From assembly GCA_018667335.1 (NCBI GenBank), contig JABIVD010000017.1, forward strand, positions 1 through 47,588: a stretch of DNA of 47,588 nt. The letters are read 5' to 3'. The notes below the pieces were generated by a model. The model did not search any database. It was not told the DNA's origin and worked only from the letters and a program-made list of their open reading frames with translations. A program made the translations under genes and the position numbers. Origin of the DNA: Rhodospirillaceae bacterium (GTDB lineage: Bacteria; Pseudomonadota; Alphaproteobacteria; UBA6615). Below are positions 1-47,588 of this stretch, piece by piece (the first letter of the stretch is position 1; each line of letters starts with the position of its first letter).

Positions 1-1523
1 ACATCTGTGGCTTTCTCACTCTTGCCAACAGCATGACAGGTGCCGCATTTGGCGTCTTTCAAGTGATCTTTATGATCAAACCGTGCGCTGGAAAGCCAGT
101 CATGGACAAAATCAACGTTCGCAATATCCCATTCCGCAGGTGTCACACTTTCTTCAAGCGCGTGACAGGTCGCGCACTGGCCCTTCACCGCCGGGCCCGA
201 CAAAGCCTGCTCGGTTCTGGTACGCGCAGGCAATGGCGCGGGTGGCGTTGCCGCGACAGGTTCCGCACTCTGTCCGGGGCGTCGACGGCGGGTTGGGACG
301 GCAAGTTCCGGTGCGACGATCTCTCCCCGCTCAACGGCCTCGTAAAAACCAAGCAAAAAGGTGCGTAGCTGCGAGACAGGCCCGTGCGGTAAACGCTGAC
401 TCGGGTCTTCTGCTGCAAAGGCCATTGTGTGGCATGACGCGCAGCCATTTTTGAAACTGGGCATTGTCATATCGCGGGCGGCGTTCGCAGATTGATGACA
501 ATCCACACAGCCGAGCACCTGCCGTTTGCCGTCCGGGCGACGTTTTCCCTGGGGAGCAAGATGAGACGCATGGGAGAACACCAGCCCGTTCGGCGAGGGT
601 GTTGGCAGGGTCATGGGCGGGTGATCGGCAATTGAAGCCACACGCGCCAGCGCGCTGCCATCGCCGGGATCGATATTCCCGTTGTGGCACGCGATGCAGC
701 CGGTCTCCGTAACCTGTACACCCGGGTGAATACCCTTGGGCCCCGTGTGTTCCTGGTGACAGGTCGCACAGCCGCCCGACTGATCCACATTGGCACTGAA
801 AGAGGCGTGCGGGTCCACATGCGCGGTTAACGTATTATGACAATCCACACATGTATTGTCCGCAACTGCAGCAAAGGCTGTCGTGTGACAGGCCTGACAG
901 CCTGCTTCCAGTTTGCCGTGAACATCCGACAACCGCTCGGTCACCCACATGGTTTCAGCCATCCGGAAAATATCGCTATCATTACTGACAGTCGCATCTA
1001 CAAGTGCGGGCGCAGGTTTTGGTGTATCGCGCGCAACCAGAAACGAACTCAACGGCACGCTAAGCCCGACCAGAAGCAATACAAGCGCAATGGCCCCACC
1101 AATCTTCCAGCCACTCAGGCGGCGTTCGAGCAGCGGTGTCCGAACACGGTCTCGCAAGGTTGTTTCCGCATCACCCATGGGGCGTGCAAGCTCGATCTCG
1201 ACCGCTGCGTCGCATTCGGGATGCGCGTCGCCGCACACGAGATCATAGGGGCCCACCGTGACTGTATGACCGGTGCTGAGTTCGGCAACTTTGGTCGGAA
1301 CTCCATTAAGTTCGATATCCGCATTTGGCTCAGCCGTAACGCACAACACACCATTTTGCAGCGCAATCGTCGCGTGATGCAGAAGGACCCGGCCATCGGA
1401 CAGATGCAGCACGGCATCCGAGCCACGTCCGACACTGATTTCCTCTGCCTCAAGGATTTCGGAGCGTTCGACGTAACCTTCACGACGGGTCCGGCGGAGA
1501 CGGTGGCGAACAAGTAGGCGCAT
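1..1523 (-). CDS. FHA domain, membrane helix and multihaem cytochrome c fusion (partial, runs off left edge)
   Basis: An open frame of 507 codons runs from an ATG at 1523 to the window edge with no stop. Residues about 29-96 look like an FHA (phosphothreonine-binding) domain: V-G-R-G near 31-34, then an H-L-S-D-G-R strand and an N-G pair near 73-74. One hydrophobic helix lies at about 141-163. From residue 209 on there are eight CXXCH c-haem sites, the last at 493, interspersed with many extra His that could be distal ligands. By topology the FHA part is cytoplasmic and the haem part periplasmic. The start lies two codons after the stop of the upstream membrane cytochrome and in the same frame, so the two are almost certainly co-transcribed. 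The 3' end, and perhaps more haems, lie outside the window. The haem-site count is read directly; the FHA call is by motif. Confidence 0.85.
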   Translation of the reverse strand, partial: MRLLVRHRLRRTRREGYVERSEILEAEEISVGRGSDAVLHLSDGRVLLHHATIALQNGVLCVTAEPNADIELNGVPTKVAELSTGHTVTVGPYDLVCGDAHPECDAAVEIELARPMGDAETTLRDRVRTPLLERRLSGWKIGGAIALVLLLVGLSVPLSSFLVARDTPKPAPALVDATVSNDSDIFRMAETMWVTERLSDVHGKLEAGCQACHTTAFAAVADNTCVDCHNTLTAHVDPHASFSANVDQSGGCATCHQEHTGPKGIHPGVQVTETGCIACHNGNIDPGDGSALARVASIADHPPMTLPTPSPNGLVFSHASHLAPQGKRRPDGKRQVLGCVDCHQSANAARDMTMPSFKNGCASCHTMAFAAEDPSQRLPHGPVSQLRTFLLGFYEAVERGEIVAPELAVPTRRRRPGQSAEPVAATPPAPLPARTRTEQALSGPAVKGQCATCHALEESVTPAEWDIANVDFVHDWLSSARFDHKDHLKDAKCGTCHAVGKSEKATD

Positions 1524-1529
1524 ATCAGC

Positions 1530-2366
1530 TCACACCGATCCCAAACCGAAAACGAGCATGCCAACGCCATGAGAAATCACAACTGCAAGGGCCGCAAGCG
1601 ACAACGGAACATGCAGCAAGAGCCACACACGCAATCTGCTGCGCATCTGGATATCACGCTGCAGCCTATCCACAACATCGGCCTTTCGTTCCAGCAAGGC
1701 TTCAGCCCGCCGCGCGGCATCATTATCAATCGCCAGACGGTGAAGGGCCATTTGCGCATGACGCGAACGGTTACGCGGTTTCACGAAGAGCATTCTCACC
1801 CCGCCACCAATCCGCAGATTCGCAACTTCTCCGCGCACGACATCATTGGCCGCTTCACTCAGTTTCGGTGACAGTCCCCGGATCTCGATATCCACTTCGG
1901 CCATGCGCTTGACCATGTCATCAAAGGTCAGACCATCCCGATTGGCGGCCACCCGTCGCGGATAAAGCCCATAAAACGCAATGCCGAGGACGCCCGTAAA
2001 AGCCGTAATCAAAACCAACACATAGGCCAGACCGTGGATATCCGGCTCAATCACAAACCCACCATGCATGGGAACCAGAAAAATCAGCGCAATACCAAGA
2101 TAGACATGGGCTGAAAGCCAGCCCTTGAGAGGCCCTGCTCCCTTTGCATAACTTCGTTTGCGTACCCCGAACCACGTCAACAGAAGCATGATCGCAAGGG
2201 CCAGGCCGCCAAGGCCATACCCGAAGACAAGGTCAACATTTATACCCTCAAGTCGATCACGATAGAAAAATGCAGCGGCCACAAAACCAACGAGCAACAA
2301 CGCCAGCCAGCCGTAGCGGAAGCGTTTGTGGACCAGAAATCCATCATGCATAGGTGCCACAGCCAT
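1530..2366 (-). CDS. Five-helix membrane protein, probable dihaem cytochrome b
   Basis: The 278-residue protein has hydrophobic segments at about 18-36, 48-68, 86-104, 112-132 and 248-274, with a charged soluble loop at about 137-245 between helices four and five. Helix three carries His87 and His101, and helix five carries His252 and His266. Both pairs are 14 residues apart, the spacing used by b-type cytochromes to hold two stacked haems between two helices. It starts 2 nt after the stop of the flavoprotein gene and ends 6 nt before the multihaem gene. In this operon it would carry electrons across the membrane between the cytoplasmic ferredoxin part and the periplasmic haems. I do not recognise a named family. 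ATG 2366 has a poor ribosome site, and an in-frame ATG at 2351 is an alternative start. Confidence 0.75.
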   Translation of the reverse strand: MAVAPMHDGFLVHKRFRYGWLALLLVGFVAAAFFYRDRLEGINVDLVFGYGLGGLALAIMLLLTWFGVRKRSYAKGAGPLKGWLSAHVYLGIALIFLVPMHGGFVIEPDIHGLAYVLVLITAFTGVLGIAFYGLYPRRVAANRDGLTFDDMVKRMAEVDIEIRGLSPKLSEAANDVVRGEVANLRIGGGVRMLFVKPRNRSRHAQMALHRLAIDNDAARRAEALLERKADVVDRLQRDIQMRSRLRVWLLLHVPLSLAALAVVISHGVGMLVFGLGSV

Positions 2367-2368
2367 GA

Positions 2369-4738
2369 TCAGGATTCACCTGTGATCAGTTCGATCACCT
2401 CGTTGGGGTGCACACGGATCGCCGCCCCGGTCGGACACGCGCGTACACAAGCCGGTCCGCCTTCCAGATTCATGCACATATCGCATTTCACCGCCTGCTT
2501 GGGGCCTTCAGACACTTCCGCTCGGCTCAGACCGAAGCCTCCGACAAGGCTTGCCAGCCAGCCACGCTGTCCGATTGTGGGTTCGGCCATCTGGATCACG
2601 CCATAGGGACAATTGCGCTGACAATTCCCACAGCCGATGCAGGCATCGGTGATGTAGACCTCACCCTCCGCAGCCCGTTTGATTGCGTCTGGCGGACAGT
2701 CACTCATGCAATGTGGGTGCTCGCAATGCCGGCAGGAAGTTGGCACATGCATATTGGCATAACTGGGACCGGCTTCGCGATCCAGCCGGGTTATTTTGTC
2801 ATGGGTTGCCGCACAGGCACGCTCACAATTGTCACAACCGACACAGAGCGTCTCATCTATCAGCAGAATGTCTGTTGCTTCCTTGCCGCCCTGATCCACC
2901 AGAAATTCAATCAGGCTTCCCTGATCCGGGCTTTCCGCCATACGTTCCGTAATCGCGGTGCGCGCAGTCCGCACACCCTCGATTTGCTCACGCAAGCTGG
3001 GATGACGATCCATCAAGCGCTCGAAGTCATCACGCTCAATCCGAATCGTTTCGCAATCAGCCGCGGCCGCAACCGTTGCATTGCGTGGCTCACCGCTGAC
3101 CATCGCCATTTCGCCAACACAGTTGCCCGCCGCCACGTAGTTCAGCACCACGTCATGATCGCCAATTTTCTTGCGGACGAGAACCGAGCCACTACGGATG
3201 AGGTGCAGGCTATCACCATCCTCTCCTTCGTTAAAAAGAACACGTCCCTTGGCCCAGCTATGAATGGTTGCCGTTGCAGCAATATCATCGATACTTTCCC
3301 GATCCAGCCCGGGGGCCAGATGTGCCTGAATGGATCGCGCAATAGCTTCACGGTCCATGCTCTCACGCACGGCGGCCACACTGGCACGCAGGGCAATCAT
3401 TCGCCGGCGCGGCACTTCCAGCAGCAACACATCGCCAACCGCGGACACTGTGGCGGCTCTTCGCCGCCCGGAAATCAATCCCATCTCGCCAAAGAACGCA
3501 CCCTGCCCAAGGGTCACGCTGGCCTTCGGTGGAACTTCATCATCAAGATGAACGCAAACCGCGCCTTCAATCACGACGTAGAGACTGTTGGTATAGTCAT
3601 TGCGGCGGAGAACAGTCTCGCCATCCGTAAATTTGTGAACGTCGGATTCAAGCATCGTGTCCCGGAGCACGAGACCGTTCAATTCCGAGAAAATCGGGAC
3701 CCGATCACGCACAGCCTCAAGGAACGCGTCCACGCTCCACTCGGGAACCGCGACAAGCTTTTCACGCAACAGGGGCGTATCGGCGGGCTCAACATCTTCG
3801 CCAATAATGTGTTCGATGACTTCATAGCCCTGGTTGAGCGCCTGCTTGATCAGCGGGAAACCACCGAGTGCTCCGACGACATACAACCCAGGCACATTCG
3901 ATTCATACTTTGCTGAGACTTCCGGAAGCGCATTCCGGTCTTCATTCGGAAACGACACACCACAAGCCTCAACCAGCTTGCGGGGCGGGGCGGCCCCGAG
4001 GCGCGCAATCAAACGCTCGCAGGGAACGCGCGCTTCACCATCCGGCGTTTCAAGAACGAGCGTATCCGATTCAACGGCTTGCGTATTGGCGTTGTAGACA
4101 ACACCCAGTCGGCCGGATTCGATTGCTGCAAGTACGGCGCTTTCGTTGGCCTTCTTGGCTCGCGCAAACTCGCCAGACCTGTTGATAATGGTCACGTCAT
4201 TGTGTGCGGCAAGCGCCAGAGCATTCTCGATCGCCGCATCACCGGCACCAATCACCGAAATGCGCTCATGTTCGTATTCATCCGGATCGTCGAGCTGGTA
4301 ACCGACATGCTCCAATTCGGCACCGGGAACCCGCAGCGTATTCAGGTTGCCCTGCAGCCCGACGGCCAGCACAACTGCAGCGGCTGTCACTTCTGACCCA
4401 TCGGCCAGCGCAATTGTGAATGCGCCCGCAACGCCCGTAATGCCGATCACATCCGCGTTGTAGAGCAGGTTCACCCCCAGCTCCTCTGCGCGGCCATGCC
4501 AGGCCGCGAGCACATCCTCGCGCCGCCCATCTTCGAAAGGGAGTTCACTGCGAAGCGGTGCATGGGCAGGCTGCGCCATCACATGCTTGCCCTTCTGGAA
4601 GCGAAAGATGGTGTTGCATGGACCGTCTGATCGCTCCAACACCAAGTGCGACAGCCCACGCGCCGCAGCACGTGCTCCGGCACTCAGGCCCGCAGGACCC
4701 GAACCAATTATTGCGACTTGGAACTCTGACACGCCCAC
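2369..4738 (-). CDS. Flavoprotein fused to two cNMP-binding domains and a four-cluster [4Fe-4S] ferredoxin
   Basis: This 789-residue fusion has four parts. Residues 1-330 form a thioredoxin-reductase-like FAD/NAD(P)H fold with G-S-G-P-A-G near residue 12 and a second nucleotide site G-A-G-D-A-A near 162; the thioredoxin-reductase CXXC is not evident. Residues about 345-460 and 475-590 are two cyclic-nucleotide-binding domains, each with a phosphate-binding cassette (F-G-E-M-G-L and V-G-E-M-A-M). Residues about 625-785 hold sixteen cysteines in four CX2CXnC groups ending in Cys-Pro, like the HybA/DmsB electron-transfer subunits. It probably takes electrons from NAD(P)H under cAMP or cGMP control and passes them to the membrane cytochrome encoded next. 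GTG 4738 is chosen because AGGAGG ends 6 nt upstream; TTG 4741 is only 3 nt away. There is no signal peptide. Confidence 0.85.
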   Translation of the reverse strand: MGVSEFQVAIIGSGPAGLSAGARAAARGLSHLVLERSDGPCNTIFRFQKGKHVMAQPAHAPLRSELPFEDGRREDVLAAWHGRAEELGVNLLYNADVIGITGVAGAFTIALADGSEVTAAAVVLAVGLQGNLNTLRVPGAELEHVGYQLDDPDEYEHERISVIGAGDAAIENALALAAHNDVTIINRSGEFARAKKANESAVLAAIESGRLGVVYNANTQAVESDTLVLETPDGEARVPCERLIARLGAAPPRKLVEACGVSFPNEDRNALPEVSAKYESNVPGLYVVGALGGFPLIKQALNQGYEVIEHIIGEDVEPADTPLLREKLVAVPEWSVDAFLEAVRDRVPIFSELNGLVLRDTMLESDVHKFTDGETVLRRNDYTNSLYVVIEGAVCVHLDDEVPPKASVTLGQGAFFGEMGLISGRRRAATVSAVGDVLLLEVPRRRMIALRASVAAVRESMDREAIARSIQAHLAPGLDRESIDDIAATATIHSWAKGRVLFNEGEDGDSLHLIRSGSVLVRKKIGDHDVVLNYVAAGNCVGEMAMVSGEPRNATVAAAADCETIRIERDDFERLMDRHPSLREQIEGVRTARTAITERMAESPDQGSLIEFLVDQGGKEATDILLIDETLCVGCDNCERACAATHDKITRLDREAGPSYANMHVPTSCRHCEHPHCMSDCPPDAIKRAAEGEVYITDACIGCGNCQRNCPYGVIQMAEPTIGQRGWLASLVGGFGLSRAEVSEGPKQAVKCDMCMNLEGGPACVRACPTGAAIRVHPNEVIELITGES

Positions 4739-5109
4739 CAACTGCCTCCTGCAAACGCTTTGAATGTGTTCCTTACAAAATTTTCAGCTGTCTCGCCACT
4801 CTTCCCGTATGCGTTCCGGTTATGCGCCCCTCGAATACAGACCCAATTTCTTCAGCGCTGTCATGACTATCACTATCGCCATCGACGATTCGATTTCCCA
4901 AAATAGATACTGTCTAACGTCAGTGCCTATGGGACAAATTAGGCTACTTGCATAAGGGAGGATTCCTGGTTCATCGCAGTGATCGAAGGGAACGAAGATT
5001 AGACAGAAATCCTCTCTTAGATAATCCCGCTGATTTGTTCCATAGGCACTGACGTTAGACAATAATTCGGCTGGCGCGGATGGGCGGCTATCGACTACGG
5101 GACCGGGGG
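4739..5109. promoter_or_regulatory. Intergenic region: leader of the redox operon plus a hairpin element
   Basis: This is the only gene-free stretch over 300 nt in the window. The part next to 4738 must hold the minus-strand promoter of the three-gene redox operon and carries its AGGAGG ribosome site, but I see no convincing -35/-10 pair and no FNR-type TTGA-N4-TCAA box. Positions 4911-5061 are the inverted-repeat element listed separately. The remaining 48 nt lead into the stop of the Asp/Glu-racemase-fold gene. Confidence 0.5.
4911..5061. repeat. 151-bp MITE-like inverted-repeat element
   Basis: A 29-nt arm at 4911-4939 and its reverse complement at 5033-5061 match at 28 of 29 positions, with outer ends TGTCTAAC. 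A second, less perfect pair lies inside (about 4953-4968 against 5008-5023), so nearly the whole element can fold into one long hairpin. Just outside the arms both sides read TA plus one base, consistent with a TA target duplication as used by IS630/mariner-type elements, though two bases prove little. There is no transposase gene, so it would be non-autonomous. A large bidirectional terminator-like structure is the alternative, but the arms are far longer than terminators need. Confidence 0.65.
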
Positions 5110-5832
5110 TCAGTCAACGATGGTAGGTTTCATGGCCAGCTGGCCGAAGCCTTCCAGCGGATCGGTGATGCCGTGGCGGCGAAGCGCGTACCAGTAGGTC
5201 GCGATGTTGGTTGAAACGACGGGGCGTCCCAGTTCCTTTTCCAGTTCCTCGACCATGTCGACTATGCCCAGCGCAGCACCCACATGCAGGAAGGTGTCGA
5301 CGTCGTCGTGATCGAGCTTGCGGAAGCCCTCGAGCGCGTCTTCCAGGGTTACCTTGATGATGTCTTCCGGCTTCTTGACCTGCAGCCCGGCGTGGTAGGG
5401 CACCTCGAAACCCATGGTTTCGTAGTAATTCTGCGCGCTTTGTGAATAGACGTCCGACATGGGCGACAGCGCGGCCACGCGTTTCGCGCCCATGGTTTTC
5501 AGGGCCGCGACCGCGGCGTCCGTCGCGGTGACCAGGGGAATGTCGCCGATCGCGTCCTGGAGCTTGCCACGATATTCGGCGTGCTGATCCGGGGTCCAGA
5601 CCCGCATCTCGACATTGTTCCCGATGATTACCTGGTCCGGCCAGCAGCCGAGCCCGCCCTCGACGACGCGCAAGATGGCGTCCGGCACCTTGTCGGGCAC
5701 CTCGAGCGTGAAGCGGTAGATCTGGTTGTTGATCCCGTCGGGCCGCAGCATTTCATACTCGGGCTGCATGTTGGCATTCTGCAGCGGGATAAAGAGCGCG
5801 AAAGTGCCGCGCGGTCCAAACCGATCAGGCAT
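5110..5832 (-). CDS. Maleate isomerase / arylmalonate decarboxylase-like protein (Asp/Glu racemase superfamily)
   Basis: The 240-residue protein starts M-P-D-R-F-G-P-R-G and has the layout of the maleate isomerase/AMDase family, including the C-terminal T-N-x-A-T-x-W-x-A-L-R segment. Family members use cysteines at two active-site positions (both in maleate isomerase, one in AMDase). The only Cys visible here is in G-L-G-C-W-P-D, just before the usual first site. By eye, the two catalytic positions are occupied by the G-N-N-V-E-M and V-G-A-A-L-G segments, so ordinary isomerase or decarboxylase chemistry is doubtful. A close paralogue lies at 27538-28257. ATG 5832 follows AGAGGA; an upstream in-frame ATG at 5889 would add a low-complexity basic tail. 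Substrate unknown. Confidence 0.75.
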   Translation of the reverse strand: MPDRFGPRGTFALFIPLQNANMQPEYEMLRPDGINNQIYRFTLEVPDKVPDAILRVVEGGLGCWPDQVIIGNNVEMRVWTPDQHAEYRGKLQDAIGDIPLVTATDAAVAALKTMGAKRVAALSPMSDVYSQSAQNYYETMGFEVPYHAGLQVKKPEDIIKVTLEDALEGFRKLDHDDVDTFLHVGAALGIVDMVEELEKELGRPVVSTNIATYWYALRRHGITDPLEGFGQLAMKPTIVD

Positions 5833-5963
5833 GAGATGTTGTTTCCTCTGGTGATAATTCCGGAGCCGGAAATTGTCGCTTCCGAGCATTCCAGCCGGGA
5901 ATTTTATGTGCGTCGCGGTGGTATACTATGGCCCAAGATATTACGAGGAATGAGTGACCTGAT

Positions 5964-6596
5964 ATGGACCCCTTGAGCACAGATGTTTTGACGTTCTGGT
6001 TTGGTGACACCGATCTATCCCGAGAAATGGAGCGGCGCGATATCTGGTTTCGTTCCACGCCTGAGTTCGATGCCGAACTCGCCGAGCGGTATGGCGAGGT
6101 TCATGAGCGCGCGGGCGGCGGCGCGTATGACCATTTCGTCGAGAACCCGGCCGATTGCCTCGCACTCGCTCTGCTCCTCGATCAGGTGCCGCGCAACATT
6201 TATCGCGCTACGCCACGCGCCTTCGGCACGGATGCCAAGGCGCGCGAGGTCGCGCGTATTGCACTCGACCTCGGGCATGACCAGGGGATCGCCAACTGGC
6301 ACAAGATGTTCCTGTATCTGCCCTTCGAGCACAGTGAAAACCTGGCTGACCAGGACCGCGCCTGCGCGCTCTATGAGCCCCTGGGGGAGGAGCGCTCCTA
6401 CGAGGCCGCGCTGGCCCATCGCGAAGCGATCCGCAAGTTCGGACGATTCCCGCACCGGAACGGTTTCCTGGGGCGCGCAAATACGGCCGAGGAAGAGGCC
6501 TATCTCGAGGACCCGCCGCTCTGGGGCAAGACCGCGGCCGAAGTTGCCGAGATCGAGCAGCGCAAGGCCGAGCAGGCCGCCGACGCAGAGGCGTGA
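5964..6596 (+). CDS. DUF924 family protein
   Basis: The 210-residue soluble protein shows the DUF924 hallmarks: V-L-T-F-W-F-G-D at the N terminus, L-L-L-D-Q-V-P-R-N-I-Y-R near residue 70 and F-G-R-F-P-H-R-N near 153. The family is all-helical (TPR-like) and has no established biochemical role, so none is assigned. It is transcribed divergently from the racemase-fold gene (131 nt apart) and converges on the luciferase-like gene. Length and start are typical. The C terminus is a short Glu/Ala-rich helix. Confidence 0.9.
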   Translation: MDPLSTDVLTFWFGDTDLSREMERRDIWFRSTPEFDAELAERYGEVHERAGGGAYDHFVENPADCLALALLLDQVPRNIYRATPRAFGTDAKAREVARIALDLGHDQGIANWHKMFLYLPFEHSENLADQDRACALYEPLGEERSYEAALAHREAIRKFGRFPHRNGFLGRANTAEEEAYLEDPPLWGKTAAEVAEIEQRKAEQAADAEA

Positions 6597-6608
6597 GCCT
6601 GGTTCCGG

Positions 6609-7631
6609 TTATCGCCAGCCGAGCGCCGGCGCGATTTGGGTCAGGATCGATTCGATGACATGGGCGTTGTATTCGACGCCGAGCTGGTTCGGCACCGTCA
6701 GCAGCAGGGTGTCGGCCTCGGCAATCGCCTCGTCCTTCGCCAGCTGCTCGATCAGTTGTTCCGGCTCTGCGGCATAGCTTCGACCGAAGATGGAACGTGT
6801 GTTGGGGTCAAGGAAGCCGACATGATCCTCGCTCTCGCCGGACCGCCCGAAATAGGCATTATCCATATCGTTCATGATCGCGAAGATGCTGCGGCTGACC
6901 GATGTGCGCGGCTCGCGGGTGTGTCCGGCTTCCTTCCAGGCATCACGGTAGGCCCGTATCTGCTCCGCCTGCTGCACGTGGAACGCCTCGCCGGTCTCGT
7001 CGGTCTTGAGGGTTGAGCTCTGGAGGTTCATGCCCATTTTCGCCGCCCACACGGCGGTCGCGTTCGAGGCCGCACCCCACCAGATCCTGTCCCGCAGGCC
7101 TTCGGAATGGGGCTCGACGCGGAGCATGCCGGGCGGGTTGGGGAACATCGGCTGCGGGTTGGGCTCCGCAAAACCCTCGCCTTTCAGGACTTCGAGAAAA
7201 GCCGCCGTGTGCCGCCGGGCCATGTCGGCATGGTCTTCGTCTTCGGCGGGCTGGTAGCCGAAGTAGCGCCAGCCGTCGTTCACCTGTTCACCCGAGCCGC
7301 GGCTGATGCCGAGCTGAAGCCGCCCGCCGGCGATGAGGTCGGCCGCGCCGGCGTCCTCCACCATGTAGAGCGGGTTCTCGTAGCGCATGTCGATCACGCC
7401 GGTCCCGAGTTCGATGCGGCTGGTCTTGGCACCAGCGGCGGAAAGCAGCGGGAAAGGCGAGGCCAGCTGGCGGGCAAAGTGATGTACCCGGAAGTAGGCG
7501 CCGTCGGCGCCGAGCTCCTCGGCTGCAACGGCAAGGTCGATGGACTGAAGCAGCGCGTCGGACCCCGAACGCACTTGCGAGCCTTGTCCGGCAGACCAGT
7601 GACCAAAAGACAGGAAGCCGATTTTCTTCAT
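6609..7631 (-). CDS. LLM-class flavin-dependent oxidoreductase (luciferase-like)
   Basis: The 340-residue protein matches the bacterial luciferase-like TIM-barrel family: an N-terminal K-K-I-G-F-L-S-F-G strand, A-E-E-L-G-A-D-G-A-Y-F helix-strand, L-G-T-G-V-I-D-M-R-Y-E-N-P segment near 95-107, and the L-Q-L-G-I-S-R-G-S-G turn near 127-136. These enzymes use reduced FMN and O2 to oxidise small organic compounds. The substrate cannot be read from sequence. It has its own upstream gap of 113 nt, with no strong Shine-Dalgarno before the ATG. It looks monocistronic. Confidence 0.88.
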   Translation of the reverse strand: MKKIGFLSFGHWSAGQGSQVRSGSDALLQSIDLAVAAEELGADGAYFRVHHFARQLASPFPLLSAAGAKTSRIELGTGVIDMRYENPLYMVEDAGAADLIAGGRLQLGISRGSGEQVNDGWRYFGYQPAEDEDHADMARRHTAAFLEVLKGEGFAEPNPQPMFPNPPGMLRVEPHSEGLRDRIWWGAASNATAVWAAKMGMNLQSSTLKTDETGEAFHVQQAEQIRAYRDAWKEAGHTREPRTSVSRSIFAIMNDMDNAYFGRSGESEDHVGFLDPNTRSIFGRSYAAEPEQLIEQLAKDEAIAEADTLLLTVPNQLGVEYNAHVIESILTQIAPALGWR

Positions 7632-7744
7632 GGGATTATCCGTTTTCGCAGGTGCCGTCAGGGCGCGTGAAAGACTTGCACTGTCATGCGTGGAGGCCTC
7701 GCGCGATGCAAGGGTTATCGGTGATCACAATCGTCGCGGGGCTC

Positions 7745-10432
7745 TTATTGCGCGGCGGCAGGATTCGCCTCCGCACGCGCCAGTGAAAGCCGGAAGAAAC
7801 TGACACTTTCGGAGACGAACTCGACTGTCAGGTCCCCGTTCATTGCATTCATGAAAGCCCGGCTGATCGGCAAGCCGAGACCGGCACCCTGATCGGTGCT
7901 GGGCCGGTTGCCGCGCGCGAACTTCTCGAAGATCGTCGCGGCATCGGCGCGCGTCACGCCGCCGCCATTGTCGACCACATCGACCCACACTTCCTTGCTG
8001 TCGGTGACGGTGCGGACCTCGATGCGGGGTTTGGCGGATGTGTTGTACTTCACCGCGTTGGACAGGACATTGATGAGGACCTGACGTAGCCGGTCGGCGT
8101 TGGCGCTGACCATCAGCCCCGTGAGCGCGGGATGTATGTCGATCTCCACCTTTCGGCTGTGGGTCATGCCGGCGATTGAATCGAACGCCGCCGTCACGGC
8201 CGCGTGCATCTCTACCGGTTCGAGCGGCAGGCTGAGGAGGCCTGCTTCCAGCCGGCTGATGTCCAGAATCTCGTCGAGCAAACGGGTCAGCCGCTGGCTC
8301 TCGTCATGAATGATTGACGTGAAGCGGGCCTGTTGATCTTCGGAAACCTCTTCGTCACCCAAAAGAAGCTCCGAGAAGGAGCGGATCGACGTCATCGGCG
8401 TGCGCAATTCGTGGCTGACCTGGCTGAGGAAATCATCCTTCTGGGAATCGAGCGCCCGTAGCCGCTCGTTGACGTTTCGGAGCTCTTGCGCGGTGCGTTC
8501 CAGTTCCGCCGATTTCTCGGAAAGTTGCCGCGATGTTTCGATGAGTTGCTGGGTTTCGCTGGCGATGTCGATCAACTCGGTCATGCCGACCATCTGATAG
8601 CCCGTAATCCGGGTCACCATGGCGTGGGCCGATGCAGCACCGATGGAGCCCGCGAGTTCGCGCTCCAGGCGTGCGACCACCGTGTCGGTCGCCTGGGGCA
8701 AATCATGGGCCGACCCTTGCGCCCGGGCCATCTCTTCGAAAAGCCGCGCCGCATGGGCCTGGCCGAGAATTCGTTGGGCGAGGACAAACAAATCCTCCGT
8801 GTCGACTGTCTGGGCCGTCACGTTCGACATGTCCTCTTCCACCGAGCGATAGACATTGACGAACAATGCACTTTGCAGCCGTTCCAGGGCGTTGGCGCCG
8901 GTCAGGCTGGAAACGATAACGAAGGACAGCGCGTTGAAACCGACGCTCCAGATCACCGCATGCACCAGCGGGTCCATGTCGGTCAGGCCGAACAATGCTT
9001 GCGGACGAAGGGCGGCGATCCCCCAGGGGCCATCGGTGATGACCGACAGGCTGATGATGAAGTCACCGCCGAAACTGGGAAGGAAAAGCGTATAGGCCCA
9101 CAACAGCGCGCCGGAGATCAGGCCGGTCAATGCGCCGGCGCGGTTCGCACTGCGCCAGAAGATGCCGCCGATCAGGCTGGGCAGGAACTGGGCCACGCCG
9201 ACGAAGGCGATCAGACCGATCGCGGCGAGCGCGTCCGAGCCGCCCGAAATTCGGAAATACAGGAATCCCAAACCGAGGATGGCGGCGATGCTGACGCGCC
9301 GCGAGGTGAGCAGCAGCCAGCGCACGTCGCCGCGGACATTGCGGCCGACCGACAGGAGCTGCAGGGCCACGGGCATGACGATATGGTTCGACACCATCGT
9401 CGACACGGCGATGGCGGCCACGATCACCATCGATGTCGCCGAGGAAAACCCGCCCAGGAAGGCAAACAATGCCAGGCCGTTTTGCTGTTCGGACAGGGGC
9501 AGGGTCAGAACAAAAAGGTCCGGGTTGGAGCCGGCGGGGAGAACCTTCAGGCCGACGAAGGCGATCGGCATGATGAACAGTGAAATGCCGAGCAGATAGA
9601 GCGGAAACAGCCATGACGCGGTGCCCAGATGCCGCTCCTCGATATTCTCGACCACGGTCACCTGAAACTGGCGCGGCAGGCAGATGACGGCGGTGGCGGA
9701 CAGGAAGGTCAGCGTCACCCAGCGCGGCCCGAAGATGTCACCCGCACCGCGAATGGCCTCGGCCGGGACATCGGCGAAGACGTCTCCCAGACCGCCGGCC
9801 ACGCCCCACACGGCGAAGACGCCGACCGCGATGAGAGCGAGAAGCTTGACGATCGCCTCGAAGGCGATGGCGGCGACCACCCCGTGATGGCGCTCGTTGG
9901 CGTCCAGGTTCCGGGTGCCGAACAGAATCGTGAACAGGGCCATTCCCGCAGCGATCCAGAACGCGGTGGTGATGCCATCGGACTCGCCGGCGATGACCTG
10001 ATAGCTCCGGGTGACCGATTGCAGTTGCAACGCGATATAGGGCGTGGTCGCGGTGACTGCGATCAGGGTCACGAGCACAGCCAGGCTGGGGCTCTTGCCG
10101 TAGCGTGACGAGATCAAATCCGCGATCGATGTCGTGCGGTGAACCTTCGCAATGCGGACCAGTTTGCGCAAAAGCCACCACCAGCCGACGAAGACCAGGG
10201 TTGGGCCCAGATAGATCGTGACGAATTCGAGACCGTTGCGGGCGGCCGACCCGACGGCCCCGTAGAAGGTCCAGGACGTGCAGTAGACGGAAATCGAAAG
10301 CGTGTAGATGACTGGCGAGTGGAGCCAGCGCATGGGGCCCTGGCGGCTGCGACGATCGACGATGAACGCGATAACGAAAAGCAGGGCCACATAACCCAGA
10401 CAGACCGTCAGAAGGATGTCGACCGAGAGCAT
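7745..10432 (-). CDS. Sodium/solute symporter-fused sensor histidine kinase (CbrA-like)
   Basis: The 895-residue protein combines an SSS (PutP-type) transporter core of about 13 helices (residues 1-480), a linker, a coiled coil (about 615-660), and a HisKA/HATPase kinase. The phosphoacceptor His is about residue 674 in S-H-E-L-R-T-P; the N box lies near 787-794 and D-N-G-G-G near 821. I see no PAS or receiver domain. Related CbrA proteins sense or transport amino acids and control carbon and nitrogen use. Its ATG shares one base with the stop of the small membrane protein gene (TAATG), which itself overlaps the response regulator gene. The three are therefore one translationally coupled operon, and the receiver is probably the kinase's partner. 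Confidence 0.9.
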   Translation of the reverse strand: MLSVDILLTVCLGYVALLFVIAFIVDRRSRQGPMRWLHSPVIYTLSISVYCTSWTFYGAVGSAARNGLEFVTIYLGPTLVFVGWWWLLRKLVRIAKVHRTTSIADLISSRYGKSPSLAVLVTLIAVTATTPYIALQLQSVTRSYQVIAGESDGITTAFWIAAGMALFTILFGTRNLDANERHHGVVAAIAFEAIVKLLALIAVGVFAVWGVAGGLGDVFADVPAEAIRGAGDIFGPRWVTLTFLSATAVICLPRQFQVTVVENIEERHLGTASWLFPLYLLGISLFIMPIAFVGLKVLPAGSNPDLFVLTLPLSEQQNGLALFAFLGGFSSATSMVIVAAIAVSTMVSNHIVMPVALQLLSVGRNVRGDVRWLLLTSRRVSIAAILGLGFLYFRISGGSDALAAIGLIAFVGVAQFLPSLIGGIFWRSANRAGALTGLISGALLWAYTLFLPSFGGDFIISLSVITDGPWGIAALRPQALFGLTDMDPLVHAVIWSVGFNALSFVIVSSLTGANALERLQSALFVNVYRSVEEDMSNVTAQTVDTEDLFVLAQRILGQAHAARLFEEMARAQGSAHDLPQATDTVVARLERELAGSIGAASAHAMVTRITGYQMVGMTELIDIASETQQLIETSRQLSEKSAELERTAQELRNVNERLRALDSQKDDFLSQVSHELRTPMTSIRSFSELLLGDEEVSEDQQARFTSIIHDESQRLTRLLDEILDISRLEAGLLSLPLEPVEMHAAVTAAFDSIAGMTHSRKVEIDIHPALTGLMVSANADRLRQVLINVLSNAVKYNTSAKPRIEVRTVTDSKEVWVDVVDNGGGVTRADAATIFEKFARGNRPSTDQGAGLGLPISRAFMNAMNGDLTVEFVSESVSFFRLSLARAEANPAAAQ

Positions 10433-10722
10433 TAGCTGCTGGTGTCAGACGTGTCCGTGGTCGGGTGCAGGCCGTCACTGTCTTGCAACGCCTTTACCAG
10501 AGAGGCACCGCCGACGATGAGCAATACCCAGACCACGAAGATATAGGCCAGCGGGAAGGGGACCCCGAAGAGCGTGGTGTCGACCAGGAAGATGGCGCCG
10601 ATGGGGGGCATGAGTAAAACTCCGCCGAGCAAGAGAAGTGCGACGGATCGATCGCGCGCCTTGCGGTGCCGGATTTGAGATGTGCCGCGGTCGTGGACAG
10701 CAGGGTCGTTCGCCGAGGTCAT
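10432..10722 (-). CDS. Small two-helix membrane protein in the kinase operon
   Basis: The 96-residue protein has a charged N-terminal 25 residues, two hydrophobic segments (about 27-48 and 54-78) and a Ser/Thr/Asp-rich tail. The P-P-I-G-A-I-F-L turn and the P-L-A-Y-I-F-V-V-W second helix resemble small membrane proteins often found beside SSS-type transporters. It lies between the response regulator and the symporter-kinase, with overlapping stop/start codons on both sides (ATGA upstream, TAATG downstream). A likely role is an accessory subunit of the symporter-kinase; this rests on position only. Confidence 0.75.
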   Translation of the reverse strand: MTSANDPAVHDRGTSQIRHRKARDRSVALLLLGGVLLMPPIGAIFLVDTTLFGVPFPLAYIFVVWVLLIVGGASLVKALQDSDGLHPTTDTSDTSS

Positions 10723-11096
10723 GGCTTTGTCCGCTGCGCGAGTTCACGTACGGCGCTGACGATCTCGGCGTTGGCGAACGGCTTGGTCATGAACACATCG
10801 ACGCCGCCGTCCATTGCTCTTTCCCGGTCCTCGCGCTGCCCCTTGGCTGTCAGCATGAGCACTGGCATGTCATGCACACTTCGGTCCGCGCGAAGCTGGC
10901 GCAGAATTTCGTAGCCGTCGATGCCCGGCAGCATCACGTCGAGGATCAGGAGGTCAAATGACCCGTCCAGAGCGGCAGCGAGGGCTTTGTGTCCGTTGTT
11001 TTCGACTGAAAGGTCGAATCCCGCGCGTTCGAGCAGGAATCGCAGAGATTCAACGATATTTGGCTCATCTTCGGCCAACAGAATGCGCTTTTTCAT
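10719..11096 (-). CDS. Single-domain response regulator (CheY-like receiver)
   Basis: The 125-residue protein is a stand-alone receiver domain. The acidic pair is Asp10/Glu11, the phosphoacceptor Asp53 in L-I-L-D-V-M-L-P-G, the switch Thr83 and the conserved Lys105 in T-K-P-F. There is no DNA-binding output domain. It is the first gene of the operon and overlaps the next by ATGA. A receiver without output partnered with an SSS-kinase could relay phosphate to another protein or act as a phosphate sink. Confidence 0.92.
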   Translation of the reverse strand: MKKRILLAEDEPNIVESLRFLLERAGFDLSVENNGHKALAAALDGSFDLLILDVMLPGIDGYEILRQLRADRSVHDMPVLMLTAKGQREDRERAMDGGVDVFMTKPFANAEIVSAVRELAQRTKP

Positions 11097-11171
11097 GCGC
11101 TTGCGGGCCTCCCCAGCTCGACAAGAACGTTCGACCTATAATCGATCCGGGGCGCAGTGTCACACGTCCGT

Positions 11172-11192
11172 GACTAGTGCTTTAGGCTAGTC
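11172..11192. other. Short inverted repeat between the regulator genes
   Basis: GACTAG (11172-11177) and CTAGTC (11187-11192) form a 6-bp stem with a 9-nt loop just past the XRE regulator stop and upstream of the response regulator operon. A 5-bp stem (GTCAC/GTGAC) is adjacent on its left. No run of T follows, so an intrinsic terminator is not supported; an operator or weak hairpin is possible. Confidence 0.3.
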
Positions 11193-11198
11193 CGCCGC

Positions 11199-12620
11199 TT
11201 AGTCTGCGAGCGGATCCTCGACCCGGTGCACGCAGTTTGGGCGCGGGCACAGACGGCAGCTGGGGCCAACTTCTTCAACAAGTGCGGTTGGATCTGGTGC
11301 GTACACCGTGTGGCGCGCATCGTTCTCTGGCATGGCAATCATGTCGGTCACGTATTGGCGTGGTTTTCCAAATCCCGTCGGCCCCGTGTTGCGCGCGCGT
11401 GCGACGAATACGAACCGTTCACCCGACGGGAAAATGGCGCGCTGGCGAATAACGGCTTCGGGTGATTGTTGGGCTCGATAGAGGACCCAAAGCGGGCACG
11501 CTGGCGCGTAGCGGGGGATGGAAAGACTATCCAGGCCGACCTGCTTGATCAGGGCACCGGCGGCGTTGGCGCGGTAATATCCAAACCGGGGCGTGCTGAT
11601 CGAGGCAGGGAGGGCTGTCAGTCGCTGGCAGACGGCATCGATGTCTACCGAGAAGGCATCGGCCAGGGCCTCGACATCGTATTTCAATAGTTCCGCCTGG
11701 TGCTGGAAGGCGGGCAGGGGCATCAGGATGGCGCCTACGGCATAGTCGATGAGGGCCCGCTGTGCGCGGACGCGCGCCGTAGATGTCTCTATTATCTGCA
11801 CATGTTGCGCGATCGTGGCCGCGATGACTGGCTGAAGATGTTCGTCCACCATGGCGCGGGCCATGGATTGCCGCGAGACCGTGTGCGGGTCGGTCAGGGA
11901 TTGAGAGAACGCGCTTGCGGCCGTTTCGATGTCCTCGAACCGGTTCGCATTCACGTCGAAGAGCGCCTCGACCTCGTCGAGGGGGGTCAGAGTCCGGTTG
12001 GGCTCGTCCACCTTGTCCAGATAGGCGGCCAGCGCCTCGCCGACATCCGACAAGACGCGGCTTTCTTCGTCGATAATGGCGTAGAAGCGTTCGCGCTCTT
12101 CGGCGGTCGTGTCCTTGTACTCGGTCAGGATTTCGGCTGCCGACCGGACCGCCGCGATCCGCGTCAGCATCCGGTGGACAGTCTCGCCCAGAAACGGGTC
12201 GTTCGAAAGCCGGTCGGACAGGGTCTGCGCCAACGATGTCGCTTCCTGTTCCGATCGTGCCAACGCCGCAATGCCGCGCGCCCAGCCAGGGAACCGCCCA
12301 ATCAACTCGCCGGTCTGGTTGTCCTCGATATCGAGGGGTGCCAGCGACGGCAGGTGCGCGATCTCATTGAGTGCATCAAACAGCCGGTTTTCCGCAGCAC
12401 CGTCGAGTTCGGCGAGATCCAGATCGAGGGACTCGGCGATCTTGCGCAGCAACGAGCCGGCAATCTGGCGTTTGTTCCACTCGATCAGATTCATATAGGA
12501 GGCAGATATGCCGACCCGCCGCGCAAGTTCGGTCTGGCTGATGCCGAGCTCGCGCCGCTGGCGCCGAATTCGGGTGCCGACAATCGAGCGGTCCCGGTTT
12601 GATTCTGTGCGTTGTTCCAT
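11199..12620 (-). CDS. XRE-family regulator, ScfR/PccR/RamB-like
   Basis: The 473-residue protein has an N-terminal XRE helix-turn-helix (about residues 14-66, with S-Q-T-E-L-A-R-R-V-G and S-Y-M-N-L-I-E) followed by a long helical region and a C-terminal DUF2083-type domain holding cysteines in P-A-C-P-L-W and C-R-L-C-P-R-P-N-C. This layout is that of short-chain acyl-CoA-responsive regulators that control propionate or glyoxylate metabolism in other bacteria. ATG 12620 is preferred over a TTG at 12653, because the latter lies inside an operator-like palindrome. It is divergent from the ABC importer operon, and the shared spacer contains two palindromes and a TATAAT, suggesting autoregulation. 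Confidence 0.85.
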   Translation of the reverse strand: MEQRTESNRDRSIVGTRIRRQRRELGISQTELARRVGISASYMNLIEWNKRQIAGSLLRKIAESLDLDLAELDGAAENRLFDALNEIAHLPSLAPLDIEDNQTGELIGRFPGWARGIAALARSEQEATSLAQTLSDRLSNDPFLGETVHRMLTRIAAVRSAAEILTEYKDTTAEERERFYAIIDEESRVLSDVGEALAAYLDKVDEPNRTLTPLDEVEALFDVNANRFEDIETAASAFSQSLTDPHTVSRQSMARAMVDEHLQPVIAATIAQHVQIIETSTARVRAQRALIDYAVGAILMPLPAFQHQAELLKYDVEALADAFSVDIDAVCQRLTALPASISTPRFGYYRANAAGALIKQVGLDSLSIPRYAPACPLWVLYRAQQSPEAVIRQRAIFPSGERFVFVARARNTGPTGFGKPRQYVTDMIAMPENDARHTVYAPDPTALVEEVGPSCRLCPRPNCVHRVEDPLAD

Positions 12621-12638
12621 CGACTTGGCTTCGTTCTG

Positions 12639-12669
12639 GTCAATAATTGACAATTATACTGCAATGCAG
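12639..12669. promoter_or_regulatory. Divergent control region with two palindromes and a minus-strand TATAAT
   Basis: GTCAAT-A-ATTGAC (12639-12651) and CTGCA-A-TGCAG (12659-12669) are perfect palindromes with one central base. Between them lies ATTATA (12653-12658), which is TATAAT on the minus strand and so a good -10 box for the regulator gene starting at 12620. No well-spaced -35 is visible on that strand (TTGTCA is 21 nt away). The palindromes flanking the -10 box suit autorepression. A TTGACA at 12679-12684 could serve the importer genes on the plus strand but lacks a good -10. Confidence 0.5.
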
Positions 12670-12835
12670 CGATCCATATTGACAAATAAACCCTTCAAAA
12701 ACAAATAGATATTGAAAAATTAACTGGTCCTGTCAGGCTGAAGGTAAGGAAATTTGCAGCCAATCCGTAACCGCCGTACCGAATTCGGGCCGGCGTATTT
12801 CGCGAACACAAAATAATCCAATTGGGAGCAAGCAC

Positions 12836-14170
12836 ATGAGCAAATTCACGATTTCACGCCGCGGACTGCTGAAGAGCACCGCCATCGCAGGTGTCGGCAT
12901 CGCCGCGCCGACGATCCTCACAAGCCGGGCCTGGGGATATACCAACGAGCCGACAGGCGGGACGGTGACCTTCGGTTTCAACGTGCCGCAGACCGGCGCG
13001 TATGCCGATGAGGGTGCGGATGAGCTTCGCGCCTACCAGCTGGCGGTCGAGCACATCAATGGTGAAGGCGACGGCGGCATGCTGAACACCTTCTCGTCGA
13101 AGGCCCTGCGCGGCAACGGTGTGAACGGCAAGAAGGTCGTCTTCGTGACCGGCGACACGCAGACCAAGTCGGACGCGGCGCGCGCCAGTGCGAAGCGCAT
13201 GATTGAGAAGGACGGCGCGGTGATGATCACCGGCGGTTCGTCTTCGGGTGTTGCGATCGCGGTGCAGGGGCTTTGCCAGGATGCAGGCGTCATCTTCATG
13301 GCGGGCCTGACACACTCGAACGACACCACCGGCAAGGACAAGCGTGCCAACGGTTTCCGGCATTTCTTCAACACCGAGATGTCTGGTGCGGCACTCGGCC
13401 CTGTGCTCGAGAAGGAATTCGGCAAAGATCGCGTGGCCTACCATTTGACCGCCGACTACACGTGGGGCTGGAGCCAGGAAGGGTCGATCAAGAAATACTC
13501 CGAAGACCTCGGCTGGCAAACCCAGGCCGCGGTTCGGACGCCGCTGGGAGCCGGCGATTTCTCCCAGTACATCACGCCGGTCCTGAACTCCGGCGCGGAC
13601 GTGCTGGTGCTCAACCATTATGGCCGCGACATGGTCAACTCGCTGACCCAGGCCGTGCAGTTCGGTCTGCGTGACAAGGTTGTGAACGGCAAGGATTTCG
13701 CGATTGTCGTGCCGCTCTACAGCCGCCTGATGGCGCAAGGTGCCGGCGAGAACGTCAAGGGTATCTACGGTTCGACGAACTGGCATTGGTCGCTGCAGGA
13801 CGAGGGCTCCAAGGCATTCGTCAGCTCGTTCGGCAAGAAATACGGCTTCCCGCCGAGCCAGGCCGCGCACACGACCTACTGCCAGGCGCTGCTGTATGCC
13901 GATGCCGCACAGCGGGCCGGCACATTCCGCCCGTCGGGTGTCGGGGCCGCGATGGAAGGCTTCAAGTTCGACGGACTGGGCAACGGTCCGACCGAATATC
14001 GCGCCGAGGATCACCAATGCTTCAAGGATGTCCTGGTCGTGAAGGGCAAGGAAAACCCGACGTCGAAGTTCGACGTGCTTGAAGTCGTCGAGATCACCCC
14101 GCGTGCGCAGGTCGAGTATCCGGCCTCGCTGCTCGGTGGCGAACTGGGCCCGTACAACGACGGCGCCTGA
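12836..14170 (+). CDS. Branched-chain-type ABC transporter substrate-binding protein, Tat-exported
   Basis: The 444-residue protein begins with a twin-arginine signal (S-R-R-G-L-L-K near residues 7-13, hydrophobic stretch, probable cleavage near residue 33). The rest is a type I periplasmic binding protein (LivJ/AmiC/UrtA group), with G-F-N-V-P-Q-T-G-A-Y-A near 48-58 and a G-G-S-S-S-G-V-A-I-A ligand-loop motif. It is the first gene of a five-gene importer operon. GGGAG precedes the ATG. The ligand cannot be assigned; the urea-type and amide-type subgroups are as possible as amino acids. Confidence 0.88.
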   Translation: MSKFTISRRGLLKSTAIAGVGIAAPTILTSRAWGYTNEPTGGTVTFGFNVPQTGAYADEGADELRAYQLAVEHINGEGDGGMLNTFSSKALRGNGVNGKKVVFVTGDTQTKSDAARASAKRMIEKDGAVMITGGSSSGVAIAVQGLCQDAGVIFMAGLTHSNDTTGKDKRANGFRHFFNTEMSGAALGPVLEKEFGKDRVAYHLTADYTWGWSQEGSIKKYSEDLGWQTQAAVRTPLGAGDFSQYITPVLNSGADVLVLNHYGRDMVNSLTQAVQFGLRDKVVNGKDFAIVVPLYSRLMAQGAGENVKGIYGSTNWHWSLQDEGSKAFVSSFGKKYGFPPSQAAHTTYCQALLYADAAQRAGTFRPSGVGAAMEGFKFDGLGNGPTEYRAEDHQCFKDVLVVKGKENPTSKFDVLEVVEITPRAQVEYPASLLGGELGPYNDGA

Positions 14171-14194
14171 TCTTCTTCCCTTGTTTTGCTAACC

Positions 14195-14234
14195 TGTCGG
14201 TCGCTCTTGCCTGTTGAGGTCCGGGCGACCGACA
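14195..14234 (+). promoter_or_regulatory. Stem-loop between binding-protein and permease genes
   Basis: A 9-bp perfect stem (TGTCGGTCG at 14195-14203, CGACCGACA at 14226-14234) encloses a 22-nt loop and is followed by AAACTTTT. It sits in the 83-nt gap after the binding-protein stop. Such structures protect the upstream message or partly stop transcription, giving more binding protein than permease. The T run is too short for a full terminator. Confidence 0.5.
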
Positions 14235-14253
14235 AACTTTTGGGGCCGCGCAG

Positions 14254-15282
14254 ATGGACGATATTCTTCTCCAGATTCTCAACGGACTGGACAAGGGCGG
14301 TGCCTATGCGCTCATCGCGCTCGGCCTCACGATCATCTTCGGCACGCTCGGTGTGGTGAACTTCGCCCATGGGGCCCTGTTCATGCTCGGCGCATTCTGT
14401 GCGGTTGCGGTGAAGTCCCTGCTTGGCTTTGAGAAGGTCGCACTTGATCCGACGAAACTGACTGCCTGGGGCACGCCGGTCGAGATCCGGACGCCATATA
14501 TCGAGGCCTGGTTCGGGGATTTTGGCGCCCAGATGTTGAATTTCTCCGTGCCCATTTCGATCATCATCGCGATTCCGGTCATGCTGCTGATTGGCATCAT
14601 CATGGAGCGTGGCCTGATCAGGCATTTCTACAAACGGCCCCATGCGGATCAGATCCTGGTGACCTTCGGTCTGGCGATCGTCCTGCAGGAGATCGTCAAA
14701 AGCCAGTTCGGTGCCAACCCCATTCCACAACCCGCACCTGAGATCGCAAAGGGAATGGTGGATTTCGGCGCGATGATCGGCCTTCAGGCCGGCGGGGTCG
14801 TCTATCCGGCCTGGCGTCTCATCTATTTTCTGTTTTCCCTGTTCGTCATTGCTGCGGTGTTCTCGTTCCTGCAATTCACCACGTTCGGCATGGTGGTGCG
14901 GGCCGGGATGGCGGATCGCGAGACAGTCGGCCTGCTCGGCATTGATATCGATCGTCGATTTACGATCGTGTTCGGAATCGCGGCAGTCGTCGCTGGCCTG
15001 GCCGGGGTCATGTACACGCCCATCCTCAGCCCCGACTACAACATGGGCATGGACTTCCTCGTCCTGAGCTTTGTGGTCGTCGTGGTTGGCGGCATGGGCT
15101 CGCTGCCCGGGGCGGTGGTGGCCGGATTCCTGCTAGGGATCGTCCAGAGCTTCGCCTCCATGAACGAAGTCAAATCGATCATCCCCGGGATTGACCAGAT
15201 CATCATCTACCTGATCGCCGTTGTGGTCCTACTCGTGCGTCCGCGCGGCCTGATGGGCCGCAAGGGCGTGATGGAGCAATAA
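14254..15282 (+). CDS. livH: Branched-chain-type ABC transporter permease, LivH-like
   Basis: The 342-residue integral membrane protein has the LivH signature near the N terminus ([12 protein letters not shown], then N-F-A-H-G-A near residue 38) and a C-terminal [11 protein letters not shown] segment that contacts the ATPase. There are about eight to nine hydrophobic helices. It forms the translocation pore with the next gene, from which it is separated by 2 nt. The start is the only sensible one before the first helix. Confidence 0.9.
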
Positions 15283-15284
15283 CG

Positions 15285-16454
15285 ATGGGTCGGAACACCA
15301 CCCCGAAACAGGATTATCTGCTGCTGATCGGATTCTCGGCCGCCGTCTTCGCCGCGCCGTTTATCCTGACGCCGGTCGGTGCCGGCTATCCCGACCTCCT
15401 GCAGAAGTTCGCGATCTTCGGCATCTTCGCACTCGGTTTTAATATCCTGTTCGGGCTGACCGGATACCTGTCCTTTGGCCATGCTGCGTTTCTCGGCGTC
15501 GGCTCCTATGCCGCGGTCTGGACGTTCAAGCTGTTCAGCATGAACCCGATCCTGGCGCTGATCGTTGCGACGGTGATCGGGGGGGCATTCTCGGTCATTA
15601 TCGGCTTCATCTCGCTGCGCCGTTCGGGCATCTACTTCTCGATCCTGACCCTTGCGCTTGCCCAGATGAGCTACAACATGGCCTATTCCGTGTTGACGCC
15701 CATCACGAATGGCGAGACCGGTCTGCAGCTCGCACAATCCGATCCGCGCATCCTCGATGCGGCGCTGGGGCGCGACTATGGCGCGGTGTTGCCGTCATCC
15801 GATCTGTTCGGCATCCATATGAACGGCTATCCGGGTTACTACTTCTGCGCCGTGATCTTCATCGCCTGCTTCTTCCTGTCGATGCGCATTTTCCGCTCGC
15901 CATTCGGGATGATGCTGCGGGCGGTCAAATCGAATCAAAACCGCATGAGCTACACGGGCCTGAACGTGCGCCCCTACACCCTGGCCGCGTTCGTGATCTC
16001 GGGCATGTTTGCCGGGCTCGCCGGTGGGCTGTTGGCGGTGACGGATCCCCTCGCGGGTGCAGAGCGGATGCAGTGGACAGCCTCGGGCGAGGTGGTCTTG
16101 ATGACCATTCTCGGCGGGGCCGGGACATTGTTGGGCCCGGTGATCGGTGCGGGCGTCATCAAGTATTTCGAGAATATTTTTTCCGCCTTCAACGAGGGCG
16201 TGCTGATGCAAGTCTTCGACTTCCTGCCGGCGTTCCTCCAGCACGCGATGGTCTCGGTGTCGTCGCTGTTCGTTGGTGAGGGCTGGCATCTGACTCTCGG
16301 TGCGCTGTTCATGGTCATCGTGATCTTCCTGCCGGGCGGTCTAATGGAAGGATTCAACCGATTGAGAACCCTGGGATCGCGGGTCCTGCGACGACATGTG
16401 GACGACCCGGAGGTGCCCGATCCAGTCGAACGCGCACCGGGGCCGGCTGAGTAG
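15285..16454 (+). CDS. livM: Branched-chain-type ABC transporter permease, LivM-like
   Basis: The 389-residue membrane protein carries the LivM motif [14 protein letters not shown] near residue 60 and the coupling-helix stretch [12 protein letters not shown] near 275. The C-terminal 40 residues are hydrophilic and Pro/Arg-rich and extend past the last helix. It follows the LivH-like gene by 2 nt and precedes the first ATPase by 8 nt. Confidence 0.9.
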
Positions 16455-16462
16455 GTGATGTC

Positions 16463-17218
16463 ATGAGCATTCTGTCAGTCGAAAATGTGAGCAAGAATTT
16501 TGGTGGCCTGCGCGCCCTCAACAACGTCAATCTGGAGATTGAGGCCGGCACGGTGCATGCCATCATCGGGCCCAACGGGGCGGGAAAGTCGACGCTGCTC
16601 AACTGTTTTGTCGGCCGCCTCGAGCCCGACACGGGCTCCGTGGTTTTCAATGGCAAATCGCTGCTGGGCCTCAAGCCCCATCAGATCAATCAAACCGGAG
16701 TCAGCCGGGTCTTTCAGACGCCCGAGATTTTCGGCGATATGTCGTTGCTTGAGAACGTCACGATTCCGGCCCTGGCCAAACGTGACGGATCTTTCAGACT
16801 GAACGCCTGGCGCGCGGTGCGTGGAGAGGCCGAGATTCATGAAGCCGCGCGCGAATGCCTGGCTGATGTCGGCCTCGTGGAGAAATCTGAGGAATTGGCA
16901 AGCCAATTGTCGCGCGGGGACAAGCGTCGGCTTGAGCTCGCCATGTGCCTGGTGCAGGATCCGAAGCTGTTGCTGCTCGACGAGCCTACGGCGGGCATGG
17001 CGCGCGCCGACACCAACAACACGATCGACCTCATGCGCAGGATCGCCGACCAGGGCGTCACCATGGTCGTGATCGAGCATGACATGCACGTCGTCTTCTC
17101 TCTTGCGGAGAAGATTTCGGTTCTCGCGCAGGGGACGGTGATTGCCGAGGATATACCGGCGAAGATCAAGGGCGATGCACGTGTGCAGGAAGCCTATCTG
17201 GGGGGAGCACATCTATGA
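16463..17218 (+). CDS. livG: ABC transporter ATPase, LivG-like
   Basis: The 251-residue ATPase has Walker A G-P-N-G-A-G-K-S-T near residue 36, a signature that reads L-S-R-G-D-K-R-R-L-E instead of the usual LSGG, Walker B L-L-L-L-D-E-P-T-A-G-M near 170 and the switch His in I-E-H-D-M. The LivG C-terminal V-Q-E-A-Y-L-G-G is present. The S-R-G-D signature is common in LivG/UrtD-type proteins. It overlaps the second ATPase gene by ATGA. Confidence 0.9.
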   Translation: MSILSVENVSKNFGGLRALNNVNLEIEAGTVHAIIGPNGAGKSTLLNCFVGRLEPDTGSVVFNGKSLLGLKPHQINQTGVSRVFQTPEIFGDMSLLENVTIPALAKRDGSFRLNAWRAVRGEAEIHEAARECLADVGLVEKSEELASQLSRGDKRRLELAMCLVQDPKLLLLDEPTAGMARADTNNTIDLMRRIADQGVTMVVIEHDMHVVFSLAEKISVLAQGTVIAEDIPAKIKGDARVQEAYLGGAHL

Positions 17219-18015
17219 GTGTGGTGAACATGGCAGATGTCAAAGCCAAGACGCGCGACAGCGGTAACGCAGCGCCAGGTCAGCAGCCGACCCACAGCAT
17301 CGGTAGCCAGCCCGCGTATTTTTCCTGCTGGGATATCCACGCCTATTACGGCGAAAGCTATATCGTGCAGGGCGTCAGCTTTGATATCCGCGAGGGTGAG
17401 ATCGTGGCATTGCTCGGTCGCAACGGCGCGGGCAAGACCTCGACATTGCGAGCGATTGCCCGGGTCGATGACCCGGCGTTGAAGGCGGGTGAAATCTGGC
17501 TCGACCATCAGCCGCTGCACAGCATGAAGTCGGCCCAGGCGGCGCAGAATGGCGTCGGACTGGTGCCGGAAGACCGACGAATTATCGCCGGGCTCACGGT
17601 CGAGGAAAATCTCAAGCTCGCGCAAATCGCGCCGCCGATTGGTTGGTCGATCGATCGCGTCTACGATCTGTTTCCGCGTCTCGGCGAGCGCCGCAAGCAA
17701 GAGGGAACGACCCTGTCCGGCGGTGAGCAGCAAATGCTTGCGATCGGCCGGACCCTCGCACGCGATGTGAAACTGTTGTTGCTGGACGAGCCCTATGAAG
17801 GGCTGGCGCCGGTGATCGTGCAGGAGATCGAGCGGACGCTGGAGCAGATCAAGGCGCTGGGCATGACGACGATCATCGTCGAGCAGAATGCCATCGCCGC
17901 GCTGCACCTCGCCGACCGTGCGATCATCCTTGATATGGGCCAGGTCGTGTTCGACGGCACGGCACAGGACGTGCTCGACAGCGCCGAGTTGCGCCAGCAA
18001 TATCTGGCGATCTAG
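17215..18015 (+). CDS. livF: ABC transporter ATPase, LivF-like
   Basis: The 266-residue ATPase has Walker A G-R-N-G-A-G-K-T-S near residue 70, signature L-S-G-G-E-Q-Q-M-L near 167, Walker B L-L-L-L-D-E-P-Y-E-G-L and switch segment V-E-Q-N. An unusual hydrophilic tail of about 35 residues precedes the normal start of the fold; the ATGA overlap with livG supports this start. It is the last gene of the importer operon and converges on the EamA gene 24 nt away. Confidence 0.9.
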   Translation: MSVVNMADVKAKTRDSGNAAPGQQPTHSIGSQPAYFSCWDIHAYYGESYIVQGVSFDIREGEIVALLGRNGAGKTSTLRAIARVDDPALKAGEIWLDHQPLHSMKSAQAAQNGVGLVPEDRRIIAGLTVEENLKLAQIAPPIGWSIDRVYDLFPRLGERRKQEGTTLSGGEQQMLAIGRTLARDVKLLLLDEPYEGLAPVIVQEIERTLEQIKALGMTTIIVEQNAIAALHLADRAIILDMGQVVFDGTAQDVLDSAELRQQYLAI

Positions 18016-18039
18016 CCGAATCTCATATCCGAAGAATTG

Positions 18040-18915
18040 TTAAGTCCGCGGCGCGCGCAGCAGGTAGAGGCCGCTCGCGATCAGGACGGCGGCGCCGATG
18101 AGCGTCGCGCTATCCGGGATATCGCCGAACACGGCGAAGCCGATCGCGGATGACCAGACGATCTCGGTGTAGGCGAAGGGCGCAACCACGGAAGCCGGCG
18201 CCGCGTGATAGGCGCGGATCAGCAGGAAATGTGCAGCGGCACCGAGGCATGCGGCGGCGCCGAGATACGCGGTTTGTGTGAGGTCGGGTGTTTCCCACAC
18301 AAAGGGAAGCGCCAGCGCTGACACGACCAGGCCGACCAGCGTCGCCATGTACAGCATGGAGACCGGTTTCACGACCTGGCTGATCGGACGCGTCAGGGTT
18401 TGGTAGAGCGCCACGCTGACGGCCGCGCCGAGTGGCACCAGCGAGGCCGCCTCGAAGATGCTGGTTCCTGGCCGGATCACGATGAGCACACCGCCGAACC
18501 CGACCAGGATGGCAAGCCATTGTCCGGGCGTGACGCGTTCCTTGAGGAAGAATGCCGCCGCTGCGGTGATCATCAACGGCGCGACAAACGCAATCGTGAT
18601 GGCGTCGGCCAGGGGCATCAGTCCAACGGCGACGAACATGCCGCTGACCGCCGCCATCAGCGCCAGCGCGCGCAGGACCTGCAGGCCGAGCATCCGGGTC
18701 GTGACGAGGCTGCGGAGGCGCGGCGCCAACAGTGCCGTCAGCAGCACCGCCTGGATCGTGTATTGCGACCAGATGATCATCCCGATAGGGACGTCGCCAC
18801 GCACGGTCTTGATGAAGCCGTGCATGGTGATGAAGCACAGTGAGGCGAGGCACATGATGGCGATCGCCGTCAGCCGCGCGCGCGGCGTTATTTGAGCAGT
18901 AGTGGAAACACTCAT
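18040..18915 (-). CDS. DMT-family (EamA) transporter
   Basis: The 291-residue protein has about ten hydrophobic helices in two EamA repeats of five. The first repeat contains W-S-Q-Y-T-I-Q-A near residue 50 and ends near P-L-A-D-A-I-T-I-A-F-V-A-P-L, a family hallmark; the second repeat ends with an equivalent P-F-A-Y-T-E-I-V-W-S. Such proteins export amino acids or other metabolites. ATG 18915 is chosen because it lies 9 nt past the stop of the dienelactone-hydrolase-like gene. An upstream ATG at 18978 would overlap that gene by about 50 nt. Confidence 0.87.
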   Translation of the reverse strand: MSVSTTAQITPRARLTAIAIMCLASLCFITMHGFIKTVRGDVPIGMIIWSQYTIQAVLLTALLAPRLRSLVTTRMLGLQVLRALALMAAVSGMFVAVGLMPLADAITIAFVAPLMITAAAAFFLKERVTPGQWLAILVGFGGVLIVIRPGTSIFEAASLVPLGAAVSVALYQTLTRPISQVVKPVSMLYMATLVGLVVSALALPFVWETPDLTQTAYLGAAACLGAAAHFLLIRAYHAAPASVVAPFAYTEIVWSSAIGFAVFGDIPDSATLIGAAVLIASGLYLLRAPRT

Positions 18916-18926
18916 GATGATGGGTT

Positions 18927-19655
18927 CTAGAGCGTTTCCGCGAAGAATTCGTGCATCATCCGATAGGATTTCTGGCACAGCTCTTCATCAAACAGGGTCA
19001 TCGGAGGGTTGTTCTCGCCGCGTACGCAAAAGGCGTGGGTCGCGTGACCGAAGGTCATGGTTTGCCAGTCGACCTCGGCCGTCGTGAGCTCGGTCTCCAG
19101 CGCGTCCATCATGTTTTTGGGGGTGACCGGGTCGGCACGCCCATGAATTGCGAGCACACGGCCCTTGAAGTCGGGTTTGGCAGCGTCGTCGACCGGGTTG
19201 GGAAGGGTTACGTGGAAAATCACCGTGCCCGCGAAATCGGCGCCGGCGCGGGCCTGTTCGAGCACGATGCCGCCGCCCATGCAGAATCCGATCGCGCCAA
19301 GCGGGCTGTCCGTGGTCGGTGCGTGTTCCCGTGCGGCCTCCAGAAGAGCAGTCAGCGCTACAGCGCCGCCCTCGCGAACCAGCGGAAGATCATGCCGCGC
19401 GCCCTGGGCGCTAGCGAGCAACTCATCGAACTCCTTGTCCCGCGCGCCATAGCCGACGCCATACATGTCGGCGACAAGCATCACATAGCCTTTGCCTGCC
19501 GCCTCGGCGGCCATGTCGAGTGTGTGACGGCACACGCCGAACCAGTCGGGTTGCATGAACACCACCGGGCGCGGGTCGCTGATGGTGTCGTCCCACACCA
19601 CCGCCCCCTCGAACTGCCGGCCGTCAAATTCATACGGCACCATGATCTCGGCCAT
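18927..19655 (-). CDS. Dienelactone hydrolase family protein
   Basis: The 242-residue alpha/beta hydrolase has the family's Cys nucleophile in G-F-C-M-G-G near residue 124, an Asp in G-R-A-D-P-V near 174 and His in G-H-A-T-H-A-F near 204, making a complete Cys-Asp-His triad. Family members hydrolyse dienelactones or related esters in aromatic breakdown. AAGGA precedes the ATG. It is upstream of the EamA transporter on the same strand with a tiny gap, so the two are probably co-transcribed. Confidence 0.88.
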   Translation of the reverse strand: MAEIMVPYEFDGRQFEGAVVWDDTISDPRPVVFMQPDWFGVCRHTLDMAAEAAGKGYVMLVADMYGVGYGARDKEFDELLASAQGARHDLPLVREGGAVALTALLEAAREHAPTTDSPLGAIGFCMGGGIVLEQARAGADFAGTVIFHVTLPNPVDDAAKPDFKGRVLAIHGRADPVTPKNMMDALETELTTAEVDWQTMTFGHATHAFCVRGENNPPMTLFDEELCQKSYRMMHEFFAETL

Positions 19656-19724
19656 TTCGGAAATCCTTGTTCGTCCACGTTTCGCTGAATCCTACCGTGC
19701 GAACGGATGCGGGGCCAGTTCGGT

Positions 19725-20702
19725 TCAGCCGAGCGAAGAGAGAAACTCAAGCAGCGCCGTGGTCACGTCGCCGGGGGCTTCCTGCTGGACCCAATGCCCG
19801 GCGCCTTCGATGATCCGGGTGAAACGCAGGTCGGCGCAGTGGCGTCCGACATCCTCGTAGAGGTCCCGTCCCGGAACGAAATACCTCACGGGATCACGGC
19901 TGCCGGCGATGAAGCAGCTCGGTTGCAGGATGGGGCCGGTCGCCATGTCCGGCAGCATCTCGAAATCCCGGTCCTGGTTCCGGTAGCGGTTGATCGGCCC
20001 GCGGAATCCGCCGGCGCTGAAGTTGGCCGTGTAGTAGTCGAGGTCGTCGGTGCTCAGCCATGCGGGAAAGGGCTTCGGGTCGATGAGCGGCCCGAGCAAG
20101 CCCCCGTCGGCCGGCCGGTCGAGCCAGTAATCCGCCGCAGGCGCATTGCCCGACAAGGCGAAGTAGATTTTCCGCAACGACAGGGCGATATCTGCCTCGA
20201 GCTCGGCCTCGGCCACGCCTTCGTTCTCGAAATACAGCTGATAGAAGAACCGGTCGGCGTAGAGGCGTCGCCACAGATCGATGGTGGAGGTGGGGCCACG
20301 TTTCGGGTAGCGGACGCTGAGCGCGGCGATGGCCGATACCCGCTCGGGATACATTGCGGCGGTGTTCCAGCAGATCGGTGCCCCCCAATCATGGCCAATC
20401 AGGATGGCCGAGGGGGCATCGAAGGCGTCGATGATCCCGACGATGTCGGCCATCAGGCTGGCCATGTCATAGGCCTCGACGGTATGGGGTTTGTCGCTGC
20501 CGCCATAGCCGCGCATGTCGGGTGCGACGACCCGGTATCCCGCGTCCGCGATGGGTTGAATTTGATGCCGCCAGGAATACCAGAGCTCCGGCCAGCCATG
20601 GACCATGATGACCAGCGGACCGGTGCCCTCGACCACCGTACGCAGGCGAAGGCCGTTGGTCTCGATCGTCTGCAGCGAGTACGGGAGGTCAGGCATGATC
20701 AT
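19725..20702 (-). CDS. Alpha/beta hydrolase, soluble epoxide hydrolase-like
   Basis: The 325-residue protein has H-G-W-P-E-L-W-Y-S-W near residue 36 (oxyanion loop), the Asp nucleophile in G-H-D-W-G-A near 107, a late Asp in G-S-R-D-P-V and the His in G-A-G-H-W-V-Q-Q-E-A-P. An Asp nucleophile with the HGXP and W-Y-S-W motifs points to epoxide hydrolase or haloacid-type chemistry; epoxide hydrolase fits best. ATG 20696 is an equally good start. It is divergent from the AhpD-like gene. Confidence 0.85.
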   Translation of the reverse strand: MIMPDLPYSLQTIETNGLRLRTVVEGTGPLVIMVHGWPELWYSWRHQIQPIADAGYRVVAPDMRGYGGSDKPHTVEAYDMASLMADIVGIIDAFDAPSAILIGHDWGAPICWNTAAMYPERVSAIAALSVRYPKRGPTSTIDLWRRLYADRFFYQLYFENEGVAEAELEADIALSLRKIYFALSGNAPAADYWLDRPADGGLLGPLIDPKPFPAWLSTDDLDYYTANFSAGGFRGPINRYRNQDRDFEMLPDMATGPILQPSCFIAGSRDPVRYFVPGRDLYEDVGRHCADLRFTRIIEGAGHWVQQEAPGDVTTALLEFLSSLG

Positions 20703-20815
20703 GCTTTTAGCATGACGCGGGGACCGATAATGGCCGGTTGATTGACCTTGCCGTTGCTTCGTGATGCTTGCGACACTGAATGCCAGATCTTGAGAATTTC
20801 GAAGAAGGGGAAGCC

Positions 20816-21406
20816 ATGTCGCGGATCGAACCGTTGCCCGAAGAAGAGCTGGCGGACTTCGCCGAGTTTTTCGAACCCGTCGAGAAGGCGCTCGGCTTCA
20901 AGCCGACTGCGAACATGATCATGGCGCGCTGCCCCGACGTGCTGCGCCATGTTGGGCGTCTCGCGATCGTGGTCATGTGCGAAGACGGGAGCATTGGCCT
21001 GCCGCTCAAATGGATGATCGCCCACCTGGCCAGCCTGTCGGCCGGTTGCCGTTACTGCAGCGCCCATACGTTGAGCAACGGTCATGACTTCGGCGTGCCG
21101 ATGGATAAGGTCCAGGCGATCTGGGACTACGAGCGGTCGGATCTGTTCAGTGATGCCGAACGTGCCGCTCTGGCATTCGCACAGGTTGCCTCGATGACGC
21201 CGTCGGGTGCGACGGACGCGCATTTCGAGGAGCTGCACAAATACTGGAGCGACGACCAGATCGTCGAGATGGTGACCGTCGTGTCCTTCTTCGGCTTCAT
21301 GAACCGGTTCAACGACAATCTGCAGGTCACCCTGGAGGACAAGCCGCAGGCGTTTGCGCTGGCGAATGGCCTCGACAAGCATGGCTGGTCTCCCGCCGAT
21401 GCCTGA
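20816..21406 (+). CDS. Carboxymuconolactone decarboxylase / AhpD-like protein
   Basis: The 196-residue protein has the AhpD-family core with G-C-R-Y-C-S-A-H-T near residue 70, the CXXC-plus-His redox site seen in AhpD and peroxidase-related members. The C-terminal helices read F-F-G-F-M-N-R-F-N-D. It may act as a thiol peroxidase partner or as a decarboxylase-like enzyme. ATG 20816 follows GAAGGGGAAG; an upstream in-frame ATG at 20780 has no ribosome site. It is the first of three genes with the bicupin and the oxygenase, spaced 9 and 1 nt apart. Confidence 0.85.
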   Translation: MSRIEPLPEEELADFAEFFEPVEKALGFKPTANMIMARCPDVLRHVGRLAIVVMCEDGSIGLPLKWMIAHLASLSAGCRYCSAHTLSNGHDFGVPMDKVQAIWDYERSDLFSDAERAALAFAQVASMTPSGATDAHFEELHKYWSDDQIVEMVTVVSFFGFMNRFNDNLQVTLEDKPQAFALANGLDKHGWSPADA

Positions 21407-21415
21407 GTTTGCCCA

Positions 21416-22324
21416 ATGAGCCGCCATCCCGACCGTGGACCCGATGAAGTCGCCGATCCGCTGGCGGCGTTGCATCATGTCGGCCGTTTTGCCGATCGCG
21501 ATCTGCTGCCCCACCCCGTCTATGGCGGGCAGGCGCCGGGTCTGACATATGCGCCTTTCGTGACCCGGCACACAGGCTCGGTGCACACCAATTTCGGCGT
21601 GCTTGAACTCGCGCCGGATGCCAAGAGCGAGACCATGTTCCACGCCTTCGAAAAAGGCGTGTTCGTGATATCGGGCACGCTTGATCTGATGATCGGCGCG
21701 CAGGTGCATCGCCTCGGGGAGGGGCACCACGCGCTGATTCCCACCGGAACCACGCACGCGTTTCACAACCCGTCCGATGCGTCTGCGCGTTGGATCATGG
21801 TGGAGTCTCCCCAACCGAAGCTCCCCGACACATGGCGGGACACCTGGTTCTCCGGCCCATGCGAGTGGCCGGCGGATGCGCAGGCGCCTGATCTGGCTGA
21901 CATCCGCAACACGGGACTGGGGAAATACGCCGAAAGCCAGTTACCGCCGACAAGCGAGGTGGTCCCGGACAATCTCTACGGCTTTTCCATGCGGATGCTG
22001 ATGGACGGCAATTTCGGGGCGACCCATTTCTTCATGTTCATCATCAACTTCCCCGACGGCGGCATGTGCAACCACCACGATCATCCCTTCGAGGAGGCGT
22101 ATTTCATCCTCGAAGGTGCGGTCGAGTGCGAGATGGACGGCCGTCGTTACACGCTTGAAGCGGGTGACTATGCGTGGACGGGTGTCGGCAGCCGACATGG
22201 CTTCTTTCCCAAGGCCGGTCAGCCCGTGCGCTGGCTTGAGGTCCAGGTACCCCAGCCGCCGCGCCGCGAATGGCAGCGCTGGTTCTCGCAATGGGACTAT
22301 ATCGAGACAACGCTGAGGTTCTGA
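21416..22324 (+). CDS. Bicupin protein, ureidoglycine-aminohydrolase-like fold
   Basis: The 302-residue protein has two cupin barrels. The second carries a clear metal site: N-H-H-D-H-P-F-E-E-A-Y-F near residues 222-233 and a later His in G-S-R-H-G-F. The first barrel keeps the fold (F-V-I-S-G-T-L-D near 82) but its metal ligands are poor, as in (S)-ureidoglycine aminohydrolase, where only one barrel is active. Purine breakdown is one option, but no other allantoin genes are nearby. It is sandwiched between the AhpD-like gene and the oxygenase gene in one operon. Confidence 0.75.
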   Translation: MSRHPDRGPDEVADPLAALHHVGRFADRDLLPHPVYGGQAPGLTYAPFVTRHTGSVHTNFGVLELAPDAKSETMFHAFEKGVFVISGTLDLMIGAQVHRLGEGHHALIPTGTTHAFHNPSDASARWIMVESPQPKLPDTWRDTWFSGPCEWPADAQAPDLADIRNTGLGKYAESQLPPTSEVVPDNLYGFSMRMLMDGNFGATHFFMFIINFPDGGMCNHHDHPFEEAYFILEGAVECEMDGRRYTLEAGDYAWTGVGSRHGFFPKAGQPVRWLEVQVPQPPRREWQRWFSQWDYIETTLRF

Positions 22325-22325
22325 C

Positions 22326-23348
22326 ATGGCCGATATCGACGCCGCACTTCCGAACCCGTCTCCCGCGATCAAGGCGGCCGTGGATCGCGAGGACGTTCCG
22401 GTTCTCGATATCGGCTCCGTGCTCGCCGGACTGGGCGGCGCGCTTGCGCAGGCCGCCGCCGACGTGCGCTACATTCAGCGCCATCTCGGCTTCTACTACA
22501 TCGAGAATCACGGGGTGGATCAGACCCTGATCGATGCCGGCTTCGCGCAGCTTCGGAAATTTTTCGATCAACCGATGGGTGAGAAACTCAAGCTGCGCGT
22601 GAACAGGCATCAGATCGGATATGTCCCGCCGCATGCGAGCGTGATGAAAACGGCCCTGACCGATGTCAACAAGAAGCCCGACACGAATGAGGGGCTGGGA
22701 TTTATGCGCGAACGCGCCGCGGATGACCCCAAGGTCGTCGCGGATGTCCGGTTCAGCGGCCGCAACCAGTGGCCCGACAGTTTGCCCGGTTTCCGAGAGA
22801 CATTTCTTGCCTATCACGCGGCGATGGAGAGGCTCGGACAGAGCCTGTTGCCCATTTACGCGGTCGCGTTGGGCAAGCCCGCCGAATTTTTTGCTCCGTT
22901 CTTCGAAGACGCCCATTACTACAACCGAAACTCTCACTATCCGGCGACCGACGCCGAAGAGGGTCAGCATTCGATCGGTGCCCACACCGACCATAATTTC
23001 ATGGCGTTACTGCCGATGTCGGCCGTCCCGGCGCTGGAAGTCGAACGCCCGTCCGGCGGCTGGGTCGAAGCACCGATCGTGCCGGGTGCGATCGTCGTGA
23101 ACACCGGCGAATTCCTGAATCGTTGGTCGAATGGTGTGTTCCGGGCCATCCCGCATCGGGTGATCATCCCGACCCGTGATCGTTATGCACTGACCTTTCA
23201 CTACAACCCGATGGACGATGCGGTCGCCGCGCCCCTCGACACGTGCATCTCGGACGAAAACCCGCCCCAATTCGATCCGAAGACGTTCATTCAGCATATG
23301 ACTGACTATATCGACGCCAGCTACAAGCCGTTGCGCGAGGGGACCTGA
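22326..23348 (+). CDS. 2-oxoglutarate/Fe(II) oxygenase, isopenicillin N synthase family
   Basis: The 340-residue protein has an N-terminal DIOX_N part (G-F-Y-Y-I-E-N-H-G-V near residue 58) and a 2OG-FeII core. The iron ligands are His and Asp in H-T-D-H-N-F near 220 and a distal His in I-P-H-R-V near 278; R-Y-A-L-T-F holds the 2-oxoglutarate Arg. Members hydroxylate or desaturate small molecules. It starts 1 nt after the bicupin stop. It precedes the TRAP genes by 216 nt, so its substrate may be what the transporter imports. Confidence 0.88.
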   Translation: MADIDAALPNPSPAIKAAVDREDVPVLDIGSVLAGLGGALAQAAADVRYIQRHLGFYYIENHGVDQTLIDAGFAQLRKFFDQPMGEKLKLRVNRHQIGYVPPHASVMKTALTDVNKKPDTNEGLGFMRERAADDPKVVADVRFSGRNQWPDSLPGFRETFLAYHAAMERLGQSLLPIYAVALGKPAEFFAPFFEDAHYYNRNSHYPATDAEEGQHSIGAHTDHNFMALLPMSAVPALEVERPSGGWVEAPIVPGAIVVNTGEFLNRWSNGVFRAIPHRVIIPTRDRYALTFHYNPMDDAVAAPLDTCISDENPPQFDPKTFIQHMTDYIDASYKPLREGT

Positions 23349-23473
23349 ACCCCAGCCCGGTTTGGTGGTCGCGGATTGCATTCGGTTGGGGAACTTCAGC
23401 TTGTCCGCGGCGTTCAAGCAAATGCCGCACAGGGTCGGCCAACTCGTGTAGGGTTTGGCCTTGCACGTTGGTT

Positions 23474-23521
23474 TCTCAACAATTGAGAGAGCCGATCAAT
23501 CGAGTGATGTGTTGGTCGGCT
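23474..23521 (+). promoter_or_regulatory. Inverted repeats upstream of the TRAP genes
   Basis: TCTCAA-CAA-TTGAGA (23474-23488) is a perfect 6-bp inverted repeat. Directly after it AGCCGATCAA (23490-23499) pairs with TTGGTCGGCT (23512-23521) at 9 of 10 positions. The first looks like a dimeric regulator site, the second like an mRNA hairpin. They lie about 45-90 nt before the first binding-protein gene. Confidence 0.4.
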
Positions 23522-23564
23522 TTGGTCGTCAGAACCAAACCGCCACATGAACCGGGAGGAACTG

Positions 23565-24566
23565 ATGTATAAATTCAAGGCAGTTGCCATTGCTGCGGGG
23601 CTTGCCGCCGCCAGTGCCTTTGCAACCTCGACGGCCTCTGCCGACGAGCTTTCGCTGGCCTATTTCATGGGCCCCAAGCATCCCATGAACAAGGGCGTCA
23701 TGACGCCGTTCGGCGACAAACTCGCCGAACTTTCGGGCGGCAAGCTGACCGTGAAGCAGTTCCCGGGCGGGGCACTGAATAAAGTGCCGCCCAAGCAATA
23801 TTCCATCCTGCTCTCGGGCGTGGCTGATGTGGTGTTTGCGCTGCCGGGCTTCACCTCCGACGTCTTCCCGAAGACCAACGTCGTCAGCATGCCGGGCGTG
23901 TGCGATTCGGCGATCACCTGCACAGAAGCCTTGCAGCGCGTTCGCGGCGACCTGGAGAAAGAGTACAACGCCAAAGTCATCGCCATGTGGTCCAACGCGC
24001 CGCCGGTCCTGATCACCCGTGACAAGCCGGTGCGGACGCTCGAGGACCTCAAGGGGTTGAAGCTTCGGGTGGTCGCGAAGGCGAGTGTCCCGGTCGTTGA
24101 GTCTCTCGGCGCCCAGGCCGTCGCCCAGCCGATCACGGTGGTGAACCAGAACCTGGCGAATGGGGTGATCGACGGCATCATTACCGATCCCTCGGCCATC
24201 CGCTCCTTCAAGCTACACGAGCCGGCCAATTATGTGACGACTTGGTTTCCGGGTTCCGGATCGGCCTTCGTCCTCCTGATGAACAAGGGCGTCTACAACG
24301 GCCTTTCCGATGAGGAAAAGGGTTGGGTCGATGAGGCGGCCAGCACCGAGCTTTCGTTGGGTGCGGGGCAGGCCTATCAGCGTGTGTCCGCAGGCGGCCT
24401 GAAGATCGCCGCGGAAGCCGGCAATGAGCTGATCGAGCTTTCCGATGCCGAGAAGGCGCGTTGGCAGGCCAAGATCGATGGAGTTATGGCGGACATTTCC
24501 AAGCAGCCGGTCGGTGACAGTACTGTCGGTGCCGTGATGACCAAGATGACGGGCAAGGGCAGCTGA
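23565..24566 (+). CDS. dctP: TRAP transporter substrate-binding protein (DctP family), copy 1
   Basis: The 333-residue protein has a signal peptide (M-Y-K-F-K-A, hydrophobic core, A-S-A cleavage near residue 26) and the DctP fold, with L-A-Y-F-M-G-P-K-H-P-M-N at the mature start and the substrate Arg in L-K-L-R-V-V near 167. ATG 23565 follows GGGAGGAA; the upstream ATG at 23547 lacks a site. The mature protein is very similar to the next gene product over its whole length, so this is a tandem duplication. TRAP systems import carboxylates or similar anions with sodium. Confidence 0.9.
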   Translation: MYKFKAVAIAAGLAAASAFATSTASADELSLAYFMGPKHPMNKGVMTPFGDKLAELSGGKLTVKQFPGGALNKVPPKQYSILLSGVADVVFALPGFTSDVFPKTNVVSMPGVCDSAITCTEALQRVRGDLEKEYNAKVIAMWSNAPPVLITRDKPVRTLEDLKGLKLRVVAKASVPVVESLGAQAVAQPITVVNQNLANGVIDGIITDPSAIRSFKLHEPANYVTTWFPGSGSAFVLLMNKGVYNGLSDEEKGWVDEAASTELSLGAGQAYQRVSAGGLKIAAEAGNELIELSDAEKARWQAKIDGVMADISKQPVGDSTVGAVMTKMTGKGS

Positions 24567-24592
24567 CAGCCCTTGCCGGCATCTGGTCACGA

Positions 24593-24670
24593 GTTTGCTG
24601 CATCAATAATTGGTGTAGCAAACTAATTGGCTAGTTGATCTACTATGGGCCATCGGCACCACGCCGATGG
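24593..24670 (+). other. Stem-loops between the two binding-protein genes
   Basis: GTTTGCT (24593-24599) pairs with AGCAAAC (24617-24623), and CCATCGGC (24650-24657) pairs with GCCGATGG (24663-24670) around a 5-nt loop, 21 nt before the next start. Neither is followed by a T run. They may stabilise the first message or tune expression of the second copy. Confidence 0.35.
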
Positions 24671-24691
24671 TTCCATAACTGGGAGGGACTC

Positions 24692-25687
24692 ATGTTGAAA
24701 TTTAAAGCAATCGCCGTCGCTGCGGGTATCGCCGCTGCCGGCGCCTTTACGACCTCGACGGCCTCCGCCGATGAGCTTTCGCTGGCCTATTTCATGGGCC
24801 CGAAGCACCCCATGAACAAGGGGGTCATGACGCCGTTCGGCGACAAACTCGCCGAACTATCGGGCGGTAAGCTGACCATCAAGCAGTTCCCTGGTGGGGC
24901 CCTGAACAAGGTGCCGCCGAAGCAGTATTCGATCCTGCTGAACGGGGTTGCCGATGTGATCTTCACATTGCCGGGCTACACGGCGGACGTGTTCCCGAAA
25001 ACCAATGTGATGGGCCTTCCTGGCCTGTGTGACTCTGCCTTCTCCTGCACCGAAGCTATGCAGCGTGTGCGCGGTGAGCTCGAGACGGAATACAACGCCA
25101 AGGTCATCGCGATCTGGGCCAATGCGCCGCCGGTGCTGATCACCAAGGACAAGGCCGTTCGCACGCTCGAAGATCTTAAGGGCATGAAGATCCGTGTCAC
25201 CTCCAAATCGGATGTGCCGATCGTCGAGGCGCTGGGCGCCAGCGCCGTCGCGCAGCCGGTCACGGTGATCAATCAGAACCTTGCGAATGGCGTGATCGAC
25301 GGCATCATGATCGACCCGTCGGCGATTGGGGCCTTCAAGCTGTTTGAGCCCGCCAACTATGTCACCACCTGGTTCCCGGGTTCGGGGTCGGCCTTTGTGC
25401 TGCTCATGAACAAGGACGTCTACAACAAGCTGTCAGCCGAAGAGAAAGGCTGGGTCGATGCGGCCGCGAACACCGATCTCTCGCTCGGCGCGGGCAAGGC
25501 CTATGACGCGGCTTCCGCGCGCGGTCTGGGTGCTGCCAAGAAAAACGGTAACGAGATGATCGTGCTGTCGGACACCGAAAGGGCGAAGTTTCAAGCCAAG
25601 GTCGATGCCGTCATGGCGGACCTCGCATCCAAGAAGGTAGGCGACAGCACCATCGGTCAGATGATCGCAAAGATGTCCGGCAAGTAG
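24692..25687 (+). CDS. dctP: TRAP transporter substrate-binding protein (DctP family), copy 2
   Basis: The 331-residue paralogue of the preceding protein has a matching signal peptide (M-L-K-F-K-A, A-S-A cleavage) and the same mature start and core motifs. Differences cluster in the last third and around residues 100-125, where a ligand preference could change. ATG 24692 follows GGGAGGGA. It is separated by 3 nt from the small permease gene, so this copy is the one coupled to the membrane subunits. Confidence 0.9.
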   Translation: MLKFKAIAVAAGIAAAGAFTTSTASADELSLAYFMGPKHPMNKGVMTPFGDKLAELSGGKLTIKQFPGGALNKVPPKQYSILLNGVADVIFTLPGYTADVFPKTNVMGLPGLCDSAFSCTEAMQRVRGELETEYNAKVIAIWANAPPVLITKDKAVRTLEDLKGMKIRVTSKSDVPIVEALGASAVAQPVTVINQNLANGVIDGIMIDPSAIGAFKLFEPANYVTTWFPGSGSAFVLLMNKDVYNKLSAEEKGWVDAAANTDLSLGAGKAYDAASARGLGAAKKNGNEMIVLSDTERAKFQAKVDAVMADLASKKVGDSTIGQMIAKMSGK

Positions 25688-25690
25688 TCG

Positions 25691-26221
25691 GTGTCATCCC
25701 AAAATCAAAAGGTCCTCGATTGGGCCGACGAACAACTCGGCCGGGTGGCCGGGTTGTTCGCCATTTTGGGGGCCGTCGGCGTCTGTTTGCTGATGGTCAA
25801 TATTCTGGTGGCCGTGTTCTGGCGCTATGCGCTCAACGATCCGATTTTCGGTATCGATGACGTTTCAGTCATGGTGCTCGCGGTCTTTGCTGGCTGTGCG
25901 GTCGCCTATGGTGCACGGAATAATTCCCACGTGTCAGTGGATATCATCACCAATTTTTTCGGCCGCTCGGCGACCCGCTACACAGACGCCGTGATGCGGA
26001 TTCTGGCGCTCGGGATCACGGGGTTGGCAGCCTTCGCGCTTTGGACCAAGGCCTGCGGCTTCGAGGAAGCCTGCATCACCGAGAATCTCAGCATCGAGCA
26101 TACCTGGTTCTATTATTTCCTCGGCGTGGCGTTGTGTTTTTACGCGCTGCATCTGTTGGTCATGCTGCTGGTAGGATTTGCAAACTGGCACGGTGAAGAC
26201 CCGAACGAGGCCGCCGACTGA
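25691..26221 (+). CDS. dctQ: TRAP transporter small permease (DctQ)
   Basis: The 176-residue protein has four hydrophobic helices (about 20-42, 58-76, 96-115, 135-160) and the DctQ stretch N-I-L-V-A-V-F-W-R-Y near residue 36, with N-S-H-V-S-V-D-I near 78-85. The start codon is GTG at 25691. Its stop overlaps the large permease start by one base (TGATG). It scaffolds the large permease. Confidence 0.9.
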   Translation: MSSQNQKVLDWADEQLGRVAGLFAILGAVGVCLLMVNILVAVFWRYALNDPIFGIDDVSVMVLAVFAGCAVAYGARNNSHVSVDIITNFFGRSATRYTDAVMRILALGITGLAAFALWTKACGFEEACITENLSIEHTWFYYFLGVALCFYALHLLVMLLVGFANWHGEDPNEAAD

Positions 26222-27525
26222 TGGAAAGCGAAACCGTCGCGATACTCGGGTTTGTCGCGCTCTTTGTCCTCTTGTTCATCCGGATGCCGGTCGGGTTGAC
26301 CATGATGCTGATCGGTACGGTCGGTATCTATCTGATCCGCCCGGTGGCTGCCGTGCCCACGCTGGCCGGCGAGATTTTCGCCGAAGCCGCGAACTTCCCG
26401 CTGATTATCATTCCGCTGTTCGTCCTGATGGGGAACCTGGCCGGTGTATCGGGCATGAGCCGGGATCTGTATCGGGCCGCCAACGCTTGGCTCGGTCATA
26501 TGAAGGGTGGGCTCGCATCCGCGACGGTCGTGGGATGCGCGGGTTTCTCCGCCTTGTCGGGATCTTCGCTCGCCGCGGCGTTGACCATGGGCCGCGTCTC
26601 GTTGCCCGAGATGCAACGCTACAATTACGACGACGGCCTCGCGACCGGCGCGATTGCTGCGGGCGGGACGCTCGGGATCCTCATTCCGCCGTCGGCGGGT
26701 TTCGTGATCTACGCGATCCTGACAGAGGAAAGTATTGGGCGTCTGTTTCTCGCCGGAGTCTTCCCGGGTCTGATGCTGACGGTGCTGTTCGTCATTGCGA
26801 TTTGGATCGTCGTGAAACGCGACCCCAGCAGGGCGCCCATGGCAGCGGAAGCTGTCCCGATCGGGGATCGGATGCGCGCATTGGCGGGGGCCGGCTGGAT
26901 CATCGGGATTGTCGGGCTGACGATCGGCGGCATTTACACCGGTGTCTTCTCCGCGATTGAAGCGGCGGGGATCGGCGCCGCGCTCGCATTCTTGGTGACG
27001 GTCATCCGCAAGGCCCTGACCTGGCCAAACATGCAGGATGTTTTCAAATCGACCCTGCGTGCATCGGGCACGCTGTTCATGATCCTGTTCGGCGCTTTCG
27101 TGTTCAAAACCTTCGTCGGATTCACGGGCATTACCTTTGCCCTTTCGACCTGGGTCGGTGAGCAGGGCTTCACGGGGATGCAGATCGTGATCGCCTTCTT
27201 GGTCATGTTCATCGTGCTCGGCACGTTCCTTGAGGGGTTTGCGATTCTGGTGCTGACGGTGCCCCTGATCCAGCCGATCATCGAACCCCTCGGGGTCAAC
27301 ATGATCTGGTTCGGCGTCATGATGGTGATTGCCCTGGAGATGGGGCTGATTTCGCCGCCGGTCGGGGTGAACGTGTTTGTCGTGAAGGGCATCGCCGACG
27401 GGGTGCCGCTAAATACGATATTCCGTGGAATCTGGCCGTTCTGGTTCGCCATGCTGGCGGGCGTGGTGATCCTGGTCCTGTTTCCCCAGATCGCGCTGAT
27501 CCTGCCCAATACGATGTTCGGATAA
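26221..27525 (+). CDS. dctM: TRAP transporter large permease (DctM)
   Basis: The 434-residue membrane protein has about twelve helices and the DctM features F-I-R-M-P-V-G-L near residue 19, F-S-A-L-S-G-S-S near 106 and the I-L-I-P-P-S-A-G-F loop near 154, with a matching inverted repeat ending L-I-S-P-P-V-G-V-N near 380. It carries the sodium-driven transport step. It completes a standard P-(P)-Q-M operon. Confidence 0.92.
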   Translation: MESETVAILGFVALFVLLFIRMPVGLTMMLIGTVGIYLIRPVAAVPTLAGEIFAEAANFPLIIIPLFVLMGNLAGVSGMSRDLYRAANAWLGHMKGGLASATVVGCAGFSALSGSSLAAALTMGRVSLPEMQRYNYDDGLATGAIAAGGTLGILIPPSAGFVIYAILTEESIGRLFLAGVFPGLMLTVLFVIAIWIVVKRDPSRAPMAAEAVPIGDRMRALAGAGWIIGIVGLTIGGIYTGVFSAIEAAGIGAALAFLVTVIRKALTWPNMQDVFKSTLRASGTLFMILFGAFVFKTFVGFTGITFALSTWVGEQGFTGMQIVIAFLVMFIVLGTFLEGFAILVLTVPLIQPIIEPLGVNMIWFGVMMVIALEMGLISPPVGVNVFVVKGIADGVPLNTIFRGIWPFWFAMLAGVVILVLFPQIALILPNTMFG

Positions 27526-27537
27526 CGGCAATCCGTC

Positions 27538-28257
27538 TCAGGTTATCGACGTCTCCTGCACCAGGCTGCCGAAACCGGCAATCGGATCGGTGATGCCGTG
27601 GGTGCGTAGCGCATACCAGTAGGTCGTCTGGTTCACCGACAGGAACGGTTTTCCGAATTTCTGCTCCATAGGCTCGATCATGTCGCCGATCCCGATGGAC
27701 GCGCCGATATGAACCAGCACATCGATATCGTCGCGATCGAGCTTCTCGAAGGCGGCTTCCACGTCCGTCAATTCGATGTTGATCGAATTGACGGGGTGCT
27801 CGATCCCGAGACAGGCGGAACTGGGCACTTCGAAGCCCAGCTCTTCATAGTATCCCACTGTGCTGCGCAGGGTTTCCTCGTACAGCGGCACCCATATCGC
27901 GATGCGCTGGGCGCCCAGCTTGCGCAACGCCGCCTCCATCGCATCGGTTGCGGTGATGAAGGGCACATCCCCGGCGCGCTCCGCGAATTCTTCGCGATAG
28001 CGCGCCTGGCGGGCGATCGACCAGGTCCGCATCTCGAGCGAATTGCCGCCGATGATCATGTCCGGCCAGCAACCATGTGCGCCGGGGATCGCATCGAGGA
28101 CGGCGCCGGCGACATCCGCTTGGCTTTCGAGTTCGAAACGGTAAATTTGATGGGATACGCCGTCGATCCGCATGGCATCGTATTCGGGCTGCTGGGTCGA
28201 GTTTTGCTGCGGGATCAGAATGGCAAAGACCCCGCGGGGGCCGAATCGGTCGGTCAT
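27538..28257 (-). CDS. Maleate isomerase / AMDase-like protein, second paralogue
   Basis: The 239-residue protein is a clear paralogue of the 5110-5832 product: it shares the M-x-D-R-F-G-P-R-G start, G-C-W-P-D near residue 64 and the C-terminal Y-W-Y-A-L-R-x-H-G-I-T-D-P segment. As in that copy, both positions that carry catalytic cysteines in maleate isomerase appear to hold other residues (G-G-N-S-L-E-M and H-I-G-A-S-I-G). An extra Cys in S-S-A-C-L-G does not align with either. It is convergent with the TRAP operon and divergent from the M23 peptidase. ATG 28257 is used; an upstream ATG at 28362 would overlap the divergent leader. Confidence 0.75.
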   Translation of the reverse strand: MTDRFGPRGVFAILIPQQNSTQQPEYDAMRIDGVSHQIYRFELESQADVAGAVLDAIPGAHGCWPDMIIGGNSLEMRTWSIARQARYREEFAERAGDVPFITATDAMEAALRKLGAQRIAIWVPLYEETLRSTVGYYEELGFEVPSSACLGIEHPVNSINIELTDVEAAFEKLDRDDIDVLVHIGASIGIGDMIEPMEQKFGKPFLSVNQTTYWYALRTHGITDPIAGFGSLVQETSIT

Positions 28258-28384
28258 GAAATCTCTCGGATGATACAGATGGAACGCATCGAGACTAACG
28301 GGCGGTCTCGCGTGGGTCCAATGCGGGTGTTTGTGGTTTACCGGCGGAATGCAGCCGCGCAAAATCGACTTGAAACCAAGTGAG

Positions 28385-29425
28385 ATGGACCGAATGAGCT
28401 ATCGCCGATCCTTTGCTGTCTTCCTACTGGCCGGTTTTAACCTAGGCCTGATCTGGCCCGTTGGCCATGCGACTGCGCAGGACGACGCGGCCCCCCGGTT
28501 CGTATTCCCGGCCGGATGCGAGATCGGGCAAGACTGCTGGTTCTTCGCCTATATGGACCATGATCCGTCGGATCGTTATCGCGACCATATGGGCGGAGTG
28601 AGGACTTATGAGGCGCACAAGGGAACGGATATTGCGCCGACCGATCCCCTGGGCCCTGTTGCGGTTATTGCGGCGGCGGACGGTGTGGTGCTCGGCGTGC
28701 GTGACGGCATGGATGACAGCCTCATGCGTGTTCACGACGAGACCCGGATGGCGGCCCAATGCGGCAACGGTGTGCGCATCGACCATGGGGCGGGCTGGAC
28801 CAGCCAATATTGTCATCTGCAACGCGACAGCGTGGCCGTTCGAACCGGTACGCATGTGATCGCGGGCCAGTTGTTGGGTTGGGTCGGCAGTTCGGGAAAT
28901 TCAAACTTTCGGCACCTGCATTTCCAGGTCGAGCGCAATGGGCGACCTGTCGATCCTTTTGATGGCGCCACGGCTTCCACGCCGCCGCAAGGCGAAGCGA
29001 CCGGTGCGGCGAATCAACCACTGTGGAAATCAGCAGAGGCCCGAGAGATTTCGGACTACACACCATTGGTGATCTATCGCGCCGGCATTGCGACCGGTGC
29101 CGCGGAACAGGACCGGGCGCTTTATGAAGGCTATCCCGACACCGCATCCGTCAGTGTCGACGCGCTCGTTGGCTATATTGTCCTGCTTGGCGTTTCGGAT
29201 GGCACGACCGTGGACACGCTCATCACCGGCCCGGGCGGGCAACGGTTATTCGAGAACCGCCGTACCCTGGATCAGGACGCCGCGCGGGCCTTCAGCTTCG
29301 CTGGAACCCGCCGCAAGGTCAGCGCCTGGGCACCCGGCGAGTACCAGGTTCGCTTCGTGGTCGCGGGTGAGGGCCCAACAGGTGACTTTGAGCTGCAGGC
29401 GCAGAAAAGCATTGTCCTGGAATAG
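28385..29425 (+). CDS. M23-family metallopeptidase (LytM-like), exported
   Basis: The 346-residue protein has a signal peptide (cleavage near A-T-A, residue 32) and an M23 domain with zinc ligands in H-K-G-T-D-I near residue 80 and H-L-H-F near 180, plus a His in Q-Y-C-H-L. The second half (about 210-346) is a beta-rich region without a family I recognise. M23 enzymes cut peptidoglycan cross-links, and the HXH and HXXXD ligands suggest it is active. ATG 28394 is an alternative start. It appears monocistronic. Confidence 0.85.
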   Translation: MDRMSYRRSFAVFLLAGFNLGLIWPVGHATAQDDAAPRFVFPAGCEIGQDCWFFAYMDHDPSDRYRDHMGGVRTYEAHKGTDIAPTDPLGPVAVIAAADGVVLGVRDGMDDSLMRVHDETRMAAQCGNGVRIDHGAGWTSQYCHLQRDSVAVRTGTHVIAGQLLGWVGSSGNSNFRHLHFQVERNGRPVDPFDGATASTPPQGEATGAANQPLWKSAEAREISDYTPLVIYRAGIATGAAEQDRALYEGYPDTASVSVDALVGYIVLLGVSDGTTVDTLITGPGGQRLFENRRTLDQDAARAFSFAGTRRKVSAWAPGEYQVRFVVAGEGPTGDFELQAQKSIVLE

Positions 29426-29482
29426 GCCCACGGATCGACAACGCTGAAAAGTTGGAGGTGCCGGACAGTTGGCCCGGTCGGT

Positions 29483-29641
29483 TTATTTTCGGACGTTCAG
29501 CCAGATGGCGTGAATGACGCCGGGGATGAAGCCGAGAATCGTCAGCAGGATGTTGAGCCAGAAGTGGCCGGCGATGCCGACCTTGAGGAAGGCACCCAGC
29601 GGCGGAATGAAGAGTGAAATGATAATTCTGATGACGTCCAT
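29483..29641 (-). CDS. Pmp3/YqaE-family small membrane protein
   Basis: The 52-residue protein is two hydrophobic helices with the family hallmark P-P-L-G-A-F-L-K-V-G near residues 12-21 and G-F-I-P-G-V-I-H-A-I-W near 39-49. Length and layout match Pmp3/YqaE proteins, which influence membrane potential and stress tolerance. ATG 29641 is chosen: GGGAG lies 8 nt upstream and the family starts M-D-V-I-R. An upstream extension to 29755 is unlike the family. Confidence 0.9.
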   Translation of the reverse strand: MDVIRIIISLFIPPLGAFLKVGIAGHFWLNILLTILGFIPGVIHAIWLNVRK

Positions 29642-29877
29642 GATCATCGCTCCCGTTCGGGTAATTTGATGTGCCGCCGAATGTAGCGGATTACCATATT
29701 GATTCTTTAGCTTTGGTTTTCCAGCATTTGTCGTAAGCGCCGCCGCCCAACCCATTGTTGCTGAGATAGGCGGGAATTTGGCCCGGGGTCGGCAAATGGG
29801 CAGGGTCGAGGAACTTGTCGGGGTTCCACAATTCCGGCCGAGTGCCGATGTATGTCAAACCACCGCAAATTGATGGC
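29642..29877 (-). other. Spacer with an unrecognised ORF fragment
   Basis: Between the Pmp3-like and DUF4168 genes a minus-strand frame (29942-29691) can encode a peptide with Pro-rich turns and W-N-P-D-K-F-L-D-P. It has no ribosome site, overlaps the DUF4168 gene end and matches no family I know, so it is listed as a possible decayed or small gene, not as a gene. Confidence 0.2.
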
Positions 29878-30279
29878 TCAGCGCGACGCCCCGACAGCTG
29901 TTTCAATGCGCTGGCGCAGCGCCGGATCGGACTGGGCGGCATTGGCGATCGCCATGTAGTTCTCGATGGTGATGCCCGCGTCAGAAATCGCCGTCGACAT
30001 CAGGCCGCGTGCCTCCTGGATCAACGCATCAGCTTCGGCTTGAGAGCCTGCAGCGGCCAGGCGTGGCTCATACTGTCGGCGCAGCGCGACAATCGATTTG
30101 GCTGCCGTCACGAAAATCGACAGCTGTGCTTCATCGACCGGCGACGGGGCAGTCTGTGCCTGGGCGAGCTCCAAACCGGGGCCGGCGTTCGCGGAGATGA
30201 AGGTCATGGTGAAGGCGGCGAACGAGAACAAGGCCGCTGCGCCCAACAGGCGGGCGCGGTGCAACGTCATATGGATCAT
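29878..30279 (-). CDS. DUF4168-type secreted small protein
   Basis: The 133-residue protein has a signal peptide (about residues 1-32, A-N-A cleavage) followed by a short helical domain of the DUF4168 type, with V-D-E-A-Q-L-S-I-F near 48 and I-A-N-A-A-Q-S-D-P-A-L-R-Q-R-I near 110. Function in the family is unknown; it is periplasmic or secreted. GGAG lies 7 nt before the ATG at 30279. Confidence 0.75.
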   Translation of the reverse strand: MIHMTLHRARLLGAAALFSFAAFTMTFISANAGPGLELAQAQTAPSPVDEAQLSIFVTAAKSIVALRRQYEPRLAAAGSQAEADALIQEARGLMSTAISDAGITIENYMAIANAAQSDPALRQRIETAVGASR

Positions 30280-30327
30280 CGGTGTCTCCGAGGATTAGTG
30301 ATTGTGGGTCGGGAAGAACGGTGTTGG

Positions 30328-31146
30328 TCAGGCAGGTAAATCCCAGCCGATCCAGTTACACAATGCCTCGCCCATCACGAGTTCGAGATCGCGTCCCTTG
30401 AGCCACGGCAGCTCTTCGGTGAACAGGGTGACGCACTCTCGATAGCTGCACTTCATGCGCGAGAGATCAGTCCCCCAGAAGCTACGGTCAGGACCGAAGG
30501 CGTCGAAAATCCGATGCAGTTCGTCATGAATATTGGTGTGCGGGTACGGAGCGGTAGAGTTGCCGTTCGCGCCAGACATTTTCACGGCCACGTTGGGATA
30601 TTTCGCCAGTGCCACCAGGTCGGGCAGGGTTTCGAAGGATTCGGCGTCTTTCTTGAATGGACTGGCACCGAGATGATCGACCAGGAAGGGAATGTCTGGA
30701 TATTTCTCTGCGATCTCGCCAAGTGTCGGCAGGAAATCATGGGCCAATAACCCGACCGGCATCTTCTGCTCGTTCGCGATCGGCCAGATCCAGTCCAGCG
30801 TGCCATCCGTCGGCCAGGTTTCCCGACCCGGCATGAGAAACAGGAAGCGCAGCCCGAGCATGCCGGGGGTATCGGTCCAGCCCGCGAGTTTGGCCGCACC
30901 GATCTCCGGCTGGTCCATATGAACCCAGCCGAGCACCCGGAACCGGTCCGGATGAGCATTGGCCGCCGCGATCGCAATTTCGTTGCCGTTCGGGACCACG
31001 CCCGGTGGGTGGAGGATCACCCGGTCGACGCCGGCTTCGTCCATCTCGGCGATCAGATCTTCCGCGTTGAAGTTCGGAATTTGACGGTGGATCGCACCCA
31101 TCGTGGTGTTGATCCAGATATGAACCTGTGAATCGACGATCAGCAT
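30328..31146 (-). CDS. Amidohydrolase-family (amidohydro_2) TIM-barrel hydrolase or decarboxylase
   Basis: The 272-residue protein starts I-V-D-S-Q-V-H-I-W, the metal-binding strand of the amidohydrolase_2 group, with V-D-H-L-G near residue 157 and W-G-T-D-L-S-R near 222 that supply further metal and catalytic residues. The group includes aromatic decarboxylases and lactonases. It is the last gene of a minus-strand catabolic set (GMC, MetE-like, decarboxylase-like). Substrate unknown. Confidence 0.85.
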   Translation of the reverse strand: MLIVDSQVHIWINTTMGAIHRQIPNFNAEDLIAEMDEAGVDRVILHPPGVVPNGNEIAIAAANAHPDRFRVLGWVHMDQPEIGAAKLAGWTDTPGMLGLRFLFLMPGRETWPTDGTLDWIWPIANEQKMPVGLLAHDFLPTLGEIAEKYPDIPFLVDHLGASPFKKDAESFETLPDLVALAKYPNVAVKMSGANGNSTAPYPHTNIHDELHRIFDAFGPDRSFWGTDLSRMKCSYRECVTLFTEELPWLKGRDLELVMGEALCNWIGWDLPA

Positions 31147-31174
31147 GGCGTTAGCTCCAATTGGGTTTTCAAAC

Positions 31175-32359
31175 CTACTCTTCGGTGACGGTGAGCGAGA
31201 ACCGGTCGTCGGCCGCCCGGCATTCCGCCAGCGGCAGGCCGAGCTCCTCGCGCACGATGTTTGTGCCCAGAACCATGGCCACCATCTTGTAGGTGGCGTG
31301 CCGGCGGCTCATGCCCTCGCGGCCCATGCCGCAGTCCGACGAGATGATCAGACGCTCGGCCGGAATGTACTTCAACGCCTCGCGGATCAGTTCCGCGATC
31401 TGGTCAGGGCGTTCGACCTGCAACGTGTGATGGTCGATGACGCCGATCGCGATCTTCTTGTCCTCGATGATCGAACCAATTGCCTCGAGGTCGCCGGGGC
31501 CGGAGCTGCAAGTCTCGAAGGTGAGGACATCGGCCTCGACCTGGTTCATCCATTCCAGCGTCGGCTGATAGCTCTGTACGTCACGGAAAATACGTTGCTG
31601 GGACGGGTTGCCCCAGCAGGTGTGGCACCAGACTTCGGTCTTGTCGCGCAGGCCTTTCGTGGTGTTGTTGAAGACCCTGACCAGTTCCTTCTCGTCGAGC
31701 TTCCCGAACAGGGGACCGCGCACCGGCGTCATGTGGATTTGCGGCTCTTCCATCTGGATCACCGGGCAGCCCGCGTCGGCCAGATCGTTGAGCTCCTCGT
31801 TGAGCGCATCGCTGATCGCCATCGTCCGCTCGACCGGATCCTTGTAGTAACTGTCGGGTGCCGACGCGGCGAGAAGTTCCGGCGTGATGGTGCCGAACTT
31901 GATCGGCTTGGCGGTCATGCGCTGGGCGGCTTTCCACATCGCCGCATATTGCAGATTGCCGCGCCCGACCGGCCCGGTGAGGGTGGGCATCACCCGACCT
32001 TCGAGTGAATCATGCAGGATGTGGCCGCGCGGCCACGCGACATTGCCGACCTTGTAGACCGTGGGATTGGGTTTCTCGATGTCATAGCCGTCCATATGGA
32101 ACAGGGGATAGGACTGCCAGCTGCCGCCGGCGACCTGTTCGTCATAGTGGGCGTCGCCGTCCGTGCAGATGTCGAGGCCGGCCGTTTCCTGGGCGCGCAG
32201 ATGCACGCTGACCGCATCCTCGTATTGTTCGCGAAAAACGGAGGACGACATGGAATGGAGAAAGCTCCGCGATTCCAGGCTTTCGGTGAACCAGCTGGGT
32301 CGCGGCAATGAGCCGATGATCGATGTCGGCAGAACGACGTCTGCGGATGCCTTGTACAT
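31175..32359 (-). CDS. Cobalamin-independent methionine synthase-like protein (MetE C-terminal type)
   Basis: The 394-residue protein corresponds to the catalytic C-terminal barrel of MetE only. Zinc ligands appear as H-x-C in C-H-T-C-W-G near residue 245 and a Cys in S-S-D-C-G-M-G near 344. The I-Q-M-E-E-P-Q-I-H segment near 200 is the substrate-binding strand. Stand-alone forms transfer methyl from varied donors, so the donor and acceptor are unknown. AGGAGGA precedes ATG 32359. Confidence 0.85.
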   Translation of the reverse strand: MYKASADVVLPTSIIGSLPRPSWFTESLESRSFLHSMSSSVFREQYEDAVSVHLRAQETAGLDICTDGDAHYDEQVAGGSWQSYPLFHMDGYDIEKPNPTVYKVGNVAWPRGHILHDSLEGRVMPTLTGPVGRGNLQYAAMWKAAQRMTAKPIKFGTITPELLAASAPDSYYKDPVERTMAISDALNEELNDLADAGCPVIQMEEPQIHMTPVRGPLFGKLDEKELVRVFNNTTKGLRDKTEVWCHTCWGNPSQQRIFRDVQSYQPTLEWMNQVEADVLTFETCSSGPGDLEAIGSIIEDKKIAIGVIDHHTLQVERPDQIAELIREALKYIPAERLIISSDCGMGREGMSRRHATYKMVAMVLGTNIVREELGLPLAECRAADDRFSLTVTEE

Positions 32360-32427
32360 TTGGTCCTCCTGAGTGTGCGACGCGTGGCGCCAGTTTCACA
32401 TATTTGGATACACCCCGTGAACGGGGT

Positions 32428-34032
32428 TTAGCCTGCATCCGCCAGGATCATGTCGGCCGCTTTTTCGCCGATCATGATCGTCGGCGCGTTGGTGTTGCCC
32501 GACACGAGCGACGGCATGATCGAAGCATCGGCCACCCGCAGTCCCTCGAACCCGTGCACGCGAAGCCGCTCGTCGACGACGTCATCGGGGTTTGAGCCCA
32601 TGCGGCAGGTGCTGGACGGGTGATAGCTCGTCCGGCCCCGTTTCTGGAGATAGTCCAGCCAGTCGGCATCGCTCGTGCAGTCCATGCCCGGCTCATGTTC
32701 TTCGGCGATGAACGCCTGGAAAGGCGCCTGCGTGACGATGTCGCGGGCGATCTTCATGCCGCCGATCAGGATATCCCGATCCTTCTGGGCCGTCAGATAG
32801 TTCGGCTGGATATCCGGTGCGGTGTAGGGATCGGGCGAGACGATGTTCACATGGCCGCGGCTTTCCGGCCGCAACAACGCGTTCACCACCGTTGCACCGG
32901 GGAATTTGTGTGGCATTCCGCCGACGTCGTGCGAGCTGAAGAGCATGACCTGGGATTGGATTTCGGGCGCGACTGCCGCCGGGTCGACCTTGTAGAAACC
33001 GCCGCCCATGGACACGCCCATCGCGAGGAAGCCCTTGCGTGTGAAGGCGTATTGCATGCCCGTGCGGATGCGTTGGCTGATGCTGTTGATCACGTCATTG
33101 GCGCTGATGTTGTCCTTCAGGCGGAACATCAGCGGTCCGTTGATATGATCCTGCAGGTGATTGCCGACGCCGGGCATATCGGCGATCACGTCGATTCCGT
33201 GCTCGCTTAGCAGACCCGCCGGGCCCAGCCCGGACAGTTGCAGCAGTTGCGGGGAATTGATCGCACCGCCCGAGACGATGACTTCGCGGCCGGCCAGGGC
33301 CGATTTTGTTTGCCCGTCCTGCGCATATTCGATGCCGGTGGCGCGGCGGCCGTCGATCAGGATGCGCAACGCATGGGCGTTGGTCGCAATCGTCAGGTTC
33401 GGCCGCTTGCGTGCCGGTTTCAGATAGCCGACTCCGGTTGAGCAGCGCCGCCCGTTGCGGATTGTCCACTGCACGTAGCCGAAACCTTCCTGTTCGGCGC
33501 CGTTGAAATCGTCGTTGCGTTTGAAGCCTGCTGCGACGGCGGATTCGAGATAAGCGGCGACCAGGGGGTGTTCCTCATAGACGTCGGAGACGGCCAATGG
33601 ACCGTCGACGCCGTGGAACTCATCCTCGCCGCGTTGCTGGTCCTCGGCCTTGCGGAAATAGGGCAGGACATCGTCATAACTCCAGCCCGCGTTGCCGAAC
33701 TGCCGCCACTGGTCGTAGTCGGACTTGTCACCACGGATATAGACCATCCCGTTGATCGCGCTTGATCCGCCCAGCACCTTGCCGCGCGGTTGCGGGATAC
33801 GTCGGTTCACCTGTTCCGGGTTCGCCGTCGTCGAATAGAGCCAGTTGAGCGCGGCGTTGCTGAAAAGCTTGCCGTAGCCCAGCGGAACGTGGACCCAGGG
33901 GTTCTTGTCCTCGGGGCCGGCTTCCAGCAACAGCACTTCGTGGCGACCGTTTTCGGTCAGCCTGTTCGCCAGGACGGCTCCGGCGCTCCCGGCGCCAACG
34001 ATGATGTAGTCGAAACTTGGATGGTCTGACAT
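32428..34032 (-). CDS. GMC-family FAD oxidoreductase (choline dehydrogenase-like)
   Basis: The 534-residue protein has the FAD-binding G-A-G-S-A-G-A-V near residue 13, the GMC signature [14 protein letters not shown] near 83, the second signature G-A-I-N-S-P-Q-L-L near 256 and the C-terminal active-site His in [10 protein letters not shown] and N-A-P-T. It oxidises an alcohol group in the cytoplasm, passing electrons to quinone or O2. It lies 9 nt after the decarboxylase-like gene in the same operon. Confidence 0.9.
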
Positions 34033-34041
34033 GGGCGTTGC

Positions 34042-34992
34042 TTAGCCTTCTACGAAATTTGCGGTGCCCGGCAGGAACAGGTCCTCGATGTCGGGCAGGG
34101 TGGAGATCAGCTTCTGCTCGTGCAGATAACGCAGCAGTGTGCCGACATTCTTGCGATTGCTTTCGGTCAGGCCCATGGGAAAGGGGTCGCCGCCGAACGT
34201 CGCCATGGTCTCGGTCCAGTACTCCTTGCCCCAGGGCACGAAGGTCGATCCGATCCGCCGCGCGAGCGCGCGTTTCTTGCCGTTGCAGTAGGCCGCAAAG
34301 ATGGCTGCGGGTGCGTCGGGGAAATCGTCGAGCAGCTCGCGGCGCATCACCACCGTGTGGTTAATCGGGTAGATGCCCGTACGGGAGAAATACTCGCGTT
34401 CGACGTCCTGCACGTCGCGGAAAATCGTTCGCAACTCGCGATCGGCGGGTGCTTTCTGGAGGTCGCGCGGGCGCGGTGAGATGAACGCGTCCAGCTCGCC
34501 CGCCAGCAACATTTCCTCCGGGTCGCCATCGACCAGTTCCAGCGGCGCGCCTTCGAGCGCGGGGAAGCGCTGTTCGGCGTTGGCGAACCAGTTGATGTCG
34601 CGCCAGTCCGTGTCGTACTCGTCGAGCAGGGTGCCGCGTAGCCAGACTGCCGCCGTCATCGTGTAGTCGCGCACGCCGACACGCTTGCCTTTGAGTTGCG
34701 CGGCGGAATCGAGCGGGCTGTCCTTGCGCACCCAGATGATCGAGTGGCGAAAGTCGCGATTGGCGAACACGGGGATTGCCGCCAGCCAGTCGGCCCCACG
34801 GTCGCGCATCATCGTGAAGTTGGAGAGCGAGAATTCGCAGGCCTGGAAGGGCTGGTTGTTCAGGACCTTCGCGTAGATTTCCTCGAGCACACCGGGTTCG
34901 TAGCGGATCGGTGTGTCTTCGTATGTGCCGGCCATCTCCAGGGTGAATTCATAGTCATTCCCCCGGATCAGAATGTCGTTTGCTTTGGACAT
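34042..34992 (-). CDS. 4,5-dihydroxyphthalate decarboxylase-like protein
   Basis: The 316-residue protein resembles the Pht5/SsuA-like fold family: L-K-G-K-R-V-G-V-R-D-Y near residue 102 and G-E-L-D-A-F-I-S-P-R near 165. There is no signal peptide, which favours a cytoplasmic enzyme over a binding protein. ATG 34992 follows GGGGGAGGAAATC. The catabolic neighbours suit an aromatic- or carboxylate-processing role, but the substrate is not determinable. Confidence 0.8.
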   Translation of the reverse strand: MSKANDILIRGNDYEFTLEMAGTYEDTPIRYEPGVLEEIYAKVLNNQPFQACEFSLSNFTMMRDRGADWLAAIPVFANRDFRHSIIWVRKDSPLDSAAQLKGKRVGVRDYTMTAAVWLRGTLLDEYDTDWRDINWFANAEQRFPALEGAPLELVDGDPEEMLLAGELDAFISPRPRDLQKAPADRELRTIFRDVQDVEREYFSRTGIYPINHTVVMRRELLDDFPDAPAAIFAAYCNGKKRALARRIGSTFVPWGKEYWTETMATFGGDPFPMGLTESNRKNVGTLLRYLHEQKLISTLPDIEDLFLPGTANFVEG

Positions 34993-35140
34993 GATTTCCT
35001 CCCCCAAACCGGTCTGTGCCGGTCTTTTCTGTGCATTCCACATAGCACGATCGGCGGCGCGGGACGACAGGATGTTCCCGCGCCCGGCCGGCTGTTAGAT
35101 TGGGGCAACTCAACGTTCTTTTCAGTGAAGGAATATTGCC

Positions 35141-36073
35141 ATGCGCGCCGTCTTTGCGTTCACACCGTGGGAATCCAAGCGCCTGATCGGCAAGGCGGTT
35201 GCCGCCCTGCCTGAGGTAAAATACGCGATGGAGCACGCCCAGATCGTCGTCGCCCATGGTTCGACCAACGTCTATGTGGCCGAAGAGATTACCGGCGATT
35301 GTCCGGATCGTGATCGCTACGTCTCGGGTCAGGTGATCAACGGCACCCTGTGTCAGACCCAGCCCGAGGAAAAGCCGGCCCTGATGCGGCTGGTGAAGGG
35401 CAAGGCGGTCCCGCCGGTGCCGACCATGGAGGAGACCCTTGCGGGTTGGGACGACAATTCACTCTTCATCAAGGGTGCCAACGCCGTCGATCACGAGTTC
35501 AACGCCGGTATCTTTAACGCCCATCACGCGGCGGGCACCATCGGCTGGGCCTATGGCGCGATCTGCGGCACGGGCATTCCCCTGATTGTTCCCGTCGGGC
35601 TCGAGAAGCTGGTTCCGTCGATCAAGGCCGCAGCCAATGAGCTGGGGCACGCCAAGGCCGATTATTTTTACGGCACCAAGATCGGCATGCTGCCGCTGAT
35701 GAACGCCAAGGTGATCACAGAACTTCAGGCGTTCGATATCCTGTTTGGTCTGGACGCCGTGCATGTCGGCGGCGGCGGGGTTTCGGGTTCGGAAGGCACG
35801 GTCGTGATTTCGGTGACCGGCGAGGATGTGGATGTGCGCGCGGCTATCGATCTGGTCGAGACCTTCAAGGGCGAGCCACCCCTGAAGCTGCTCAAGCGAC
35901 GTTGTGCGGATTGTTTCGCACCGCCGCCAGCCTTCACGTCGGGAACCGAAGCCGCGAAGGATGTCGGCACAGTCACAGCCGAAGAGGCCAAGGCGATCCG
36001 CCAGTGCATTTTCTCGGGCACGGCCGAAGAGGATCTGCCCGACTGGTTCAGCAAGCGTGAGCCCGTTGGCTGA
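35141..36073 (+). CDS. Unrecognised 310-residue protein
   Basis: I do not recognise this protein. It has no signal peptide or membrane helix. Visible features: F-I-K-G-A-N-A-V-D-H-E-F near residue 110, a Gly-rich run G-A-I-C-G-T-G-I-P-L-I-V-P-V-G near 140-155, a Gly cluster H-V-G-G-G-G-V-S-G-S-E near 207-217, and a C-A-D-C pair near 252. The Gly-rich loops could bind a nucleotide or anion. GAAGGA precedes the ATG. It is followed 3 nt later by the Nif11-oxygenase gene, so it may be part of that cluster; it is divergent from the decarboxylase-like gene. Confidence 0.8.
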   Translation: MRAVFAFTPWESKRLIGKAVAALPEVKYAMEHAQIVVAHGSTNVYVAEEITGDCPDRDRYVSGQVINGTLCQTQPEEKPALMRLVKGKAVPPVPTMEETLAGWDDNSLFIKGANAVDHEFNAGIFNAHHAAGTIGWAYGAICGTGIPLIVPVGLEKLVPSIKAAANELGHAKADYFYGTKIGMLPLMNAKVITELQAFDILFGLDAVHVGGGGVSGSEGTVVISVTGEDVDVRAAIDLVETFKGEPPLKLLKRRCADCFAPPPAFTSGTEAAKDVGTVTAEEAKAIRQCIFSGTAEEDLPDWFSKREPVG

Positions 36074-36076
36074 CCC

Positions 36077-37255
36077 ATGACGGATACCAAACCTGACGGC
36101 GATGTCATCCAGGAGTTCATCCGCGGCATTGCCAGGAAGACCATCGCGGATTTTGTTGTCGCCGCCACCACCGACGACGCATTTATCTCGGAACTCTGCG
36201 CCGTCGACCTTGTGCCCGACCAGGTGGCGGCGTTCGCCCAGGCCAAGGGATTTTCGTTCTCTGCCGACGAGCTGACGGCGTTCGTCGAGGACCGGATTCG
36301 CCACGAAATACCGGCCGACGAACGCGCGTTCCGCGACCGGTTTCTGGCTGCGCGTGCCGCCGGTCAAACGGCGGAGGCTATTCCGACGGACGCGGAGACG
36401 TCCGCAACGTTGCACGATGTGGCCCACACCCCGGGCTATGCGCTGGACCGTGCTTCCGTATTGCAGGGTGATGTCATTGCGCTCCGGGGGGTGCCGGCGT
36501 TACCGGCCCTTCTGGCGACGTTGGAAGACATCCTCAAGACTGCGCTTGAGGTCGAGGACCTGGAAGCCGTGCACGAAAGTCTCACATTTGCGCAGATGAA
36601 GGCGCGAAGCGAGGTTGCCTACGACAGGCTGGCGGAGGATGACCGGGTGCCGGACCTGGTGGGGGCCATCATCGACGATCTTGGCTTGGAGCGTGAACTT
36701 GTCATGTGGGAGTGGCCGGGATTCCGGCTTCTGTTCCCGGTCGAGGCCGGTGGCCGTGGTGTCTACCGGGCGGCCTACTCGGGGGCTTTGCCGGCGCACA
36801 GGGATACCTGGTACGGCTCGCCCCAGCACGAGATCAACTTGTGGGGGCCGGTCAGGCGCCTCGACGCCGATGCGACGCTTCGCATTCTGACGCGGTATTT
36901 TCGCAAGACCGTCGCCAATACTTCATACGGATACGACAATTGGCAGAACTATGCCGGCGTCGCATTGCCGCCCAGTATACGCGCGCGCGTGAACCCGGAA
37001 GGTGCGTTTGCGCCGCCGCTCGCGATCGGTGATGTCATGTGTTTCTCCGGCCATCAACTCCATGCCAGCGCTTTCAATCGATCGGGCCGGACGCGTGTGA
37101 GTTTCGAGTTTCGGCTGCTTCATCGCGGCGATGAAGGCGCAGAATATGTTCCGCCGAATGTGGACTATTACGGGGCCGGGGAAATCTACAAGGGCTGGTA
37201 CGACGCCCAGGGTCGGCCGGTGAACCGGCTCACCGGAAAATCAGGGACACACTAG
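36077..37255 (+). CDS. Nif11-like domain fused to a PhyH-like 2OG/Fe(II) oxygenase
   Basis: The 392-residue protein has two parts. Residues about 8-70 resemble the Nif11-like leader domain: a helix with F-V-V-A-A, a V-x-x-F-A-Q-A-K-G-F-S-F-S-A-D-E-L core and following helix. Nif11 leaders normally sit on RiPP precursor peptides and direct them to modifying enzymes. The rest is a PhyH-like dioxygenase core with H-R-D (His241, Asp243), a distal His near 329 in G-H-Q-L-H-A-S and an Arg in R-T-R-V-S-F. No double-Gly site follows the Nif11 part, so it is not an obvious C39 substrate. Fusion of a leader-type domain to a tailoring enzyme is unusual. It converges with the next oxygenase by overlapping stops. 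Confidence 0.78.
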   Translation: MTDTKPDGDVIQEFIRGIARKTIADFVVAATTDDAFISELCAVDLVPDQVAAFAQAKGFSFSADELTAFVEDRIRHEIPADERAFRDRFLAARAAGQTAEAIPTDAETSATLHDVAHTPGYALDRASVLQGDVIALRGVPALPALLATLEDILKTALEVEDLEAVHESLTFAQMKARSEVAYDRLAEDDRVPDLVGAIIDDLGLERELVMWEWPGFRLLFPVEAGGRGVYRAAYSGALPAHRDTWYGSPQHEINLWGPVRRLDADATLRILTRYFRKTVANTSYGYDNWQNYAGVALPPSIRARVNPEGAFAPPLAIGDVMCFSGHQLHASAFNRSGRTRVSFEFRLLHRGDEGAEYVPPNVDYYGAGEIYKGWYDAQGRPVNRLTGKSGTH

Positions 37256-37992
37256 AAAAACAGCTGCCAGACGCCGTCGCCCAGGACGCCGTGCCCCTGA
37301 AGTGAGATCCGATGCTCGTGATCTTCGGTCCGGCCTGGATTGGCCACCTGGTGGACCGTCAGCCCGTCATGCAGGACCATCGCTCCTGCCGTGTAGCTGA
37401 CGTAGCGCTTGTGGGTATCGAACCAGGCGCGCTGTTCCGGTGTCATTGCGTGCGGCGCCTTCGGGCCCGTCAGCATCGCTTCGGGAACGTCGGACCAGTG
37501 GTACATCCCGGCACCGCAGGCGGGAATACACACCGGCAGGGTGATCGAAAGGGTGGCCTCGATTTCAAAAGGAAAGCTGTGGTTGTCGTGCGGCCGGTCC
37601 ATGTGGATGGTGCCGCCAAACATCAAGCCGGGCGGCGCGCGGTGATCGCCCTTGTAGATATGGAACCCGGGCAATCCGAGTTGGTCGCTCAGTCTGGCGG
37701 GATACCCGGTCCGGTCGCCCACCGCAGCGCACACGCGCTCCAGAAGGTCACCAAAGTGTTCGCGCAGAACCGGGTTGGCAGCTGCGGCGACGCGCGGATA
37801 TGTCTCGACCGTATCGAGGTAGCTCGCCGCACCGAGGGTGTGAAACATATGGATTTGGTCGTCGAGCACCCGGCGTTCCTGCCAGCACTCTGCGACGGAC
37901 ATCAGGCAGCTGACAATGTCTGTGCAACTCTCCGCGTCGAGCACTTCGATCGGCGCGCCGCCGTGAAAAATATCCCAGTCCGGTGCCGACAT
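37252..37992 (-). CDS. 2OG/Fe(II)-type oxygenase
   Basis: The 246-residue protein has H-M-D near residue 131 in G-G-T-I-H-M-D-R-P-H-D and a distal His in D-G-L-T-V-H-Q-V, followed by an Arg in H-R-I-S-L-Q-G, the layout of a 2OG-Fe oxygenase. Family not identified. ATG 37992 overlaps the stop of the upstream AspH-like gene by one base (TGATG), so the two are coupled. A GTG at 37995 is possible. Together with the oxygenase at 36077-37255 this gives three predicted Fe oxygenases next to the exporter genes. Confidence 0.7.
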   Translation of the reverse strand: MSAPDWDIFHGGAPIEVLDAESCTDIVSCLMSVAECWQERRVLDDQIHMFHTLGAASYLDTVETYPRVAAAANPVLREHFGDLLERVCAAVGDRTGYPARLSDQLGLPGFHIYKGDHRAPPGLMFGGTIHMDRPHDNHSFPFEIEATLSITLPVCIPACGAGMYHWSDVPEAMLTGPKAPHAMTPEQRAWFDTHKRYVSYTAGAMVLHDGLTVHQVANPGRTEDHEHRISLQGHGVLGDGVWQLFF

Positions 37993-38528
37993 CACAGGTC
38001 CCCGCCGACCTCGCGCAGGTGGTCCGGGAATGCGATGTCGTCATCTGCAGACCGTTTGAAATCGAGCAGCAGGACCACTCGGTCTTCGGTTCCGCGGTTC
38101 CATGCCTCATGTTCCCTGGTGTCGTCGAAGACGAACGCCGAGCCGGGATGCCAGCCGCGTGTTTCCTGGCCGACCCGCAGTCCGCAGTCCGCCCCCCCGG
38201 TCAGGCCGAGATGAAACCTAAGCACCTGGTCTGTATAGCCGCTGTGCGGCTGGATATGTGTTGCCGGCTTCAGGCGTGAGAAGCCGGCCGTCACCATGCC
38301 GGGGATTGCTTCGATGAGGGCGGTTGTGCGCGGGCAGGCGCCACAAGTAGACTCCACTTTCTCCCCGAACCGGTAGAAGGGAAACACGGACCATGCGCCG
38401 GTGTAGATATCGCGTTCAGGCCATTCGACGAACGCATGGTGATCAATCCCATTGAGTTCCGTGCGGATGGCCTGCCAGCCTTCACAAGCAGCATTAAGAT
38501 GTGGAAAATCGTCGATACGTTCGAACAC
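37992..38528 (-). CDS. Aspartyl/asparaginyl beta-hydroxylase-like oxygenase
   Basis: The 178-residue protein resembles the AspH family core: H-I-Q-P-H-S-G-Y-T near residue 91-99, then R-F-H-L-G-L, and F-D-D-T-R-E-H-E-A-W-N near 135. AspH-type enzymes hydroxylate Asp or Asn side chains, and a relative (CinX) does so in the RiPP cinnamycin. The start is GTG 38528 with no strong ribosome site. It is divergent from the exporter genes with a 128-nt spacer. Confidence 0.78.
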   Translation of the reverse strand: MFERIDDFPHLNAACEGWQAIRTELNGIDHHAFVEWPERDIYTGAWSVFPFYRFGEKVESTCGACPRTTALIEAIPGMVTAGFSRLKPATHIQPHSGYTDQVLRFHLGLTGGADCGLRVGQETRGWHPGSAFVFDDTREHEAWNRGTEDRVVLLLDFKRSADDDIAFPDHLREVGGDL

Positions 38529-38537
38529 GACAAGTCC

Positions 38538-38660
38538 ATGCTAGTCAGAGGAGGCGAGATTCTCGATCTTCTTTATGGCATGAATGGGACGGAAATCCCT
38601 GTTCGGCATTTGGGTCGATCAATAGGTCGAGCACTGGACGGTTCAAGAGGTTCTTTATGA
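38538..38660 (+). CDS. Candidate small ORF upstream of the exporter genes (uncertain)
   Basis: A 40-residue frame (M-L-V-R-G-G-E-I-L-D-L-L to S-L) ends with a TGA that overlaps the HlyD-type start (ATGA). An in-frame ATG at 38436 would give 74 residues, with a Gly-Gly after about 40 residues and hydrophobics at -4 and -12. No Shine-Dalgarno is seen before either ATG, and the longer form lies antisense to the AspH-like gene. It is listed because the operon lacks a precursor peptide gene; it may be chance. Confidence 0.2.
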   Translation: MLVRGGEILDLLYGMNGTEIPVRHLGRSIGRALDGSRGSL

Positions 38661-39910
38661 GTGACATTTTCCGGCAGGACGCGGTCCGCAAACTCAGAGA
38701 TCCACAACAACTGGACACGGCAATACGCCTGACATCCACGTCGGGCTGGATCGCGCTGGCGTCGATTGGTGTGATCATCGTCATTTCTGTCGTCTGGGTG
38801 TTCGCCGGTTCGCTGCCGTTCCGTGCGAATGGACTTGGCGTATTGCGGGAAACGAATAGCGAGATTTTCCCCGTCCCCTCGACGATTTCCGGTCGTGTTG
38901 AAGAGGTCACCGTTGACGTCGGTGACCCGGTCAAGGAGGGGCAGGTACTGGCCCGTTTGCAGTCGCCCGAAACCGAGGCCCAACTGAACGCCGCCAAGTC
39001 GACCCTCGCCAGTCTTAGCGCGCAGCGCGACCGCCGGCGCACGCAGATCTCCGAAGATATCGCGACGCGCAAGAATATCACGGCTGACAGCATTTCGGCC
39101 CAGCAGCGCAAGGCGAAGGACCTCAACGATCGGATCGCGTATCTGCGAAGCCGTGAAAGTGACGAGCGCGACGAACTGTCCCGGGGTTTCATCACCCGCG
39201 ACACGCTTGAGGGGACGATCGAATCCATCGATACCGCGCGCCAGGAACTGCGCGCGGTCGACCTTGCGACGGCGCAGGCGCGATCGGACCAGACTGACTT
39301 TGCAGCCGGGCTGCGCCGGCAGCTGTCTGAGCTCAATCAGCAGGTGCTGGAGGCCGATAGCCGGGTCAAGGTGCTCGCTTCCCAGTTCGGTATCGAGCAT
39401 TTGGTCACCAGCCCCGCGGATGGCTTCGTCATCGAGCTGTCGAGCGAGCGGGGCGATATCGTCCCCGCGGGCACGCGGCTCGTGACGATCTCCAACCGGG
39501 GCGAGGGGCTCCAGATGTTTGCCTACTTGCCGGTGTCGAAGGGCAAGCGCGTGAAGGCCGGGATGAAGGCAAAAGTGACCCCCAGCACCGTAGAGAGGGA
39601 TATTTTCGGTTCGATCAATGCCGTCGTCATATCCGTCGGCGAACTGCCGGCCAGTGAGGCGGAGCTGCGCGACAAACTGGAGAACGAGCAGCTCGTGGAA
39701 CAGATGCTGTCGAACGGCGCGCCGATTGAGATCTTGCTGGAACTCAAAAGCGACTCCAAGACCATCAGCGGTCTCGATTGGTCGTCGTCCGTGGGCCCGC
39801 CGATCAAGGTCACTGCGGGCACGACGGCTCTGGCCACGGTTACGGTGCGCGAAGTGGCGCCGATTGACCTGGTGGTGCCGATAGTCGAAACGTGGGTGAG
39901 CGGGCGGTAG
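38657..39910 (+). CDS. HlyD-type membrane fusion protein of an NHLM-type export system
   Basis: The 417-residue protein begins F-R-Q-D-A-V-R-K-L-R-D-P-Q-Q-L-D, the start typical of NHLM-system secretion proteins, then one membrane helix (about 32-52), a lipoyl-like half-motif G-R-V-E-E-V-T-V-D-V-G-D-P-V-K-E-G near 79-95, a coiled coil and a beta-barrel. It bridges the inner membrane transporter to the envelope. ATG 38657 follows AAGAGG; the upstream open frame to 38501 is not family-like. The C39 transporter gene follows 10 nt downstream. Confidence 0.9.
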   Translation: MSDIFRQDAVRKLRDPQQLDTAIRLTSTSGWIALASIGVIIVISVVWVFAGSLPFRANGLGVLRETNSEIFPVPSTISGRVEEVTVDVGDPVKEGQVLARLQSPETEAQLNAAKSTLASLSAQRDRRRTQISEDIATRKNITADSISAQQRKAKDLNDRIAYLRSRESDERDELSRGFITRDTLEGTIESIDTARQELRAVDLATAQARSDQTDFAAGLRRQLSELNQQVLEADSRVKVLASQFGIEHLVTSPADGFVIELSSERGDIVPAGTRLVTISNRGEGLQMFAYLPVSKGKRVKAGMKAKVTPSTVERDIFGSINAVVISVGELPASEAELRDKLENEQLVEQMLSNGAPIEILLELKSDSKTISGLDWSSSVGPPIKVTAGTTALATVTVREVAPIDLVVPIVETWVSGR

Positions 39911-39920
39911 GTCGTAGATT

Positions 39921-42095
39921 ATGTCGTCACCGACCCGCAAGTCGAACCACCGTGTTCACACGCCGACGCTTCTCCAGATGGAGGCAGTCGAATGTGGCGC
40001 CGCAGCGCTGGGCAGCGTGCTTGGCTTCTATGGACTCTATGTCACGCTTGAGGAGTTGCGTGGTGCGTGCGGCGTGTCGCGCGACGGCGCCAAGGCGTCG
40101 AAGGTCGTTCAGGCGGCACGTTATTATGGGATGGAGGCCAAGGGGCAGCGGCTTGAACTGGATGAGGCGCTGGCGGAGCCGACACCCTATATCGCTTTTT
40201 GGGGCTTCAACCATTTCGTCGTGATCGACGGTGTGGGCCCGAACCATGTGTACATCAATGACCCCGCAAGCGGCCCCCGCAAGATCTCGACCAAGGAGTT
40301 CGGCGAGAACTTCACCGGTGTCGCGCTCTCCATGGAGCCCGGCCCGGAGTTTACGAAGGGCGGCCAGCGCCCAAGCACATTACGAGCCTTGCTCGACTGG
40401 GTTCGCAATTCACGCTCGGCACTGAGCTACCTCATGGCCGCCAGCCTGCTTCTGGTGTTTCCCGGGTTGCTGTTGCCGATCTTCCTGAAGACGTTCATTG
40501 ACGACGTGTTGATCCGTGGCTTTAACGATTGGGTCTTCCCGCTCGTCATTGGAATCGTGCTGGCCGGTCTCCTGGACGGACTTCTCACCTACTTCCAGCA
40601 ACGCCAGTTCTTACGGCTGCAAACGAAACTGGGGATCGCAACCGCCGGTGAATTTTTCTGGCATGTCCTGCGCCTGCCGGTGGATTTCTACACCCAGCGC
40701 TATATCGGCGATATTGCCGATCGTGTGCAGTCCTGTCATCGGCTCGCAATGCTGCTGGCTGGGCCGTTGCCGACGAACGCGGTGAACATGTTCACCGCGG
40801 TCTTCTTCGTCGTGATCATGGCCGTATATAGCGTGCCTTTGACCCTTGCCGCGGTCGGACTGACGGCGCTCAACCTTGTCGTCATTCAGTTCTCGAACCG
40901 CAAGCGTCGCGACTTGAACAACGCAATGCTCAACCAATCGGCGCAGCTCGCAGGCGCGTCGATGGCTGGCTTGCAGGCCATCGAGTCCCTGAAGGCGATG
41001 GGGACGGAGAATGACTTTTTCGTCCGCTGGTCGGGGTATCAGGTCAAGACGGTCAATACCAATCAGCAGATCGGCGGGGTGACGACGTGGTTTGATGCCG
41101 GTCCGAATGTTTTGGCGCATCTGACGACGATCGCTGTGCTTGGCGGTGGCGCCTTGCTGATCATCAATGGCCAGCTGACGATCGGCGGATTGGTGGCGTT
41201 CCAGATGCTGCTGGGGCACTTCACGGCACCGGTTCAATCGTTGCTTGGCTTCAACAGTCAATTGCAACAGGTGCGTGGAGATTTGAACCGCCTCGACGAC
41301 GTGCTGCGCCATCCACAGGATGCTTCACTGGGCGGACAGGAGGCGGCCGATGCGAACAGCGGGGCGCCGCAGAGGAAGCTGACCGGGGCGATCGAGATCC
41401 GTGATCTGACGTTCGGTTACAACCCGGACGTGAAGCTGATCGAGAACTTCAATCTTTCGCTCACGCCGGGCAAGCGCGTTGCACTTGTCGGGGGCTCGGG
41501 CAGTGGCAAGTCGACCCTGGCGAAGCTCATTCTCGGTCTGTATCAGCCCAGTTCCGGCGCGATACTTTATGACGGTAAGCCTCTGACAGAAATTCCCCGT
41601 ACGGTTTTCACAACGTCGGTCGCGTCGGTCGATCAGGATATCTTCCTGTTCGAGGGTACGATCGACGAAAACCTGACCTTGTGGGACGAAACGATTCCAC
41701 GCGACGCCGTGGTGCACGCGGCGAAGGACGCGAAAATTCACGACGAGATCGTGGCACGTCCCGGCGGCTATGACGGCTCCGTTTCGGAGCAGGGCACGAA
41801 CTTTAGCGGCGGCCAGCGCCAGCGCCTCGAGATCGCCCGCGCGCTGGTCCAGAAACCCAGCGTGATCATCCTTGACGAAGCGACGGCCGCGCTCGATCCG
41901 GTCACCGAACAAATTGTCGACGACAATCTGCGCAGGCGTGGTTGCACTTGCATCATCGTAGCCCACCGCCTCAGCACGATCCGTGATTGCGAGGAGATCA
42001 TCCTTCTGGATCAAGGCAAGGTTGCCGAACGGGGAACCCATGATGAACTGATGGCACTCGGCGGACATTATTTCAGACTGGTGACGTTGCAATGA
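39921..42095 (+). CDS. Peptidase-containing ABC transporter (C39, NHLM type)
   Basis: The 724-residue protein is an NHLM-type bacteriocin exporter. Residues 1-150 are a C39 peptidase with Gln19, Cys25 (Q-M-E-A-V-E-C-G-A), His98 (F-N-H-F) and Asp114 (N-D-P-A), all catalytic residues present, so it should cut leaders after a double Gly. Residues about 160-460 form a six-helix membrane domain; about 490-724 is an ATPase with Walker A G-S-G-S-G-K-S-T, signature F-S-G-G-Q-R-Q-R and Walker B V-I-I-L-D-E-A-T. Its stop overlaps the next start by ATGA. Substrates would be Nif11- or nitrile-hydratase-leader peptides. Confidence 0.93.
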   Translation: MSSPTRKSNHRVHTPTLLQMEAVECGAAALGSVLGFYGLYVTLEELRGACGVSRDGAKASKVVQAARYYGMEAKGQRLELDEALAEPTPYIAFWGFNHFVVIDGVGPNHVYINDPASGPRKISTKEFGENFTGVALSMEPGPEFTKGGQRPSTLRALLDWVRNSRSALSYLMAASLLLVFPGLLLPIFLKTFIDDVLIRGFNDWVFPLVIGIVLAGLLDGLLTYFQQRQFLRLQTKLGIATAGEFFWHVLRLPVDFYTQRYIGDIADRVQSCHRLAMLLAGPLPTNAVNMFTAVFFVVIMAVYSVPLTLAAVGLTALNLVVIQFSNRKRRDLNNAMLNQSAQLAGASMAGLQAIESLKAMGTENDFFVRWSGYQVKTVNTNQQIGGVTTWFDAGPNVLAHLTTIAVLGGGALLIINGQLTIGGLVAFQMLLGHFTAPVQSLLGFNSQLQQVRGDLNRLDDVLRHPQDASLGGQEAADANSGAPQRKLTGAIEIRDLTFGYNPDVKLIENFNLSLTPGKRVALVGGSGSGKSTLAKLILGLYQPSSGAILYDGKPLTEIPRTVFTTSVASVDQDIFLFEGTIDENLTLWDETIPRDAVVHAAKDAKIHDEIVARPGGYDGSVSEQGTNFSGGQRQRLEIARALVQKPSVIILDEATAALDPVTEQIVDDNLRRRGCTCIIVAHRLSTIRDCEEIILLDQGKVAERGTHDELMALGGHYFRLVTLQ

Positions 42096-45000
42096 GTTCC
42101 CTGGATTTTCTTTTCGGTGAAGGCGGAATCGGCGCTGCGGCGCAGGCCGCCTGGTCGGAACCGGCCCGAACTCTGGTCGTATCCCTTGGTCTTGCTGACG
42201 AGGTGACCGCAAACGGTGCCTCGGACGCGGCCGCGGGCTCACCGGACCCGCAAGTGTGGCTGGTGCTTGCCGGGACCATCGATCTTTTCTTCGTGGACGC
42301 CATGAATGGCGGGCGTCATCACCTGTTCCGGGTGGCTGCCGGTGGTGTGGCATTCGACACGGCTCTGGACCATGCGAACGGGACGCTCATGCTGGTGCCG
42401 TCGAACGGTGCCCGCATTGTTCGGGTCCCCATGGCCCGGCTCGGTGAGCAGGAAACACCTTCGGATGAGTATGCGGATGCGCTCGCACTCGCATTTTCCC
42501 GTTGGGTTGCAGGCCTCGGGCAGATCGCTTTGCGTCACGACCGGCCGGCGTCGTTGGCCTATCTGGACCCCGACGCGCCGATGCTCGATGCCGTCGCGTC
42601 GACGAAAACAACGGTCGCCTGGTTCCCGGCTGATCAGGTTCACCATTCGATGTGGGCGGATGCCGTGCCGCAATTCGAAGCGGGCGCTCGCCAGGTGCCA
42701 TTGCTGCCGCATCATTGGGCATCCCCGGCGGGCGATGCCCCGGTCGCGGGCATGACGACCCGGGCATGGATTGAAACCGCGGAAGCGTTGGACGACCTGG
42801 TCGCATTCCATGGGCGTGTGATCGAGACCCTTTCTGACAAGTTGGCCCGTGCGGCGTCCGCCGAAACGGAGCGACTTGGTCAGGTCCACAATTTGCACGA
42901 ACGCACACTTGGCGGTGCGCTCGCTAATCTCGCATCGGTCATGTTCCCCGCTGAACGTGACCAGGTGCAAGATTCCGGAGAACCCGCGATCGCGGCCGCA
43001 GTGCACGTATGGCGTGCGCTTGGTATCCAGGTGGAACTCAGTGATGCCGCCCAGACGCGTGTGCGCGAGGCGGAACAGAAAATCGACGTGCTCACGCGCG
43101 AGGCAGGCCTGCACAGTCGCAAGGTGGACCTGTCGGAACCGGACTGGTGGCGATCAGATCACGGGGCGTTGTATGGCTTTTCCGGTGAAGAGCGGACGCC
43201 GTGTGCGTTATTGCCAGGCAAGGGTGGCGTCTATCGGGTCGTTGACTCGTCGACCGGCGAGGAACGTCGTCTCGATGCGGCCTCTGCCGCGGACATAGAC
43301 GCCGTCGCCTATGTCTTCAGCGAACCATTCCCGGCAGGCCAGATCATGCCGCGGACCATACTCGGCTTCGCCCTGCGGGGCACCCGACGCACGGCACTGA
43401 TGGTGATGACCATGGCGATTCTGGCGGGTGCCCTGTCGATGGTCGTGCCGCTGGCGACGGGCTGGATCATGGACCCGGTGATTCCCGACGCCGAACTCGG
43501 GCAACTCTGGGTGTTGATTGGGGTGCTGGTCGTTGCGGGGTTTGCGGCCATCTCATTCGGGTTGGTGCAGGGTTTGTCGGCCATTCATATGGAAGGCCAG
43601 ATGGGGAACCGGGTGCAGACGGCGGTCTGGGACCGTTTGCTGCGATTGCCGGCAACCTTCTTCCGCGGCTACACCGTCGGTGATCTCGCCAATAGGGCAC
43701 AGGGTATCGACGCGATGCGGGCGATGCTGACGGGCACAACGCTGACGACCCTGCTGCATGCCACGTCGGGAATATTCAGTCTCGCGCTGATGGTCTGGCT
43801 CGCCTGGAAACTGGCGCTCGTCGGGATTGGTGCGGCGATCATCTATTCCGTGGTCGTGGTGACGATCGGGCGCACCATCCTGAAACGCAACCGCGAGACG
43901 ATGGAGTACACCGGGCGTATCCAGGGCGTGGTTCTGCAGCTGCTTGGCGCGGTCGGCAAGCTGCGTGTCGCGGGCGCGGAGACGGGCGCCTATGCGCGTT
44001 GGGCGGCACCGTATTCTCACCTTATGGCGGTCAGCTACGATCAGCAGCGCCTGAATATGCTGTTGGTTGTTTTCAAGGGAGTCTTCAATTTTCTCTCCAT
44101 CGCGGCGCTTATCGCTCTGATCGCCTGGATCAGCGGTGAATTGTTTGCCGTCTTTGAGACCCCGAAAACCTGGGCCCAGGTCGATGCGGTTGCTCTGCAC
44201 AAGGCGCTACCAACTGCCACATTCGTATCGTTCCACGTCGCCTTCGGTCAGTTTCTTGGTGCCGTGTACGGGATTTCACAAACGCTCGTGAAGTTGACCA
44301 ACCTGAAACCGCTATACGAGCGTATCGAGCCGATTTTCGACGAGGAGGTCGAAGACGACGCAGGGTTCGAGGACCCGGGGGTCCTGACGGGAGCCATCGA
44401 GATCGCAGATGTGCAGTTCCGCTATGCCGAGGACGCGCCGCTCGTGCTGCGTGGACTGACGATGCAAATCGAACCGGGAAGTTTCGTGGCCGTCGTCGGT
44501 ACATCGGGGGCGGGCAAGTCGACCCTGGTGCGCCTGTTGCTCGGTTTCGACAGTTCGGAATCCGGCTCGGTTTTTTATGATGGCCAGGATCTGGCGCATC
44601 TCGACAAGAGCCTGCTGCGTCGCCAGTTCGGCGTGGTGTTGCAGAATGGGCGGGCGCTTGCGGGATCCCTGTTCGACAATATTTCCGCCGGCGCGAACGT
44701 GACCCGTGACGATGCCATGGAGGCGGCTCGCCTTGCCGGTCTGGAGAAGGATATCGAGCAATTGCCCATGGGTCTCGACACCTATCTCAGTGAGGGAGCG
44801 TCAACCCTGTCGGGTGGGCAGCGCCAGCGAATGATGATCGCGCGCGCCATTGTGAATCGGCCGAAAATTCTGATCTTCGACGAGGCGACCAGCGCCCTCG
44901 ATAACGAGACCCAGGCGCTCGTCAGCAAGGGGCTCGAGGAATTCGATGCGACCCGAATTGTCATCGCTCACCGGTTGTCGACGATTGTCCACGCGGACAA

Positions 45001-45106
45001 GATCTTCGTGTTGGATCAGGGCAAGGTCGCGGAACAGGGGAGCTACAACGAGCTGATGGCAACGGACGGCCTGTTTGCCCAGCTGGCAAAACGGCAGATT
45101 GCCTGA
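42092..45106 (+). CDS. NHLM-type ABC transporter, long N-terminal domain, no peptidase
   Basis: The 1004-residue protein is the second ATPase of NHLM systems. Residues 1-420 form a non-peptidase region whose start resembles a cNMP/cupin-like barrel (V-W-L-V-L-A-G-T-I-D near 49, later I-V-R-V-P-M). Residues about 425-700 are the membrane domain, and about 765-1004 the ATPase, with Walker A G-T-S-G-A-G-K-S-T, signature L-S-G-G-Q-R-Q-R and Walker B I-L-I-F-D-E-A-T. It works with the C39 transporter in the exporter. Start ATG 42092 is coupled to the upstream stop. Confidence 0.9.
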   Translation: MSSLDFLFGEGGIGAAAQAAWSEPARTLVVSLGLADEVTANGASDAAAGSPDPQVWLVLAGTIDLFFVDAMNGGRHHLFRVAAGGVAFDTALDHANGTLMLVPSNGARIVRVPMARLGEQETPSDEYADALALAFSRWVAGLGQIALRHDRPASLAYLDPDAPMLDAVASTKTTVAWFPADQVHHSMWADAVPQFEAGARQVPLLPHHWASPAGDAPVAGMTTRAWIETAEALDDLVAFHGRVIETLSDKLARAASAETERLGQVHNLHERTLGGALANLASVMFPAERDQVQDSGEPAIAAAVHVWRALGIQVELSDAAQTRVREAEQKIDVLTREAGLHSRKVDLSEPDWWRSDHGALYGFSGEERTPCALLPGKGGVYRVVDSSTGEERRLDAASAADIDAVAYVFSEPFPAGQIMPRTILGFALRGTRRTALMVMTMAILAGALSMVVPLATGWIMDPVIPDAELGQLWVLIGVLVVAGFAAISFGLVQGLSAIHMEGQMGNRVQTAVWDRLLRLPATFFRGYTVGDLANRAQGIDAMRAMLTGTTLTTLLHATSGIFSLALMVWLAWKLALVGIGAAIIYSVVVVTIGRTILKRNRETMEYTGRIQGVVLQLLGAVGKLRVAGAETGAYARWAAPYSHLMAVSYDQQRLNMLLVVFKGVFNFLSIAALIALIAWISGELFAVFETPKTWAQVDAVALHKALPTATFVSFHVAFGQFLGAVYGISQTLVKLTNLKPLYERIEPIFDEEVEDDAGFEDPGVLTGAIEIADVQFRYAEDAPLVLRGLTMQIEPGSFVAVVGTSGAGKSTLVRLLLGFDSSESGSVFYDGQDLAHLDKSLLRRQFGVVLQNGRALAGSLFDNISAGANVTRDDAMEAARLAGLEKDIEQLPMGLDTYLSEGASTLSGGQRQRMMIARAIVNRPKILIFDEATSALDNETQALVSKGLEEFDATRIVIAHRLSTIVHADKIFVLDQGKVAEQGSYNELMATDGLFAQLAKRQIA

Positions 45107-45130
45107 CCAACCGGCGATGACCAACGGGCG

Positions 45131-46687
45131 ATGACGAACGACGACACGCAGCGACTTTCCGCAGAAACGTGGCAGCGCGTTTGTTTCCATATCGACGGCA
45201 TGGCGATCGGGACCAGTGTCTCTACGCTGGAACGAGCCGGTGTGTTCGGGCATTTGCAGGCCGCGACGACAGTGCTTGAGGTTTCCGAAATCGCCGAGAA
45301 GTTCGCGCTCAAAGCAGGCTATCTGAACCTCGTGTTCCGACTTTTGGAGCTCCAGGGATATGTCGATCGATCCGGTGATGTCGCCGGTGGAAAAGCAGAT
45401 GTCAGCCTGACGTCTGGCGGACGTGCGTGGGTCGCAGACCTGACGCCCTACCGCGATGCGCCTGCGCGTATTGAACAGGCGCGTGCATTGTTGGCGGGGC
45501 ATGAGGGACGTATGGCGTCGCCAGGTGCGGCCCCGGTGGAGATGCCCCATCGCGTGCGCTGCAATGTTGAAGGGGCCGAGGTCGCGGCCGTGATGACAGC
45601 GTTCACTCGCGATGCGACGTTTGATCGATTGGTCGAAGTTGCAGCCGCCGGGCTCGAACTTAGCGATCTCTCCTGTGCAGCAGCGGCAGATGTGCTGGCG
45701 CAACAGGGATGGGTTTCAATCGACGATAATCGCGTCCGGCTGACGGAAGCGGGACATATCGCGAGACAGATGGCACCCCAGTATTTTTATCCTGCGAGCT
45801 ATCTTGCCACGCTGGCATCGGTGCCCGATTTGCTGCACGGACAAGGCGATGCGGCCATGTCGCGCGCCGCGGACGGGACCGAAGGGCATGTCGACCGCGA
45901 ACTGGATATCGAGTTCAGCGGACTGGTCTTCGCCCGGACCTGCCGCGTCCCGTTGTTCGATTTGGTTCTGCCCCTGTTCGATGACACGCCGCTCGACGAA
46001 CAACCGCGTGCGATTGTGGATTGCGGAGCGGGTGACGGCACGCTGCTGTGCGAAGTGTACGATGCGATCGTGACGCAAACCGCACGAGGGCGAGCGCTCG
46101 ACAGCCATCCGCTGGTGATGGTCGGGGTCGAGTACAATCCGGTCGCCGAGCGGGTCCTCGCGGAACGGCTCAACGCCTTGCGTATTCCCAACCTGGTGTT
46201 CGCCGGAGATATCGGTGACCCCGACTCAATCGCGCAACGACTGGCCGACGGAGGATTTGGGGCGGACGACCTCCTGCATGTCAGCAAGTCGGTGTTTCAC
46301 AATCGCACCTATGTCGGCACGGCGGCGGGCTCGGACGCGGCCTCGACGGGCGCCTTCGTTGCGCCAGGAGGCAATCTGTTGACCGCAGCCCAGGTCGAGG
46401 CGGATCTGGAATCACTGTTCAGGCGTTGGCGGGATGGTCTCGGGCGGCATGGGATGGTTGTGGTGGAGGCCCATATTGCGGACGCAGCGCTCGTGGCGAA
46501 GCGTCTCGGTCGGAGTGTCACCACCTGGCTCGAGGCGTCACACGGCTATTCAAATCAATATTTGGTCGAGGCCGCTGTCCATCGCCGCGTGGCGGCGCGT
46601 GCCGGACTGCAAACACGCGGCGCACGCGAGTTCGGCATCGAGATTGCGGGCGCCCCGATGATGACCATCGATCACTACGACGCCTGA
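45131..46687 (+). CDS. AprA-like SAM methyltransferase
   Basis: The 518-residue protein has an N-terminal winged-helix dimerisation region (about 1-110) and a SAM-binding core with motif I V-D-C-G-A-G-D-G-T-L near residues 296-305, then G-V-E-Y-N-P near 337 and L-H-V-S-K-S-V-F-H-N-R-T-Y near 385-397. The layout resembles the AprA-type methyltransferases of polyketide and peptide pathways. It starts 24 nt after the exporter ATPase gene, in a short tandem repeat that also contains a decoy ATG at 45118. It could methylate the exported product. Confidence 0.82.
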   Translation: MTNDDTQRLSAETWQRVCFHIDGMAIGTSVSTLERAGVFGHLQAATTVLEVSEIAEKFALKAGYLNLVFRLLELQGYVDRSGDVAGGKADVSLTSGGRAWVADLTPYRDAPARIEQARALLAGHEGRMASPGAAPVEMPHRVRCNVEGAEVAAVMTAFTRDATFDRLVEVAAAGLELSDLSCAAAADVLAQQGWVSIDDNRVRLTEAGHIARQMAPQYFYPASYLATLASVPDLLHGQGDAAMSRAADGTEGHVDRELDIEFSGLVFARTCRVPLFDLVLPLFDDTPLDEQPRAIVDCGAGDGTLLCEVYDAIVTQTARGRALDSHPLVMVGVEYNPVAERVLAERLNALRIPNLVFAGDIGDPDSIAQRLADGGFGADDLLHVSKSVFHNRTYVGTAAGSDAASTGAFVAPGGNLLTAAQVEADLESLFRRWRDGLGRHGMVVVEAHIADAALVAKRLGRSVTTWLEASHGYSNQYLVEAAVHRRVAARAGLQTRGAREFGIEIAGAPMMTIDHYDA

Positions 46688-47588
46688 ACGACGGTTTTCG
46701 GATCGTTCAGAAATGCCGCAAGCAGCGGCGAGAGGCGCTCGGTGTCGTAAAGGAAGCCGCCGTGGCCGGCCGGGCTGTTGAGCGTGTCGTGCCGGCAGCC
46801 GGTGCTGTTCTCACGCAACGCGACGGCGATTTCTTCCATGTCCTCGGCCGGATATCGCCAGTCGCCGGTATAGCTGATCAGCAGGGTGGGGGCAGCGTAG
46901 CGGGCAAATGCTGCGGCGAGGTCAGCGTGCCCGCGCCTCATGTCGAAATAGTCGATGGCGCGCGTGAGATACAGCAGCGCGTTGGCGTCGATGCGACCGG
47001 CGGCATTCCGGCTGACACCTTCGAGAAACTCTTCCACCGCATATTCCGGCTCGAAGCCGTATTGCGGTTCGTCACCCTCGATCCGCCGGAGCCCAAACTT
47101 GGTCTCGAAGACCTCGCGGCTCATCCAGAACAGGGCGCCGAACATGGCAGCCAGGCCGAGCCCGGTATCGGGTGCGTCACGGTTATAGTAATTGCCACCG
47201 TTCCAGTTGGGGTCGCTGCGGATGGCGGCCCGCAGGACGGACCAGAGCGCGGTGTTGTGGGCAGATGTGCGCGGCGTGGCCGATATCACCACCGAACTGC
47301 CGACCATGTCCGGGTGCCGCGCCATCCATTCCATTGCCTGAAAGCCGCCGAAACAGCCACCTATGATGCTGTGAAAGCGCGTGATTCCGAGTTTGTCCGC
47401 CAGGCGGGCGTGGCTTTCAACGCTGTCGCCGATGGTGACGATTGGAAACCGTGACCCGTAGGGCAGGTTTGTCTCGGGATCGGGTGATGCGGCTGACGTG
47501 CTGCCGCCATAGCTCCCCAGGGCGTTGGGTGACACGACGAAGTAGCGATCGGTGTCGATAGCTTTACCGGGCCCGATCGCCGCATCCC
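46675..47588 (-). CDS. MetX-like acyltransferase/alpha-beta hydrolase with Cys nucleophile (partial, runs off right edge)
   Basis: The reading frame is open to the window edge (over 300 residues visible) and matches homoserine O-acyltransferases: G-P-G-K-A-I-D-T-D-R-Y-F-V near the edge, N-A-L-G-S-Y-G-G-S-T, and L-G-I-T-R-F-H-S-I-I-G-G-C-F-G-G-F. The nucleophile of the family is Ser in G-G-S-M-G-G; here it is Cys (codon 47353-47355). The Asp (G-D-W-R-Y-P) and His (G-H-G-G-F-L) of the triad are present. The gene converges on the methyltransferase gene, overlapping by 13 nt. It may acylate or act as a thioesterase; the neighbour suggests a role in the RiPP-like locus. The N terminus is outside the window. 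Confidence 0.8.
   Translation of the reverse strand, partial: DAAIGPGKAIDTDRYFVVSPNALGSYGGSTSAASPDPETNLPYGSRFPIVTIGDSVESHARLADKLGITRFHSIIGGCFGGFQAMEWMARHPDMVGSSVVISATPRTSAHNTALWSVLRAAIRSDPNWNGGNYYNRDAPDTGLGLAAMFGALFWMSREVFETKFGLRRIEGDEPQYGFEPEYAVEEFLEGVSRNAAGRIDANALLYLTRAIDYFDMRRGHADLAAAFARYAAPTLLISYTGDWRYPAEDMEEIAVALRENSTGCRHDTLNSPAGHGGFLYDTERLSPLLAAFLNDPKTVVQAS

What the first reader, a model, noticed from the sequence alone, without database searches (positions are those of the whole stretch)
35141..47588. RiPP-like biosynthesis and export locus with NHLM transporters and several Fe oxygenases
A HlyD adaptor, C39 peptidase transporter with intact triad and second NHLM ATPase are clustered with a Nif11-oxygenase fusion, two further oxygenases, an AprA-like methyltransferase, an unknown protein and a MetX-like acyltransferase. 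The enzyme set points to a heavily oxidised, methylated and perhaps acylated peptide, an undescribed product class as far as I can tell.
Basis: partly seen in the sequence, partly recalled or inferred. Interest (0 to 1): 0.85.

Follow-up and report, generated by a model that had tools for sequence, protein, structure and literature searches.

The report
Half of an epimerised-peptide gene cluster
A bacterium, probably marine, carries a cluster that appears to make and export small, heavily modified peptides, probably with mirror-image amino acids; the window holds only half of it, and the peptide genes lie on another contig.

Summary
The precursors lie on contig C3: nine Nif11-leader genes, with a PoyD-family epimerase, a B12 radical-SAM C-methyltransferase, a TolC-family protein and a GNAT. 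A sister species has both halves on one contig; another relative carries a deletion scar whose ends are the Nif11-oxygenase (window) and the GNAT (C3). The cluster is thus about 21.8 kb, from window 36077 to C3:11553. The 310-aa gene is a flanking neighbour. The window's last 1.26 kb, including the MetX fragment, is identical to the sister species and looks like an assembly chimera. The predicted product is a polytheonamide-like peptide (D-residues, C-methyl, hydroxyl), probably acylated on Lys1, cut at Gly-Gly and exported. Relatives occur in two other orders of the class; a Mesorhizobium plasmid has a smaller version with a homologous core. It is not a new class, but an unusual branch: AprA-type methyltransferase beside a Cys-nucleophile MetX homologue in the five clusters where both could be read, a Nif11-fused oxygenase, and a His tract in one conserved core. 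All chemistry is inferred.

The parts
36077..37255 (+). Nif11-oxygenase fusion, 392 aa: Nif11 domain (res. 20-66), then a 2OG-Fe(II) oxygenase-like domain with H241-R-D243 and H326/H329; left end of the cluster
   Evidence: PF07862 24.7 bits (cut-off 23.8), PhyH below cut-off; 41-42% identical homologues in G228, G394, G374; left end of the G008 deletion scar. AlphaFold model poor, no fold match
37252..37995 (-). second putative 2OG-Fe(II) oxygenase, 247 aa, H131-M-D133 ... H215
   Evidence: no Pfam match; low-confidence model (mean pLDDT 59.4) matches WelO5 and SadA folds, best E 5.9e-6, TM-scores up to about 0.5; 69% identical copy in G021, 30% beside HlyD in G297
37992..38528 (-). aspartyl/asparaginyl beta-hydroxylase family protein, 178 aa
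   Evidence: PF05118 145.8 bits; OlsC and LpxO models match below cut-off; among the loci read, a copy in G021 only
38657..39910 (+). NHLM HlyD-type adaptor (start at 38657 preferred to the GTG at 38501)
   Evidence: TIGR03794 273.5 bits, matched from residue 64 of the longer ORF
39921..42095 (+). NHLM ABC1: C39 peptidase + permease + ATPase, triad C25/H98/D114
   Evidence: TIGR03796 1002.6 bits; motifs
42092..45106 (+). NHLM ABC2 permease/ATPase with about 300-residue N-terminal extension, no C39 match
   Evidence: TIGR03797 802.7 bits from residue 297; no Peptidase_C39 in Pfam scan; Walker A/B and LSGGQ
45131..46687 (+). AprA-like stand-alone C-methyltransferase, 518 aa (sequence from about 46325 on is identical to the sister species)
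   Evidence: PF23525 240.8 bits, PF23526 40.7, PF23589 22.7 (below its cut-off of 27); AprA MT1 6b39 E 2.3e-74 with a profile
46675..47586 (-). MetX-like alpha/beta-hydrolase fragment (303 aa, no start), Cys nucleophile GGCFGG; probably foreign (chimeric) sequence; the genuine copy is C3:378-1493
   Evidence: PRK00175 306.2 bits, below its cut-off of 331; 100% DNA identity to G021, 86% to C3 over the 1,291-base overlap
46325..47588 (.). stretch identical to sister species G021: probable assembly chimera; native and foreign sequence cannot be told apart up to 46359
   Evidence: 0 mismatches in 1,264 bases; upstream 250-base bins of the shared cluster 0.68-0.98 identical, the highest ones in the methyltransferase gene; C3:1-62 equals window 46298-46359, then diverges
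35141..36073 (+). 310-aa protein of unknown function: flanking gene, NOT part of the cluster
   Evidence: two matches in each of the 5 genomes of the family listed from the 385-genome sample, four of them without the methyltransferase; abuts OsmC in G023, which lacks the cluster

Best explanation
The stretch is the left half of a gene cluster for Nif11-leader, radical-SAM-epimerised RiPPs that work like proteusins. Precursors on contig C3 carry a leader of about 72 residues ending in Gly-Gly, then cores of 29-52 residues rich in Val, Ala and Thr that start with Lys. Inferred order: the leader recruits the PoyD-like enzyme, which turns L- into D-residues at many sites; the B12 radical-SAM enzyme C-methylates unactivated carbons; two or three non-heme iron oxygenases hydroxylate, one of them carrying its own Nif11 domain; the GNAT acylates Lys1; the AprA-type methyltransferase and the Cys-MetX homologue act as a pair on an acyl group or on the core; the C39 domain of ABC1 cuts after Gly-Gly; HlyD, ABC1, ABC2 and the TolC-family protein export the product. 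The product is probably a membrane-active or metal-binding D/L peptide. Shown by sequence: the gene content, the link between the two contigs by synteny, motifs, conservation and core homology. Inferred: every reaction, its order, and the activity.
For: Precursors: nine Nif11 matches over cut-off on C3; cores K-initial in 8 of 9; over the first eight, mean leader identity 72% against 46% for cores (28 pairs). Enzymes: TIGR04517 520.7 bits with CxxxCxxC, TIGR03975 644.2 bits with Cx7CxxC; PF02321 TolC-family protein, 170 bits. The Cx7Cx2C motif is reported for PoyC (PMC11285071, passages). Linkage of the two contigs: sister G021 has both halves on one contig; C3 starts with 62 bases shared with the window; G008 has Nif11-oxygenase codons 10-247 abutting reversed GNAT codon 131 at one nucleotide, a scar of the lost cluster; G023 has the empty site. 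Recurrence: MT-MetX-rSAM-TolC-Nif11-PoyD in order in G228, G374, G394; PoyD matched in 5 of 385 class genomes (3 over its cut-off), 4 of the 5 with this cluster. Minimal version on a Mesorhizobium sp. L-2-11 plasmid: Nif11-PoyD-GNAT-rSAM-HlyD-ABC1-ABC2. Core homology of G000 (precursor 5148) and M. huakuii with the His tract removed: z 5.3, 0 of 500 shuffles as high. All 10 genes compared between G000 and G021 have dN below dS. Lys1 acylation by a GNAT acting on a Nif11-leader peptide has precedent (NpuN, PMC13060382, passages); the GNAT P-loop is present.
Against: No chemistry can be read from sequence. The two contigs are joined by inference; I saw no reads. G021 has a broken Nif11-oxygenase, one intact precursor and two with internal stops, so the pathway seems to be decaying there, and G008 and G023 lack it. 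Outside the genus the Asp/Asn hydroxylase was not seen and ox247 only as a distant relative in G297. In G394 the Nif11-oxygenase is on another contig among unrelated genes. G297 has HlyD-ABC1-ABC2-MT, but no PoyD, Nif11-oxygenase or second MetX homologue was found there (genome 86% complete, contig ends inside the MT). Six of the eight GGK cores in G000 lack a His tract of three or more. Some marine-rhizobial core comparisons are weak (z 2.8-3.1), and the compared G000 precursor was picked for its likeness. Three of the four rhizobial epimerase loci opened show no exporter match in the stretch read. The S. meliloti precursors lack the Gly-Gly-Lys junction. The Nif11-oxygenase model failed.
Confidence: 0.85

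Rival explanations
1. Proteusin sensu stricto: a true polytheonamide or aeronamide-type cluster, with the methyltransferase as the PoyE counterpart that N-methylates Asn.
For: PoyD-like epimerase and PoyC-like Cx7CxxC methyltransferase, oxygenases, long leader, Val-rich cores.
Against: The three precursors tested have Nif11 leaders (TIGR03798), not nitrile hydratase-like ones. The MT is PF23525, whereas PoyE/AerE are placed in PF05175 (PMC9259500, passage); the G000 cores hold few Asn. No LanM-like dehydratase among the cluster proteins scanned.
Confidence: 0.1
2. The methyltransferase and MetX homologue build or attach a branched acyl group: the MT C-methylates a malonyl-type unit as AprA MT1 does (that activity is recalled), and the Cys-nucleophile MetX homologue or the GNAT moves it to Lys1 or a Thr hydroxyl.
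For: Its only PDB matches are AprA MT1 and a related polyketide-synthase protein; MT and MetX homologue are adjacent and convergent in all 5 clusters in which both could be read (G000 on C3, G021, G228, G374, G394), and neither matches in the four rhizobial epimerase loci read; all 5 distinct cluster copies have GGC[FM]GG, while the other MetX gene of each of six genomes has GGSMG[GA].
Against: No acyl carrier protein or ketosynthase among the cluster proteins scanned; the MT could equally methylate the peptide. The GNAT occurs without the pair in Mesorhizobium.
Confidence: 0.3
3. C55 and C3 carry two separate copies (tandem duplication) of the MT-MetX region, or a true recombinant, and the window tail is real.
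For: Two MetX sequences 86% identical over 1,291 bases in one bin; the native part of the MT has dS 0.16 to G021 against 0.62-1.80 for nine other cluster genes, so recombination between the two species is likely here.
Against: G021 has one copy on its contig; the tail matches G021 at 1,264 of 1,264 bases and runs to the contig end.
Confidence: 0.1
4. Coincidental neighbours: exporter plus unrelated oxygenases.
For: The 310-aa gene and the Asp/Asn hydroxylase were not seen with the exporter outside the family or genus, and ox247 only as a distant homologue in G297.
Against: Conserved block in three orders, deletion scar bounded by Nif11-oxygenase and GNAT.
Confidence: 0.03

Closest known systems
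Polytheonamide / aeronamide (poy, aer) proteusins
   Same: PoyD-type radical-SAM epimerase, B12 radical-SAM C-methyltransferase with Cx7CxxC, iron oxygenase, long leader, Val-rich core
   Different: Nif11 rather than nitrile-hydratase leader; no PF05175 N-methyltransferase and no LanM-like dehydratase seen; AprA-type MT, GNAT, Cys-MetX; NHLM export trio with C39; nine precursors
Pythonamide (ere) of Ca. Eudoremicrobium
   Same: marine; epimerase, C-methyltransferase, oxygenase and a SAM methyltransferase
   Different: ere uses an FkbM-type backbone N-methyltransferase (PMC9259500, passages); here AprA-type, plus GNAT and Nif11 leaders
plp of Pleurocapsa (PlpD epimerase; nitrile-hydratase and Nif11 leaders)
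   Same: PoyD homologue with precursors that include Nif11-type leaders (PMC11002830, passages)
   Different: no PlpX-type enzyme among the families matched here
Selidamides and nostolysamides (GNAT-acylated Nif11/NHLP peptides)
   Same: GNAT of about 300 aa with an N-terminal P-loop; core begins with Lys; Gly-Gly junction; C39 transporter (PMC13060382, passages)
   Different: those characterised are lanthipeptides; here no LanM-like enzyme seen and no Cys in the nine G000 cores; acylation untested
Rhizobial plasmid loci annotated Nif11 precursor / RiPP epimerase / GNAT / radical-SAM C-methyltransferase / NHLP export
   Same: same core set of genes in Mesorhizobium sp. L-2-11, subsets in three others; homologous cores
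   Different: no match to AprA-type MT, Cys-MetX, TolC or the oxygenases in the four loci read
AprA MT1 of apratoxin biosynthesis
   Same: AprA N-terminal and methyltransferase domains (winged-helix match below cut-off); shared His/Gln columns (H390, H448, H471, Q476)
   Different: here a stand-alone gene in a RiPP cluster, not part of a polyketide synthase

Membership tests
Proteusin (strict) | nitrile-hydratase-like leader | tested here: not met
   three of nine precursors tested match TIGR03798 Nif11 over cut-off (43.2, 37.2, 39.7 bits; cut-off 32.3); an NHLP-clan model appears for one at E 0.006, below its cut-off
Epimerised RiPP (PoyD-type) | PoyD-family radical-SAM epimerase with CxxxCxxC beside a precursor | tested here: met
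   TIGR04517 520.7 bits, cut-off 325; CSVGCWFC
Epimerised RiPP (PoyD-type) | D-amino acids in the product | not testable with these tools
   needs expression in D2O or Marfey analysis
Polytheonamide-type | B12 radical-SAM C-methyltransferase with Cx7CxxC | tested here: met
   TIGR03975 644.2 bits; CWWGERQHCTFC
Polytheonamide-type | PoyE-family N-methyltransferase (PF05175) | tested here: not met
   the cluster's SAM methyltransferase is PF23525; no PF05175 match among the cluster proteins scanned
Polytheonamide-type / lanthipeptide | LanM-like dehydratase | tested here: not met
   none among the proteins scanned from window 35141-47586 and C3:381-18888
Nif11-leader RiPP (N11P) | TIGR03798 leader with Gly-Gly and paralogous expansion | tested here: met
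NHLM export system | TIGR03794 + TIGR03796 + TIGR03797 together | tested here: met
   all three over cut-off, consecutive
Selidamide | GNAT that lipidates Lys/Orn side chains | tested here: inconclusive
   GNAT with RxxGxG P-loop conserved in the cluster and Lys1 conserved; acylation not testable here; NpuN itself was not compared
AprA MT1-type methyltransferase | PF23525 domain with metal-ligand residues | tested here: inconclusive
   PF23525 240.8 bits; His/Gln columns shared with 6b39, but which of them bind the metal is recalled, not looked up
MetX (homoserine O-acyltransferase) | Ser nucleophile (GGSMGG elbow; motif recalled, and seen in the other MetX genes) | tested here: not met
   Cys in all 5 distinct cluster copies, Ser in the other MetX gene of six genomes
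MetX (homoserine O-acyltransferase) | score over curated MetX models | tested here: inconclusive
   full C3 copy 395 bits on PRK00175 (cut-off 331, passed) but 355.6 on TIGR01392 (cut-off 500) and 358.7 on MetX_succinyl (cut-off 560), not passed

The most novel reading that the evidence does not exclude
A conserved peptide family, shared by alphaproteobacteria of the open water and legume symbionts (in Rhizobium sp. NXC14 about 1.8 kb before nifH), in which a ribosomal D/L peptide carries an acylated Lys1, a metal-binding His tract and a Val-rich tail; in the first branch an AprA-type metal-dependent C-methyltransferase and a Cys-nucleophile MetX homologue make or attach a branched acyl group. 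A use of the AprA enzyme family on a ribosomal peptide is not mentioned in the one review of RiPP methyltransferases that I searched for it (0 occurrences of AprA or apratoxin in PMC11285071); none of my paper searches paired AprA with RiPPs.
Probability: 0.25. Interest if true: 0.8.

Novelty: new variant of a known kind. Interest (0 to 1): 0.6.

Why it matters
It turns an orphan export cluster into a testable pathway with its substrates in hand, brings an AprA-type methyltransferase and an active-site-changed MetX homologue into reach of RiPP chemistry, and links this peptide family to one carried on rhizobial plasmids. It also shows that contig edges in metagenome genomes can both hide the precursors and splice in foreign sequence.

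Tried and rejected
Considered and rejected: (a) the window alone as the cluster; (b) the 310-aa protein as a pathway gene; (c) the MT as a PoyE counterpart; (d) ox247 as a halogenase because WelO5 is its best fold match: it keeps the Asp of HxD (that halogenases of this kind lose it is recalled); (e) tandem MT-MetX duplication.

Led nowhere: genome-contig scan with the Nif11-oxygenase gave no relative; the same collection with the MT alignment gave 2 loci; viral contigs none; the Nif11-oxygenase model had mean pLDDT 49.9 and no fold match at E 0.001; PDB sequence searches with the Nif11-oxygenase, ox247 and the 310-aa protein gave nothing useful. Nif11 + Rhodospirillales + RiPP and proteusin + histidine-rich returned 0 papers; proteusin + Alphaproteobacteria + gene cluster returned 4 and Nif11 + oxygenase + fusion + RiPP returned 5, listings only, none on this system by title or abstract start. 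No paper search paired rhizobia with the epimerase, so I cannot say whether the rhizobial loci are described. Papers of which I saw passages only: PMC11285071, PMC9259500, PMC2887384, PMC13060382, PMC11002830, PMC10858898, PMC9505594, PMC10676384. The selidamide paper in PNAS is not held.

Rows set aside: of 8 of 385 class genomes with an MT match, G266 was opened and none of its ORFs matched another cluster gene; G129 (match inside an 8,044-codon frame) and G371 (1,711 codons) were not opened. G381 has a PoyD-like gene in three pieces and no MT match. In the core comparison I used 1 of the 9 G000 precursors, 1 of the 2 of G394, those of G228 and G374 and the two Mesorhizobium ones; the Rhizobium and Sinorhizobium precursors were read but not scored. 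Rhizobial and other PoyD hits number 53 plasmid records; I opened 4 epimerase loci. The PLSDB gene table is incomplete, so I also ran tblastn with the cluster proteins on these loci.

Full report
What was checked. The window is contig C55 (bases 1-47588) of a 3.55-Mb, 62-contig genome. The transporter trio is unambiguous: TIGR03794, TIGR03796 and TIGR03797, each above its curated cut-off and consecutive, with C39 residues C25, H98, D114 and intact ATPase motifs. The Nif11 domain on the oxygenase is real but weak (24.7 bits, cut-off 23.8) and is kept as an N-terminal extension in homologues from G228, G394 and G374.

The precursors. A genome-wide Nif11 search gave ten matches over the cut-off: the oxygenase fusion and nine on contig C3 between 5151 and 13224. 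Translated, eight have a leader of about 72 residues ending in GG, then a Lys-initial core of 29-52 residues; V+A+T+I make 48-76% of these cores. The ninth (13078) differs, with GGV and a core poor in these residues. The start codon of the second (about 5580) is uncertain. Among the first eight, leaders are 72% and cores 46% identical on average over 28 pairs. On C3 lie, in order: end of an MT gene, MetX homologue, B12 radical-SAM C-methyltransferase (TIGR03975), TolC-family protein (PF02321, 170 bits; the TIGR01844 model is below its cut-off), two precursors, PoyD-family epimerase (TIGR04517), six precursors, a GNAT, an OsmC-like gene, the ninth precursor and a second GNAT.

Linking the contigs. 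In G021, a species of the same genus, one contig holds both halves in the same order. C3 begins with 62 bases equal to window 46298-46359 and then differs. Window 46325-47588 is identical to G021 (1,264 bases, no mismatch); upstream, 250-base bins of the shared cluster are 68-98% identical, mostly 70-90%, with the highest values (92-98%) inside the MT gene. The simplest reading is that the assembler crossed into the sister species inside a conserved stretch of the MT gene and that C3 is the native continuation. The native part of the MT has dS 0.16 against G021, while nine other cluster genes have 0.62-1.80, so a recombination tract probably made the region confusable. A true recombinant cannot be excluded without reads.

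Boundaries. G023, of the same genus and without the MT, has the 310-aa gene directly followed by the OsmC gene, with 136 bases between the matched ends. G008, of another genus of the family, has Nif11-oxygenase codons 10-247 running into the reversed GNAT gene at codon 131 at the same nucleotide: a deletion scar of the whole interior. Hence the cluster runs from the Nif11-oxygenase (window 36077) to the GNAT (C3:11553), about 21.8 kb if the 62-base overlap is the join. The 310-aa gene is outside; it has two matches in each of the five genomes of the family listed from the 385-genome sample. The ninth precursor and second GNAT lie beyond the OsmC gene; the second GNAT is also in G023 and G008, while the ninth precursor has no match between OsmC and that GNAT in G023.

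Distribution. The MT matched 8 of 385 genomes of the class at E 1e-15, 2 of 24 of the family (the order search, drew the same 24) and 2 of 398 in the phylum sample at E 1e-30, one of them G000 itself and the other G129, not opened. Five of the eight (G000, G228, G374, G394, G297) have the MT beside the NHLM trio. G228, G374 and G394 have MT, MetX homologue, radical-SAM methyltransferase, TolC, Nif11 precursor and epimerase in the same order. They belong to two further orders: the order searches centred on G228 and on G374 each drew only 4 genomes, all of one family (f98 and f60). PoyD matched in 5 of 385 (3 over its cut-off), four with this cluster; the fifth, G381, has it in three pieces. The Nif11-oxygenase was found in 5 of 7 genomes searched: intact in G000, G228, G394 and G374, broken in G021; not in G297 or G266. 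In G374 it adjoins HlyD, in G228 it lies about 3.5 kb beyond the GNAT, and in G394 it is among other genes on another contig. A 28-30% relative of ox247 adjoins HlyD in G297.

A smaller relative in rhizobia. A search of plasmids for the epimerase matched 53 records, mostly Rhizobium (24), Sinorhizobium (21) and Mesorhizobium (5). Mesorhizobium sp. L-2-11 has Nif11 precursor, epimerase, GNAT, radical-SAM methyltransferase, HlyD, ABC1 and an ABC2 homologue in a row. M. huakuii has precursor, epimerase, GNAT and radical-SAM methyltransferase; S. meliloti lacks the GNAT; in Rhizobium sp. NXC14 only the precursor and epimerase matched, about 1.8 kb before nifH; no exporter matched in these three stretches. 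None of the four loci matched MT, MetX homologue, TolC or the oxygenases. With the His tract removed, the G000 core (5148, chosen for its likeness) aligns to the M. huakuii core at z 5.3 and to G228 at z 10.5, with none of 500 shuffles as high; the weakest marine-rhizobial pairs are z 2.8-3.1. The precursors compared have H2-H8 right after the Lys or Lys-Gly; six of the eight GGK cores of G000 have no such tract of three or more.

How it most likely works. Families and precedents: PoyD-type enzymes make D-residues; PoyC, with Cx7Cx2C, methylates beta-carbons; PoyI and EreI hydroxylate (PMC11285071, PMC9505594, PMC9259500, passages read). NHLM transporters were proposed to cut at Gly-Gly and export (PMC2887384, passages). 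NpuN, a tandem GNAT, acylates Lys1 of a Nif11-leader peptide (PMC13060382, passages). Here the GNAT has the RxxGxG P-loop in all 5 homologues examined, and Lys follows GG in the eight G000 cores, G228, G374, both G394 precursors and the two Mesorhizobium cores, though not in S. meliloti. I therefore commit to: epimerise, C-methylate, hydroxylate, acylate Lys1, cut, export. A D/L alternating, Val-rich core suggests a beta-helix that inserts in membranes, as in polytheonamide, with the His tract as a metal-binding head; this last part is inference.

The odd enzymes. The MT is closest in the PDB to AprA MT1 and a related polyketide-synthase protein (6b39, E 2.3e-74 by profile), not to PoyE, which is placed in PF05175 (PMC9259500). 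H390, H448, H471 and Q476 are invariant in the three MTs aligned and match His/Gln in AprA; that some of these bind the metal is recalled. The MetX homologue has Cys at the nucleophile elbow in all 5 distinct cluster copies, while the other MetX gene of each of six genomes has Ser. MT and MetX genes sit tail to tail in all five clusters where both could be read. I suggest that they act as a pair on an acyl group, at about 0.3.

Verdict. A real, nearly complete and evolutionarily supported RiPP system, a new variant of the epimerised Nif11/proteusin kind.

Noticed in passing
window 46325-47588 and C3:1-1291: Probable assembly chimera: identical to sister species G021; the native continuation is on C3. 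A warning for any analysis of this contig's end.
   Followed up: yes
window about 45000-46300: The native part of the MT gene has dS 0.16 to G021 while nine other cluster genes have 0.62-1.80: likely recombination between the two species.
   Followed up: partly
L091 (S. meliloti pHRB800), L090 (Rhizobium NXC14), L092 (Mesorhizobium L-2-11), L089 (M. huakuii): Nif11 precursors with a PoyD-family epimerase on rhizobial plasmids, in NXC14 about 1.8 kb before nifH; the S. meliloti precursors lack the Gly-Gly-Lys junction.
   Followed up: partly
L088 (G008:C2) about 11306: Deletion scar joining Nif11-oxygenase and GNAT remnants where the cluster was lost.
   Followed up: yes
G021 C97, window-oriented 1-780 and 14835-17831: Nif11-oxygenase in two pieces in different frames with its middle missing, and two precursors with internal stops beside one intact one: pathway decay in the sister species.
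   Followed up: partly
window 30328-35043: Amidohydrolase, cobalamin-independent methionine-synthase-like protein, GMC oxidoreductase and a possible substrate-binding protein (Pfam match just below cut-off): a catabolic-looking block left of the cluster.
   Followed up: no
window 22326-23348: A further 2OG-Fe(II) oxygenase (DIOX_N/2OG-FeII_Oxy), 12.7 kb upstream and not linked to the cluster by any evidence here.
   Followed up: no
L075 (G381:C1): Nif11 precursor, PoyD-like gene and radical-SAM methyltransferase pieces in broken frames in an 8-Mb genome of one contig: a possible decaying relative.
   Followed up: partly
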